Below, piece after piece: positions 1 through 64,000 of a DNA stretch of 64,000 bases. Every line of letters begins with the position of its first letter. Position 1 is the stretch's first letter. Below the pieces are notes generated by a model. The model saw only the letters and a program-made list of their open reading frames with translations. It did no database searches and was not told where the DNA came from. The stretch comes from Sphaerolaimus hirsutus (lineage: Eukaryota > Nematoda > Chromadorea > Monhysterida > Sphaerolaimidae): positions 5,118,635-5,182,634 of the forward strand of contig OZ038457.1 in assembly GCA_964036195.1 (NCBI GenBank). The letters are read 5' to 3'. Both the position numbers and the translations under genes were made by a program.

Positions 1-3000
1 AGTAAGGTAATTCTAATTAACAAGGTTATTCTGTGAGTTATAATGTGAGGTTGCGGGAAATTAGTTTCAAATTGTCGTGAGTCGTGAGTGAATAACATCC
101 TTCAAGTATGTCAGTTGAAGGTGTTTTCTATCCTTCTTTCAATATTAGAGTTAAGATTTGTTTGTGGAATGTTGTGTGGGGTGAGAAAAAACCCATCCAA
201 TACCTATAGTTTTTCCCAAATGTAATTGATTGGGTATTCCACACTACCTGCTTCTACAACAGCAATTGCAATCAATAAAATGACATTTTACACCCGGAAA
301 AAAGACATGTCAAACGCAACAAAAAAGACAACTTTAAAGATCACAAAACTCAAACTTCAAACTTGAAATTTCCCAGAAAAACGCAGTAAAAACAAAAAAT
401 ATCGCCCAACCATTACTTTAACATCACAAAAACAACATCAAAATTCAAAGCATGATTAAAACAACTTCATAAACTCATCAAAATAATTATAAAAATCCCC
501 CTACAGCGGCACCTATACCCAAGCAAAGCACAATATGGTTCGGTTGCTAGGACGACAGAAAGCTGCAGGCAGCCATGCTCAAATGATCATAACACAGTAT
601 TTTAATGGCGCTTCCCAGCGGCGTTAGCTTTAGAAGCTTGGGAATAGTGTTGGAAAGTTGCCACTGTGATAGGGTAGAGAATAGGGGTTTTTTTGGGGAA
701 GAGCAGTATTTTTGATGAAGATGGAATGCAGCTTGATGTGTGGTGAAATGGCAGTCGGCCAAGAGCTAGAAATGACGCAATTTTTGCTCCATAATTGACA
801 TTTCTCACGACACATACTTCTTAACCCTGCACCTTTCAATGCCCTGTCAGGTAAAGCAGTCAATAATTTCCAATTACCAGTAAAGTTTCAAATGTCCAAT
901 CAAATTCAAACAATTTGTGGCAATTTTTCAACTGTACCCGCTATAGACAGGATACATGCAATTTTACTAAAATTTGTCCTTTGACAGAATATCGGTTTGA
1001 CACCAAATATCAGGTAAAAAAATGGCGCAAATCTAACCACTGGTCTAAAGGATTGATGAAAATGGAAGCTTGATAAAAAGCAGCTCATTATTTAGCCAAA
1101 TAAGTACCTAAGTTGAACCTTCCTGAAGATTGAAAGTGCTAGTTAAGGAGCTTCTTAACCATGTGATTATTTTCTGAAAAAAGCTGTTTCAGACCAATGG
1201 ATAGGTGCGAGTGAGAAAAAATGGTGTCAGTGATTTAATAGGTGCCGAAATATTAACAACTATACTCTGCGTACATGATACTCTGTCGTCGCACTGATTT
1301 ATGTCTCGTGTTGGAAGCGTGCCAATGATTGTTTAGTCATGCGATTTCCGTAAAAAGATGAAAATATTCATCGATGTGAATATGTTTATGAATAACATTA
1401 TAACAACAATCAATTTTGTCATCTTTTTATGAAACTCGCATGCGCTAACCATCGTTGGCACACTTCCAGCGATAACCACGCGTGCAGGGTGTAAAGTAAC
1501 CGGAGTATATCGTAGAAGAAACATTTTGTTTGCCAATAAATGTTAAACAGGTAGAGGTGTATTTGCACAGAACACGGACAAAATAAGAATGTACCAATCA
1601 TATTCACCATACGCCTGTCTAAACTGATTTCAATTCCTGCAATGATCTCAGGTTAAAAACAATAACAATTACATTAATTAAAAATAATAAAAACAGAAAG
1701 ACACCCGCAATTAACATAAATACGTTTTAATGCAAGTGTCACTTATTACAACGTCACGAAAACAGTTAAACAACCCCGCTGGCACTTTTCATTTCCAGTC
1801 ATAGAGTGAGGAGACAAAATTAATTACCCCTAAAAGTTTTTTGGGTACCTGAATTAAGATTTACAAAATCGAGCAGCATTCGTTTCCCGACAAAATCACC
1901 TTATTCATTGATATTCACTTCATAACTGCAAATCTAGTAGGATCCACATAAAATCCTATTCCGATATAATTTTATCAATCGGGTAACCCGAAAATGGGCA
2001 AATAAAACCCGACCCGACGGACTATCAATAACAACTTTTACACTTCTGCGACAAAAATTGTCAACCCACACAAATCAGAGTAAAACTACTACAATCAGAT
2101 GTAAACCGGACAGTATCATCTCGGGTACGCTATAAAATACAAAAATACATAAAAATATAAAATACTTGACGGCGGCGCGGCGGCGGCAGCTGCCGCTGCG
2201 ACGGTGACAAAAAAGTGCCTGAAACACGACTGGAAAGTAAAGGCTGACCGAACGCTAAACCAGTTGCAATATGTGCGTAGATATTATACTACACATCGCG
2301 TATAGAACACTTACAATAGCAGTTCGCTGTAACTAGGGCAGCTTTAGCTGGGCTGTTTCCCAATTTGGGAGACATAGCAGCGAGTAACAAGTTATGAATG
2401 TGGAAAATTTAGAAACATTTGGCTCCAGAGACTATGACGAAATGAGGAGTCATTCAACTACGGTTAATAGTGATCAAAATGATGCATTCAGTAAAATGAA
2501 ATCAATCAACAAAAAATTAATTACATTTAGTTCTAAACTCGTCTGTGTGGCCGCACCACAATATCTAAATACATATAAGAAAGTCTATGTATATCATTGA
2601 ATACTTCACATCCTTAAAACAAACTTTTTGCATATTGAGTATAACCCAAAATAACTCCCCAATACATTAGAAACTTTATAAAATATTTTAAAATTACCTT
2701 ATAAATATTTATGGGGATTAATGATTGCGCAGTTCAGTTCATAAATAAATTTGACGTATCGACGCAGATTCACACATTTTTAAAAATACAAAATGATAGA
2801 CAATTTTTTATGCGAAAATTGATTACTTGCTGAACTTTGGTTGAAAAATTGGTTTGAGTCGATTTACTCGCCTAAACTTGGTTTCAGGACCCGAATGCGA
2901 ATACTTGGAGAGTGACGATACCAAATGAATTTCACTTTCTATGCAATCATTTCCCCAGGACCCAGGTTGATCGACGACAAATCGATATTCCTTTTCGGCT

Positions 3001-3636
3001 AATAATATATATCAAAAATTTTCATAGCTTATATTACCGTGTGATGACGCAAATATAAAAATGTACAAAAAAAACAATTTTTTTAGAATTCCCACGTTTT
3101 TCATCAACTCAAACTTGCGCAGATTTATCAAACGGAGAAATTTACGACTGAATGGCGGGATCAGATTCCTCAAACTGTCAATTGACAAATCTAAGTGTCA
3201 TGACTGCGACTAAATAAAATTTAGGTTGTGCACTTATTTAACAAATTACCTCACTAAATCAGTCACAATCAAAAGTTGATCTCTGTCAGCTTCATTGGGT
3301 TGACATTTTGATTGGCATGCAATTTGCAACTTGTCTACATTTTTGACACAACTTGACAAAAAGCGGAATTGGCCCCTAGTGTAAACTTCATTCGATTCTA
3401 ATCAGCGTAAAGTTAAGTAAAAAAGTTCATACCGTGCGGTGGATGCATTAAAATAGATTTTTGCACAAATACAGCCTGAACTCAATTCAAGGGGTGATCG
3501 AACTTTTTATCAGGCCAGGGGCGAAATATAATTAGTCCGACTGCTTGTTTTTGGAGCCCAATTTTGTCACGATCCGATGTTGAAATGAAATATGTACCGC
3601 GGGTTACAAGCTTCTGATTACTGGACTCAATTCCGA
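1..3636. other. AT-rich DNA, no supported gene
   Basis: No conserved protein on either strand. A short GC-rich (CGG)-type patch lies near 2,167-2,200, followed by a 68-codon plus-strand ORF at 2,394-2,600 without recognisable similarity. I see no clear transposon ends here. Confidence 0.5.
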
Positions 3637-4091
3637 TACCGTATTTCCTCGAAATACCCCCCGGGGGGTGATTGTTTCATAGTGGTCCCGAGAGGGGGGG
3701 GGTCAAACGAGGGGGGGGGTATTTCGAGGGGGGGGGGTTATTATTTCACAAGAAAATTTTTGAAAACCAAGTACGAAATTGTCGTCTGAAACGTACGCAG
3801 ACGTCGAAAAATGCAACAAAAACTGCCATTTATAAGGTTCTGTAGACTAATATTAGTACGTAGATGGTATAAACACTGTTCTAACGTGATTCCGACATTG
3901 TTTTAACGTGTGTTCTGCACTACGCAGAACATAAACTGCCGTATTTGTCATGTACGTTCTCTTTACACTCAATTTGGGGGGGGGTATTTCGAGGGGGGGG
4001 TGATTGTTTCATAGTGGTCTCGAGAGGGGGGGGGTCAAACGAGGGGGGGGGGGTATTTCAAGGGGGGGGGGTATTTCGAGGAAATACGGTA
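3637..4091. mobile_element. Fold-back MITE, CCGTATTTCCTCG family, copy 1
   Basis: Ends are TA-CCGTATTTCCTCGAAATA and its reverse complement, flanked by TA. Subterminal G- and C-runs of 7-9. Serves as the intact empty-site reference for the nested insertion at 29,027-29,247. Confidence 0.85.
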
Positions 4092-5065
4092 TATCAAAGG
4101 ACCATAAAAATGGCAAGTGATAATTTAAAGTGCCAAGTGAGCTATGACTTTGCGTTGGACTTACCACCACTACGTGAATATAATATTTCTTAATTTTTTT
4201 TAAATATAATACCATTTTTTCTTGCCACTTGTTCATTTGCGGAATTGGAAGCAGATGTCAATTTGTCTAAACTTCCGTACGACGGTGTAAATATAACATC
4301 CGACAACGTGCATATAACTTCCGATACAGAGAATAGGGCTGCCAGAAAAATTGTCGGGTTGATCTGATTCCAAAACAAAAATGTCATTCGGAAACGGAAC
4401 ATCCATTGCAAAGATTTACTGCTACTCATAAATGATGGATGACATTACTGCGCAGAAAGTGGCAGATCTCGTGTCGGGATTGAAAAAATAAGGTGGGATA
4501 AGTGAGGGGTTACCCTAGAAATTGGCTGCATGCCAAATATTCACAAATTATACTGCAATCTAAATGGCAGATACAAATATTTCCAAACAAGGGAACAAAA
4601 ATACCTTAAAAATGCTATCCATGTAAATATTGAACACAGTTCAAACAAATTTCGCCTTGCCCCGAGAAAAAACCTCATTTTACGCAAGGCAGCGGAAATC
4701 CATTGCGTTCAGAAATCAAGACACAATATAATGTTTCGGTGAATTTCTGGACAACATCCGGCCACAGGTGGAAAATGTTTACCAAATCAATAGAATCACA
4801 CTAATCGCGCACCTATACAAGAATGATATTAAAGTGCCCTGTAAATTTTCGACTTGAAAATTTGGCTGAACCTTTTCACATGACAGAGGGAACCTGACTA
4901 GTTGACTGTCGACCAACGATCGAGTGTAAAATTCGTCTGAGTTGACTGCGATTCAGATTTTTCCAGTTTTCAGTTTATGAATGTCAAAACAAAATTAAAT
5001 TTCTGTTGACCGCTGGCTGGGGCTTTTTCCGCTAGTATTAGACACATGGCTTGCAAACGGACGAG

Positions 5066-5205
5066 TAAAGTTATAATTTATAAGTCAAGTGACAAGTGAA
5101 CTTAAAGGTGACAAGCATTTCTTTGCAACTTTAGTTCACTTGTCACTTAACCATTTCCAACTTAACTTATAACTTTTCACTTGTCACTTTACCATAGAAT
5201 TACAG
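5066..5205. repeat. Fold-back MITE with AAGTGACAAGTG arms
   Basis: Inverted arms containing CAAGTGACAAGTGAA and TTCACTTGTCACTT. Relatives with CACTTGCGGAACTGG ends occur at about 33,910-34,000, 34,185-34,293, 27,017-27,590 (interrupted) and 54,137-54,318. Confidence 0.6.
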
Positions 5206-5429
5206 AGTGAGCACCTGGCCGCCAGTCAACCATCATTCCTACCCGCAGTCACACAATCCAGTAATTTCCCACCAATGCATCTATTTATCGAGATGTCATT
5301 TTGCCGCCCCATGTCTCGCTGAGGTGGGGGCCAAATGGCACAGGTGCAACCACAATTAGAACGTAAGGCGCAGGTAGGGCGCCCACATGCAGGTGAACTA
5401 TGGAAGTGTGCCCCCAATTCCTTGCGCTA

Positions 5430-5656
5430 AGGGCCCATACACCCTAGTTGACATCGCGAATTCGTGTCAACTGAATGTCAACTAAATAACACAATTTTAA
5501 AGCATAACACTTAACATAAACAGTGAAAATTAAGCATCACATTTATAAAATTAACTATGCTCTACCACAAAGGAAAGTTGAAACCACACAATTAACCAAA
5601 ATTTGGTTGAATTTAGTTGACAAGAATTTTGACGTCAACTAAAGTGTGTGGGCCCT
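5430..5656. repeat. Fold-back MITE, GGGCCC...GTTGACAT family
   Basis: Ends AGGGCCCATACAC and GTGTGTGGGCCCT with internal GTTGACAT/ATGTCAAC motifs. Other copies lie at about 16,755-17,166, 29,798-29,957 and 30,769-31,000. Confidence 0.65.
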
Positions 5657-7319
5657 AACTCGCATATAATTAGGGCGCCTTACGATCTATTTGAATTTGG
5701 CCCCCGGTGCAACAGCAATAACACACTCTTACAAGGCAAAAGGTGATTTCGCATGGGATCAAATTTTTGGGCAATGACAAGAAATTGAAATCGCATGACC
5801 CCATTTGGGTGGGTTGTAAAAAAGAGATAAACGACTACAAATAAATACTATACAATACAACGTGAAGGTCAACTTTTGAAGGGGGTTGACATTAATTGAC
5901 TATGGAGTTCACCGGATTTTCGGAACAATATTTTCTGAAGATTGCCAGTGTGCGGTGCTGTTGAAACTTTAATTAACTATGTAGGTAAATATTTTTATTA
6001 CCTAAAAGCAAAACATTCAAATGTAAAAAAAGCTTTTTTACATATCGCATAATCGGAAATCTTAGAGCTGTGAATGTTCTTTTGAGCGACATTCACATCC
6101 TGTTTAAGGCCACTCTTTAAAGTTTATCAATTTTTGCCGAAGTATCATTCAAAACTGTTGTTGCTCTTGTAGGTGTTCAATCAAATTCGCTTTTAAAGGT
6201 TGCTGTTGTACAAAATCTGATGCAACATTATTGGACATTTGCCAATATTTCTTGTAGGAAAGTTTATTTTTTTCCGCAAATACTGCTCGGTTCCTTTAAT
6301 CAGTTTCTTACTGTAACATTAAAATAAAGCAACTTGAAAAACTATATTTTATGTATAGAAAGACAGCTAATTACCACTGCAAGATTCATATATTACATGT
6401 AAAATCAGATGGGTAATATTCCGAACCACACAAAAACCTGCAAATCAGTAAATAAATTCCCTTTTTCCATGATAAATAACACGTGTGACGAATGCGTCAT
6501 AAAAACGCGTCTTATCACCAAAGATTTATCTCGCCGCCCCAAGGTTAAATCTGCTCGGAAATCTTACGACTTCTGTTTTGACTTTATGAAAAGAAAGGGC
6601 ATTTTCACGCACAAACAAAATTTCTACCGCATGGAATTTCTCTAGCATTTTACATAGAAAAGTAAAACTCAAATTTCAAGGTTGTGTCAAAACAATGGGC
6701 GTATTGAAAACGTAAAATGGGCAAGAAATCATTCCAGGGTCCAAATCTTCAATCTTGAAAGGAGCTTCATATCCAACAGCGCGTGAATATTTTTATTGAT
6801 AAGAGCTTAATAATAAACAGATGGAGCTAAAAAATTCCTTAATGCAGTCAGAAAAATGACTAGTTATACAATTACAGTTTAGTGGCTGCACAATTGCACA
6901 CAAATTCACCATATACCATCTGAATAAAGAACGAAAAATCAAAATGATTTTTCACCAATATGCATTGAGAAATTACCTTTGAAAAATCTAGGCACGTAAT
7001 TTACCACACCACTTTATTCACCGAATTACGGTAAATTTCCTCGCAAAGCTCAGTTCGACAAAAATACGCCCATCATTCGAACGGCTGCAAGTGGCAGCGC
7101 AGCACTTATCAAAGCGGCAGTCGCAAAATGGGGGTACAAAATCACGGTCTATTTGATCAGGTGGCCGCTAATAAATTACAGCGGCGGGCATTTTTAAGTG
7201 GGGCGACACAAAAACGCGGGGGTATTTTGGAATGGAACAAAAACAAACAGTGACCTATCAGAATCGAAATCAGAGACACGCCTTATGTCAATTAAATGAA
7301 GCGCGCATGCATATAAATA
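5657..7319. other. AT-rich DNA, no supported gene
   Basis: Contains only short unsupported ORFs (for example 78 codons at 6,409-6,645). No recognised repeat ends. Confidence 0.4.
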
Positions 7320-7554
7320 TGGGGGCAGGCCTGATACGCACATCTGCCCGTTACGCACATTTGCTCGTTTTTTTCACTTGACACTTTTTCAAGTGATTTT
7401 CAGATATAAGTGAAGTGAAAAAAAGTTGCGCAATGACATTAGTGAACTTTTTTCACTTCACTTACCTATATCTGAAAATCACTTGAAAAAGTGTCAAGTG
7501 AAAAAAACGGGCAAATGTGCGTAACGGGCAGATGTGCGTATCAGTGCACGCCCA
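7320..7554. mobile_element. Palindromic MITE, CTGATACGCACATCTGCCCG family, copy 1
   Basis: 235 bp, nearly perfect hairpin, flanked by the direct repeat TAAATA (7,314-7,319 and 7,555-7,560). The arms contain two directly repeated GTTACGCACAT / ATACGCACAT units. Confidence 0.8.
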
Positions 7555-8430
7555 TAAATATGTATGTAATATGCATGACTCCGGTCGACATTGTAAAAGC
7601 AGTGTTTCATAGGTTGACCTTCTGGCAAAGGTGTGTTTTTCGCATGGCTGCACTTCCCATTGCAACACATCATATTTGCACGTGAGGTAGGGTTTGACAT
7701 TGGCACATCACTAGTGATGTAAAACCGCAATGGCGCTAGCGCCAGAGTGGAAGCACAATAGCGCTTTTGGTGCTAGGCGCCATGCTGGCGTGGTGCTGGG
7801 TTGAGGCGTCCGAAAAGCATCATGATGCCTTCGGCGTTTGGCGCCAAGGCTTTGGAAGAGCCTGCACTATGTCGTCATAAACGGCTATGTCAAATTACTG
7901 TCAAGTCAAGTGTCAAAATTTTGAGATCAACTTTGCATTGCAAGTCTCAAGTCAAGTAACAAATTTTGGACAAAGTTCGAAATCCACGATATTGAACACT
8001 TTGAAATCGTACTTGTCACTTGGCAGACTTGGTGCCCCGCAATATCCGAATGCCCTACTTGCCAGATTATCTAAGATTGCCGAAGTCCAGATTCTAATAC
8101 AGAACTGTATCACAAAAAAACAAAAGGAAGAAGAAAATGTACCCCACTCCTAAAATTCAAAATATACATAAAAAGGCATTTTCTGGCTCTGTGCCAAATT
8201 TGACAGTACAAAAATGGTATTGCACGGGAGCACCAAGTGAAAATGTCGCATTCAATTTTACGTATCAACGAACAAAAAAGCGAATTCATTACGAAGATGG
8301 ATCGTTGAGCACTTAACTCGGGTGCAAATTTCAATCGCTGCAGAAAAAACGTGACCGCTGTAATTCGAGATGCCGTGAAATTTTGTTTGGACAAAGCCAA
8401 ATATAAAATTGCCCGATATATTCACCTACC

Positions 8431-8752
8431 TACCGCATTTGCTTGAATAATTCCCGTGGGGAACTATTTTTTCGTCAGACATCTTGAGGGGGGAATTATT
8501 CGAGAGGGGGATTTATTCAAGGGGAGGAGTTATTACTTCGTCAAAACATATTTCTAACAACTCATTTCACGAAATATGCTTTATCAACACAATAACATGC
8601 CATATTCTTGTTAAAATTGGGTACAACAAATTGAACAAATCTCTTAAGGAGGAGTTATCCAAGGGGGATCATTTTTTCCCCACTCGTCTTAAGGGGGACC
8701 TATTCGAGAGGGGGGAATTATTCAAGGGGGACTATTCAAGCCAAATACGGTA
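8431..8752. mobile_element. Fold-back MITE, CCGTATTTCCTCG family, divergent copy
   Basis: Starts TACCGCATTTGCTTGAATAA, ends CCAAATACGGTA, with internal G-runs and TTCAAGGGGG motifs. Confidence 0.7.
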
Positions 8753-10633
8753 TGTATAAAAAAGTGTGACCAATGGGAATCCGATGACGACAATTTTGTT
8801 CGAAAAACACAAAGTCAGTCGACACCTGAAACTGTTTGCATAGCAAACAAATACAGTAGCCCTCTTCCTATTCACAAAAAAGTCAAAAACAATATCGACC
8901 TAGTTCAAACAAACATAACACGACAATAAAAAAAAGTAAACGTCACAAAAAGCTACCAAAATCTGAGTGTGAGCAGCTTCTCTACACGAATACCGTGAAA
9001 TTTTCACTCTCGTTTTCACTGGTTTTCACGGTGTAAACTTCAACTTGAGGCAGAGTGGAAGTCTCAATTGTAGAGTTGTTAAAATATTTGTAGTTTTGGT
9101 GGGTGTAAATTTTAATAAGTTGCTAAACGTTAATTTTAAGTTACAGATTGATATGCCGGAAAAGGAGAATAAAAACGAAAAATAAACATAATAAATTATT
9201 TGACATTATAAGATAATTGAAATAAAATATTTGGCATTTTTATCACGAATAAACAATCACCAACATTTATAGAATACACATCAAAAATCAAATCACCCCA
9301 AAACAGAATTTCAAATACAGTGACACCCAGCTTTTCAAAATGGGGGGTATTTCAAGGGAAAAAAACAAGAGTAAAGATACCCAAATCACTCAAGTATTTC
9401 GCGTAAACGTAAAAACGTTTTGTCAACTGTGTCAAAAAGAAACCGGTTTGCGCAATTATTTCAGGAATCACATAAAGAACAGGAATGATTTGAAAGTGCC
9501 CCTATGTGTGTGGGTGATGCTTTTATGCATTAAAAGTAACGTTGAATAGAACAAAATGAAAACGTTGTTCTGATGTGAAACTTTGTGGAGCAGAACAAAA
9601 AAATAATCGTTATGAGAATGAATTTTATTGGAATGATACTGGAGAAACTCGGCGGGAATTGGATCAAATGTATTATATGTTAGAGAAGTTTTGAAAATGG
9701 TTTGAAATGTTTTGAAATTTTGTTTGAAAAATGTTTTGAATTTTCGTTTACGTTTTATTCGCGGGATATTTTGTGGTTCAGAATATTTTGATTTTTTATC
9801 AGAAAATTATAACCATCACTGGTTAAATGTGGTTCTAATGGGAAACCATGGTTACCAATCAAAAGCTGATTGAAAAACTTTTATCGGGCAGAATATAATT
9901 TCCGGGAAATTTTGGAATGAAAAACTGGTTGCCTGAAAGAAAGTTGTTGTGAAGCTATAACACCTGATTTAATTTCCTATTTTTGAACATGTGTTAATAG
10001 ATAAATATTTATATCACAGCTACCTGTCATATGTACCTGAGCGTCACAGAAAAAGGTCATTAGCACCCTAAAACTGCCACACTGAAAAACAAAAAAAAAA
10101 CAAAAAAAATTACCAGGCACCTACACAACACCAAAATTGATCCACACCCAGAACAAAAGAAGCGCATTCTATTTAGCTACAGCCAAACACAAAACGCAGA
10201 TAACCGATAAATATTCGATGCTCACAGACAATGTTTGCCATTCTAGAGCTAAACCGAAAGCCACACACTATGCACAATGGATGTGCACAAAATGCTTAAA
10301 ATGCGTAGAAACGTGTGCAGGTGGGGGGGGGGGGGGGCAGAAATCCGTGCTACACGAGCGACACCTTGTGCAAATAAAATAAATAGCAGAGCTGTCGGCG
10401 GACAGAAAGACAGAGTTGTAGGAATGGATGAATGGATGGATTGGTGTGACACGCGAAATTGTACACAGCTAGGCTGTCGGGTGAGAATGTTGGGCATCGG
10501 GTTCCGACATCGGGTCTTTCCGGGTCGGAATCGACTGGAATCGGGATTGATAGGATTTGGACTGGCATTTGGATCATTCGGGTAACGCTGTCGGGTATCG
10601 GGATCAGATTTAGTGTTTAATAAAATTAGGAAT
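8753..10633. other. AT-rich DNA, no supported gene
   Basis: No conserved coding signal; a G-run of about 16 lies at 10,322-10,337 and scattered ATCGGG-type motifs at 10,480-10,600. Confidence 0.4.
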
Positions 10634-11037
10634 TACCGTATTACCTCGAATTATCCCCCCCCCCTTGAATTAACCCCCCCCCCCCCTCGAAATACCCCCC
10701 CCCCTTCGGAATGATGTACGTCATGTACATAATAAACACATCATGTACGCAATGTACATGATGTATATTACTGTTAATTTGCATTGCATCTACACATAGA
10801 CTAGTTTGTGTAGCTATCTACGTTTTTATGTCCAAATATATCCTGTTTGGACACATTGATTATTTTACCTATTTTGGGTACGCAAATGCCTACTATTTAC
10901 TACGATCCTTACGAAAATTTCTGACGAAATAATAAACCCCCCCCCTCGAATACCCCCCCCCCCTCGAATTAACCCCCCCTCAAATTTTGCTGGCGAAATA
11001 ATAAACCCCCATGGGGGTATTTCGAGGTAATACGGTA
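10634..11037. mobile_element. Fold-back MITE, CCGTATTTCCTCG family
   Basis: TA-CCGTATTACCTCGAATTA start and mirror end at TAATACGG-TA; long C-runs in both arms. Confidence 0.8.
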
Positions 11038-11387
11038 ATTGTGATTGGTATATTTATTTAGCGATTGGAATTTTGATGATTTGGGATGTGCATTGAGAAA
11101 ATATTTGGGTGATTTATATTTGAGAAATATTGGAAAATATAAAAAATATAAAGTATATTTGTGTTTACCATGATTTCCCAAAGAGATTTAAACATAGTCT
11201 TATATTTTTGCAAAGATGTTAAAAAAAATCATAAAGTATTCAAAAATAAGATTCATAATTTTTATATATTTCCTGGCTTTTCTCATGAAGATTAATTTTT
11301 TTGAGACTTTTTTAGACATTTTAGAAACTATAACAAAATAAAATAGAAGGAAAACATAATTAAATAATAAAAACATAGGTAATATAA

Positions 11388-12032
11388 TTGAGGCGTCTAA
11401 TTCTAAAAGTCGACAAGTCCACAAAATGTGATTTTGAGTAAATCGCATTCTAAGTTTCCGATCCAATTCCAGGCCCGTGGTGCATGTCCAATTTGGCTCT
11501 CTCATGGTTTTCATAAAGTTCCATATGTTGACAATAAAGTGTCAAATTTTCAGCCCCTAATCTCAACGTATATGTGAAAAATGGGGTGTCCAAAAAATTC
11601 CATTCGGTCAGAGCAAAACTGTTTCGGGGAGGGAAATGGACTTGTCGCCTTCTTGCGCGCAAGAACATTTTTGTTCCCGGGGAAGCCGAGGCTGCCTTAT
11701 TGGAAAATTATGGACTTGTCGCCCTTTAGAAATTGGTTTCCATAGTGGACTTATCACATTTCTTGCGTTTTTTTCCCATAAAAAAGGAAGCGGAGGATGG
11801 ACTTGTCGCCTTTTAGCCCAAAACTAAGTGAACTTGTCGACTTCTTGCCCAAACTTTTTGCATTTTTCCCCCAAAATCTCAAATTTGGCACTTTGCCATA
11901 TGGGCATGTGAGGTCAAAAAAATTATGGAAAATGATGAAAAATGTGCAGAAGTAGCCCCAGATGACGTTTCTGGGCCTAACTCGAAATTTTCATATTTTG
12001 GACTTGTCGACTTTTAGAATTGGACGCCTCAA
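11388..12032. mobile_element. Fold-back element with repeated GGACTTGTCG motif
   Basis: Inverted ends TTGAGGCGTCTAATTCTAAA and mirror. The motif GGACTTGTCG(C/A)C recurs about six times inside, on both strands near the ends and as spaced direct copies near 11,638, 11,711, 11,745 (degenerate), 11,799, 11,830 and 11,999. No coding capacity. Confidence 0.75.
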
Positions 12033-12403
12033 TAAAATATGTTTGAAAAAACGCACAGATGTATACATAAATATAAATAAAAGATTTTTATATTTTCGTT
12101 TTATAAAATAAATATAATTTAATCTCTCTGGAAAAAACCTGGAGAAAATATAAATAAGTACATAAAAGATTTATTATTTTTGTTATATTTTAAAAATATA
12201 AATCTTGAGAGATTTTTGGAACGCTATTCGGGATAACGATAAACCAGTCGGTATCAGTAACCGTACATAAATAAGTATACATAACTCTCCATACAAGGTT
12301 AATATCACCCATGATATATCAACCAGTGCATTGAAGCTGTGAAAATTTTCCAGCATTTTTTTGAGTCACACACATAGGAAATACCACAAGTTACGCTACA
12401 CAC

Positions 12404-14017
12404 CAGAGTTGCGAAAGTGTATTTACACTTACCCGAAATACCCGGGTAAATGGGTATTTATATTTACACTTACACTTACACTTTCATAAAATACCCATAC
12501 ACTTTTTTACACTTTCCTGGGCAAAATACCTGGGTACAGAAAGTGTATTTTTTTCTTTCAGATGGCCCTGTTTTATGCTTTCGAGAAAGCATAAAATAGG
12601 GTCATGTACAAAAAATGCATTGAATGTAGAAAATATGGCAAATGTACAAACTAGCATTTGATCTAAATACAACCTTTGATCAGTACTCATGGTCAGGGTT
12701 GGCAAAATCTCAGAAAAAAATAAAATTAAAATAAAATGGAAAATTAGAGAATAAAATAAAATAAAATAAAATGGAAAATTAATAAAATAAAAATACAATT
12801 TTACTAAAATTCGAATTTTTGTAAAATTTTAGTAAAATTGTACAATAATTCGAATTTTTGTATAATTTTAGTAAAATTTTACAAAAACTCAAGTGTCTGT
12901 TTAATTCTATTGAAAGTTTTCTATCATGTTGCTTAAGTTCCTAGCTGCCAATTTGTATAACTAGTGCCTTGTTGTATCTTTCATTGTTGTGATTGAAACA
13001 TATGTTGCACAAAATTGAAAATTTTCACATTTTTAAAAATATTTTCACCTTAAAGATCACTAATTTATGTGATTTGTTTCCCATTTTCTTCGTTCCATAC
13101 CTTGAAAAAGCCTATATATTGAACCCCGCAAGCCCTCCCCCCACCCAAAAAAACAACAACCAAATTTTAGGTATCTTCCCTTGGGAGGAGCAATTAGATG
13201 CATATATCCAGGACCTCCTGAGGGTCAAAATGCCTACCTCATAACTCGTGTCAAAAGTTTACATAAATTTTTTTTGTATTCATTTGCATGCTTCTAGCAT
13301 GCACATTGTTTTATGTCCTTGCATCCAAGATTTCCGATTTTTTGTAAAATTTTTGTAAAATTTTTGTAAAATATTTGTAAAATTTTTGTAAAATGGTTTC
13401 ATTTTATTTTATTAATGACATTTCAGAATAAAATAAAATAAAATAAACTGAAACATGAATAAAATAAAAATAAAATACAATTTTAATAAAAATAAAATAC
13501 AATTTTAGTAAAAAGAATTTTACTAAAACCAACCATGCTCATGGTATTCTACAGTTTCATCATACTTTTGTAAAAAGGACAAGATCAATGGAAATTCACC
13601 AGCTGGACACAAAGTCAACTTTTGCATAGACATTTGCTGCATGTCCATTCTTGCATTTAAACAGTGTGTATCGCATTGCTTAATCAGTAAAATATCAACA
13701 CCGAAAAAGTGCCATTATTAGGGAACTTCATACCACTACAGTATTTGTTACAGTCTGAAATGTTTCATAAAAGGCTGTAAAATGTGAAAAAGTGCATGAA
13801 AATGATAAATAAATTGATCTAAAGGTGAGAACAGCGGTGTTTTCTAATGCTCAACAGTGAGAGCTTTCTAAAAAATTTTTTTACACTTACACTTTTTTAC
13901 ACTTTCCTATGTATTTTTAAAATACCTTACACTTTTGGTATCCATACTCAAAATTTGGAAAGTGTATTTACACTTACACTTACACTTTCCAAAAATACCG
14001 GTATTTTAACAACTCTG
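12404..14017. mobile_element. hAT-type non-autonomous element (outer)
   Basis: Ends CAGAGTTG...CAACTCTG and perfect 8-bp direct repeat CTACACAC (12,396-12,403; 14,018-14,025). Arms are rich in TTACACTTACACTT. It is interrupted by another hAT-type element at 12,694-13,537. Confidence 0.88.
12694..13537. mobile_element. hAT-type non-autonomous element (nested)
   Basis: Starts CAGGGTTGG, ends CCAACCATG, flanked by 8-bp CTCATGGT (12,686-12,693; 13,538-13,545). Contains (AAAAT)n tracts and TTTTGTAAAATT repeats. Confidence 0.88.
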
Positions 14018-15257
14018 CTACACACCACAAATCAGCACCTCACGCATTATCCACCAACAAAAAAAGCTATTCACACATTCATTCCGTTTCCCCAAAGGCC
14101 AATCCAATAATTATCATCGCAAAACTTTTCACCACCCCAAATAAGTTATAGCGTGGGATAAAAGGCGCGCGCGCGCGGCAAAGCGACAATAAACAAATGC
14201 GAAGTGAAAGGCAACTACATATTTATCTAGGCGTCGGCGTAAGTAGAGCGCGACGGCGACAAGCGGCGCGGCAAGGCGGCAGGTGAGTTGCAGTCGCGCC
14301 GCCCGACTGCAGGTGAGCTGCAAGACTGCCTTGCCGTTGGAAGTTGATGAGACTCGAATTTGACTCGAGTCAAGAAATTGGAAAAGCGACTCGAAACGGA
14401 TGTTTTTTGTGGCAAATCGAATGGCGACTGGACATTTTTTACGTCCAATGTATTTGCTTCGAAAAGAAAGTTCATTTTCACGCCAGCAAATTTTAAGGGG
14501 GGTTTATTTGAGGGGAGTTAATTCTAGGAGGCTTATTCCGGCGGTGGTGGTTTTCTTAGGTCGCTCAGACATGGCTCAATTCGAGGGGGGATTCGAGAAA
14601 TATTGTATTTATGTTGGATGGAATAATAACCAGAAGATATTTACTTACTCGACTCAATACTCTAGCTTCTTCCCGAGATTCACTGAAACTCAATATTTTA
14701 TCCGTTTGACTCTAACCCGAGTTTTCAAAGTTTTGACAATGAACAATTTCGAGCTCTACCTACCGGCGCACAGCAGATAAACCAGAGTGCCGGTGCTTTG
14801 CCAAACTATTGAATATGCTATATAAATGGAATTGGATATGCCAAACTATTGCAAATGCAAAAGCACACCTGCAAAGTCATATCTGTAAATTCAATTCATA
14901 GGTATGTAGGATCTTGTTAAGCACATAAGAGTGGACATAATTATTTTATTGTAGAAATGCTTAGTCTCACGGTTTTGATTTGCATTGCAAGTTTTGCATT
15001 CGCATATAGTTTTGCATTCGCATACATTTCCGCACAACACCGTCTAAAGTGATCATTGCGCTGAAGCCAGCATTGATGAATTTGAATCGTGGTACTGTAC
15101 GAAATCAGTGCAACGCACAACTATTTAGTAAAGCAAACGCACTACAAAGTGCAAGGCGAGCCACATTCAGCTGTGAGCCAATTTCGTATCGAAATGTACT
15201 CGAACTTTGAACGAAAAGCCAGGTGTCCCCGAATTGTTTAAATGCCTATGATGAAAA
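14018..15257. other. Non-coding DNA with a GC-rich patch
   Basis: A GC-rich segment at about 14,160-14,340 (including a (CG) run) interrupts the AT-rich background; no conserved protein in it. A degenerate GGGG/TTATTC fold-back fragment follows at about 14,497-14,610. Confidence 0.4.
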
Positions 15258-15570
15258 CGGGGCAGGCCTGATACGCATATCTGCCCGTTACGCACATTTG
15301 CCTGTTTTTTCATGTGACACTTTTTCAAGTGATTTTCAGATATAAGTGAAGTGAAAAAAAGTTGCGCAATGACATTAGTGAACTTTTTTCACTTCACTCA
15401 TATCTGAAAATCACTTGAAAATGTGTCAAGTGAAAAACAGTGAAAAATGGCTATTGTCATTGCGCAACTTTTTTTCACTTCACTTATATCTGAAAATCAC
15501 TTGAAAAAGTGTCAAGTAAAAAACGGGCAAATGTGCGTAACGGGCAGATGTGCGTATCAGTGCACCCCCG
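15258..15570. mobile_element. Palindromic MITE, CTGATACGCACATCTGCCCG family, copy 2
   Basis: Same ends as the 7,320-7,554 copy with an extra internal duplication of the arm GATTTTCAGATATAAGTGAA. Flanked by imperfect direct repeats ATGAAAA / ATGATAA. Confidence 0.75.
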
Positions 15571-16754
15571 ATGATAACTACCAGGTCGATCTAAATATCC
15601 ACAAGGGGTGGGTCCTCAGAATGAAGGGATGCTACTCAATGGGGATTATTTGAAGATTTCAGTAATCATTTGCATTTTATTTTCATGTATGTAAACCTTA
15701 AATAAATAATTTTATGAACCTCCATAAGTATACTGATCGGACAGAACGGTATACAAAGAGTGAGGCAGCATTTTGATGAAAAATTCATTGATGAAACAAT
15801 TCATGAAAAACCAAATTCATTGATACTGAGAGCGGTGCAGTGTGATAAGAAAATTTATATTCAGATGGGATATGGTAGATTTCATTGTTAAGTGTACGGT
15901 CACTAAAATATAACCCATAACATTGAAACGAGAAACTCAAAATTCCACAAACTCTAGGATGCACAAAATCTGGGACGGCGGCAGGAAACTGCAGCAAGCA
16001 AAATATCGAAAATGCTAACAGAAATCAAATAAAATAGGTAGCCACTGTCCACTCAAACGGACTTGGGCAAATAAAGTGAAAGGAAGTATACATTCAGATG
16101 AAATAAATATGAACTTAACGTAACTAAATAATGTGAAAATGGATCGGTAGTTGCGAAATGGCGGTGGTCAAGGTCCACACAAGTGCATTTCAACTTTACT
16201 CAGTCAAAATGTCGTATATATTGCATTTCAAGTTGTGTTGAATTTGAGTTGTGTGTGTCTAACCAAGTGTATCTAAGACAAACTGAATGTGGTTTTACGG
16301 CGCGCCGGGATGTTTGGGGATATGCAAATTGCAAATGGGGGATGTAAAATATATTATGATGCATTATTCTAGGTATTTTACTTATGGCATGGGAGAAATT
16401 TCCTGGCTTCTGTTGTAAATTGGTAATTACAGCTGAGCAAATTTAAGCATATAAATGATGGGCAAGTTAAAAACCGGAAGAATAAGCCTAGAAACCACAC
16501 CATTAGCACACACTTTCTTTCCATTTTTTTATCAAACAGATGTCAAATTTCCGGCGAAAACTAAATACGGAAAACTGGCAAAAATAAACATCCTCGGAAA
16601 AAACGCCGCATACTATTCCGCATTGCACTGCCAACAAACATACATAAAATATATAGTTACTCGCTCCAAAAGATGCACTGCACTGCGCATGCGTGCACAT
16701 TTAGAATAGTATATTATAGGCAAGACATCAAACACGATCTGACATGTCACACAA

Positions 16755-17166
16755 GCGCTACGCACACTAGTTGACATTCGAATGTCAACTGGTTGATGTC
16801 AATTGACATTTTAGTTCCCGTGTCGCAGAACGTTTTCGAAATGCAAATGCCGCAACATTGAAAAATAAATATTGCGGCACGTGCATTTGAAGATCGCCAT
16901 GCGGCGCGTGATCTAAAATCTGAGTTGAAATCAACCTGGTGGCAGTCCCAAGCCCTGTAAAGTGTAAAGTAAAGTGTCAAATGTAAAGTCAAATGCAAAG
17001 TAAACTGTCAATTGTCATGCAAAGTTCAGTAAAAAAACCTTTTCTTTTTTGTTTTGATTGACACTTTACTTTGTACTTGACTTTACATTTGACACTTTAC
17101 TTAACACTTTACAGGGCTTGGGACTGCCCCCAGTTGACATTCAAATGTCAACTAGTGTGTGTGGCG
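16755..17166. mobile_element. GTTGACAT fold-back MITE carrying a nested GGCAGTCCC MITE
   Basis: Outer arms with CACACTAGTTGACATTC and mirror; the inner element at 16,941-17,128 begins GGCAGTCCCAAGCCCTG and ends with the mirror. Confidence 0.65.
16941..17128. mobile_element. GGCAGTCCC palindromic MITE, intergenic copy
   Basis: Non-coding relative of NIPBL intron 24. With its flanks it reads GGTGGCAGTCCC at one end and GGGACTGCCCCCAG at the other, the same ends that act as donor and acceptor in NIPBL. Confidence 0.75.
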
Positions 17167-17499
17167 CCATTGCACTCGTGCCTAACTGCATTTGTATAGT
17201 GTCTAGTATTTAGCACAGCTCTATACATCTACATTTTTACGCACTATATAAGGCTTGACTAAAATCGCGCTCAAGCTAGCATTTTACATTCACGCTGTCA
17301 CTTCGTTTTGAACAAAATGAATGGCTTTATAAATTAGCACGCCCAGAAGAACTTGCAGCATGCATATTCATGGAACCCGGTGCCAGTTACCACCATGCAA
17401 GCATATCGAGTCTCGCCCAATAAAGTCCTGGGGCTAGATCCAATTAGAAGGTAAGGCGCCCGACGCGTGAGTACGCGCTGAAATTGTGCGTGTGTGTAC

Positions 17500-17651
17500 T
17501 AGTGATGGAAAAGGGCCAGAAAAAATGGCGCCAGGCGCCATTCAGAAAGAGGGCGCCAAGCGCCAAGGGCGCCGCAGAAAAAGGGCGCCATGGCGCGGCG
17601 CCCTTTGGCGCCCTCAAATGGCGCTAGCGCCATAGCGCCATTCCATCACTA
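17500..17651. mobile_element. hAT-type MITE rich in GGCGCC
   Basis: Ends TAGTGATGG...CCATCACTA with 8-bp flanks GTGTGTAC / GCGTGTAC (one mismatch). The interior is built of GGCGC(C/T) palindromes. Confidence 0.75.
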
Positions 17652-18477
17652 GCGTGTACTACAGGCGTGTAGTGCGCCCTACGTTTTAATTGAATCTTGG
17701 CCCTGGATACAAGTTAGGATAGAACCTGATGTTGTTGTTGTTTAATAATCAAAGATCGTAGTATTAAAGAAAATATCTATTAATTTCAATGGAAAGCAAA
17801 CATGTACGCCAGACAAATAAATATATATTTACTAGACAAATATTTGACATACTTCGTACATATTTATTTATACAAACAAAAGCCAATTTTTTTGTGATAA
17901 AATAGTAAAAATAAAGAACTTTTCAGAGCCAACGATTAGGAAGGGATCTCCATCGAAATGCACCAGAAGCGGCACTTTATCAAAATGACCGGGTCACAAA
18001 GATGATCCAAAATGCAAAATAGATCCCAAATATCGTAGTAGTCGACTACCCCAAAAAATACGTCACTACACCTCCACGCAAACTTCACTTCCACTATACT
18101 TTCCCTCAACCTTCACCCAAAAGTGCAGTGCAACGCAGTCAAAATCAACACTCAAAATTCGCAAAATGCACTGCACTGCAGCCGAAATGTTCGCAAAAGC
18201 GCCCAAAACAGCACCGGGATCGAGTACCGTACCGGAAATGGGCTCTTATTTGTGAATCGGTTCTGGAAACCGGTCAAGCCGCATGCGCGGGGGTTCCGTG
18301 GGGAACGGCGCCATATAAATGGCTGGTAGTTAGCAAAGTGTAGAGTATATTTTGTAGTTGGAAAGGGGGAAGTAAGCGTCGCCTAGCATTCATGATTCGT
18401 TTGGAGCTGCAAAAATTTGGCAGCGAGTCAAGAGAGTCGCCGGGGAATATTGTAGAAATGTGCGCTAAGCGTACTAC

Positions 18478-19651
18478 TAGGGTTGGGGACCCGAACCGAC
18501 CCGAACCGAACCGAACCGAGAACCGAGCACTATTTTGGAACCGAGAACCGAGAACCGGAACCGAGCTTGAGAACCGAACCGGAACCGAGAACCGGCCCTT
18601 ATACCCGGAACCGAAGTAAATACCCGAAAGAACCGAAATTTTTGAGTAATCTAAAGGTTAAAAAATTTTAAAGCGTTTTTTCAACACCTACATCTAAGCC
18701 ATTTTTTAAACAGCAGCTAAAAATCTTGGTGCCTGTTCACTCTGTGTTATTATTGTACAGGAGCATCTGATTCCACACACACATTATCACTGGTGGTAGT
18801 TTTCACTGGTTTTGTTGCAGTTTTAATTATAGTTGGCAAAACGTTTTTACGTTTGTACCCAAAAAATATACGTACTCGCATACTTCGTAAGTACGTTTAC
18901 GTTTCCTTCAGAAAAATACCAATACTCATTTATTTGTCTACTTTTTGAAAGTATGCGAGTACAGAAAACGTATACTTTCACGTTTACTCTTTTAAAAAAT
19001 ACCAGTATTCAACCAATGTATTATACTTACACATGTATAATTAGGTACCGCAAATCCTTGAATAAGACCCCAAACAAATAACTCTCCCTTGAATAAATCC
19101 CCGTTGGCGAGGTGAGGAAAAAATAACTCCCACCTTGAATAACTCCCCCCTCTTGAATAACTCCCCCTGTTGGATGACAACGATACAATACATGAATACA
19201 AAAGCATATAAGCCTACAGCAGCAACATCAGATACATGATGTGTATGCATGTTGTTGTTGGACAGTCAAATACATGAATTACATGAGTTTACAGATTACA
19301 TCCATTCGATGAATTAAGTCCAAGGTTGCTGAGGAAAAAATAACCCCTCCTCGCATAACTCCCCCCTCCAAAACGGTTGAGGAAACAATAACTCCCCTGG
19401 GGTCTTATTCTAGGATTTAGGATATATTGTTTTTCTGTGTTTCAGCTGATTATTACCCGATACTCGGTTATTTTATTACCCGGAACCGATATTTTGATCA
19501 TTTGAGAACCGAAAGAACCGAACCGGAACCGAGCTTAAGAACCGAACCGAGTACCGGAACCGAAAATTTTCAGGAACCGAGAACCGATACCCGAACCGAA
19601 ATCTTTTGGAACCGAGAACCGGAACCGAAAATTTTGAAAATCCCAACCCTA
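18478..19651. mobile_element. hAT-type element with CCGAAC tandem ends, copy 1
   Basis: Ends TAGGGTTGG...CCAACCCTA, flanks CGTACTAC / CATACTAC (8 bp, one mismatch). Both ends consist of degenerate (CCGAAC)n / (GGAACCGA)n. It contains an internal fold-back insert (about 19,046-19,422) of the CCGTATTTCCTCG type. Confidence 0.85.
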
Positions 19652-19659
19652 CATACTAC

Positions 19660-22396
19660 TATGCAAATACACAAATAAATACGTGCACATGTAGGATCCC
19701 CATATGTAAATATGTGGTATAATAAGGATATGTAGAATATTTGCCGTATATCCTCGAATAAAGTCCCCGCTCGGTGATTTTTTTGTGGCAGCAGTATTTT
19801 TGGGGAGAGGGTTTTTGGTAATTTCCATAAACATAGACCTTCAGTGGCCTAACCAAAATTACTCCAAGATGAAATCGTACTTGTTAAAATCGTCATAAAT
19901 ATTTTACCATAATGATTTTATCATGAAAAAATTATTTATTTTATCATGACTTAAAAATTCCTGTTCACCAGCACTGTGATAATTATGCACAAAGTACATA
20001 TCAAATATTCATATAAATTGCATCCGAGGGGTTTACTCAAGATTTCACGCTGCAGAGAAATTCAGTGCACTGCATCAGTTCATATTTATTTAGTTATTAA
20101 ACAGCTAAATATTTAGGTCAGTCGGGCAGCGCGCTGCAGGCGACACGAATGCAAATCGCTCGGTTCCGTGAATACTCGTATTTAGGTATTCAGAACGTAC
20201 CCAACGCTTTACACTGGATGCTACCATAATTTGATGAATAGAGACATGTTGAAAATTCTATGCTAGGTTATCATACTGTGAAAACAATTACTCATGGTGT
20301 AAAATTTATGTGAATCTTATGTTCACTATTCAGACCGCATATGGTAGATCTCAATGTACCTTTGTAAGCTTGTAATCGGTGGGCTGCAGATCTAGCTGCA
20401 GCGAGAGCGTCAAGAGCGCAATTCACGATGTTTCAATGGCAGCGTGTTCACACTGCGCCGCGCAATGACGCGTGAAAAGCGTTCGGCTTTCACTGTGCGC
20501 GGATGCTCATTTGGAACAGGCGACAGAATTGAAACGTTAATTATATGGCCAAATGGAAGTGACAGCGACAGGTAATACGGCGCTAGCCTTTTCAAAGCTG
20601 CCGTTCAGCGTAAAGCGACCAGAATTAGACTGCCAAAATAGAAAAATGGCAAAAATCAAACACATCCACGCCCAAAACAAAACAGAAACACACAGCACCC
20701 ACCTGCACCCATTTGCCATTTGGCACGTAGCCGGGCACCCAGCGCATGTGAAGTGACCTCCGCGCTGAGTGGACACTGGTCACTCTCTACAGTCGCCACT
20801 CAATGAATTGTTATTGCCGCTGCGTGTGGACAGAATTTAGAGTGCGGTAAATAGTGGAATTATCGACGGGATATTTGCCGCAATCTGTGTTATTGATATT
20901 TACGTAGATAATGTAAAATGGGTTTATTTTATTAATACGTAATGGAGCAGTCCACCACACGCAGATTTCTATCTCAGTGAAAACAACCAGTGAAGGCGCC
21001 GCTGGACTATAACATGCCATTCGCAATCTCATTATCGCAAAAACATATTTTACCAGGAAATAAGAAATTGTTCTGGAAAAAAAACGAAAAATTATTCAGC
21101 AATTATTCGTAAAGTGAGAAGTATATTTACAACCAATTTAGAAGTGACAAGAAATAACTAAAAAGAAAGCTAATTTCATTAAACTAAACTCGGCAGACAC
21201 TATAGGAGTCGAAATCTGGAAGGAACCACTCCATCATGACGTCATAAAGCGAACATCTTTGACCGAGCATTTTCATTGCATTTTCCGCCCAGTTGCTGCA
21301 ACTGCAGTGCCGGTGAAATATTCAACGTGAATTTGCAGCGACTGCCTTGTGCATCTCGTCATGACAACTTTATGCGACAGTCATGGAGTTGACCAAATAA
21401 TTTTTGACGGTGAATCATTTGCGGAAGTGAATAACCCAATTCTAAAAAATAAAATTAGGTAAATACATTCACCATGTAAACCTTCTCGTTATTAGTATTA
21501 CACGTGATTTCGGGTGTAACTTTCCATGGCTTTAGAGGTTGACTGATTACGGTAATAAATAAAATGATAAACTAATTAACCATAATCGAAATGCAACAGC
21601 GACTGAACGCCGACCACAAATCAGGGACAATTTATCAAGTTTATTCCATGATCTCTTCCACGATATCACTTTATGAAAACAGTACATACATCGAAAACAT
21701 TAAGTATGGTACATCTTGTATACAGTGCAGCGTAATAATTGTGAGAAAACAGAACACTAAACAACATTTGTTTAGTAACCAAAACGGAGAAACATTTAGA
21801 TACAATTAACTCCATAGCTTTGAGATACTGCGTTTGCGCGACCTAAATTGAAAAATGCGTATGTTTCAAAACACGTAGGCTTCAAAATAATTAAAACAAA
21901 GCAATTAAGAGCATCCATCTATTTGTTGAGGAGATACACCAACAATTTGTTTCGTATGTGTTGCATGCAATTTTTCTGACAGAACGGAGTGTGATTATCT
22001 GTTTAAAGGTGCATATATTCCAAAAATACAATTTCGATGTGACAAAAAAACTAGAATATGGAGAAATGCAGCCATTTCTTAAGCGTGACTCGCAATCACA
22101 AGGGGCTAAACATAAAACGGAGGAAAACAGTAGACGTATTCATGGAAAAAATAGCAAGATAAAAACAAAAACGCATAATTACATCGACGACAAACCTGCC
22201 AATATCAAAGAACGATTTAGAACTCTGCTAACACAATTACACTGATAGATGCGATAGGACTATTTGCAATTCACCGCTACCGTAAAGCGCTGATCAAAAA
22301 TCCCCAAGCAGGGGATACTGGGATACTTATTCACAACAATTCACTTCCTATCTTTTAAAATTCCCGGGGTCTAAAGCTCCGAAAAGCTGCCCAGTT
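19660..22396. other. AT-rich DNA, no firmly supported gene
   Basis: A 95-codon plus-strand ORF at 21,958-22,245, Lys/Arg-rich with no recognised similarity, is the only candidate; I would not call it a gene. No transposon ends recognised. Confidence 0.4.
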
Positions 22397-22399
22397 GCC

Positions 22400-22605
22400 T
22401 AAAGCTGCGTTTACACTGCGACTTGTGCCGACAATTCGAAAAAGTTCCATAATTTTGTAATAAAGTTCGATATCTGCGAGAAATGCAGTGCACTAAAACT
22501 GCACTCACAATTTGCAGACAAATCGTCCATGTCGTTCCAGAGTTATAGTGAGTATGCTTCACTGCATTTTCTGGCATATATGGAACTTTATTCCACTTTT
22601 TCACT
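22400..22605. mobile_element. Fragment of GCTGCGTTTACACTGCGAC MITE
   Basis: Starts AAAGCTGCGTTTACACTGCG and shares TTCGAAAAAGTTCCATAAT with the full copy at 32,789-33,187; the distal terminal repeat is missing. It lies in the presumed NIPBL 3' UTR. Confidence 0.65.
22587..22592 (-). terminator. Candidate polyadenylation signal of NIPBL
   Basis: AATAAA on the minus strand, 112 nt after the NIPBL stop codon. It lies within a fragment (about 22,400-22,605) of the same MITE family as the full copy at 32,789-33,187, so the signal may be transposon-derived. An ATTAAA overlapping the stop region is too close to be the sole signal. Confidence 0.45.
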
Positions 22606-22703
22606 TTTGAAAATCATCCCACACCTCTTTGGGTTTCTCGACCAGTAACCTTCACGGAAGACACTCACAATTCCACACACATATCTATTAATCCACATTT
22701 TAA

Positions 22704-22862
22704 TCACTTTCCATCTGGCAAAACGGGAGCGGCAGGTCCGTGGCTCTCATCGGCGCCGCTGACATTTTGCTGCTGCGTCGGCGCGCCGCCGCCGCCCGTC
22801 GAGTCGTCCAGCTCGTTGTCGCGCTCGCCGTACGCGTCCAGGGACATCATCATGACTCGGAA
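22704..22862 (-). CDS. NIPBL: NIPBL exon 43, last coding exon
   Basis: 52 codons plus TGA. Starts FRVMMMSLD, matching FKLLMEHLD of human NIPBL, then an acidic and Gly-rich tail. The protein ends soon after this helix, so the longer tail of the main vertebrate isoform is missing. Acceptor tctccccccag. Confidence 0.9.
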   Translation of the reverse strand, partial: FRVMMMSLDAYGERDNELDDSTGGGGAPTQQQNVSGADESHGPAAPVLPDGK

Positions 22863-25800
22863 CTGGGGGGAGATAGGGGGGATTATTTCGATAGAGGTTG
22901 ATTGATTGTTGAAGTCAATGATGTCCGTAAAAGTCGGCATACATCACCACATGTAGGGTTGGCCGATGTTTTTTTTTAAACGTTTTTTTTAAAAAAACAA
23001 CGTTTTTTTTAAAAAAAAAACATGACGTCCGAAATGTTTTTTTTTTAAAAAAAACATCGGCCAAAATTTTTAGTACTAAGCACTAGGTATTTTGCAAAAT
23101 TTTTGCGCGCAAGCGCGCAATTTCACACACAAATTGACATTGGTGGTTGTTTTCATTGGTTTTGTTGCATTTTTAGTATCAAAACATCCATTTCTATGTG
23201 CTACCATGGGTGAATAAGCCGACATATGTTGCTGTAATATAGAATATTGAGGTAATGTGCTTCCATGTACCTCCACAGTGTGTATCTTCACTCCCAAAGT
23301 AACAACCTCCTTTTATAACCTTGTTTGATCACCATTCCGTGCCAAACTTTACCTGAAGTCACGAACATTCGACTATAAGGCGATATACAAACAATATGTC
23401 GACGAAAAATGGATATTTTTAACACAAATCACCACTTATAATGCTATCCCATGGCTCCACAGCCATTATATGGTCATATTTAACATCATTGAGTATTGCC
23501 AGTGTCTGATATACCTATATATGTTGACACTAGGTCATATCTGGGAGCTTTTAAAAAAAAACGTTTTTTTTTAAAAAAAACATTGAGTTAAAAAAAAACG
23601 TTTTTTTTCCAACCCTAACCACATGTCGACAAAAATGATTTTTAGGTAGAAATCACTGCTTACCATGCTATCCCAGGACTCCACGGTCATAATATGGCAC
23701 AATATAAGCATTAAAATAAATTATGTGACACTTAACATCGACATATTTTTGCTCTCTACCCCCCATTTTAGACAATTTACAAAATCTGATTTTAATTTTA
23801 AAAAAATCAATCGATTTTTTATTGATCGAAACAATTGATTTTTGATCAAGGCGTTTAAAAAATTTTTTTACCAACCCTAGCGACAACACATCCATCAAAA
23901 CAATCCACCAACCGAGACAAACTGCTGGCACAATCTCCACCTATCAACAGCAGTGGCCGACCGCTCGGCTCCGCCCCCATTCGCGTTTTCCTTTGCGCGC
24001 TGCGCAGCCGCCGCGGCACCTTCTGCATCGGCTTTGCGACGCTTCTCGATCTCGTCGAATGTGTGGCCGGGATTAAAGGCGCCGATCATGAGGCGTCTGG
24101 GTGGGGGGGGGGGGTGTCATATTTAGGTCGATTTGAATTTTAAAAAATCTGGAGTGATTCATATTTTTAAAAATCTCAGAAAACAACAACAACTATTTTC
24201 TATATTTACCCCGGAATTTTCCATGGAGATTTTATTATAGGTATTTTCGTTTTGAATAAAAACAAACAAACAGAAAATCTCCCAAAAACAAAGAATTCGT
24301 GTTTGCATGTATTTTCAAAGGGTTTTCACGAGATTTAAGTATATTTTGTCCAGAGATTTTCTCAGATTGTATTTGATTATATTTTTCAAAAATTACCCTT
24401 TTTGGAGCGCTTATTATTGCTTATTATAGTTTTCACTTTTCTGGTTAAAAAGCACATTTCAGGAGGGAAAATTGATTGATCGAACTAGCCCCTACTTATC
24501 CCCTGATCGTGTAACTTCTAAGTAGAAGTATAATTCATAATACGCAAACCTATTGACTGGTTTATCATACGCTTTAACGCTCTCAGTGGGCGTATATTCC
24601 TGAACCCTGGACTCCTGTATTCCATACAGCGCCTTCAAAAACTCCTTCAAGTAAAGCAGCAAAAAGCAAGTCTGCGCGGCGGTCATGCACTGATTTAGTG
24701 GGGATACGTCCTCGGGTAGACGCACGTAGATCTGGATATTGCAGGGAGATTGATCGAGTACATTTGATATAGTTAAAAATAATGAGGGAAGGGATTGGCT
24801 GAAAAAACGTGTGGCTGTTGGAAAAAAATGGGGGAAACGTAAAAAAAATTCAGGGTTACGCGTTACGCAGCCGAATTTTAGGTGGTCCAATTAACAAAAT
24901 TTGCTGATACAATATCTTGACCCGACTTTTCAAGCGGCCGCGCACACTGGAAACATCGTTATTTGTTGAAACACCCTGGATAATTAGAGAATATTCTCCC
25001 GAGAAATCGCATACAATTACGTTTGACAAGTTTTTCTGAACTTGAACAGACCCTAAAAAATCTTTACGCACCCTAAACATTAACAAAACCCATACAACGC
25101 AATCAATATAACTCAGCCCCCTCCAGTATTTCCCCAAAAAACAATCTCCACGTGTCAACTCAAAACCCAATTCCATTTCCAATTCCCACCAGCAGCACCT
25201 GTTCCGCAGTTTCATCATCCTCATCAGCTCCGTCCTGCACTTCTACGCCCGTGTCTCGTTGGACGACTTTGGGCAGCAAATGCTCCTTGAACGACTGGAT
25301 CACGTTGGGACCGCTGGTGCTGATTACAGAGTCCGCCTGGAGGGGGGTTAAAATGAGTGTGGTAGTGAGATGGGTTGTGTGATTGGAGTTGATCATTCTG
25401 GATGTCAACTGGTTTCGATGTCAATTCAGATTTTAGTTGAAAGGTTTCCGAAGGAGCTGCAAGATTGATTTTACTGCATTACGGCGTGAACATTTGAACT
25501 TCGTTCTGCAAGCTGTCAACTGAAATGCCAATTGACATCAAAAGTCAAAAACCCGGTTGGCACAGTGACAATATTACTCCTTGCACAGGAGGTTTGAATT
25601 GAATCGAAGCCGAATTTTCTCCTAGGGGACCGAAAATGAGCCGATTCTGGTGTGAAAATGGATGACCGCTATATGGTACGGTAAAACAGAAAATGGCAGT
25701 GCGCCAGCGATAGGAATAAAAAAATCCGTACCCCCCAAAACCCCCTCAAACCCAAATGTTCCACCCACCTGATGTATCACATACAGGGGCTCATCAATAG

Positions 25801-28800
25801 TGTGATACCCAAAAGTAGCCAAATTGTCGGTGATGAATATGAGCTCTTCCAACGTGAACTGCTTGGAGGGCTCGTCGAAGATGCGCAGCAAGTTCTGCAG
25901 AAAGTTGCGACGGGTTTGCCGGTGGCCGCGCAGAAGGCCGTACAGCGGCTGCAGTTTGGCCGTGCAGTCGCCGGCTGAAACTTCGTCGTTTTCCTGGGGG
26001 GTGGGGGTGATGATTAGGTATTTTATGCAGTGGTGCGTTTATGACATACTGTGAATGTAACATACTTTTACGGCTGGCACGAGTTTTTCGATTTTGGATC
26101 TATTTGGATAAAAACCGGGTCACATTCAAAAGCCTTTAGCAATTCCGAAGTGCAGTGCTCTGAAATTTATCTTTTTCTCATTCATGATTGGTGTTCTCCT
26201 ATATAACCAGACGCACACTTATGTTCTACACATGTTTTTCACACTACCATTATGTTATTTTCACAACGTCGACCAGGTAACAACATTTCCATTATCCCCA
26301 AGAACCAAGAGACATTTTTTCCACCAATAACCAAAAACACACCTGTTTTCTCTGCACATAATACCCTCTAATCGGCGGTTTCTTTTCACTTTTCGCGTGC
26401 GTAGCTTCGTGCACTAAAGTAGCCAAGCGAAAAGACTGCCGCACGCCCGCCAACGCTTTGCTCTGCGAGATGGAAAGTAAATTGGGTATATAATTAGGTG
26501 TTTGCACTGATTAATAAAATGAACAAAAATGGGGCCAGTGAAGTGACAAAGTTTCAGAGTCTCAAATTTTGCGTCAAATATTTAAAACGTCGATATCATT
26601 TGAATTTTCATTGTCACTTTACAGAGCACTTGCTTATGCTAGCATTTCATTTAGCCGATAGTAGTTATATTGGGAATTAAAATCCTCGAGTGAAACATGT
26701 CAAATTATAGGGCACTTCACACAGTGCAGAAAGGAAACTTGTCAGCACTTTTCAGCCGATTTAAGTCCCTTAATCTCAACTGGACATTCTCACTCACAGC
26801 AATCATCCCAGGAAACTTAGACTCCACATCCTTCATCAGTGCATCCGTGCGATGTCTGATTCCAACATTGGGATCAGTAGACATGGCTATCAAAGTGGGA
26901 ATGCTTGTTCCCGGCGTGACCAAACCTTGCGATAGTGTGGTCGCGATCACTCTGCGAAAAATGGGTGAGAATTGGAAGGGACTTTCTAACGAAAACATTT
27001 TGCAAAAGCAGGGGTCGGTTCCCCAATTGGCACGGTACTTTAACATTTACTCTTCAAGTTACTTTTCACTTAACTCTTTACAAGGACGTACGCAGGGCCC
27101 CCCCCCCCCCCGTTCCCGGGCCGGACATAATAATTTGTCAGGAATGGAACTTTTCTAAAGTGATTTTGTAGGCATTTTAAAAAATTTTTGCGCGCAAGCG
27201 CGCAAATCCCCACGCCATTGTTTAATATGTATTTTCGGGAGTCTAAACAGCATTTCAAAAAAGCCAAACATGGTCTTAGTACTATATATAGGTCTAAATA
27301 TATACCTATATAGTATACGTTGGCGCCAGCGCCAACGCCAATATTGCCATGGCGCTGGCGCCTACAACTGGCACCAGCGACATGGCTCCATTCCTTTATT
27401 ATAGGGCCAAATTTTAGGGGGGAGCGCCGCCCCCCCCCCGTTCGCCGGGCTCCGTATACAATCCGCCCCCCGCTCAAAAATCCTGCGTACGTCCTTGACT
27501 CTTTACACCTAATTTTCGTTTAGCATTTTACTTTATGTTTACCTTACTCTTTAATCTTTACTTTGCCACTTGCGGAACTGGTCCCAGGTGACGTTTATAC
27601 ACCTTTGGGGAACTCATGAACTTTGCATTTGATAAGGAAAGCGACAAAAAATTTCTCAAACTTTTCTGACAAAAGAAACCAATGTTCAGTGACAAATAAA
27701 TGTTCTACATAAACTACAACTTTACTTCTCACTCTACCTATCACATACAATGGCACTTATCAAAAGCAACCTTTCTAGTGACCTGACAAGGTCAAAAACA
27801 AGCCCCAAAATCCCTCAAAAACCTGTGAGCAGCCTCCCGAATATTGGGCTCGTAGCAAAAGTACGCGTGCATAGTGGCGGCCCAATAAACTTGAATCACA
27901 GTCGACCCCAAGCCACCCGTAGTGTCCATTTCCTTCAAGTCGTCTTGTTCTTTGGTTTTTTGCCCTGGGTTTTTGAAAAGTTGAGTTTAACGAGGTTAAT
28001 GGAGAGATAAAGATGCAAAAAGTGGGCCATCTCGGGTTCGAACGATAAAAAATATGTTGTGTTATCGGACGGGCGGTCGATCGGACGGTTTCTCATATAA
28101 AATATTTTCGAAAAAATCAACAAAAAAAGTAGAACCCGAACATTTTTATCAAATCGAATATCTACATCGAAAATTTTGAGAACAAAATCGAAAACAGACA
28201 CTACAATGTCAGTACCGTCCGAACCCCACGCCCAATCATTTAAATAAGGTAAACGTACAATGCTCATAATTCTCCTGCGCTTTACGCTCTTCCGCATCGA
28301 GAAAATGCAGCAAATTAGCCAACGTGGTCATTTTCAGCAAAATGACGTCATTTTTCATCGGAAATTTCGACTCTTTCAAAATGCCAGTGTATAATTCCTT
28401 CATTTCGAATTCCAAAAGTTTGTCGCCGTGCGCGCAGCAAAAATGCCCGATGGCTGGCAAGGCGCGCGCTTGCACTTGCTGAAAGTTTTTTTTGGGTGTG
28501 ATTTTTTGGGGTTGAATTCAGGGTGATTTTGTCATACGATAAATAATTTTGATTCTGTTGTGACAAGTAGATAACAATGCACATCAATGATTATTAAAGA
28601 ATTCAAAAATAAGATTTATAATGAGGCCTAAATTTGGTTTCATAACATCGGAACAATCGAAGGTTCTACGGTTTTTAGATTTTTTTTGCACGAACTGGAC
28701 AACTCAAATCCGACGTTAAGTCATTCCTTGAGATGAAGCTATCATAAAAAATCCAAACTAAATTTTTTTTTAAATACCACTGGGAGAAAAATGTGTTGAA

Positions 28801-31800
28801 CTTTCCGATATTATATTTTGTACTACCGTATTTCCTCGAAATACCCCCCCTCGGGACCACTATGAAACAATCACCCCCCCCCCTCGAAATACCCCCCCAA
28901 ATTGAGTGTAAAGGGAACGTACATGACAATAACTGTAGTTTGTGTTCTGTGTACTGCAGAACACACGTTAAAACAATGTCGGTGTCACGTTAGAACAGTG
29001 TACATACCATCTACATACTAATAATAAACCCCTGCTCACCTCTCTTACAACCCTTCAAATATTTTCAAGAGAAACTTAAAAACTCGTGAATGGGGCAACT
29101 TTCATGGCTAAGTTGGGTATAGACTTGTAGGGCAAATCATGCCCTACAAGTGTATACCCAACTTAGCCATGAAAGTTGCCCCATTCACGAGTTTTTAAGT
29201 TTCTCTTGAAAATATTTGAAGGGTTGTAAGAGAGGTGAGCAGGGGTTTAGTCTACAGAACCTTATAAATGGCGGTTTTTGTTGCATTTTTCGACGTCTGC
29301 GTACGTTTCAGACGACAATTTCGTACTTGGTTTTCAAAAATTTTCTTGTGAAATAATAACCCCCCCCCCTCGTTTAACCCCCCCCCTCTCGGGACCACTA
29401 TGAAACAATCACCCCCAGGGGGGTATTTCGAGGAAATACGGTAAATAAGTTTCAATTGGGAAAAACCCCAAAAATACCTGGTCACTGTGTTGTCTGCACA
29501 GCTCGACTAGCACGCGGAAAACGTACTGGGACCACGTCCACGCCAGCCGGCCTTTATCCGTGTCATCGTCTGAAAATTGAGCGCAAAATTTTAAGAAAGA
29601 AATTTTAAGAAAAAGATTTTTTTAAATTTGACAAACCATTGTCACTTTGATCTTCATCGTCTTCATTTCGAGGTTCGGTTTTCGACTCCTCATTGGGCGC
29701 AGTTGATTCCTGGGTCACCGAGCCGCCGTCGCTGTGAATGTAAAAAGGGAGTAAACAATAACTCCAAACAAATCACTTTAATTCATCAGTGATTATGGCC
29801 CCACACACTCTAGTTGACATTGACACAAATGTCAACTGGTCCCGATCCCAATTCAATGCTTGCTGGAGAGCCAACGATCGACCTTCAAATACAAGCTTGG
29901 AATTGGGACCGGAACCAGTTGACATTTGTGTCAATGTCAACTAGCGTGTGTGGGGCCTATAGTGCTTTACACAATGATTCTCTGCACCACAGGCAATGAT
30001 AAATCTATTTGGTACACTTGTGCAAAACTGATAAATATGCGTTTTTATAATAACAGAATGAATCATTTTCGATTTCCGTCAACTCAGTAGTTTACGAATT
30101 ATTTTTTTCCGGTAAACTCAAATATCTCGCGTAGATGGATAGTGTTACCCCCCGGCAAACTTTGGATTGGGATAAGAATGGGGTGGAACGACTTTCCCTC
30201 AGAGCGACACTATTCTCAGCAGAAAGTGCTCAGTCCGCCCGTCGCGTCGCGTGCTCATCACAGGGAAATTCGAACCCAACAAATCAAATCACACACCGAA
30301 CCAAACTTCACAACAAATAAAGACCCCACACACAAAACACCAACGAAATAAAAAACCATGTCGCACAAACCTGCCATGTTGCTGGAGCCCCTGTACAGCG
30401 TGTCCGCCGGGCGGCGGCATGAAACTGTCAAAGTCAAAATATCGACACAGCAAACCCACGGAAAATATGGATCGAAGAATGGTGGGCTTTTGGGAGGGCA
30501 GTAGGGGGTTTTCCTTGCGGACAGCGTGAAAGGCACCGAGCAGCGGGTCTGCGTAATTGGTGATGGAAATTGGCAATTTTGAGCCGAAATTCGGTGAAAC
30601 CTTTTCTGAAGTTTTTGTAAATAGTTTTTTTTTTGTCTACTTGAATTGAAAACGAAAGTTGTCTAATTTTCCAAGATAAAATTTAGTCTAAATATAGCTT
30701 GGCCTTCGATCCTAAAGCGACTATTTAGTGGAGAAAATCAACTTTTTGGCAAACCGCTAGCGTTTATTGGGTCCCCACACACTGGATGTCAACTGAATTC
30801 GTGTCAACTAAATGTCAACTGAATTTAAGTGATACTGTGATTTCAACTTATCTATATGATAGAGCATAGTAAATTTTACATCATGACACTTCATTTTCAT
30901 TGTTCCTGTTAAGTGTGATGCTTTTTACAAACTTCTTGTTTTATTCAATTGACGCTGAGTTGACGCGAATTTGCGATGTCAACTAGTGTGTGTGGGCCCA
31001 TTCCCACAAGTTTTCAAAACAAGCCTATATATTTTTAGTTAAAAACAAAAATCAGCAACTCACTCATGAATCCTCTAAAAATAGCAATGACTTTCACGTG
31101 TGGTCTGTTGTGTTTCTTTATAACAGTAGCCAGGCAAGCGATCGCAGCTTTGACAACATTCGCCACCGCTGTTCTTATCAGTCTGATTAAACCTGAGAGG
31201 AGAATTTGATTGAATTTTGTCAACTGCCCTTTTTGCTGTCAATTGTCGATTTATAATTAACGCATTATAAATAAAAATACAAATTATTGAAAAAGTAGCG
31301 TCGAGTTCAAAATTCTACGCCATTCGCTATTCAAAAAACCCATCTTATACAAAACCAACCGTCCTCAATTCTCTCCAAAAACTGTTCAGAGGGGTGTTCA
31401 ACCAGCGGAATGACCTTGTCCAATATGTTTATCACTTCGACTAGCACCAACTGCTCCTCTTCCCGGCTTGCCTGGGGTGGCAAAAAAAAACAAAGTATAA
31501 AGATCTGATACAAAGAGACTTCTAGGTACCAGTGCCGCACCCTGTAAAATGTAAAAGTCATGTAAAATTTTTTTTACATGTTATTTGACATTTTACAGGA
31601 TGCGGCACGGGCGCCCGTGTGGTTGCCACGTAAACGCGCACGTATTGTATCTAATTTTACAAGACCTCCCATTAAAAAATCCTATTTTGCCAAAAAGCTG
31701 GCCACATCACAAACGCACCTTCATGCTCAAATATGGCTGCAATGTCTCCGCGTGGCTGACCAACATCTCCGGTCTGGTACGGCTAAAAACGCACAGCGCC

Positions 31801-34800
31801 GTCAAACACGACAGCAGTCTTTGATGGGGCGTGGCCTGATTTGGAGCCGTTTGCGAAGGGGGCGGACTTGTCGGTGGACTGCCCTGTTGCACTGGCTCTG
31901 TGAGTGTGAATGACGTTAAATTGGGTGGGATCTCTGTGATTGGGCACAATGGTGATGCGCACTCAGTGTACAGTTGGAAGGACACCGAAGGAATATAGGT
32001 GTTCCTGTCTTTGAGTTTGTCGTTTTTGAAATTCAGAGACATTGATCTTGAGTTGAGAGGGCAGGTTTCAGAGATAAAAAACTCTCATTTGACCCAAGCG
32101 GTTCATCTTATTTTATCCATTTTATCATTAAACTACCTAATTTAACTTATCATCACTATAAAAACGCAGAATTCTAATTCCCATCTCACACTCCCAAAAC
32201 CCCCCAAAAACCAACCATCCAACTTCGCCTCCAAAGTCAGTATATTCTCCACCAAACAGTCCACAATCTGCTTCGCAGCCACCAGTGCCTGTTTGTCCGC
32301 ATTGACTCCGCCCACCAAGGTGCTCATCAACGTGTGCATGCCGTCCATGGCGCCCTCGGCCTCGCACCAGGCCACCGTGTCGGTGATGTTTTGCACTTTG
32401 CGCCATAGGGTCGACGTGTCGTGTTGGGACACTGTAGTTGGTGGTTGAAGAACATTATTTAGTGAAAAGGTAGTGAAAAAGTAAATATAAAGCGTCGGGC
32501 TACCGTTAAGTAGAAAATATCCAGGCTGGGGCGGAGAAGCATAGTTTATAAAAAATGACCAGATTTAAAAAAAATTCCAGGTTTAAAAAAAAACTTGAAA
32601 AACTCGTGCCGCGGCGAGCGGGGCTATGAACTGCACACCATTTTTTACACACATAAATAGTCAAAGGTAGTTGAAGTCAAGTGTCGTGACTAAAGTAGAG
32701 AAATTCTGGGACTTAAAAAATGGCAAGAACAGTGATGGAAAAGCTGCAATCCTTTTCCATCACTAGCCAAGAAGTCTGCAAAAAGTTAAGCTGCGTTTCC
32801 ACTGCGACTTGTGCCGACAATTCGAAAAGTGAAAAAGTTCCATAATTTTGGAATAAAGATCCATATATGCAAGAAAATGCAGTGAAGTATACTCACTAGT
32901 TAACTGCACCCATATGCCAATTTGCAGATAGATCGTCCATGTCGTTCCAGAGTTATAAGCATTTTAAAAATATTTCGGTTTTCGATCCAAAAAAGCGAAC
33001 CGACAAGCGAAATATTTTTGAAATGCTTATAACTCTGGAACGACATAGACGATTTATCTGCAAATTGGTATGTGCACTTAACTAGTGAGTATACTTCACT
33101 GCATTTTCTTGTATATATGGAACTTTATTCCAAAATGATGGAACTTTTTCACTTTTTAAAATTTTAAGTCGCGGTGTAAACGCAGCTTTAGCGAATTAGA
33201 CATAAAGCCTCTTATTTTCAGTCACAAATACAAATTTCAAAAGCAAAAAACACGCACCGGGCTGCAGCCAAAGCGCCTGGAAGGTTTCCAGCACCAATTT
33301 CTTGACTCCATCCTCATCGTTGACGCGCTTGGCCATCCTGTAGCACACCTCGGGAATCTTGGCGAACGTGGGCGCCTTCTCGCAGATGTCGCGTAAGATT
33401 TTGATCACCCGTTTGCGAACGGACACGCCGGTGTCCTGGGAGTTGAGGGGAGTTTTTAAATGGGAATGTACATGGGATTTTTCAGTAGGGAAAAATTTTT
33501 TTTGGGGTTTTTCTGGCGCCAAAATTTTCATAGGATAACGTTGTTGAATGTCGATACTAAAGATTCTCGATGTTAAAGAGGTTCGATATCCAATCTTCAA
33601 CGACACGCAATATCCGAACCTCCTGATGTTGATATCCTTTAACAATATTCGACACCGATATCGATTTGCAACCAAGTACCGATCGTAAATACATATCATC
33701 TCAACCCCGAACCAACCAAAATTCTCTGCAGCAACAAGTCGCAGTAGGAGTGAATCAAGTGCTGCTTGGTGATCACGTACTTGCCGATCAAATCCACCGT
33801 GGCTTCACGAACGTTGCCAGAACTGTCCGTCAAACGTTGCGTCACCGTGGCGCGCACGTCGTTCTGAAAATAGCCCAACGTTTATGATTGATTAATCCAT
33901 TAAATCAATCAGGGGCCGGTTCCGCAAGTGGTAAAGTAAAAAAGAAACGTCAACTCTTCACTCTACGTTACTTTTTAATTTTCCACTTGTGGAACCAGCG
34001 CCAGGGGGCACAGTCCCAAAGTGTCAACTGTGTATCCAAATCTTATTTTTGTATCCAGATCTTGTTTTTTTTGTATCCAAATCTGATTATGAAACATGAG
34101 ATTCATATACAAAACATAAGATCTGGATACAAAAATATAAGATCCGGATACACAGTTGACAATTTGAAACTGCCCCCGGGTCTAATTCCACAAGTGGTAA
34201 AGTAAAGAATAAAGTAAAAAGTAAAGAGTAATTAGTCAAGTGAAGAGTCGACTTTTCCTTTTTACTTAACCACTTGCGGAACTGGCCCCAGGACACTAGC
34301 ACATGACAATGCCCTGTTTAGACCGTCTTTTCTTGAATAAAGCCCGCATCCCCTCGAACTAGGGTTGGGGACCCGAACCGACCCGAACCGAACCGAACCG
34401 AGAACCGAGCACTATTTTGGAACCGAGAACCGGAACCGAGCTTGAGAACCGAACCGGAACCGAGAACCGGCCCTTATACCCGGAACCGAAGTAAATACCC
34501 GAAAGAACCGAAATTTTCGAGTAATCTAAAGTTTAAAAAAAATTTAAAGCGTTTTTCAACACCTACATCTAAACCATTTTTAAAACAGCAGCTAAAAATC
34601 TTGGTGCCTGTTCACCCTGTGTTATTTTTATACAGGAGCGTCTAATTTCACACACACATTATCACTGGTGGTAGTTTTCACTGGTTTTGTTGCAGTTTTA
34701 ATTATAGTTGGCAAAACGTTTTTACGTTCGTACCTAAAAAATATGCGTACTCGCATACTTCGTAAATATGTTTACGTTTCCTTCAGAAAAAATACCAGTA

Positions 34801-37800
34801 CTCATTTATTTGTCTACTTTTTGAAAGTACGCGGTACAGAAAACATACTTTTACGTTTACACTTTTAAAAATACCAGTATTATAAGAACTCTGATTTCTG
34901 CATTCTACCATGAAATAATAAGATGTGATATTTATGCTACTGTAGTATGAAATGTCCAACCAATGTATTATACTTACACATGTATAATTAGGTACCGCAA
35001 ATTCTCGAATAAGACCCCCCTCAAGTAGTACCCTTGAGTAAATCCCCGTTGGCAAGGCGAGAAAAAAAATAACCCCCCTTGAATAACTCCCCCCGTTGGA
35101 TGACAATGATACAATACATGAATACAAAAGCATATTAGCCTACAGCAGCAACAGCAGATACATGATGTGTATGCAGTGTATACACACTTTGTTGTGGTTG
35201 GACAGTTAAATACATGAATTACATGAGTTTACAGATTATATCAATGCAATGAATTAAGTCCAAAGTTGCTGAGGAAAAAATAACCCCTCCTCGAATAACT
35301 CCCCCCTCCAAAACGGCTGAGGAAACAATAACTCCCGTGGGGTCTTATTCGAGGATTTAGAATATATTGTTTTTCTGTGTTTCAGCTGATTATTACCCGA
35401 TACCCGGTTATTTTATTACCCGGAACCGATATTTTGATCATTTGAGAACCGAAAGAACCGAACCGGAACCGAGCTTAAGAACCGAACCGAGAACCGGAAC
35501 CGAAAATTTTCAGGAACCGAGAACCGATACCCGAACCGAAATCTTTTGGAACCGAGAACCTAGAACCGGAACCGAAAATTTTGAAAATCCCAACCCTACC
35601 TCGAACCCTCACAAATAATAATGAAAGTTTGATAAAATCTAAAATTGAACGAACCCTCGAAAGCACGCTAGAATCCGCTTCAATCACTTGCGTAAGACAC
35701 TTCATAGCCTTGGTCCTCAGCCCAATGGCCGTATCGTGCAGGATCGTATTCAAAATACTCGCCAAATACTTGTCAAAACTCTGGCTGAAAACTCTCGACG
35801 CGGCCAAAAACTTGACCACGAAAGTAGCCTGATCATCAGTCAATCTAATAGTCCCGTTGGACATCTCATCCGTGCCGCCCTGGGGGCAGTCCCGGACCCT
35901 GTAAAATTCCCTGTAAAATGTAAAATGTCATGCAAAGTGTCAAAAGTCATGTAAAAATGGCAAACACGTTTGCCATTTTACCTGGCATTTTACATGAATT
36001 TTGACACTTTGCATGACATTTTACATTTTACAGGGCATTTTGCAGGGTCTGGGACTGGCACCTGGGTCATGCGGCCGTCGTCTTTGCCGCCGCGCCGCAG
36101 CAAGTCGCACAGAGTTTGTTTGGTTCTATTGGAGACTAGCCGTGCTCGCTGCTCATTGGCTGCCGTGTTTGAGGCGGTACGGTGCCCTGGGAAAGGATGA
36201 GTTGATGATTGGTTGCTTATTGGGGTGGAAGATGCGAAGAGAAAAATTAAAAGATGTGAAGCACGAAAATTTCTACTTGAAGGCTTTGAAAAATATTTTC
36301 GAGTAAGTTTTCTATGCGAAATTAAGCGTTATGTATAAACCGCCAATGTATTGACGAATAGTCAAAACGTCTCAAAAAAGTTAACAAATGTAAAAAGAAA
36401 CTTATAGGTAAACAGCACAACCCCCCACCCCTTTACAAAAACAACTGTACGGCTTTACATGTGATTGTAGCCTTAGAAATATCATAGTTGTATTTTTCAT
36501 CCAATATAATCTGACGTACCATCTTCCTGTTTTCGCATAGCCTTGTCCATCTCGTTTACGCAGTCCTTGTACCATTGCACGATATAGAACTGCCGCGCGT
36601 ACTGCAAATGTTTTCGAAATAAATTATATTTATTATGCATACTTACAAAAAAAATATGCAACACAAGAAATGCAAACTGCTGCTGGTGATCAATGACGAA
36701 TTGAGAAAGGATTCGTGTCAACGAAATAAGTTTCAATTAAATATGTGATTTCAACATTTCTATGTGATAGAGCATAGTTCATTTTATACTGTGACACTTA
36801 ATTTTCATTGTTTAAGTGTGGTGCTTGAATTTTTAAAGTGTTAAAATAAGTGTTACGATTTTTGTCCGCCGTTCCACTGGCACCTTATGCCTAGAATTAA
36901 TGTATTTCAATTTTGAAGCCACAAAAATATAAAATAACATACAAAAGTTAAACAATCGATGCCATGACGAGTTGATGAAGGTACTACACTATACGACCCC
37001 TAGTCAATATTGTTGTCAACTATAATGCAACAGTTGAGCCCCGCACGCTAGCTGATGTCAAAAAAGTGTCAACTAAATTTTCATTAATTTAATAAAGTTT
37101 TCACCCCGCGAACTCAAATGTCAACTCAACCAACCTCAACCAGCGGATCATTATCCCTCAATTCAAGTAAATAATCCACAAGTGCCCGCTGCAACATGGC
37201 CGTCTGCACGCTGGGCTTGAGCGCTTTGGTCATGTGCCGCCGCAATTCCGCGTCGTTGCAGCCGCCGCTGGTGCCGTCGCTGGATCGCTCTAAGACGTTG
37301 TCCAGGATTACTTCCAATTGCGAACTGTGCTGTTTTGAGTTGACGGCTTCGTGGCGGAGACGAGCGGCTATTGTGCCTGGAAGGGGGGAGTGAGAGGGAT
37401 ATTATTTTTAATTACGTGAAAATATGCAAATGGTGGGATATGCACTGGTGATGTAAATGAGCCATGGCGGCAAGATTTTGAGCAAAAATTATCTATTCAA
37501 TTAGTTCTAGATATGTTTTGGTTTCAGTGATTACCGTGTTTCTTCGAATAAAAACAACGGCATACCCCAAATAGAACGGCACCTCTAATAGAACGGAAGG
37601 TTTTGAAATTTGGTACTTTTTTTCTCTCACGAAAAAAACAGAGCGGCAGCCTCCAATAGAACGGCACCTCCAATAGAAGGGCAGGTAGAAATTACGCTGG
37701 AAGGGTGCCCAAACACAAAAATATTTGAAAAATGGGTGTGAGAACATCTAAGCTATGATTTAGCGTTTTGATGAGCACAGATGCTTTACTATACTCGTCA

Positions 37801-40800
37801 ATCCCTCCCACATTCACTCACCCAAATAATCCAAACTCGCCACTCGAAGACTCATATCCAACTGTTTATTGCGAAAGTTATTCAATAGCAGATGTCCCAG
37901 CAAAGTTAAGCACAATTCCGCCGCCGGCCATTCTGGTCGATGAACGGCCGCTAATAAATCGTGCAGGAATAAATCGAATAATGGTCGATAATCGTCGTCC
38001 GATTTGGCGGTGCATTTGCGTAGGAAAGTGTCCAAAAATGTCCGCGCGACTAGAGTTGCCTGTGACGGGGTAATTTTGATGGTTGGAGGAAAATACGCGT
38101 AAACGATTGAGGTAAAATGTTGGGTAATGTTTCTAAGGAAATTTCCGGGATTTTTGGTCTCATAATGCTGCCATGTTTTGCCAGGTACATCGTAGTGATG
38201 AAGTAATACCATTGTAATAAATATATCACCAATGTTTATTTTTATGTAAAATTTGAGAAAAAAATTGAAAAATACCTACTTAATCAGCACTGAAAATAAA
38301 CGGCGCCATTTCAAAAACGGTTTAAAAACCTCCCAAAAAGTCCACCCCAACCCCATCAACCCCCCCCCCCAACCTGATCGTGCAATCTGAGCAGCTCGCT
38401 GGCGGCGACGGTGTGCGCGATGGACACGACCTGGTGCGGCGCGTCCGGCTGCTTGTGCCCCTGACTCGGCCCACTCTCATCCTCGTAATCAGAGTCGTCG
38501 TGCGCTCTCGCGTGCTTTTGTTTTCTCCTGTGTGAGAGGGGGTGTGGTGAAAGTGGTACATAGTGGAAAGTTTTAGAGTTGCACAAACCCCGCCCCCCCC
38601 CCTTGCTGTTGAGTGACGATTTCTAGAGGAACTTGTTAAACAGTCCCCATTTGGAGATGGCTCATGGGATAAACGATAAGGGAATACCAAAAGATAATGC
38701 CATTTTACAGGGCATGACTTTTGACACTTTGCATAACATTTGACATTTTACAGGGTCTGGAGGTGTAGCTGGGATGAGTGGCAGCAAAAGGGTACTCGAT
38801 ATGAACAGTTAATTTGGCATGGTGTGGAATTACGTCCATGTCAATTAACCGTAGGTTAATTTACCCCTACAAAAGACACCAAATCCACACAAAACCAACT
38901 TGTTGGGTGGTTGTTGGCCCGTTGCCAACATGAGTGCCTGAGTAGCTTGCTCCTCCTCCTTACCCAATACCTTCTCATCGATATTCGCAACAGAATGGAC
39001 CATGTGCATCACTAGCGCGGTAATCATTTGAATGAAATCATTCGCTTTTAATCGGTATGATTGTTTTGAACCACGGCCTGTGGGCAACCTGTGAAGCCCG
39101 CTGAGCACGTCGGTCAGAATTGATTTTCTGTATTTGTCGTAGTAAGCGAATATGCCTGTGTAGGGGGGATTGGAGTTCGAGGAGAGGGTGTGATATTTTT
39201 GGAATATTGAATGTCAAGCACATTGCTTCTTATTATGTACAAATTTACAATACATTCAAATACAAATTCATTTGTTCGTTTTGTTTTGAAGTTCTGGCAA
39301 TAGCTGAAATTCTGGCACAGTTCCAATTATAAAGTCACAAACTCAACAACCGCACAAACTCCAAATATTTCAAAAAGCCAGGCCAAATTGACCAGTAACT
39401 TCAAAATCAGTAAAAAGTCCCAAAAAGTTCCACCCCCACCCCCCTCCCCCCCAAACCAACCAGTAGTAAGCGGCAGGGCAGCCAGCTGCATCTCAACCAC
39501 ATGTTCCACAAAAAACGGCTCCGTAGTGAGCGCGGACAGCTGCACGATGGCGCCCTCGGCGAGGCGCCTGGAGGAAACGAGCTCGGCGAAGCACGTCATG
39601 ATGTCGCACAGCCGCGCGAACGCTTCCTTGACGGTGCGCGTGCGGTGCGCAGAGAAGAGTTTGCGTTTGCGCTCTTTTTCTGCGGGGGGATTTTTTTTGG
39701 TTGACATGGATTGTGGCGAAATTCTTACATATCCGGCAACACTAGGGTTCAAACGGGATTGGCATTTCGGGATAGTTTTTTTTAGATTTGGAATCGGCAT
39801 TGGGCTTTTGAGCTTTCTGGATTGGCATCGGGACTACAAAATCCCGGAATTTTTCGGGATTCGGGATAGGGTTGGCCGATGTTTTTTTTAAACGTTTTTT
39901 TTTAAACATGACGTCCGAAATGTTTGTTTTTTTAAAAACATCGGCCGAAATTTTTAGTACTAAGCACTAGGTATTTTGCAAAATTTTTGCGCACAAGCGC
40001 GCAATTTAACACACAAGTTGACATTCGTGGTTGTTTTCATTGGTTTTGTGGCATTTTTAGTGTCAAAGTATCCATTTCTATGTGCTACCATGGGTTAATA
40101 AGCCGTCATATGTTGCTGTACTATATAATATTGAGGTAATGTGCTTTTATGTACCTCCACAGTGTGTATCTTCACTCCCACAGTAACAACCTCCTTTTAT
40201 AACCTTGTTTGATCACTATTCCTTGCCAAACTTTACCTGAAGTACGAACATTCGACTATAAGGCGATATACGAAAATGGATATTTTTGACACAAATCACC
40301 ACTTATAATGCTATCCCGTGGCTCCACAGCCATTATATGGTCATATATAACATCACAGAGTATTGCCACTGTCTGATATACCTATATATGTTGACACAAG
40401 GTCATATCTGGGAGCTTTTAAAAAAACAACGTTTTTTATTATAAAAAAACGTGTGTTTTTTCAAAAAACATCGAGTTAAAAAAAACGTTTTTTTTCCAAC
40501 CCTAATTCGGGATGGGATCTCGTTTGAACCATAGACAACACCTACAAAAAATTGATAAAAGATTGAATTGAATAAATCCATGAATATTATAAATATAGAG
40601 CGACTTCTCATTTAAAATCAATCAATTAATTTGTAATCAACCTATATTCCATTAACATTCGAACCCTGCTTCCGACATCACATCTATCTCAAACAATAAA
40701 AAAATACAAAAAAATAAACTGAGCACCTCTTCTCTTCTCTTTCGAAGTGCCAGGATCTTCCTTCCGCTCTTGTGTTTTTCTTTTCGTTGCATCGTAGGCG

Positions 40801-43800
40801 GGCCAAACGACGTGAATGTTCAATGTCTTGCACAATTGAATGCATCTTTCAACTGTGTCCTCGATGAATACCTCTCTGAAAATGTGATAATATTGTAATT
40901 TTGTTCAGACGTTTGTGTGAATTATAAAATTTGAGTGCGAGTAGATAAGTACAATGTACTTATTTTTAATACGATAAAAACATATCGAAAGAACATCTTG
41001 AAAATGGTATCGATCGAATGGGCAGAATGTTTGCAGCCGCCCCGTGTGCGTATACCAGAGCTTTGAAGCATACACTTCATAAATCATAAATAGACTGTCA
41101 CTTTTTCTGACACCCAACCACTAAACTCCGCCCACAACCCGTGTTCTCAACTGAAAACAACTCAATAAACCAATCACCCCCCCCCCCCAAGACCCGAACC
41201 TAGGCATGTTGGCGCTGGTCATGACATTCAGGGCGGTCAGGGCGGCGTCGCAGGCGCGCACTATCCGCTCGTCGATCAAATCTCGATAAGTTTCGTCCAT
41301 ATCGTCCTCGTCTCTCTGTTTTTGAGGGGGGGGGGGTAAAGTTGCGAAATTTGGAACTTTATGTAAATGCTTGTCGGCGCGGGTATTAATTGAACTTGAG
41401 CTGGGAAACGTTTGAGGGGACAGTAGATTAAAAATGTGTATATAAATTTAGCTGATTGATATCGAGAGAAGATCACGAACTGGTGTCAATTTAGCGAGTG
41501 GACAAGCAATCAATAAGCGATGAGTATTTTCATTTACCAAATTTACTTGTCACTCACAACTTAGACCAGATGGCAGTCCCAAGCACTGTAAAGTGTAAAG
41601 TAAAGTGTCAAATGTCATGAAAAATTTCAATCAAAACAAAAGAAGAAGAAAATTTATCACTGAACTTTGCATGACGATTGACACTTTACTTTACATTTTA
41701 CATGACATTTGACACTTGACTTTATACTTTACAGGGCTTGAGACTGCCCCTAGTTGTCACTTTTTACGTTACTTATCCCGCACTTTTCACATTACTCTCC
41801 ACTTGCGGAATTGGCACCAGTTAAACGGTCAATAGTTTTGAAAATGGGTAGGGCCAATTATGGATAATGCGACGATATTTAAAAAAAGGTATATGTGAAA
41901 AAACACAAAAACGAAATATTACCTCATCAAAGAATGTGAACAGGCCTTCTTGCTGTATGCAATCTCTGACATTCTTCTCTAAGATTGTCAGCAATTTTGT
42001 CAGCTTTTCCACTGGCACCTTATACGTAGCATTCATGTATTTCAATTTTGAAGCCTGAAAAATATATTGAAAGCTAAATCGACGATGAGAGATTAGATTA
42101 GATTCATCGAACATAAAAAGTAAGAGATTTGAAAAAGTTGAACCAACTTGTCTGCACAGTTCCGACAGGGTGGCTTTAGAGATCAGGCACTCTTGAGGTA
42201 TCATATCTTCGTCGTCTGAAAAAGAGAATTTGAAAAATTGACAATGTAACAGGTAAATATTTTACTTTCCCGTTAGTGTACAAAAGGTTTGCATTCCGTG
42301 GTTTCATTTTCAGTAAAATACTATGATTTACATTAAAAAGCCGTCTAAAAATGTTGTTTTTAAAACGCAGGCATCAAAATAACCATTCGATATTTTATGG
42401 CATGAATCACAACCTACGATGCAATTACAGGTTGAAAACCGTTCTCCAGCCATATTTTAAATGGCCGATTTTGTCAGCCATCAGATATAAATAAAAAAGG
42501 AACTAGAAAAACGGACCGCCGGCAGCGATGTCGATGTCCTCGACATTTTCGAAAATTGCGTCGATGTTGCCGCAGAAATCGCGCAGCGCCTCGTCCACGA
42601 CCATTTCTGTAAATTTACAGTGCACGTTTTTTTCATTTAGATTTTTTATTATATGACTCGAGCTGCCTGAATAAGCTTAGCAAAAACATTCGGGTGAAGA
42701 AACGCAAAATTTCGGTGCGCTTAGCGTCACTGAGACTCACTGAAAATATTTATATTTACGTATCGGACAATTTCAGATATCGAGAATTTTTTCAAACGAA
42801 AATTTTGAAAAATATCGATATCGATAAATAAATGAAATCTTTGTAACACGGCCGGATTGGTATCACACATTAGTGGACACTCTACATCAACTGTCAACGC
42901 AGAACAAGGTGTGCAAAAATACTGCGACATGCGCATTATTAAATCGTTCAGCGACCAGTCAACTAAAATCTGCATTGACATCGAAACGTAACCGGTTGAC
43001 TTGTTGTCAAATAGTGTCAACCAATTGTCAACTAATGTCAACCAATTGTCAACTAGTGTCAACCAGTGTCAACCAGTTGTCAACCAGTGTCAACCAGTTG
43101 TCAACTAGTGTGCAGCGCCAATAAAAACCCACCATCTGCATCCACAAACTGGTCGTCCATGCGGCGGCGCTTTAGTTTCTGATTTCGTCTCTCCCAAATT
43201 TCTTCCCATTCGCGATCGCGCTTTTTTATCAACTCGTCCGGAGTGAGCGCCCGTTCGATCGGCTCCACAATTACGGCCAGATTGCTGTCGTCAACCTGAG
43301 ATTTTTAGTTGACATTTGAGTTGACAGGAAAAATTTGGGCGTGATTTGGGCGACTAACTATGGCGGATCGTTTTAGAATCATTCTCGAATATAGGAAAGT
43401 TCGAAAATTCAGGGGGAAATATAGTGTAGACACCAACGAATTGATCTGTGGCTTCCGGTCTGATCAGATAAAGAAAATCGGCATCAAAAATATTGAAAAA
43501 ATATTGACACATAAAACTCCTAGGCTATGAACCCTCGTTACAGTAAAGTTAAATACTGTTACAGTTTACAACCCCACTTAATACAAAAGCGCAAGCCGCT
43601 AAGAAATGATGTTTGTATGATTTATAAACAATTATAACAGCACGGTCATTCATTATCCATTGCGCGCTACATCTGCACTTTCGGTGATAGCGGAATGAAA
43701 AGGTATAGATTTTAAGACATCTGGAAAAGTGACATGTCAATATTTCTCAGAGAAATTGATACCACCATAATATTGAGCTTATTCCCTATGTAGCTGATTC

Positions 43801-46800
43801 TTATCGTTATTAAAATTCGCGTTATCAAAATGATTCGAACAATCTACTGTACCAAATTTCAAATAGTTATAAATGTTGGGAAATTGCCGTTTCTTATTTT
43901 TAAAAACAACGACTATTTTTTTAAGTAGAGGTGAAGTGAATAAACATAATGCTACATTATCAGTTAGCGCAAGCGTAAAAGCGGATTGTATGAGTAATTC
44001 CCCATTGAATATCACACTCCCTTGACAGATTATTAAGGCTCCTTCATTAAATAATTATATCTTAAGAGTACGAAAAAGACGCTTCGCAAAGATTCCTGGA
44101 CTTGCGACAACCTTTACAAAGGAAACCTAACAAGGGTTGGCCGATGTTTTTTTAAAAAAACGTTGTTTTTTATAATAAAAAAACATGACGTCCGAAATGT
44201 TTTTTTTTTAACATCGGCCGAAATTTTTAGTACTAAGCACTAGGTATTTTGCAAAATTTTTGGTGGTTGTTTTCATTGGTTTTGTGGCATTTTTAGTATC
44301 AAAGTATCCATTTCTATGTGGTACCATGGGTTAAGAAGCCGTCATATGTTGTTGTAGTATATAATATTGAGGTGATGTGCTCCCATGTACCTCCACAGTG
44401 TGTAACTTCACTCCCAAAGTAACAACCTCATTTTATAACCTTGTTTGATCACTATTCCGTGCCAAACTTTACCTGAAGTCACGAACATTCGACTATAAGG
44501 CGATATACGAACGATATGTCGATGAAAAATATATATTTTTGACACACATCACCACTTATAATGCTATCCCATGGCTCCACAGACATTATATGGTCATATA
44601 TAACATCACAGAGTATTGCCACTGTCTGATATATTTACCTATATATGTTGACACAAGGTCATATCTGGGAGCTTTAAAAAAAACGTTTTTTATTTTGTTT
44701 TTTAAAATAACGTTGTTGTTTTTTAAACATCGAGTTTAAAAAAAAACTTTTTTTCCAACTCTAAACCTAACAAATAAAAGTCAGACTATTTCCAGCCGTT
44801 GCAGCTGAAACAAACAAACGCCCAATTCTCAATCCACCAAAATCTAAACTCCGCCCCCAAATCCCTCACCAGCTGTCCATCAGCCAGTTTCCGTTTCCTA
44901 GGCCCGCCCCACTGGCCGACAATCTCGTTGGCAGCTAGCTGCTGTTCGGCGAGCGATGCGCGCTGTGCGGCTTCGACGAGACGCTCTTCCTCCGTGAGGA
45001 TGCGAGCCTTGCGTCGTCTGAGAGGATAAGTGTGATGTGAACGAAGAATGGGGTTTTAGGTTGTGTCGTGCATCACACTGGAAAAAAATCACAGCGGTAC
45101 GGAATATATACCCTTTTATAGTTTTTCACCTTCAAAATCACTAGTTCATGTTTTATTGCCTATTTTCAGCTATTTTGTGTACTATATAATTTTACTCTCC
45201 TATTCTTTGCTATTTTTCACCTACTTTGAGCGATTTTTTTCTCCATTTTTCTTATTTCTAAATCTTACAAAAGCCTTTATATTTTACCCCCGCGAACCCC
45301 GTCCCCCAAAAATTTTGTTTTTTCAGTTATCTATCCCTCTGGAGAAACGATTTACTATCTATATGATGAACCCCCGCGGGAGTCCAAATCTACAAAACCC
45401 CTGAATCAAAGCATGTATAGCGTTGAAATGAGAAATGTCACTGACTTATTACGTCAAAAGAGGATGCAGTTGGTGGAGAAAGAGAGTTCGGATTGAAATG
45501 AACACATGCCAATTTATCAAAAGAAATTTTTCCTTCAATCAAACTCAGACAAAAGCATTCATCTACACATCTGCATCTGCCGCCACACGACCCTATACGA
45601 CGGGAATTTTTTTCCAGCGTGCACAAAAACCACACCAGAAGAAATCCCAAGCACACCTATTCGCAGGGGCGAAATAACTAGCATCTGGCGTCAAAGAGTC
45701 GCACAGCTCGGCGACCTCGTCCCTCTTTCTGTTGGCCCTGTGCGCCTTGGGCTGCTTGCCCATGCTGGCGATCTGCCTGCGCAGCGCCGCCTCCCGCTGC
45801 TGCTTGGCCGCGTTCTCGGGCTGGGCGTCGCCGCCGCCGCCGCCGCTGCCGCCCGACGCGTCCGCGCCCGACGCGCACTGCTCGCCGTTTTGAAGGCCGG
45901 AGGTGGACGGGACTCTGGGTGTGGTTGGGTTTTGAGTTGAGTGGAATGAGGGAGGATGAAAGCTATTCGTCTCATCGCGAAATTTCCGGTGGGTCTCAAG
46001 AAAATCCGAATTTTTCGCAATTTTCACAAAAATTGAAAGAATTGTAGTTCATTCCATTCGCCTACCATACTTTTTAGCTATCTATTTATCTATCTCGAGT
46101 GAATTTTTTCAAAAATACTGCGAAAATATAACATGAGAGTGAAAAGAGCGAAAAAATCAAATATATATCAAAAGAATACGGGACTCGGAAAATAATTTTC
46201 ATCAAATGATTTTATGATATTTACAATAGTGGAAAATAAAACATTATTAAGTTTTCATCGCTTCCGTTAGCGCTACGACAAAAAACCGGCCAGAGAAACA
46301 AACACGCATATATCCCCAAATCGCACTCAAACACTTAAATACATCCCTCAACACCAAACCCACCCCTGATCAGCATCAGCATCAACATCAGCATCGGCAC
46401 CCTGAAACGTATTGGCGACGATCTGCTTCTGGTCCAATTCGAACGCGTCGCCGAGCACGTTGGCGTCGTGTCTGAGCACCGCCGACAGCAACGGCGTGCG
46501 CTTGATCACGTCCGACAAGTCCGAGCCGGCGGCGACGCCCTGCCGCGCGAACGAACTTCGCAGCACGCTGCGAGATGTGGTTTGGGTGTGAATAGTGAGT
46601 GGAATTTTTTGTGTGTGATCTATGGATGGCATGTGGCTTTTTACGTCTTCTTGAGAAACGTCCTTTTTAAAAAACACACAAGTCGAGACCGTCTTTTTCA
46701 GAAATATCAGCCAAAAAACATGGCAATTGTTCACTAGTTATTTTACAATTTTTTGCACGCGAGCGCGCAAATTGGCATGATTGTTTTTATGGAATTTTAG

Positions 46801-49800
46801 TGTCAAAGCTTTTTCAAGGTGTAGAAGGTAGAAAGGGGGAGAATTGTCAAAATCATGAGAATATAGCTAAAAAATTAGTATACAAGCACTATATAGGCAA
46901 TAACAACATGAATTAGTAATTATAAATGTGAAAATGAGCAAAACGTCACTAAAATTAGCGATTTTGAGCAAAAATCGAGGCAAAATTCCCCAAAAATCGT
47001 CCACACCCCAAACCCCCAACGCACATATTGCCGGTGTCGCAGCAGCGCATGGCGTGCGCGATGGTGGCGGACAGCTGCTCGTTCTCGCAGTTGAGCAGCT
47101 GGCTGGCCATCTGCTGCGTCTGCGGGTGGTTGATCAGCGTCAAGCCGCCGCCCCCCAACGGCGTCGCTGACGGCAGCGGCAAGTCGGGCACGACTACGGG
47201 GGGGGGGGGTGTTTGGATTGGAGGGGGGTTGGGGTTAAGGTTCAAACGATATATCGTATCGGATATCGGATATCGACCATGTTTTAGTATCGAATATCGA
47301 TATCGAGGTTCCATATCGTATCGATATACAATATCGAGTTTCAGAAAAATATATCGAATATCGATATCGAAAATTCATATCGTTCGAACCCTAGTTGGGG
47401 TAGGATGGTGGGGATGGTTTTGGTTGTGGTTTTTCATGTTAATAGTCATTTTCGTTCCAGGTCTCAAATATTCATTCAATCTTGATCGAAATCTGCCTGA
47501 AAAACGAGAAACACTCTTAAATACACAACAAATCCCCCAATATAACCCAAAAAGTCCATCAAAATCCACCAAACAAACTATTGGACAAAGTGATGATGCC
47601 AGCCAAGTGGATGGGCGGCACGGCGCTGGACGCCAGCTGCGGCTCAGGTTCCTGCTGCGCGGCGAGCTGCGCGACACTTTCCGGCTCCTTGGCGCCGTTG
47701 GTGATCACGGGCGGCGGCGGTGGCGCCACTGGCGGCTGAGGGGTGAAGTTTGAGTGAGCCAGGGGTTTGATTAGTCGATTACGGTACAGTGTCAGATGAG
47801 TGACGAGAAAATAGAACATGCAAAATCCATTCAATTTACCTTCTTGGACAGCAATGAAATGTTGATTTTGGCGAAAAATTTTTGAAGAATAAGCCTACAC
47901 ATAATAACCCAAAGCTAAAAAACATATGTCAAAAAATAACTACACTTGTTCGAGGATATACGGTATTTATTTAGTTCTCACGGCTTCTACGACTGAAAAG
48001 AGATTCTCACAGCGACGATAATTTCCCACACATTTGCATATAACAACCAAACATTACCAAAAGACATGCAAATACACAAGCCAACCGGCTGCTGTTGCAT
48101 ATCATCCAAACTCTCCACGCCCACCGGATTCCTAGTCTGGGCTCTGCTCTGCATGAGCGCCTGCATGGCGGCGGTGCTGTGCTGCGTGTTGGCCATCGTG
48201 CCGCGGTGGTGCTGCGGCGACGAGGCGGGCACCCGCGGCGACTGCTGCTGCGGCGGTTGCGGCTGTTGCAGCGCCGCCGCGGCGGGCAGGTGCTGCTGCG
48301 ACTGCACGGCGGGTTGACTCATCTCGTGCTGACCCAGCGACGCGGCCGCCTGAGGGAGTGATGTGATGTCAAGTTATATAGAAACATATGAAACAGTCGT
48401 TTTCGAGTATCTTTTGCCGGTACTCATTATCAAAAAACACACAATTTAGCGAATTTCATGCATGTGCATGAAAGACCACCCTCTCGACGCGCAAGCCTCA
48501 AAGTTCAACTCAAACCATGGCGCACAAACCTGCTGCAAGTGCGTTCTCTCCAGATGTTGCTGCTGCGACTGCTGCAGCTGCTGCGCGTGCTGGTGCTGCT
48601 GCGGCGACACGACGTCGTTGTGCTGCTGCTGCGGTTGTTGCTGCTGCTGCATGTCGTGCGAGGTGGACGCGTGCGGCTGGTGCGCGTAAATGTGCTGCTG
48701 GCTTTGCGGCTGCTGACCGGCTACCTGAGACGCGGCGGCGCTGTTCACCTGCTGCGCTTGCATAGAACCCAGCTGCAAGGGGAGGGAACGTTGCTGACAG
48801 TGCATTCATTCACACATTCATTAATCGACAATGCAATCACATCGGATATCGACCTCCTATCGAATCGAAACTAAAAAAGTCGATATCTAATCGAAAAATC
48901 AAACCTCTCAAAACGAACTTCAGTCAACGCTCAACAACGCACCTGTTGACTAATTGCGTGAACGTGGTGTCGCGGCTGCACTTGGTGGTGTTCTGCCGCT
49001 GGATGCGTCGCGTGCTGTTGTTGTTGCTGCGGCTGCGGCTGCTGCTGCTGCTGCTGCGGCGTCTGACACTGCTGCTGCTGCTGCATTTGCTGCTGGGCTC
49101 GGCGAAGCGCCATCATCTGTTAGAAAGAATTCCATGTGGTCACTGGTTCAACATAAAGATAATTAGATTAATCAGATAAAGATAATGGACTTTACATATT
49201 TTCGATAGTCGATATAAATGTCTGAAATCCATCACTGAATAGTAAATGTGTTTTTTGTCACTGAGAAATGTGTAGGGAAACCTCCAGTGTTCATTTTACG
49301 TTACCTCTACGGCATTCAAGCTGGCTTGTAGCCCTTCTTGTGGAAAAATAGAAGAAAAAATTGAATACCAGAAATTTATGGAAAAATGCGATCCCGTTCC
49401 CAAAACCCTAATCCCGATCCCGAACATCCAAAAGACCAATCCCGAACCCGAAAACTCGATCCCAACCCACCTGCTCATACTGCTGCTGGTATTGCAGCAC
49501 ATTTGGATTGTGCTGCTGCTGCTGCCCGCCCTGCCCCTGGTCGCCGTGCTGCTGCTGGAAGAGGTGCTGCTGCATCACGTGCTGCAAGCTGTTCGCCTGC
49601 TGCGCGTCGCCGTGCGGCTGCTGCACTTGCTGTTGTGATTGTTGCTGTTGTTGTTGCTGCTGCTGCACCATGGCGTTGTGCACGGCCATCAGACGATTGG
49701 CGTTGGAGTTGGTTTGACCCACCTGAAGTCATCCCAATCCAATTGAAAAAAACAGATGCGAGCAAATGAGCATCAGCTTTAATGAAATAATGTATAAATC

Positions 49801-51213
49801 AAGCAAAAATATGCTTCGCAAACGCGGCTCACAAAAAAACTCACAAAATAGTTTTATAGATAATTTATGAATGATTTCATATCAATTCATTTTTATTTCA
49901 ACTTCCGGGAGGGATGTCAATCACCACGTAAAGTGTTAAATCATGTGTCAAATGTCAATCAAAACAAAAAGATTTTCTTACTGAACTTTGACATTATGAA
50001 TGACAACTGACAAATTTGTATGACACTTGAAACTTTACCTTACACTTCACTGCCCCACGTTTCCAACCCAGGTAACTCCATGTGTTAACGGTTAACCCCA
50101 TCACAACCAATCAATCACCCACTCAACCCCAAACCCCCACTTACCCCATCGAGCATATTATTAGCCTGCTGCAGGAGGTACTGCTGCTGCACTGGCAGCA
50201 GCCCGGCGCCGTGCTGCATCTGCTGCTGCTGCTGCTGCGCGTACTGCCTCTGGTCGTACTGAGGTAGAAGTTGGTGCTGCATTTGCTGCGTTTGTCGCTG
50301 CGCCGCCGCCAGCAGCTGCGGGGGGCGTGGGGGGGGGGGGTGTTTGTAGGGGGTATTAAGGTGTGAATGTACTTTGGTGCGCAGGAAGCTGGAAGATTTG
50401 GTCCCGTGGCAGAATGGTATTTTGTAGGTATTAGCGGAATTCAAAATTGCTAACACAAACCGGCACAAGAGAAATCGGCTAACACAAACATGTTTAATGA
50501 TTTAAAAATTAAGCTGACACGCATGCGAATCGCACGAAAGACTACAAATTCCTTCAATATTCAGCGGCAGGCATGTCTTTCTTCCAAAAGTTCCAATTTT
50601 TGAGAATACCATTACCGATGAAAAATGGGCAAACAATTTCTCAGTGTTCGTTTACTAATTGGCTTAATTCCAAGTGCCAAGTACACTCTTACCTCCTTCC
50701 ACAGAATGAGCGCATCACCAAAACACTCAGACCTAAGCCTAAGCCTAAGCAGAGCCTAAAATATTGTGAAAATGTTACAAATTTGTATGTAAAGCATATC
50801 CAAACCAAATAAATGCAAAGTACGAACCGTATCCAAATCAATAATCCCAATCGAATTTTTGGCACATTATCAAAAAAGTCGCAAAAAGAATACCGATGAA
50901 TTGAATCACTGAAAAATGTATGTAAATGTGCATCCACCATCCGTATTGATCTGTGTCGATAGATCTATGCTGAAGTGAACATTTTGTTTACTCGAAATAC
51001 CACACGGTCCACAAATGCTTCAACTAAAACATATCCAACTATCAATCTATTCAGATTCAGTGGCCCTGTACAAATGTTCATATCCTTGGCTCAGGGCCAA
51101 CAGTCAAAAAATTTAAATAAACGGCACGAGGATCGACAAAAAGGGTCAAAAAGCTTTCTTTTTCGTCGACGCGTTGCACATACCTGCGCGTATGCATCCT
51201 CGCTGCCCAACAT
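22704..51213 (-). CDS. NIPBL: NIPBL / Nipped-B / Scc2 cohesin-loading factor, whole gene (43 coding exons)
   Basis: Homologue of NIPBL (Scc2), the HEAT-repeat protein that with MAU2/Scc4 loads cohesin onto chromosomes in the nucleus. Exons were assigned by protein similarity to animal NIPBL plus GT/AG borders. All phases agree and the sum is 7,179 nt (about 2,392 residues and a TGA stop). Order: Gln-rich region (residues about 11-378), MAU2-binding-type N-terminal motif (about 410-440), charged linker (about 550-740), helical and HEAT repeats (about 745-2,100), conserved hook end (about 2,100-2,280) and an acidic/Gly-rich tail. Diagnostic stretches include DTGVSVRKRVIKILRDIC and STSGPNVIQSFKEHLL. 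The long disordered middle of vertebrate NIPBL is almost absent. No frameshift or internal stop was seen, so the gene looks intact. The start is the least certain part: the ATG at 51,213 gives MLGSEDAYAQ, but an upstream exon or a later start cannot be excluded. Identity of the gene is secure; a few small exon borders are inferred. Confidence 0.93.
22954..23617. mobile_element. hAT-type element TAGGGTTGG, copy 1 (NIPBL intron 42)
   Basis: 664 bp, ends TAGGGTTGG...CCAACCCTA, perfect 8-bp TSD ACCACATG (22,946-22,953; 23,618-23,625). Subterminal A/T runs flank a unique middle with TTTTAGTACTAAGCACTAGG. Confidence 0.92.
23913..24096 (-). CDS. NIPBL: NIPBL exon 42
   Basis: Residues about 2,279-2,340. 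FDEIEKRRKADAEG and an Ala-rich segment replace the HPKQTLDFL region. The donor gttggtgg was chosen because it keeps phase with exon 43 and restores a match to the YLDFKLLMEHLD helix across the junction; an in-frame gtctcg two codons earlier is possible. Confidence 0.82.
24550..24731 (-). CDS. NIPBL: NIPBL exon 41
   Basis: Residues about 2,219-2,278. YTPTESVKAYDKPVNR aligns with YSPSESAKVYDKAINR of human NIPBL. Donor gtttgcgt. Confidence 0.95.
25199..25336 (-). CDS. NIPBL: NIPBL exon 40
   Basis: 46 codons, residues about 2,173-2,218. STSGPNVIQSFKEHLL aligns with SVSGSNLLQSFKESMV of human NIPBL, then an acidic stretch. Donor gtgctgct lacks G at +5. Confidence 0.95.
25769..25993 (-). CDS. NIPBL: NIPBL exon 39
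   Basis: 75 codons, residues about 2,098-2,172. RNFLQNLLRIFDEPS and EEPLF-type sequence (here IDEPLYVIHQ) align with RAFLISLLNLFDDTA and EEPLFIMHHI of human NIPBL. Acceptor with C-run (ccccccag), donor gtgggtgg. Confidence 0.96.
26343..26462 (-). CDS. NIPBL: NIPBL exon 38
   Basis: 40 codons, residues about 2,058-2,097. SKALAGVRQSFRLATLV corresponds to MKAVAGMKMSYQVQQAI of human NIPBL. Donor gtgtgttt. Confidence 0.9.
26798..26951 (-). CDS. NIPBL: NIPBL exon 37
   Basis: Residues about 2,006-2,057. IPTLIAMSTDPNVGIRHR aligns with VPYLIAMGTDPEPAMRNK of human NIPBL. Donor gtgagtga. Confidence 0.95.
27081..27497. mobile_element. hAT-type MITE inserted in an older MITE (NIPBL intron 36)
   Basis: Ends CAAGGACGTACGCAGG and CCTGCGTACGTCCTTG, perfect 8-bp TSD ACTCTTTA (27,073-27,080; 27,498-27,505). 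It has subterminal C-runs and GGCGCC palindromes, and splits a fold-back element spanning about 27,017-27,590. Confidence 0.92.
27823..27964 (-). CDS. NIPBL: NIPBL exon 36
   Basis: Residues about 1,959-2,005. KEQDDLKEMD aligns with KQEDLKEMGD, followed by the helix before the RHFAL segment of human NIPBL. Donor gtttttga lacks G at +5. Confidence 0.92.
28259..28478 (-). CDS. NIPBL: NIPBL exon 35
   Basis: Residues about 1,886-1,958. VQARALPAIGHF aligns with VQTKAIIGLGFA; EMKELYTGIL aligns with EVKNLYNNIL of human NIPBL. Donor gtacgttt. Confidence 0.93.
28824..29443. mobile_element. Fold-back MITE, CCGTATTTCCTCG family (NIPBL intron 34), interrupted
   Basis: Same family as 3,637-4,091 in inverse orientation, with matching interior. 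Interrupted by the TA-flanked palindrome at 29,027-29,247. Confidence 0.9.
29027..29247. mobile_element. Palindromic MITE with TA target duplication
   Basis: 221 bp, two arms of about 100 bp nearly identical in inverse orientation, ends AACCCCTGCTCACC and mirror, flanked by TA (29,025-29,026; 29,248-29,249). The uninterrupted site is preserved at about 3,850 in the related copy. Features fit the Tc1/mariner type. Confidence 0.92.
29478..29569 (-). CDS. NIPBL: NIPBL exon 34
   Basis: Residues about 1,855-1,885. VFRVLVELCRQHSDQ matches KVLELLMYFTKHSDE of human NIPBL. Donor gtattttt. Confidence 0.85.
29637..29731 (-). CDS. NIPBL: NIPBL exon 33, acidic insert
   Basis: Residues about 1,823-1,854. 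Acidic low-complexity sequence without clear family match, placed by phase and good borders (cattcacag, gtttgtca) between conserved exons. Confidence 0.75.
29798..29957. mobile_element. Fold-back MITE (NIPBL intron 32)
   Basis: GGCCCCACACAC start and mirror end, internal GTTGACAT arms, flanked by TAT on both sides. Confidence 0.75.
30371..30548 (-). CDS. NIPBL: NIPBL exon 32
   Basis: Residues about 1,764-1,822. TILRSIFSVGLLCRYFDFD aligns with ALLRSLFTVGALCRHFDFD of human NIPBL, followed by a Pro/Gly segment. Donor gtttgtgc. Confidence 0.94.
30769..31000. mobile_element. Fold-back MITE, GTTGACAT family (NIPBL intron 31)
   Basis: GGGTCCCCACACACTGG start, CACTAGTGTG-type mirror end GTGTGTGGGCCCA, TGTCAACT arms. 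Confidence 0.65.
31064..31192 (-). CDS. NIPBL: NIPBL exon 31
   Basis: Residues about 1,721-1,763. AIACLATVIKKHNRPHVKV aligns with CVSCLGAVVNKVTQNFKFV of human NIPBL. Donor gtgagttg. Confidence 0.88.
31360..31471 (-). CDS. NIPBL: NIPBL exon 30
   Basis: Residues about 1,684-1,720. ILDKVIPLVEHPSEQFLE aligns with ILELVVPLMEHPSETFLA of human NIPBL. Donor gttggttt. Confidence 0.94.
31530..31613. mobile_element. Short CCCTGTAAAATG palindrome (NIPBL intron 29)
   Basis: Arms GTGCCGCACCCTGTAAAATG and mirror; shares the CCCTGTAAAATGT arm with the MITE that forms intron 24, but here it is only part of the intron. Confidence 0.6.
31719..31897 (-). CDS. NIPBL: NIPBL exon 29
   Basis: Residues about 1,624-1,683. 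Pro/Ser/Thr-rich start, then LTALCVFSRTRPEMLVSHA, matching TTLFLFSKIRPQLMVKHA of human NIPBL. Donor gtgcgttt. Confidence 0.92.
32216..32431 (-). CDS. NIPBL: NIPBL exon 28
   Basis: 72 codons, residues about 1,552-1,623. VQNITDTVAWCE aligns with ILNITDVVAACR; VDCLVENILTLEAKL aligns with VDNLVEHILKYEESL of human NIPBL. Donor gttggttt. Confidence 0.92.
32789..33187. mobile_element. Full GCTGCGTTTCCACTGCGAC MITE (NIPBL intron 27)
   Basis: 399 bp fold-back, ends AGCTGCGTTTCCACTGCGAC and mirror, flanked by TTA on both sides. Carries AATAAA on both strands. Confidence 0.85.
33258..33435 (-). CDS. NIPBL: NIPBL exon 27, HEAT repeat
   Basis: Residues about 1,493-1,551. DTGVSVRKRVIKILRDIC is almost identical to the human sequence, the most conserved HEAT segment of the family. 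Donor gtgcgtgt. Confidence 0.97.
33717..33863 (-). CDS. NIPBL: NIPBL exon 26, HEAT repeat
   Basis: 49 codons, residues about 1,444-1,492. NVREATVDLIGKYV aligns with SVREAAVELLGRFV of human NIPBL, a typical HEAT helix pair. Donor gttggttc. Confidence 0.95.
33910..34293. mobile_element. Cluster of three small fold-back MITEs (NIPBL intron 25)
   Basis: In order: a CACTTGCGGAACTGG-type palindrome (33,910-34,005), a GTATCCAAATCTTATTTTTG palindrome (about 34,010-34,175) and a second CACTTGCGGAACTGG-type palindrome (about 34,185-34,293). Confidence 0.6.
34360..35598. mobile_element. hAT-type element with CCGAAC tandem ends, copy 2 (NIPBL intron 25)
   Basis: 1,239 bp, ends TAGGGTTGG...CCAACCCTA, perfect 8-bp TSD CCTCGAAC (34,352-34,359; 35,599-35,606). 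Carries the same internal insert (about 34,993-35,360) as the 18,478-19,651 copy. Confidence 0.92.
35655..35879 (-). CDS. NIPBL: NIPBL exon 25
   Basis: 75 codons, residues about 1,369-1,443. SQSFDKYLASIL and RTKAMKCLTQV align with AQSFDIYLTQIL and RTKAMKCLSEV of human NIPBL. Its acceptor is the terminal CCCCCAG of the MITE intron. Donor gttcgttc. Confidence 0.93.
35880..36061 (-). mobile_element. NIPBL intron 24, entirely a palindromic MITE (introner-like)
   Basis: The whole 182-bp intron is a near-perfect fold-back element with a central palindrome near 35,960-35,975. In gene sense it opens GTGCCAGTCCCAGACCC and closes with GGGACTGCCCCCAG, so the element itself supplies donor and acceptor. 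The 6-mer CCCAGG occurs at both borders (36,061-36,066 and 35,879-35,884), and splicing restores one copy in frame between codons for Gln and Gly. Related elements lie outside coding DNA at 16,941-17,128 and 41,572-41,748. See findings. Confidence 0.85.
36062..36186 (-). CDS. NIPBL: NIPBL exon 24
   Basis: Residues about 1,327-1,368. HRTASNTAANEQR and the following helix align with the HAKEI...HRAENRKKFLRSII region of human NIPBL. Its 3' border is the donor GTGCCA contributed by the MITE that forms intron 24. Confidence 0.85.
36520..36601 (-). CDS. NIPBL: NIPBL exon 23
   Basis: Residues about 1,300-1,326. ARQFYIVQWYKD aligns with SRKFYIAQWFRD of human NIPBL. Donor gtacgtca. Confidence 0.93.
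37135..37376 (-). CDS. NIPBL: NIPBL exon 22
   Basis: Residues about 1,219-1,299. GTIAARLRHEAVN aligns with GTVAARLRKDAVT; ALVDYLLELRDNDPL aligns with ALLDYLDENTETDP of human NIPBL. Donor gttggttg. Confidence 0.93.
37822..38059 (-). CDS. NIPBL: NIPBL exon 21
   Basis: Residues about 1,140-1,218. DDDYRPLFDLFLHDLL, RPEWPAAELCLTLLGHLLL and RVASLDYLG are near-identical to the animal family. Donor gtgagtga. Confidence 0.95.
38374..38527 (-). CDS. NIPBL: NIPBL exon 20
   Basis: Residues about 1,088-1,139. Acidic insert HDDSDYEDESG, then VVSIAHTVAASELL, corresponding to the variable segment before the conserved FLKKC region of human NIPBL. Donor gttggggg runs into a G-tract. Confidence 0.85.
38900..39155 (-). 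CDS. NIPBL: NIPBL exon 19
   Basis: Residues about 1,003-1,087. IFAYYDKYRKSIL and IQMITALVMHMVHSV align with VFSRYEKHRQLIL and IQMVTALVLQLIQCV of human NIPBL. Donor gttggttt. Confidence 0.92.
39461..39679 (-). CDS. NIPBL: NIPBL exon 18
   Basis: 73 codons, residues about 930-1,002. PFFVEHVVEMQLAAL aligns with PFFVENVSELQLCAI of human NIPBL. Donor gttggttt followed by a G-rich tract. Confidence 0.92.
39743..40533. mobile_element. hAT-type element TAGGGTTCAAACG (NIPBL intron 17), interrupted
   Basis: Ends TAGGGTTCAAACGGGAT and GTTTGAACCATA, 8-bp flanks GGCAACAC / GACAACAC (one mismatch). Interrupted by the element at 39,867-40,504. Confidence 0.8.
39867..40504. mobile_element. hAT-type element TAGGGTTGG, copy 2 (nested, NIPBL intron 17)
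   Basis: 638 bp, perfect 8-bp TSD ATTCGGGA (39,859-39,866; 40,505-40,512). Same interior as the 22,954 copy. Confidence 0.92.
40727..40875 (-). CDS. NIPBL: NIPBL exon 17
   Basis: Residues about 880-929. EVFIEDTVERCIQL aligns with AVYIEDVIERVIQY of human NIPBL; the exon ends in a Lys/Arg/Glu-rich segment. Donor gtgctcag lacks G at +5. Confidence 0.88.
41200..41315 (-). CDS. NIPBL: NIPBL exon 16
   Basis: Residues about 842-879. ALTALNVMTSANMP aligns with CLTTINIMTSPNMP of human NIPBL. A G-run follows the donor (gttcgggt) and a C-run precedes the acceptor. Confidence 0.9.
41572..41748. mobile_element. GGCAGTCCC palindromic MITE (inside NIPBL intron 15)
   Basis: Family member of the intron-24 element: GGCAGTCCCAAGCACTG start and mirror ending AGACTGCCCC. 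Here it lies in the middle of a longer intron and does not supply its splice sites. Confidence 0.75.
41923..42054 (-). CDS. NIPBL: NIPBL exon 15
   Basis: 44 codons, residues about 798-841. KLTKLLTILEKNVRDC aligns with KTVKVLNILEKNIQDG of human NIPBL. Donor gtaatatt, one of the few lacking G at +5. Confidence 0.9.
42148..42215 (-). CDS. NIPBL: NIPBL exon 14
   Basis: Residues about 775-797. DEDMIPQECLI aligns with DDEIPQELLLG of human NIPBL. Donor gttggttc. Confidence 0.85.
42517..42606 (-). CDS. NIPBL: NIPBL exon 13
   Basis: Residues about 745-774. IFENVEDIDIAA aligns with ILDNLEDMDFTA of human NIPBL. Phases fit exons 12 and 14. Donor gtccgttt. Confidence 0.85.
43133..43295 (-). CDS. NIPBL: NIPBL exon 12
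   Basis: Residues about 691-744. ALTPDELIKKRDREWEE corresponds to the KLTPEEMMDSSTFKRF segment of human NIPBL just before the helical core, followed by a basic RRR cluster. Donor gtgggttt. Confidence 0.85.
44133..44764. mobile_element. hAT-type element TAGGGTTGG, copy 3 (NIPBL intron 11)
   Basis: About 632 bp, same orientation and interior as the other two copies, flanked by ACCTAACA (44,125-44,132; 44,765-44,772). The terminal T is mutated to A and one base of the distal repeat has changed. Confidence 0.88.
44870..45017 (-). CDS. NIPBL: NIPBL exon 11, coiled/charged linker
   Basis: Residues about 641-690. RKARILTEEERLVEAAQ and a basic GPRKRKL patch that could act as a nuclear localisation signal. 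Acceptor tcctctcag, donor gtgaggga. Confidence 0.8.
45657..45914 (-). CDS. NIPBL: NIPBL exon 10, charged linker
   Basis: Residues about 555-640. Gly/Ser-rich start with a run of five Gly, then basic-helical sequence with KRDEVAELCDSLTPD. Low-complexity linker between the MAU2-binding region and the HEAT body. Donor gtgtgctt. Confidence 0.75.
46364..46567 (-). CDS. NIPBL: NIPBL exon 9
   Basis: Residues about 487-554. LLSAVLRHDANV aligns with LLQAVLARSPNV of human NIPBL, the end of the conserved N-terminal block. The exon ends in an Ala-Asp repeat. A shorter alternative donor inside the repeat is also in phase, so the last 13 residues are uncertain. Confidence 0.8.
47025..47193 (-). CDS. NIPBL: NIPBL exon 8, LPLP motif
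   Basis: Residues about 431-486. VPDLPLPSATPL aligns with LPLPSPLP of animal NIPBL, then a helical stretch matches the region around LLACRDDNLVSQL. The acceptor is a C-run ending cgtag; donor gtgcgttg. Confidence 0.85.
47236..47393. mobile_element. Small hAT-type MITE of TATCGATA palindromes (NIPBL intron 7)
   Basis: 158 bp, ends TAAGGTTCAAACG and CGTTCGAACCCTA, perfect 8-bp TSD GTTGGGGT (47,228-47,235; 47,394-47,401). The interior is a string of ATATCGATAT motifs. Confidence 0.85.
47579..47735 (-). CDS. NIPBL: NIPBL exon 7, canonical N-terminal motif
   Basis: Residues about 379-430. Carries VPPIHLAGIITLSN, matching the motif (VPITTLAGIASL in human) that lies near the very N terminus of vertebrate NIPBL and helps bind MAU2. 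Donor gtttgttt was chosen over a second in-phase donor because it gives the same nine-residue spacing to the LPLP motif in exon 8 as in human. Confidence 0.8.
48086..48349 (-). CDS. NIPBL: NIPBL exon 6, Gln/Pro-rich
   Basis: 88 codons, phase 0 to 0, residues about 291-378. Begins AAASLGQHEMSQPAVQ and ends with three Gln and a Pro. The donor chosen (gttggctt) is weak by general standards but fits the gttgg-type donors common in this gene and keeps phase with exon 7. Confidence 0.65.
48530..48772 (-). CDS. NIPBL: NIPBL exon 5, Gln-rich
   Basis: 81 codons, phase 0 to 0, residues about 210-290. Begins LGSMQAQQVNS, then Gln/His-rich. Acceptor cccttgcag, donor gtttgtgc. Confidence 0.7.
48943..49116 (-). 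CDS. NIPBL: NIPBL exon 4, Gln-rich
   Basis: 58 codons, phase 0 to 0, residues about 152-209. Begins MMALRRAQQQM and continues with Gln tracts and His. Acceptor tttctaacag, donor gtgcgttg. The two leading Met codons could serve as an alternative start. Confidence 0.7.
49471..49722 (-). CDS. NIPBL: NIPBL exon 3, Gln-rich
   Basis: 84 codons, phase 0 to 0, residues about 68-151. Starts VGQTNSNANRLM and contains a run of nine Gln followed by Gln/His-rich sequence. The donor is gtgggttg. The opposite strand is open but Cys-, Leu- or Ala-rich, a shadow of the CAG repeats. Confidence 0.7.
50145..50315 (-). CDS. NIPBL: NIPBL exon 2, Gln-rich
   Basis: 57 codons, phase 0 to 0, residues about 11-67, dominated by Gln with scattered Leu, Tyr and His. 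The acceptor ends in a C-run followed by gcag. The donor is gtaagtgg, the only textbook GTAAGT in the gene. Confidence 0.7.
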
Positions 51214-51225
51214 TGTTGCAAACGT
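51184..51225 (-). CDS. NIPBL: NIPBL exon 1 (possible first coding exon)
   Basis: A 42-nt open segment flanked by a good acceptor (tttcgcag) and donor (gtatgtgc). It reads in phase into exon 2 and holds an ATG at 51,213 giving MLGSEDAYAQ. The acceptor implies a non-coding exon upstream. There is no homology support because the N-terminal extension is unique, so this exon is a guess. Confidence 0.4.
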
Positions 51226-51938
51226 CTGCGAAATAGAAAAAATCCCGTGTATTGTAATTACAATAACTGCAAAAAGGGTGCAGCTAACGAACCTATCAGA
51301 CCTTCTGAAGTTAAAATTGGTGCATCACATCTCCAAAATAGAAATTTTTATCTCAATTAACCGCCGCAGAGCCGCTATCCGCCAAATTACTCCAAATTCG
51401 TGACAAGAGCGCCAGTTTTATTTTTATCCCATCGATTTTTAAGCTACTCGCCCGTCGTAGTCATAATTTGGGGAAACACAAAATATTGGCATTGCTAGCG
51501 ACATATTACAGCGAATATCTCTTGATTCAAGCGAACTTTTTCACGGCTGTATGATAGAAAAACTGATTGAATGCATTGAACATTTATTTTGTTGAGAAAT
51601 TTCACACAACTTCACTAATCTACCATAATACTTTTCAACTTAAAGACGGTCTTTTGCCTGCGAGAACAAGTGTCTATTCAGGCTTTCGCGGAAGAAGCCT
51701 TTGGCATTGTGCCAACCCTGTATCTCAAGGTGTAATAACAACGAAATATCCAATTGTGACTCTTTCTGAGTACAGACACAGGTGCAAACTGTCTAAATTT
51801 TCTGTAAGCCAGTGTAAAGTTACAGAATGTCACATGATCAGTGCCTGAAGCACTTCAAGCCTGATTTTCATTCAGTCATGTCTTAAACGAACAAAAAGGA
51901 CTTGAAAATAAATACTCTAGAACACCCTGATACTCAAA
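51226..51938. promoter_or_regulatory. Divergent intergenic region between NIPBL and the F-box/LRR gene
   Basis: About 0.7 kb separates the two start regions and must hold the 5' UTRs and promoters of both genes. No TATA box or CpG-rich core stands out and no MITE was recognised here, unlike the rest of the non-coding DNA. A bidirectional promoter is an inference from layout only. Confidence 0.45.
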
Positions 51939-52226
51939 ATGAACCAAAAAATGGACACATCTGAACACTCAGTGGAGGCAGCATACCATGTATCAGAATT
52001 TGATGACCCCTTGTCAATGGAAGATTTGACAGATGATTGTTTGGTGCACATTCTTCTAAATTTGCCACTTCATGAACGCCTGAGACTGGAATGTATATCT
52101 AGAAAATGGTATATACTCATGCCATATTTTGATATAAAGTTTTTTTCTTTGGATCAATTAAAGTGGAGAACCAGACACATTTATGAGATGGAATACAGCA
52201 AAAATAATTTGACACATTGCCAGAAG
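51939..52226 (+). CDS. F-box/LRR gene exon 1 (F-box)
   Basis: 96 codons from the first ATG. Contains the F-box helix pattern LTDDCLVHILLNLPLHERLR followed by CISRKWY. Ends CAG AAG before donor gtgggttt, phase 0. Confidence 0.9.
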
Positions 52227-55200
52227 GTGGGTTTTCCTTTAAATTATTTTACTTGAATGAATTTATAATTTTTTGAATTTGCTGGTTTCACTGTAAGAAG
52301 TTTTTGTAAACATAACCTCTGAGCACATTGAGTTTTTTATTCTCTGAACAAGGTATCCAAAAGTGAAGGAAAAGTCATTTAAATGAGCATTATAAGATGA
52401 TTTTGGTCACATTTGATTGTAATTTGCAACCCTTCATAACTTGTCACTTTCATTTTTATTTGAAACTTTTCCATTAACCTGACAAAATATGAAATTGGTT
52501 CTCATACACATTGCAGGTAATGAGGCCAAAATGGTTCCATCGATACATGGAAACACTTTTGTGCCGGTTTGGGCAATCACTAAAGATGTTAAAATTATCC
52601 TCAGATGTTTTTCGTCCAATTGTCACTGAAGAACTGATGGAAATAATTTCAGAATGGGCACCAAATTTGAAGCATTTATCTATTGGCAACTCCATAATTC
52701 ACATTGAGGTATTTGTTTGATCTTTGTGTTGTTATTCTAGTTGATTTTCTTGTTGATTTGTTGAAGTGTTTTATAGCAAGTACACTGAATTTCAATAAAC
52801 TTTAATTTAAAAAAATTCACTTAATAATAAATTCTACTAATTTTTATGAATTAATTAACAATTTGAAAAAAATTCATTCCGATAATTTTAGGCATTGCAG
52901 TCACTGAAGGGGTTATCGAAACTGTCAGTGTTAAATGCTCAAAATGTCATCTATCTGGAGTCTGAAAGTAACCAACCACCAGCTGATTATGGAGAACTTT
53001 CAAACCAAATTGAAGATATGTTGGCACATTTTTCCCAGCAAATGATTGCAGTGAATTTTGCTCAATCTCCTGGTAAGATTTGGATTCATGTCAAATGTCA
53101 AATGTAGAAATGTTCTGAAAAACTTAAAATACATCAAATATCGATAAGCCATATCATTGTAGCCTTATTCACCAATTGTAGATTACAACAAGTATTCATT
53201 TATTTATGTAAATAATATGTAGGTATGTAAATATATATTGCTACACTCCAACATAAAATACATATAATACAATCAAACATTGCAGCCAACTTCCACATGG
53301 AAATGCCACAGTTGCAAAAGGCATTCTTAGACTTCACACAAATCGATGACATTGGGCTTGAAGCTCTTTGCAATGGCTGTCCAAATTTGGACACAGTTAG
53401 CCTGAGTAATTGCAGAACTTTGACGCGATTTTTACCATTGGCGAGGCTGCAGATGAAAAGTCTTTTGTTGAATGGTACTAAGGTTGGTGTGGATATCATT
53501 TGCGTCTGTATGTTATATCTGTACATGTATGTTTATTGTTCCATTTTTATTTAGATGTTTTTTTGCATTACAGGTGAATGCGATGGAGTTACAAAATATT
53601 TTATCAGTGCAAACAGGCCTAACATGTTTGCGCATTGACAACTGTCAGAATATCAACAATTTTGCTTGCTTAAGGTCATTGAAACATTTGGATAGTCTCT
53701 GGGTTGGGCCATCACTCGGATTTGGTTGGTTTTAATTGTGTGACTAAGGAGATCATTTTATATTTCAAAAGTTTTTAGTGAAAGATATGAAAAGTTATGT
53801 CTCATTTTTTGTTGTCATTTTTTGTAATCTTTATTTATTTTATATTTGATGTAGTTTCAAACCTTTCAGTGTCTATCTCAGATATTGGAAAAGCACATGC
53901 CACTCCATATTTTGTATGATTTTATCATTCCAATCCCACTCACTAAATATTATCTCAACCTCAAAGGTGATGCCGATCTCGCACGTGTGAGCAAACATGG
54001 CAAGCTTCAGAATGTTGTTGTTTCTGGGTGCCAAGTCACTGATGCAGGACTCAGATATTTGGCCACTCACAGTGCATGTTTGAAGGAACTTAGTGTATGC
54101 CATACTACTGTGACTGATGAAGGTTGGGAATGGACTGGGAGCTAATTTTGGAAGTGGAGAAGTGACAAGAAAAGTGGTAATATAGTAAGCAATAGTTTAA
54201 AACGATAAGTAAAGTGACAAGTGTTTTTAAAATATAGCTTTCCTTCTCGCTAGTAGTTTACTTGTCACTTACCACGTACCCTCTTACTTGCTACTTGTCC
54301 ATTAGTGGAATCAGGACCTGGATTGTTTGGCAAATACATACAGGGGTGGGCATCTTCAGTTACCGCTGGAAAAACGCGATAGCTTGAGCTACGGTTGAGC
54401 TATCACAGTGAAATTTTAACACAATAGAGTAGACTCCATAGGACACCTATTCTGAAGTTTGCAACCCAAACGGCCACATTTTGGGTGAGTAGTGGAACAC
54501 ACCGTTTTTAGTGTAATTTTGTGACTAGGCGTCACCCATAGGATAAATCGAGGGTGGCATTTGAGGGGGGGGGGTCACCGGTCTTTGGTGTTGTCCCATT
54601 CTGTCGTACATTGGCCGATTTGGATGCCCTTTGAGTATGTTGGGGTTTGGGGTCGGGGCTACAACCAAATTCTTTGTTTTTCTCGAATAGTCCCCCAGTC
54701 CTGAGATAACGGGGGTCAAGTCACAAAATTACACTAAAAACTGTGTGTTCCACAACTCACCCAAAATGTGGCCGTTTGGGTTGCAAACTTCAGAATAGGT
54801 GTCCTATGGAGTCTACTCTATTGTGCTAAAATTTCACTGCGATAGCTCAACCGTAGCTCAAGCTATCGCGTTTTTCCAGCGGTAACTGAAAATGCCCATC
54901 CCTGTAATATACCATTGAGTTTGGTTTTTTGAACACCCAGGAATTAAGTGCATCCTTAATGAATGTCATGAACTTTGCTTACTGAACATGCAAGCTACAA
55001 ACATCACCAGTGCTACCATTCACAACTTTGGTGCAAGAAGTGCCCCAAAGTCTCTGAGATGTGTCTATGTGCAGAACTGTGCTGAGGTAAATATCTCAAT
55101 GCTTCATTTCAATACTTGCATGTAAAATCAGACCATCTTAGTTATATTTACGACTCAGAAATTCATTTTATACAGGTAGATGAGTCTGGCTTCACTGCTC

Positions 55201-55367
55201 TGCTCCATGCCAGAATGCAAAATCCTACAAATAACCCACTGATGATTATGGCAGGGGCACATGGTGGTTTGAACATTGCTGAACATGTTCTGGCAAGCTT
55301 GAGAGATGTTGCTGTAGATTTGCATCTGCAGTTGCCATTATTGGCATTGCCATTCATACAAGATTAG
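51939..55367 (+). CDS. F-box / leucine-rich-repeat protein, whole gene (8 coding exons)
   Basis: Eight exons (51,939-52,226; 52,517-52,708; 52,892-53,072; 53,286-53,482; 53,574-53,724; 53,967-54,122; 54,941-55,086; 55,176-55,367) join in phase to 1,503 nt, 500 residues, TAG stop. An F-box lies at about residues 28-70 (LTDDCLVHILLNLPLHERLR), followed by leucine-rich repeats of the cysteine-containing FBXL type, for example LQNVVVSGCQVTDAGLRYL and LKELSVCHTTVTDEG. Such proteins usually bind SKP1 through the F-box and present substrates to a cullin-1 ubiquitin ligase through the repeats; that role is inferred from family. The particular FBXL orthologue is not recognised. The gene is head-to-head with NIPBL. 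An LTR retrotransposon starts 27 bp after the stop, so the natural 3' UTR is interrupted. Donors include gttggtgt, gttggttt and gttgggaa, as in NIPBL. Confidence 0.9.
52517..52708 (+). CDS. F-box/LRR gene exon 2
   Basis: 64 codons after acceptor acattgcag; PNLKHLSIGNS is a leucine-rich-repeat strand. Donor gtatttgt. Confidence 0.88.
52892..53072 (+). CDS. F-box/LRR gene exon 3
   Basis: Starts ALQSLKGLSKLSVLNAQNV, a leucine-rich repeat, then a loop rich in Ser, Glu and Asn. Acceptor gataattttag, donor gtaagatt, ends phase 1. Confidence 0.88.
53286..53482 (+). CDS. F-box/LRR gene exon 4
   Basis: CPNLDTVSLSNCRTL is a cysteine-containing leucine-rich repeat. Acceptor acattgcag, donor gttggtgt, ends phase 0. 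Confidence 0.9.
53574..53724 (+). CDS. F-box/LRR gene exon 5
   Basis: LTCLRIDNCQNINNFACLR is a repeat unit. Acceptor cattacag. The donor gttggttt was chosen because it gives phase 1 into exon 6; an earlier gttggg breaks the frame. Confidence 0.85.
53967..54122 (+). CDS. F-box/LRR gene exon 6
   Basis: Two typical repeats, VVVSGCQVTDAGLRYLA and LKELSVCHTTVTDEG. Acceptor cctcaaag, donor gttgggaa, phase 1 at both ends. Confidence 0.9.
54341..54904. mobile_element. Long palindromic MITE filling F-box/LRR intron 6
   Basis: 564 bp with arms of about 190 bp, ends CAGGGGTGGGCAT and ATGCCCATCCCTG. With a second fold-back fragment at about 54,137-54,318 it makes up most of the 818-bp intron. Confidence 0.88.
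54941..55086 (+). CDS. F-box/LRR gene exon 7
   Basis: Begins IKCILNECHELCLLNMQ, continuing the repeat split by intron 6, and ends QNCAE before donor gtaaatat. Acceptor gaacacccag. Confidence 0.9.
55176..55367 (+). CDS. F-box/LRR gene exon 8, last coding exon
   Basis: 63 codons plus TAG. VDESGFTALLHARMQ through a C-terminal Leu-rich LALPFIQD. Acceptor tttatacag. Confidence 0.88.
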   Translation, partial: VDESGFTALLHARMQNPTNNPLMIMAGAHGGLNIAEHVLASLRDVAVDLHLQLPLLALPFIQD

Positions 55368-55394
55368 GTGAACATCAATATATTTATCATCCAG

Positions 55395-55832
55395 TGTTAT
55401 GACTGCGAAATTGCGGTCATAAATATTTTAATTTAATTTGTTGATTTTTTAAGGAGCCAAGGCCAACGGGTCCAAACCGGCGCTTCATTTAGCGATATCG
55501 GTTCACAGGATATAAGTTGGGGGCGAAAATCATAGGTAGAACTTTAGGGAAAAATATTGAGTCGAAAATATGTAAACATTGACTGCCAGCCGATGGGAAA
55601 AATCGGCTGGCGATGGAAAGAAGAGGGGGCACATAAATGCCTAAAAAGCGCACACAACAATAAGAGATGCCCTTGTGTGCGGGCACTTATTTACGTCACA
55701 CGCAATATCACAATACTACGCGGCGTGTGTGAAACATAGGCAAGGGGGGCATGAAAACTGGTATTTCAAACCTACAGTAAGAAACGAATGTAAAAATACT
55801 TAAAATAAATGGCGCTGTATGGCGGCGTAACA
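55395..55832 (-). repeat. 3' LTR of the retrotransposon
   Basis: 438 bp, identical to the other LTR except for T at 55,404 (C in the partner) and G versus T near 55,745. An AATAAA lies on the plus strand at 55,804-55,809, where it could end F-box/LRR gene transcripts. Confidence 0.95.
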
Positions 55833-55841
55833 GCCCCTCCC
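55833..55841 (-). other. Polypurine tract (putative)
   Basis: Element-sense GGGAGGGGC lies immediately upstream of the 3' LTR, the expected plus-strand priming site. It is short and ends in C, which is unusual. Confidence 0.6.
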
Positions 55842-56103
55842 ATGACAACAGTTACACTACCTACAACTGGAAAAAAACTAGTGGAACTGGAAGTCAGATA
55901 AAAGCTTACATAAAAGCTACAAAAATTTCAACAACATAAAATTCAGTGGAATATTTGAGTTACCCAAATGTAATATGACCAGTAACAAAAAAACATATCC
56001 AGAATCACAAATGGATCAGATTGAGATATAGTTGTTGAGAAAAAAAACAATTTAGAAAGTTCATTTTGGACACATGCACACCCTACAATCATGGCGGCAC
56101 TCT

Positions 56104-58713
56104 TTAGCCTGGATTCCACTGGGTGCTGGAGCTAAGCCTTGCCTTGTGCTTGCGGCGCATGCAGGGCTCGCCCCGAGGGTTGGTCACCAGTTGACCATCG
56201 GATTTTCCAGGGTTCACCAACATGAACTCGGCATGTGGTGAAATGCGTTTGGCAGAATTGAGAAAACATTTGGTTGCAGACTTTTTGCGTGGGGGCCTGC
56301 CATAGACCTTGCTGCCCTTGGCGCGTGGCAGTATAGTGGGCTTTGACGAGTGCGATTTTCGAATGCCAGTAATTGGTGCCAATTCACGATGTGACAGTTT
56401 AGTGACCACCGATTGTGTTAGCATTTCCCCCTTAGTCAGAGACCGGCAGGCGCAAATCGATTCACCCATGGCCCTGGGCGTGAAATTGGCTTCGAGTTGC
56501 TGGAGCTCAGAAATAGCTGTGCGATTCATTTTTAGAGTGCCATAGAGTGCCTCATGGCCAAACAATAGTGGGCTTGATGTGCGCGGGAAGTGCGGTTTTC
56601 GTTTAACCACAGCCCAGATGTCTGCCGATTGCTGTTGTCCACCGGGTGTGGTATGCAGCAAATGCATTTTGTAGAGCGCCAGGTGATGCCCCGGAATAGG
56701 CTTGCCAGCAGTCCCCAAGCTTGAATCAGGGTATGACCGGTACTTTGCCTTCTCCATGCTGGCATTGCACTGTGCGCGTTTCCAAACATCCTTGAGCAGG
56801 TGCTCCTCGATGATGATCCCCTCCTCACAGCCACTATCGAGTGTGCCTGTGAGTGTGCAGCCCATGAAGTCCACCTTGGCCAGTGGGCGATCACAGTGGG
56901 TGTGTCGCACACTTGACTGGTTCATGGCGCAACCCATCTGCTTGTGAGCTGCGTAGCCGCTAGGGAACCACGTTTCAAAATCATCAGGCTTGGAATCGGA
57001 TGGCGGATTAGAAACATTTTTGGTCAATTTAGTAGACGGATTACCACTAGGTTCAGTGTCAGATTCAGGGGCACTATAGATGTGCTCATCTACTTTCAGA
57101 TTGAGTTTGCCACACTCAATGCGCATATTTTTCTGAGCATCGTGCTCAGTCTTGCCGGCCTTACGCAGGAAGTCTCGGGCCCGTTCCGCCCGATCCAGTC
57201 GATAGGCAGGAGAATCAGGATTCAAATAGCATTTTGCCGGCTCATGCGGCATGGGTGCACGATGCATGAAATAGGTGCACCATGGACCCTGATGCGTCAT
57301 TGGGTCAAATTTTGACTGCCTATCCCAGCCATCATTTTGATTGCCAGATTGACCCGAGGCATTTCTGGATGCAGCCACAGCTGGTGGGTCATTGGACCAT
57401 GCAGCATTTCCACCGTTCGACGGATTCAGTGCACGATTAGCATTACGCTGCTCATTTTGTTCAGCCCGATAATGCAGATTTTCCTCGCGCGTGATGTCGA
57501 GGCGTCCAACGGCATCAGCCAATTCGATTTGACCATCTTGCCATTTCTCGCGCCACGGATACCAAAGAGACATTGGCAACATTCCTCCAATCTCGAGGAA
57601 CAATTTATCACCAATCATTTTCTCACGTTGTGAGTCGTCAATCTGCTCACTAATATAGTGGAATGTGCTGCACAATCTGCTGTACAGGGTGGCCACAGAA
57701 TCAGTAGGTTTAGCAGAAATTCGGTACCACTCAGCGACTGAATGCACCTTGCGGTCAACTCGAAAAACACGTGCCAACTTGTCAAGAACATATAGCACAG
57801 TGTTGCGCTTGTCCAGGCGAATAGAAATGTAGTGTGCCTGCGCACTTCCCTTCAAACATTGCTGGAAAACATTGGTCCAGAACAAATGTTGATATGGAAG
57901 GGGAACATTCAGAGCCTGTAGCGCCACGTTGTGAAGCCAAAATTTAAATGGCCCCGATGGCGCGCTCGAATCCCCATTGAATGGTGTCTGCTTGCTAGCG
58001 ACAGTGGCTACATGGACACCACTCATGCGATCACTGGATGAAATTTGTGCCAGCGCATCCACGAGCGACGGAAAACCATCGGCCGGTGCCATGACGTATT
58101 TGTCAACGTAGGCAGCAATTTGGCCGATCAGGCCACCTGGGGCAGACGAAATTGCCTGCAACCGGCTTTCAGTTGAATCCACCGGCAGGTTGGTGGATGA
58201 CATTGACGGGGTGCTCGATGAAGTTCGATTTGGCACGCCCAATGCAGGACCCAAGTTTGGGCTCACACTTGGATTAGGTGGCACAATGGGTGCCAGTGTC
58301 GCTTGCACAGCCGATAGTTGAGCAACTTGTGCCCCAAGCTGCTGGATGGCTGCCAAAAGATCAGCCATGACTGGCGCAGCGGGCGCCACCGCAGCTGGCA
58401 GGTTGGCGACAACCCCGGGAGGTGGCAAAATGCCCCTATTATCACCCGCAGCGGGTACCTCGTCGTCGGGGTCCAGCGCCAATTCCAGCGAATCATCCGG
58501 TTCAGTGAAATATAGGTCCATACAGCGCCATACTTGGCGGACCAACGCCACATTGCTCAAACGCGGCGGATCACTGATCGTGGGCCATTTGTCGTTGTCG
58601 TCATTGCGATATTGCAGAAGTGTGGTCAGCAATTGCATTAGCTTTTGCCGCTGGCCACGATCAATCCACGCTTCGACGATTGGCTCCAACTCGGGGCGCG
58701 TGTATTGCAACAT
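56104..58713 (-). CDS. Retrotransposon Gag-protease-like polyprotein
   Basis: 869 codons from ATG 58,713 to TAA. Residues about 1-230: Ala/Pro/Ser-rich with no recognised fold. About 240-430: helical Gag-capsid-like block (for example FKFWLHNVALQAL and VATLYSRLCSTFHYI) like that of LTR-element Gag proteins. About 480-505: a Cys-His-His-Cys cluster, possibly a variant zinc knuckle. About 620-740: aspartic-protease-like segment with LDSGCEEG in place of the usual DT/SGA and a distal LLFGHEAL like the retropepsin LxGxxxL. The basic C terminus has no polymerase. The reading frame is uninterrupted. Whether the protease is active is unknown, since the residue after DSG is Cys. A shadow frame on the other strand is not coding. 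Confidence 0.85.
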   Translation of the reverse strand: MLQYTRPELEPIVEAWIDRGQRQKLMQLLTTLLQYRNDDNDKWPTISDPPRLSNVALVRQVWRCMDLYFTEPDDSLELALDPDDEVPAAGDNRGILPPPGVVANLPAAVAPAAPVMADLLAAIQQLGAQVAQLSAVQATLAPIVPPNPSVSPNLGPALGVPNRTSSSTPSMSSTNLPVDSTESRLQAISSAPGGLIGQIAAYVDKYVMAPADGFPSLVDALAQISSSDRMSGVHVATVASKQTPFNGDSSAPSGPFKFWLHNVALQALNVPLPYQHLFWTNVFQQCLKGSAQAHYISIRLDKRNTVLYVLDKLARVFRVDRKVHSVAEWYRISAKPTDSVATLYSRLCSTFHYISEQIDDSQREKMIGDKLFLEIGGMLPMSLWYPWREKWQDGQIELADAVGRLDITREENLHYRAEQNEQRNANRALNPSNGGNAAWSNDPPAVAASRNASGQSGNQNDGWDRQSKFDPMTHQGPWCTYFMHRAPMPHEPAKCYLNPDSPAYRLDRAERARDFLRKAGKTEHDAQKNMRIECGKLNLKVDEHIYSAPESDTEPSGNPSTKLTKNVSNPPSDSKPDDFETWFPSGYAAHKQMGCAMNQSSVRHTHCDRPLAKVDFMGCTLTGTLDSGCEEGIIIEEHLLKDVWKRAQCNASMEKAKYRSYPDSSLGTAGKPIPGHHLALYKMHLLHTTPGGQQQSADIWAVVKRKPHFPRTSSPLLFGHEALYGTLKMNRTAISELQQLEANFTPRAMGESICACRSLTKGEMLTQSVVTKLSHRELAPITGIRKSHSSKPTILPRAKGSKVYGRPPRKKSATKCFLNSAKRISPHAEFMLVNPGKSDGQLVTNPRGEPCMRRKHKARLSSSTQWNPG

Positions 58714-59131
58714 TTTCCCGATTGCAAAGCCACTAGATCAGCACACACAAAATTTGCAAGAAATGGTGCTGGAGTGGCTGAATGCAGCAGAATGGCACCA
58801 GGACAATGTAGCGCCAATTCCCTCTAACTGTGCCTGCACAATTTCAGTGCAAAAATTGGCACAGGAGGGACTCAGTGCAGATAGGCACTGAGTAGATGGT
58901 GCGGTGGCGGTAGGCCAATGTCACACCAATTGCACTTGGCAAAATATTTCCCAAGTGCAAAAACGTGTCGCGGCAGATGCGGCACGCCAAATACGCTGCA
59001 GCGATTGGCCACTGCAGCGCCAAAAGTACTGCACGCACAGCGTCAGCTTCACCAGTGCAAAACGACGCGGTAATGGCCGCGTGCAGCTGGGCGAGAGCGC
59101 CCCTTTGCTTGGCACGGATCACAATTCAAAT

Positions 59132-59672
59132 TTCGATCAGCCCCAGTGGCTGATCGAATGGTGCAGGTGCCTCGCAGGACTGTCACTGGCCCCAGTGGCA
59201 CAGCGACACGAGAAAAAAATTCAATTCCGGTCAGCCCCAGTGGTTGATCGGGTCCGAAAACCGGCGCGTAGCGTTGTCGCTATACCGCTAGCCCCAGTGG
59301 CAAAGCGGCACAAATAAAAATTTCGATCAGTCCCAGTGGCTGATCGAAACAAGCGTTTGGCTGCGCAGCCCCAGTGGCTGATAAGCGACTGCGGCCCAGA
59401 GTCAAGTGCTGCGCAGCACCGAAACGCGGCAGCGAGGCGGATCGTCGCTTGCCCCAGTGGCACAGCGGCGAAAACGATAATTTCGATCAGCCCCAGTGGC
59501 TGATCGGACTGGAAATGTGGCCGCCGGGATCTGGCGGCGCTGCAACACGGCGAGGTGCGTGGCGGCGCGTCAAAGTGCGTCGCGACGCGTCGATAAAATG
59601 TCGCTGGCCCCAGTGGCTCAGCGACAGCGAAAAAACGTGAATTTCCGGTCAGCCCCAGTGGCTGATCGGAAA
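59132..59672 (-). repeat. Array of about ten conserved-loop hairpins in the retrotransposon leader
   Basis: On the plus strand the core GCC-CCAGT-GGC recurs about ten times, centred near 59,145, 59,194, 59,239, 59,296, 59,335, 59,372, 59,456, 59,495, 59,612 and 59,657. Nearly every core is extended by flanking inverted repeats. Two stem types roughly alternate: CGATCA/TGATCG, and GCT/AGC types such as CCGCT/AGCGG or TGTCGCTG/CAGCGACA. Spacers are A/T-rich. The array lies between the primer-binding site and the Gag start. Confidence 0.85.
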
Positions 59673-59731
59673 GCGAGACGGCCAGGCGATCAGGAGCCTG
59701 GGATCGAAAAATCTGGGAGCGAAATTAATCG

Positions 59732-59749
59732 CTCCCAGTACAGTCACCA
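59732..59749 (-). other. Primer-binding site (putative)
   Basis: The internal region begins in element sense with TGGTGACTGTACTGGGAG directly after the LTR, the place and TGG start expected for pairing with a tRNA 3' end (CCA). I cannot name the tRNA. Part of it overlaps a perfect 10-bp inverted repeat (59,713-59,722 with 59,729-59,738). Confidence 0.7.
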
Positions 59750-60187
59750 TGTTATGACCGCGAAATTGCGGTCATAAATATTTTAATTTAATTTGTTGAT
59801 TTTTTAAGGAGCCAAGGCCAACGGGTCCAAACCGGCGCTTCATTTAGCGATATCGGTTCACAGGATATAAGTTGGGGGCGAAAATCATAGGTAGAACTTT
59901 AGGGAAAAATATTGAGTCGAAAATATGTAAACATTGACTGCCAGCCGATGGGAAAAATCGGCTGGCGATGGAAAGAAGAGGGGGCACATAAATGCCTAAA
60001 AAGCGCACACAACAATAAGAGATGCCCTTGTGTGCGGGCACTTATTTACGTCACACGCAATATCACAATACTACGCGGCGTGTGTGAAACATAGGCAATG
60101 GGGGCATGAAAACTGGTATTTCAAACCTACAGTAAGAAACGAATGTAAAAATACTTAAAATAAATGGCGCTGTATGGCGGCGTAACA
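59750..60187 (-). repeat. 5' LTR of the retrotransposon
   Basis: 438 bp. In plus orientation it begins TGTTATGACCGCG and ends GGCGGCGTAACA. Contains a perfect 8-bp inverted repeat at its plus-strand left end (ATGACCGC / GCGGTCAT) and a second (GCCAGCCGAT / ATCGGCTGGC) near 59,940-59,966. Confidence 0.95.
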
Positions 60188-60216
60188 CCAGGTGTTCACT
60201 TCTTTTTATGTACATA

Positions 60217-60220
<4 letters not shown>

Positions 60221-60259
<39 letters not shown>
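60221..60259. repeat. (AT)n(GT)n microsatellite
   Basis: About 14 AT units followed by about 5 GT units. Confidence 0.95.
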
Positions 60260-60976
60260 CTTATTTATTAAAATATTTTATGAAATTCTGTGCATACATA
60301 TATTCTATTAACAAATATTTCTGCCATTTTTTCTATCATGCTGTGCATATGTTTATTATTTTTATGTCAGATGCTGATTATATAGTGCATTGTCGCATTT
60401 TTAGTTGTGGAGAAAGCACACCATGATACTCACAAGGATGTTGATCAATATATACTGCAAACTCTGCTGTTTATAATATCTATTTACAAAATTTGGCAGC
60501 TATTTCTTTACCGTTTTTACAGCATTTTGCACCATTTTCTGTTGTTTATCTGTGATTGACTCATAGAACATCTTTTTTTGGTGTAAATATAATTAAATTC
60601 TTATCACATCATATTAGGTATAACGTTTTTGATAATTTTTTGATCAAACTTCAATCCATTTTATTTGTATGCCTGGCACTTGCAGGCTGCAGTTGTATAA
60701 AATTTGTCAATGCTCAATGAAAATCTGTACATATTTTTTTGGAATGATGCCATTACTGTCATTTACCATCTCCATGTGCAACAGAGAGGCATCTATTGAA
60801 TATAAAGCCACACTGCTGACTGTAGACAGATGCAATTTCAACACACAAATTCACTTTCAAAAATTATTTTCTCCATTTTTTGTTGTTGTTTTTTCTTGAG
60901 GAACCATGGTGAATGTAGAGGTATTGGAAAAGCATTGCTCATTCTGAATTGGCTGGAACCTTCAAAACAACCATTT

Positions 60977-60982
60977 TAATAA
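60977..60982 (+). terminator. Candidate distal polyadenylation signal of the F-box/LRR gene
   Basis: AATAAA in the plus strand downstream of the retrotransposon. Before the insertion it would have been roughly 0.8 kb after the stop codon; now it is over 5 kb away. An alternative AATAAA lies inside the near LTR (55,804). Confidence 0.3.
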
Positions 60983-61119
60983 AAGCAAGTAGGTATGCTC
61001 AAGCATAGCTGAGCATGCATAGACTAGAGTCTCCCTCTGTTTGTGAAGTGTTTATCAGACATGCATGTACACGCACATTTAGATATCATTGCCTATGTAT
61101 TTACATTGGAAGTTTGATA

Positions 61120-62180
61120 TACCGTATTCCCTCGAATTACCACCCCCTTGAATTAACACCACCCCCTCGAAATACCCCCATGTGTTTTCGGGCTGAGGAA
61201 AAAATACCCCCCCCCCTCGAAATATGTCTGGAATGATGTACATCATATATGCACTGTACATGATGTATTTATTGACGCCAATTTTCATCGCAGATGCACA
61301 TACACGCTAACATGTATACAGATGTACGTCTATATACCCGATATGTCCGAATATATCCTACATTCTCGCGTTTATTACCGGCTTTGGGTATGAAAACGCG
61401 TACTCTTTACTATCATATTCATGAAAATTTCTGCCGAAATAATAACCCCCCCCTCGAATAAGCCCCCCTCTCGAAATATCCTCCCCCCTCAAAATTTCCA
61501 CTCTGAAAAACTAAACCTCCTGGGGCCAGATTTAATACTCCCTACAGATTTGTAGGGTAGGGCGTACGCCCGATAGATTTTTCAAAGTTCAGCCGCATCG
61601 ACGCACATGCACCGAGAGCAAGGCGGTTCATAAAATACACGAAACTATCCCTTAAGGTCGCCGATATTGCAATATGACGGTTATCGCTTCGATTTTGGCT
61701 CGGAAATCATGATTTCGTCATTTCGTGGCCGTCTGCCAATTCGTTTTTTATTTTATATTGTCGGGCAGGTTACTCGCATAAGTCGCGCATTTGTACGCTC
61801 GTGCATGCATTTCTTTCTTGTCGCTGCCCTCATGGTTTCGGTTGCAGACAGTGAACACTAAAAAAGTGACCTCCTGACTACACAAAAGCGTGACCTATGC
61901 GAGTAACCCGCCCGACAAAATAAAATAAAAAACTAATTGGCAGACGGCCAAGAAATGACGAAATCATGATTTCCGGGCCAAAATCGAAGTGATATACGTC
62001 ATATTGCAATATCGGCAACCTTAAGGGATGGTTTCGTATATTTTACGAACCGCCTTGCTCTCGGTGCATGTGCGTCGATGCGGCTAAACTTTAAAAAATC
62101 TGTCGGGCGTATGCCCTACCCTACAAATCTGTAGGGAGTATTAAATCTGGCCCCTGGGGGTATTTCTAGGAAATACGGTA
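61120..62180. mobile_element. Fold-back MITE, CCGTATTTCCTCG family, interrupted
   Basis: TA-CCGTATTCCCTCGAATTA start and GGAAATACGG-TA end; the interior matches the 10,634 copy (ATGATGTAC motifs). Interrupted by a long palindrome at 61,522-62,154. Confidence 0.85.
61522..62154. mobile_element. Long palindromic MITE nested in another element
   Basis: 633 bp with two arms of about 250 bp, ends GGGGCCAGATTTAATACTCC and mirror. The central loop of about 110 bp is unique. Confidence 0.88.
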
Positions 62181-62805
62181 TGTCTGACATGTGAAATGCA
62201 TGTTTTAGTGATGACTTTCTCAGCAGTGCAACATCATCTTTCATCATTGATGATTGTTTATAAGTACACATCAGAAAAAGGGAAAATATTGGAATTCACG
62301 CAATTCCTACATTCTATATGCAATTCAATCTGCATAAAAGGGTATTTACATACAACAGTAGCACAATAAGACACAATAATTGAAAGAATGATAATTAGCA
62401 AAGTGCCATTTCAGGATGACAGCTTCATGGGTATTATACTGAGAATACAAAGCATTATAATGTGAAAGATGACTAGATAAAAAATTTATGCTCAACACAA
62501 CTCAGTGTAAAATAAATTATATCTCCAGAGACAAAAGTTAAATGGGAAGGATTGCACCGATATATTTTTAGAACTTTGTGATGAATATAAAGAAAACAGA
62601 TAAATACCTAAAATACTAATTTCTGTCTGTTTTCCTAATGTAACACATTGTAAAAGCACTAATAAAAGTATAAACCAACAATCCCATGGTGTGTTTTTTA
62701 CTTTTCAATGCATTAATTAAAAAACAACGAGCTATATATCTAGTTTTGTCGCTGCGACTTTGCAACATTCAAATGCCGTTTTCATTTTTCGCTACAATAC
62801 GAACC

Positions 62806-63059
62806 TACCGTATTTCCTCGAATTACCCGCCCGGGGGAGAGAGAGTTATTTTTTCAGAGTGAAAATTTTGAGAGAAAAACGGAAAAAAATGCAATAATAA
62901 CCACCATTTATAAGTTTTTACAGCCTTGTATAAGGATGTAGATGGTATAAACGATGTTCTAACGTAACACAGTAAGTGTTTTGAACGTCTGTTATGCATT
63001 TCCCTGACCACAAATTCATAGTGCCCATTTTGAAGGGGGTATTTCGAGTAAATACGGTA
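62806..63059. mobile_element. Fold-back MITE, CCGTATTTCCTCG family
   Basis: TA-CCGTATTTCCTCGAATTA start and AAATACGG-TA end; the interior matches 3,637-4,091 (AGATGGTATAAACGATGTTC motif). Confidence 0.85.
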
Positions 63060-63275
63060 AATACAATTTCAAACCATGTCTGCAAACAATCTCAACAATA
63101 TTTACCACACTCTAGTACAATCTAAATAACTGCGTGCATTATGTCAAGTGACACAAAGCTTATGAGTGACAAGTAAAAATTTACTTGTCAGCTCATAAAT
63201 TCACCAGACTAGATAAAATCCTCATAAAATCCCCCCCCCCCTCCAAAAAAAGTAAATAGATATTTAAATCACACC

Positions 63276-63490
63276 CTAATTAGCTCCAGTGTAAACGGTT
63301 TTCTCCTTAAAATAAACCTCCTCATGTTCCTTATCGCAAATCAGCAGAATATCACCTCCGAAAGCCACCAAAGTGCCGATCCAGCTAATAACGTACGAAA
63401 CATGAAAATACCAGCTGGGCCGGCCCAATTCCTTCATTTCCAGGTAGAAACACACGGGCATCGTGAGGGCGGAGGTCAGGTTTAGGAGAA
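63276..63490 (-). CDS. TMEM47/claudin-like four-transmembrane protein, last exon (partial gene)
   Basis: Terminal coding exon, entered at phase 1 after an acceptor with a C-run (cccccccag), ending TAG. It holds part of one hydrophobic segment (LTSALTMPVCFYLEM) and a full last membrane segment (VSYVISWIGTLVAFGGDIL) followed by a charged tail KEHEEVYFKEK. This matches the C terminus of TMEM47/PMP22-claudin family proteins (WGYGLAWGATIFSFGGAIL then a Tyr-rich tail in human TMEM47), which act at cell junctions. Upstream exons are not visible to the right, so the gene runs beyond the window. Family call rests on about 60 residues. Confidence 0.6.
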
Positions 63491-63790
63491 CTGGGGGGGG
63501 GGTATTTGAGTTGACTGGGGGAGTTTGGGGAAGTAGAACGAATACACGAGAAAATGGCGCCAGACAGTAATGTCGCTTGATATAATATGGAGGGTTGGCG
63601 CCATTTTTACTGGATTCTACGCCAGAAAAAAGGGCGCAGCGCGCCATGGCGTCTTGCTGAAATGGCGCCGGGCGCTACAGAAAAGGGGTGACAAGCGCCA
63701 ATGCCAATCGCGCCTTCGAAAGGCACCAGCGCCGTGGTGCCGTTTTATCGCTGTTTCTGAGTATCAGAAGTCAGGCGCTAACTTTCTACA

Positions 63791-63885
63791 TACCGTATAT
63801 CCCCGAATAAGCCCTCTCGAATAACTCCTACTGTTTGCCGCTGATAAAAAATACCCCCTCGAATAAACTCCCCCCTTAAATTCCC
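63791..63885. mobile_element. Fold-back MITE, CCGTATTTCCTCG family, fragment
   Basis: TACCGTATATCCCCGAATAA start followed by CTCCCC runs. The opposite end is not seen before the window edge. Confidence 0.6.
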
Positions 63886-64000
63886 CCACTTAGTAAATAT
63901 GTAACCTTCATATTTTTGCGAATGACGTCCACTAACATTGATTTCATCAATTGAATTAGGAATTTCATTCTGACTCACAGGTTTATGGAACTAAATAATG

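Follow-up and report, generated by a model that had tools for sequence, protein, structure and literature searches.

A predicted intron composed of a fold-back MITE in the NIPBL gene of the nematode Sphaerolaimus hirsutus

Introduction

The birth of introns by transposon insertion is already known elsewhere, and DNA-transposon introners were reportedly described by Huff in 2016. The larvacean Fritillaria is also said to carry MITE-derived introns and would thus be a case of transposon-attributed introns in an animal, as is the locus studied here, although its intron borders are reportedly mostly non-canonical. According to the excerpted text of a survey of introners (Gozashti 2022, PMC9860276), terminal inverted repeats (TIRs) and target duplications of DNA-transposon introners lend one or both of the splice sites and mRNA length stays mostly unchanged, with two animal groups in all given as carriers and copepods named among them. 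In Amoebophrya, as the excerpts of Farhat 2021 (PMC7789003) describe them, introners are hairpin introns with direct repeats over the exon borders, and in Eurytemora affinis introns with GA/GG donors were gained in a burst (Robertson 2017, PMC5714493).

Here we analyzed a predicted intron in a stretch of 64,000 nucleotides from the nematode Sphaerolaimus hirsutus (assembly GCA_964036195.1, contig OZ038457.1, positions 5,118,635 to 5,182,634 of the forward strand), below called the window. By analogy, the case appears to resemble a DNA-transposon introner, being a non-autonomous element with TIRs in which the splice sites would come partly from the target duplication and mRNA length would be kept, whereas the families covered in the excerpts of PMC9860276 have from 5 to over 2,000 intron copies per genome with splicing examined, as compared to one predicted intron here. 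With the introner elements of Amoebophrya it shares intron-folding inverted repeats and direct repeats at the borders, but those elements, in the part of PMC7789003 that covers them, have inverted repeats of 8–20 nt and mostly non-canonical introns, in contrast to the 79-nt arms and GT-AG borders found here. Eurytemora affinis (PMC5714493) likewise shows AG before donors and has many lineage-specific introns in an animal, with about 10–12% GA/GG donors, whereas the donor here is GT (the gene model permitted GT only).

Results

The gene surrounding the element was identified as NIPBL/Nipped-B through Pfam matches to Nipped-B_C (4.6e-17) and Cohesin_HEAT (1.8e-12), and the spliced protein matched human NIPBL at 1.8e-103 (chain, central piece). 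The original prediction had placed the intron in a conserved NIPBL coding region, which was correct with regard to NIPBL, but the insertion spot itself is a poorly aligned loop. Exons were assigned using a splice-and-codon gene model over positions 50,700–22,500, in which only GT donors were allowed. The unsupervised model gave 47 exons; from 36062 it spliced to 35910 by way of a 14-nt exon lying within the MITE, leaving the acceptor of the original prediction unused. Five exons (1, 25, 27, 30 and 33) were removed by hand to give 42 exons and 41 introns, and the exon start after the MITE was shifted by hand from 35910 to 35879 ahead of all intron and exon counts. The borders of introns 1, 27, 28, 30, 36, 39 and 41 in this model are uncertain, and its open frame across 2375 codons was imposed as a modelling condition and is no evidence in itself. 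When a NIPBL peptide was used for searches, a viral contig collection gave seven pattern matches and no relatives by tblastn, and a genome contig collection gave 54 pattern matches and no relatives, a single-sequence query of this kind reaching close relatives only.

Some other features of the gene and its surroundings were also seen. The NIPBL donors on the minus strand are mainly GT[T/G]NGT, with A at +4 being uncommon, and one NIPBL intron holds a tandem array of TGTCAACCAG-like units (43005–43111). The beginning of an adjacent gene, with an F-box domain (1.2e-6), lies at 51921–52256 on the plus strand, and an open frame of 877 aa at 56104–58737 on the minus strand, having no Pfam family at 0.001, contains by eye the retropepsin-site-like LDSGCEEGII.

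Between two NIPBL/Nipped-B coding segments, a single inverted repeat spans all of the 182 bp. The features of this region are as follows (a slash in sequences marks a junction).

36062–36186, minus strand: upstream NIPBL exon (...DDGRMTQ), exon 23 of the reduced model
35880–36061, minus strand: predicted 182-bp phase-0 intron, GTGCCAGTCCC...GGGACTGCCCCCAG, wholly MITE plus border repeat
35885–36060, minus strand: MITE body, TGCCAGTCCC...GGGACTGCC, if CCCAGG is the target duplication; alternative end assignments exist
36061–36066, minus strand: left border repeat CCCAGG, the final G being intron base 1
35879–35884, minus strand: right border repeat CCCAGG, of which CCCAG closes the intron and the last G opens the next exon
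35988–36066, minus strand: inverted repeat, left arm
35878–35956, minus strand: inverted repeat, right arm
35911–35912, minus strand: alternative acceptor TTTTACAG/G in the MITE, as chosen by the unsupervised gene model
35902, minus strand: putative branch-point A (TTTTAC), 22 nt 5' of the exon
35899–35900, minus strand: second alternative acceptor TTTTACAG/G in the MITE
35655–35879, minus strand: downstream NIPBL exon (GGTDEMSNG...), exon 24 of the reduced model

The two arms, 79 nt each, are identical at 72/79 positions (91%), with three of the seven mismatches found within the first nine bases. The RNA fold of the 182-bp element reached −120.4 kcal/mol against a shuffle mean of −51.2 (z −15.7), and none of 200 shuffles was equally stable. 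On the minus strand the coding sequence reads ...GGC CGC ATG ACC CAG, followed by GTGCCAGTCCC...GGGACTGCCCCCAG and then GGC GGC ACG GAT GAG. Removal at CAG/GTG...CAG/GGC gives a clean frame with the join ATG ACC CAG/GGC GGC, retention of the 182 nt gives a frameshift (182 mod 3 = 2) together with stops, and removal without the CAG (ACC/GGC) is also in frame. The sequence thereby bore out the earlier claim of CCCAGG at both borders (36066–36061 and 35884–35879) with an in-frame join, ACC CAG/GGC GGC. The further claim, that a single fold-back MITE makes up the 182-bp intron over its full length, agreed with regards to anatomy, coordinates and borders, but its status as an intron is a prediction.

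As in introners, the intron sequence is also a repeated element: the window holds two more copies of full length, as well as weaker partial matches that were found using a profile built from the six arms of the three full copies.

16941–17128, minus strand: copy 1 of the MITE family, lying within a larger palindromic element
41572–41748, minus strand: copy 3 of the MITE family, within NIPBL intron 14 of the model (41922–41316)
38755–38700: weaker relative (E 9.8e-9)
50050–49924: weaker relative (E about 1e-4)
31614–31525: weaker relative (E 4e-4 and 3e-3)
27085–27024: weaker relative (E 3e-3)
7898–7972: weaker relative (E 9e-3)

The matches at 27085–27024 and 7898–7972 may be due to chance. 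Modelled introns contain copy 3 together with the first four weaker matches, all of them away from the splice sites. With lengths of 182, 188 and 177 bp, arms at 86–91%, TIRs, no coding capacity and several copies, the family has the features of a MITE. Both of the related MITEs named in the original prediction (16,941–17,128 and 41,572–41,748) are real; the first was said to have the same ends as the intron copy, but its left end, GGGCAGTCCC, differs from TGCCAGTCCC of the intron copy at two bases. The end motif CAGTCCCRRRCCCTG occurred seven times in the window at up to two mismatches, with 0.31 expected and none of 100 shuffles reaching seven, and the bare 9-mer GGCAGTCCC at up to one mismatch was not enriched (11 occurrences, 5.8 expected, 6/100 shuffles reaching 11). 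Pattern searches gave no matches for the MITE end patterns or the host repeat in the viral contig collection, nor for the host repeat in the genome contig collection, and Rfam gave no matches in the window at gathering scores.

The palindromic host element in which copy 1 is nested covers 16755–17167 and has the ends GCGC..CACACTAGTTGACATT, and its CACACTAGTTGACAT motif is seen again at 29795–29957 and 31002. The relative at 31525–31614 on the minus strand, located in intron 28, is shorter and has the ends GTGCCGCAYCCTGTAAAATG, with both of its flanks (GGGCGCCC and GGTACC) being palindromes. Large palindromes are furthermore found at 61515–62161 (arms of 280 nt, 93%), 54339–54906 (188 nt, 97%) and 29025–29249 (110 nt, 99%).

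The direct repeat across the borders of the target intron, being 6 nt, is the longest among the 41 modelled introns, with the other 40 having 4 nt or less. The CCCAGG repeat is weaker evidence for a target duplication than it appears, for two reasons: donor and acceptor sites have CAG/G in common in their consensus, and CCWGG at the ends of TIRs, which is almost palindromic, mimics a direct repeat. In the three full copies, each of the six ends has C seven bases ahead of CAGTCCC, and WGG comes next in most. In the host element of copy 1 the intact sister arm reads AACTGG/TTGAT, and the CTGG before the copy 1 MITE is therefore host sequence. The joined flanks of copy 1 have 7 extra bases, read as ACCAGG + G, which supports a duplication of approximately six bases with two mismatches (AACTGG and ACCAGG, 4/6 alike). 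For copy 3 the border bases ACTAGG and ATCTGG agree at 3/6 and the duplication is indistinct; its length would be about 6 bp in copy 1 and in the intron copy. In terms of the reading frame, ACCCAGGGCGGC is favoured as the empty site. Ends of hAT type (CAGTCCC with an 8-bp duplication) were rejected by eye, the 8-mers being mismatched, and an element with CTGG at both ends and no duplication was disfavoured, as the host arm of copy 1 retains CTGG.

Splice sites were scored using a profile trained on the 40 other introns of the same model, upon which all scores thus depend. The donor CAG/GTGCCA scored 2.6 bits, third lowest of 41 (two of the 40 others being lower), and the acceptor GACTGCCCCCAG/G scored −5.5 bits, which is the lowest of 41, the next being 1.9. 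As originally noted the donor lacks G at +5, but it is 36 of the 40 other donors that have this G, instead of 36 of 42. The T in TGCCAGTCCC of the intron copy completes the GT donor. The 5' splice site is found within the −120 kcal/mol stem, with pairing of 0.99 and 0.95, and a stem of this strength may hinder splicing. The A of TTTTAC (35906–35901) is bulged from the predicted stem, with a pairing probability of 0.0, and could be the branch point; the nearer AG is disfavoured as acceptor because it is only three bases past TTTTAC, which is too close.

For the predicted pair 36061/35879 the element borders would be the splice sites, but other in-frame borders exist, one of them being that taken by the unsupervised model. 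Within the MITE, the in-frame pairs 36017/35910 (2.3) and 35993/35910 (1.6) outscore 36061/35879 (−2.9). Donor 36017 or 35993 together with the acceptor TTTTACAG at 35911 would give a partly exonised MITE, adding MITE-coded residues to the variable loop, where conservation is poor and homology permits extra residues. Such pairs are in frame and score higher on the gene's own splice profile, and exon start 35910 was picked by the unsupervised model, but the profile was trained on 40 introns of that same model, the donors AAT/GTCATG and CAT/GTAAAA score −4.0 and −4.6 bits, under all 41 modelled donors, and the exact border match and the 6-nt repeat would become coincidence. We consider partial exonisation rather improbable. 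The weak splice sites and the single haplotype in view would also be compatible with an insertion that is retained and breaks this allele, being recent or polymorphic. That explanation we regard as very unlikely: the 7/79 differences between the arms suggest age, unless inherited from the source copy, and NIPBL is expected to be essential.

We also compared the intron with those of human NIPBL, which has 47 exons and hence 46 introns in about 8.4 kb, with exon 28 being 99 bp (excerpts of PMC4100155) and exon 27 being 103 bp and ending at c.5328 (excerpts of PMC4100155 and PMC7900548). These lengths place human introns at c.5225/5226 and, through the 99 bp of exon 28, at c.5427/5428. On this numbering the MITE intron aligns to c.5211/5212, and the nearest human intron, c.5225/5226, is 14 nt off and of phase 2, versus phase 0 for the MITE intron; human was the one relative with which absence of the intron was compared. 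The next two introns coincide exactly with c.5427/5428 and c.5574/5575, which checks the numbering, and the intron at c.5328/5329 of the same numbering has no counterpart here by alignment. Introns are also found near the human borders c.3855/3856, c.4320/4321 and c.6108/6109, as given in PMC4100155, with placement by eye and inexact.

These positions bear on whether the MITE took over an old intron, the homologue of human intron 26, after landing in or next to it, with the old sequence lost and the splice sites having slid into the element ends. The human intron at c.5225/5226 is 14 nt off in a gapped loop, where the stretch from NR to DDA counts 32 residues in human against 41 in this gene, and the offset could lie within reach of misalignment, though the phases differ. 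A random position would have about a 16% chance of falling within 14 nt of one of the 46 human introns (our own arithmetic), old introns have been retained in the gene, as seen with the next two that match human exactly, and MITE relatives are present in other NIPBL introns. The exon without the MITE would furthermore be 350 nt, whereas none of the other 40 exceeds 264 nt, which fits with an older intron nearby. Conversely, the phase is 0 here and 2 in human, the 14 nt that separate the two positions are plain coding sequence here, and losses occur too, as human c.5328/5329 is missing.

A further point against a takeover is that no flank of the MITE has the composition usual for intron ends. 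The NIPBL introns (50144–22863, minus strand) start G+T-rich and C-poor (+7 to +46: G 0.31, C 0.08) and end A+C-rich and G-poor (−43 to −4: C 0.33, G 0.07), giving a skew score above 0 in 36 of the 39 introns of at least 100 nt (introns 13 and 32 were excluded as too short). The score was −3 for the target, −4 for intron 24 and 0 for intron 11, with mid-intron controls at 0.4 (sd 5.4, 400 draws). As the target resembles these controls, no remnant of an ordinary intron seems to flank the MITE, but the signature is also absent from intron 24, making its absence in the target non-unique. Taken together, we find a takeover of an old intron unlikely. Paired ends specific to each intron were also considered, and this idea failed, with own ends performing as shuffled partners (405/2000 permutations as good). 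No report on such intron-end composition was found among literature titles and abstract openings.

Discussion

The best fit to these results is that a coding exon took up a MITE, which is now spliced out at 36061/35879 as an intron, because the element matches the intron from border to border, the frame is restored, the border repeat is the longest in the gene and the ordinary end composition is absent. We consider this explanation probable, while inferring the insertion event, the duplication and the use of borders 36061/35879 in RNA. It coincides with the original reading of a MITE-made intron, but the broader statement that the family can create introns concerns one predicted case. Against it are the weakest acceptor and a weak donor, the better-scoring internal pairs, the 350-nt exon and the human intron 14 nt away, as well as the signature-free intron 24, the stem over the 5' splice site and the copy 3 repeat of 3/6.

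According to this mechanism, a fold-back, non-autonomous DNA transposon would have entered an uninterrupted NIPBL coding exon at ACCCAGG/GCGGC, with about six bases of the target (CCCAGG) being duplicated. Of the two CCCAGG copies, the left would supply CAG/G, with the T that begins the element completing GT at the donor, and the right would supply the acceptor, CCCAG/G, whereupon splicing would recover the original frame. The hairpin would draw both ends of the intron together.

A more general, and doubtful, proposal is that the MITE family prefers NNCWGG targets, so that CAGG in the sense orientation would provide a proto-splice site (CAG/G) on both sides, with some ends adding the T of GT, and that in-frame introns would hence have arisen repeatedly in this animal. 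The suggestion derives from AACTGG, CCCAGG and ACTAGG found at three of three full copies and from that T being present in three of six element ends.

Few animal groups are reported to carry introners. An intron of young appearance, in which the element, its relatives and the target repeat are all still readable, would let the route from insertion to intron be tested. The case would also allow one to test how a gene tolerates a strong hairpin along with a weak acceptor, and whether a preference for CAGG targets predisposes a transposon to the making of introns.
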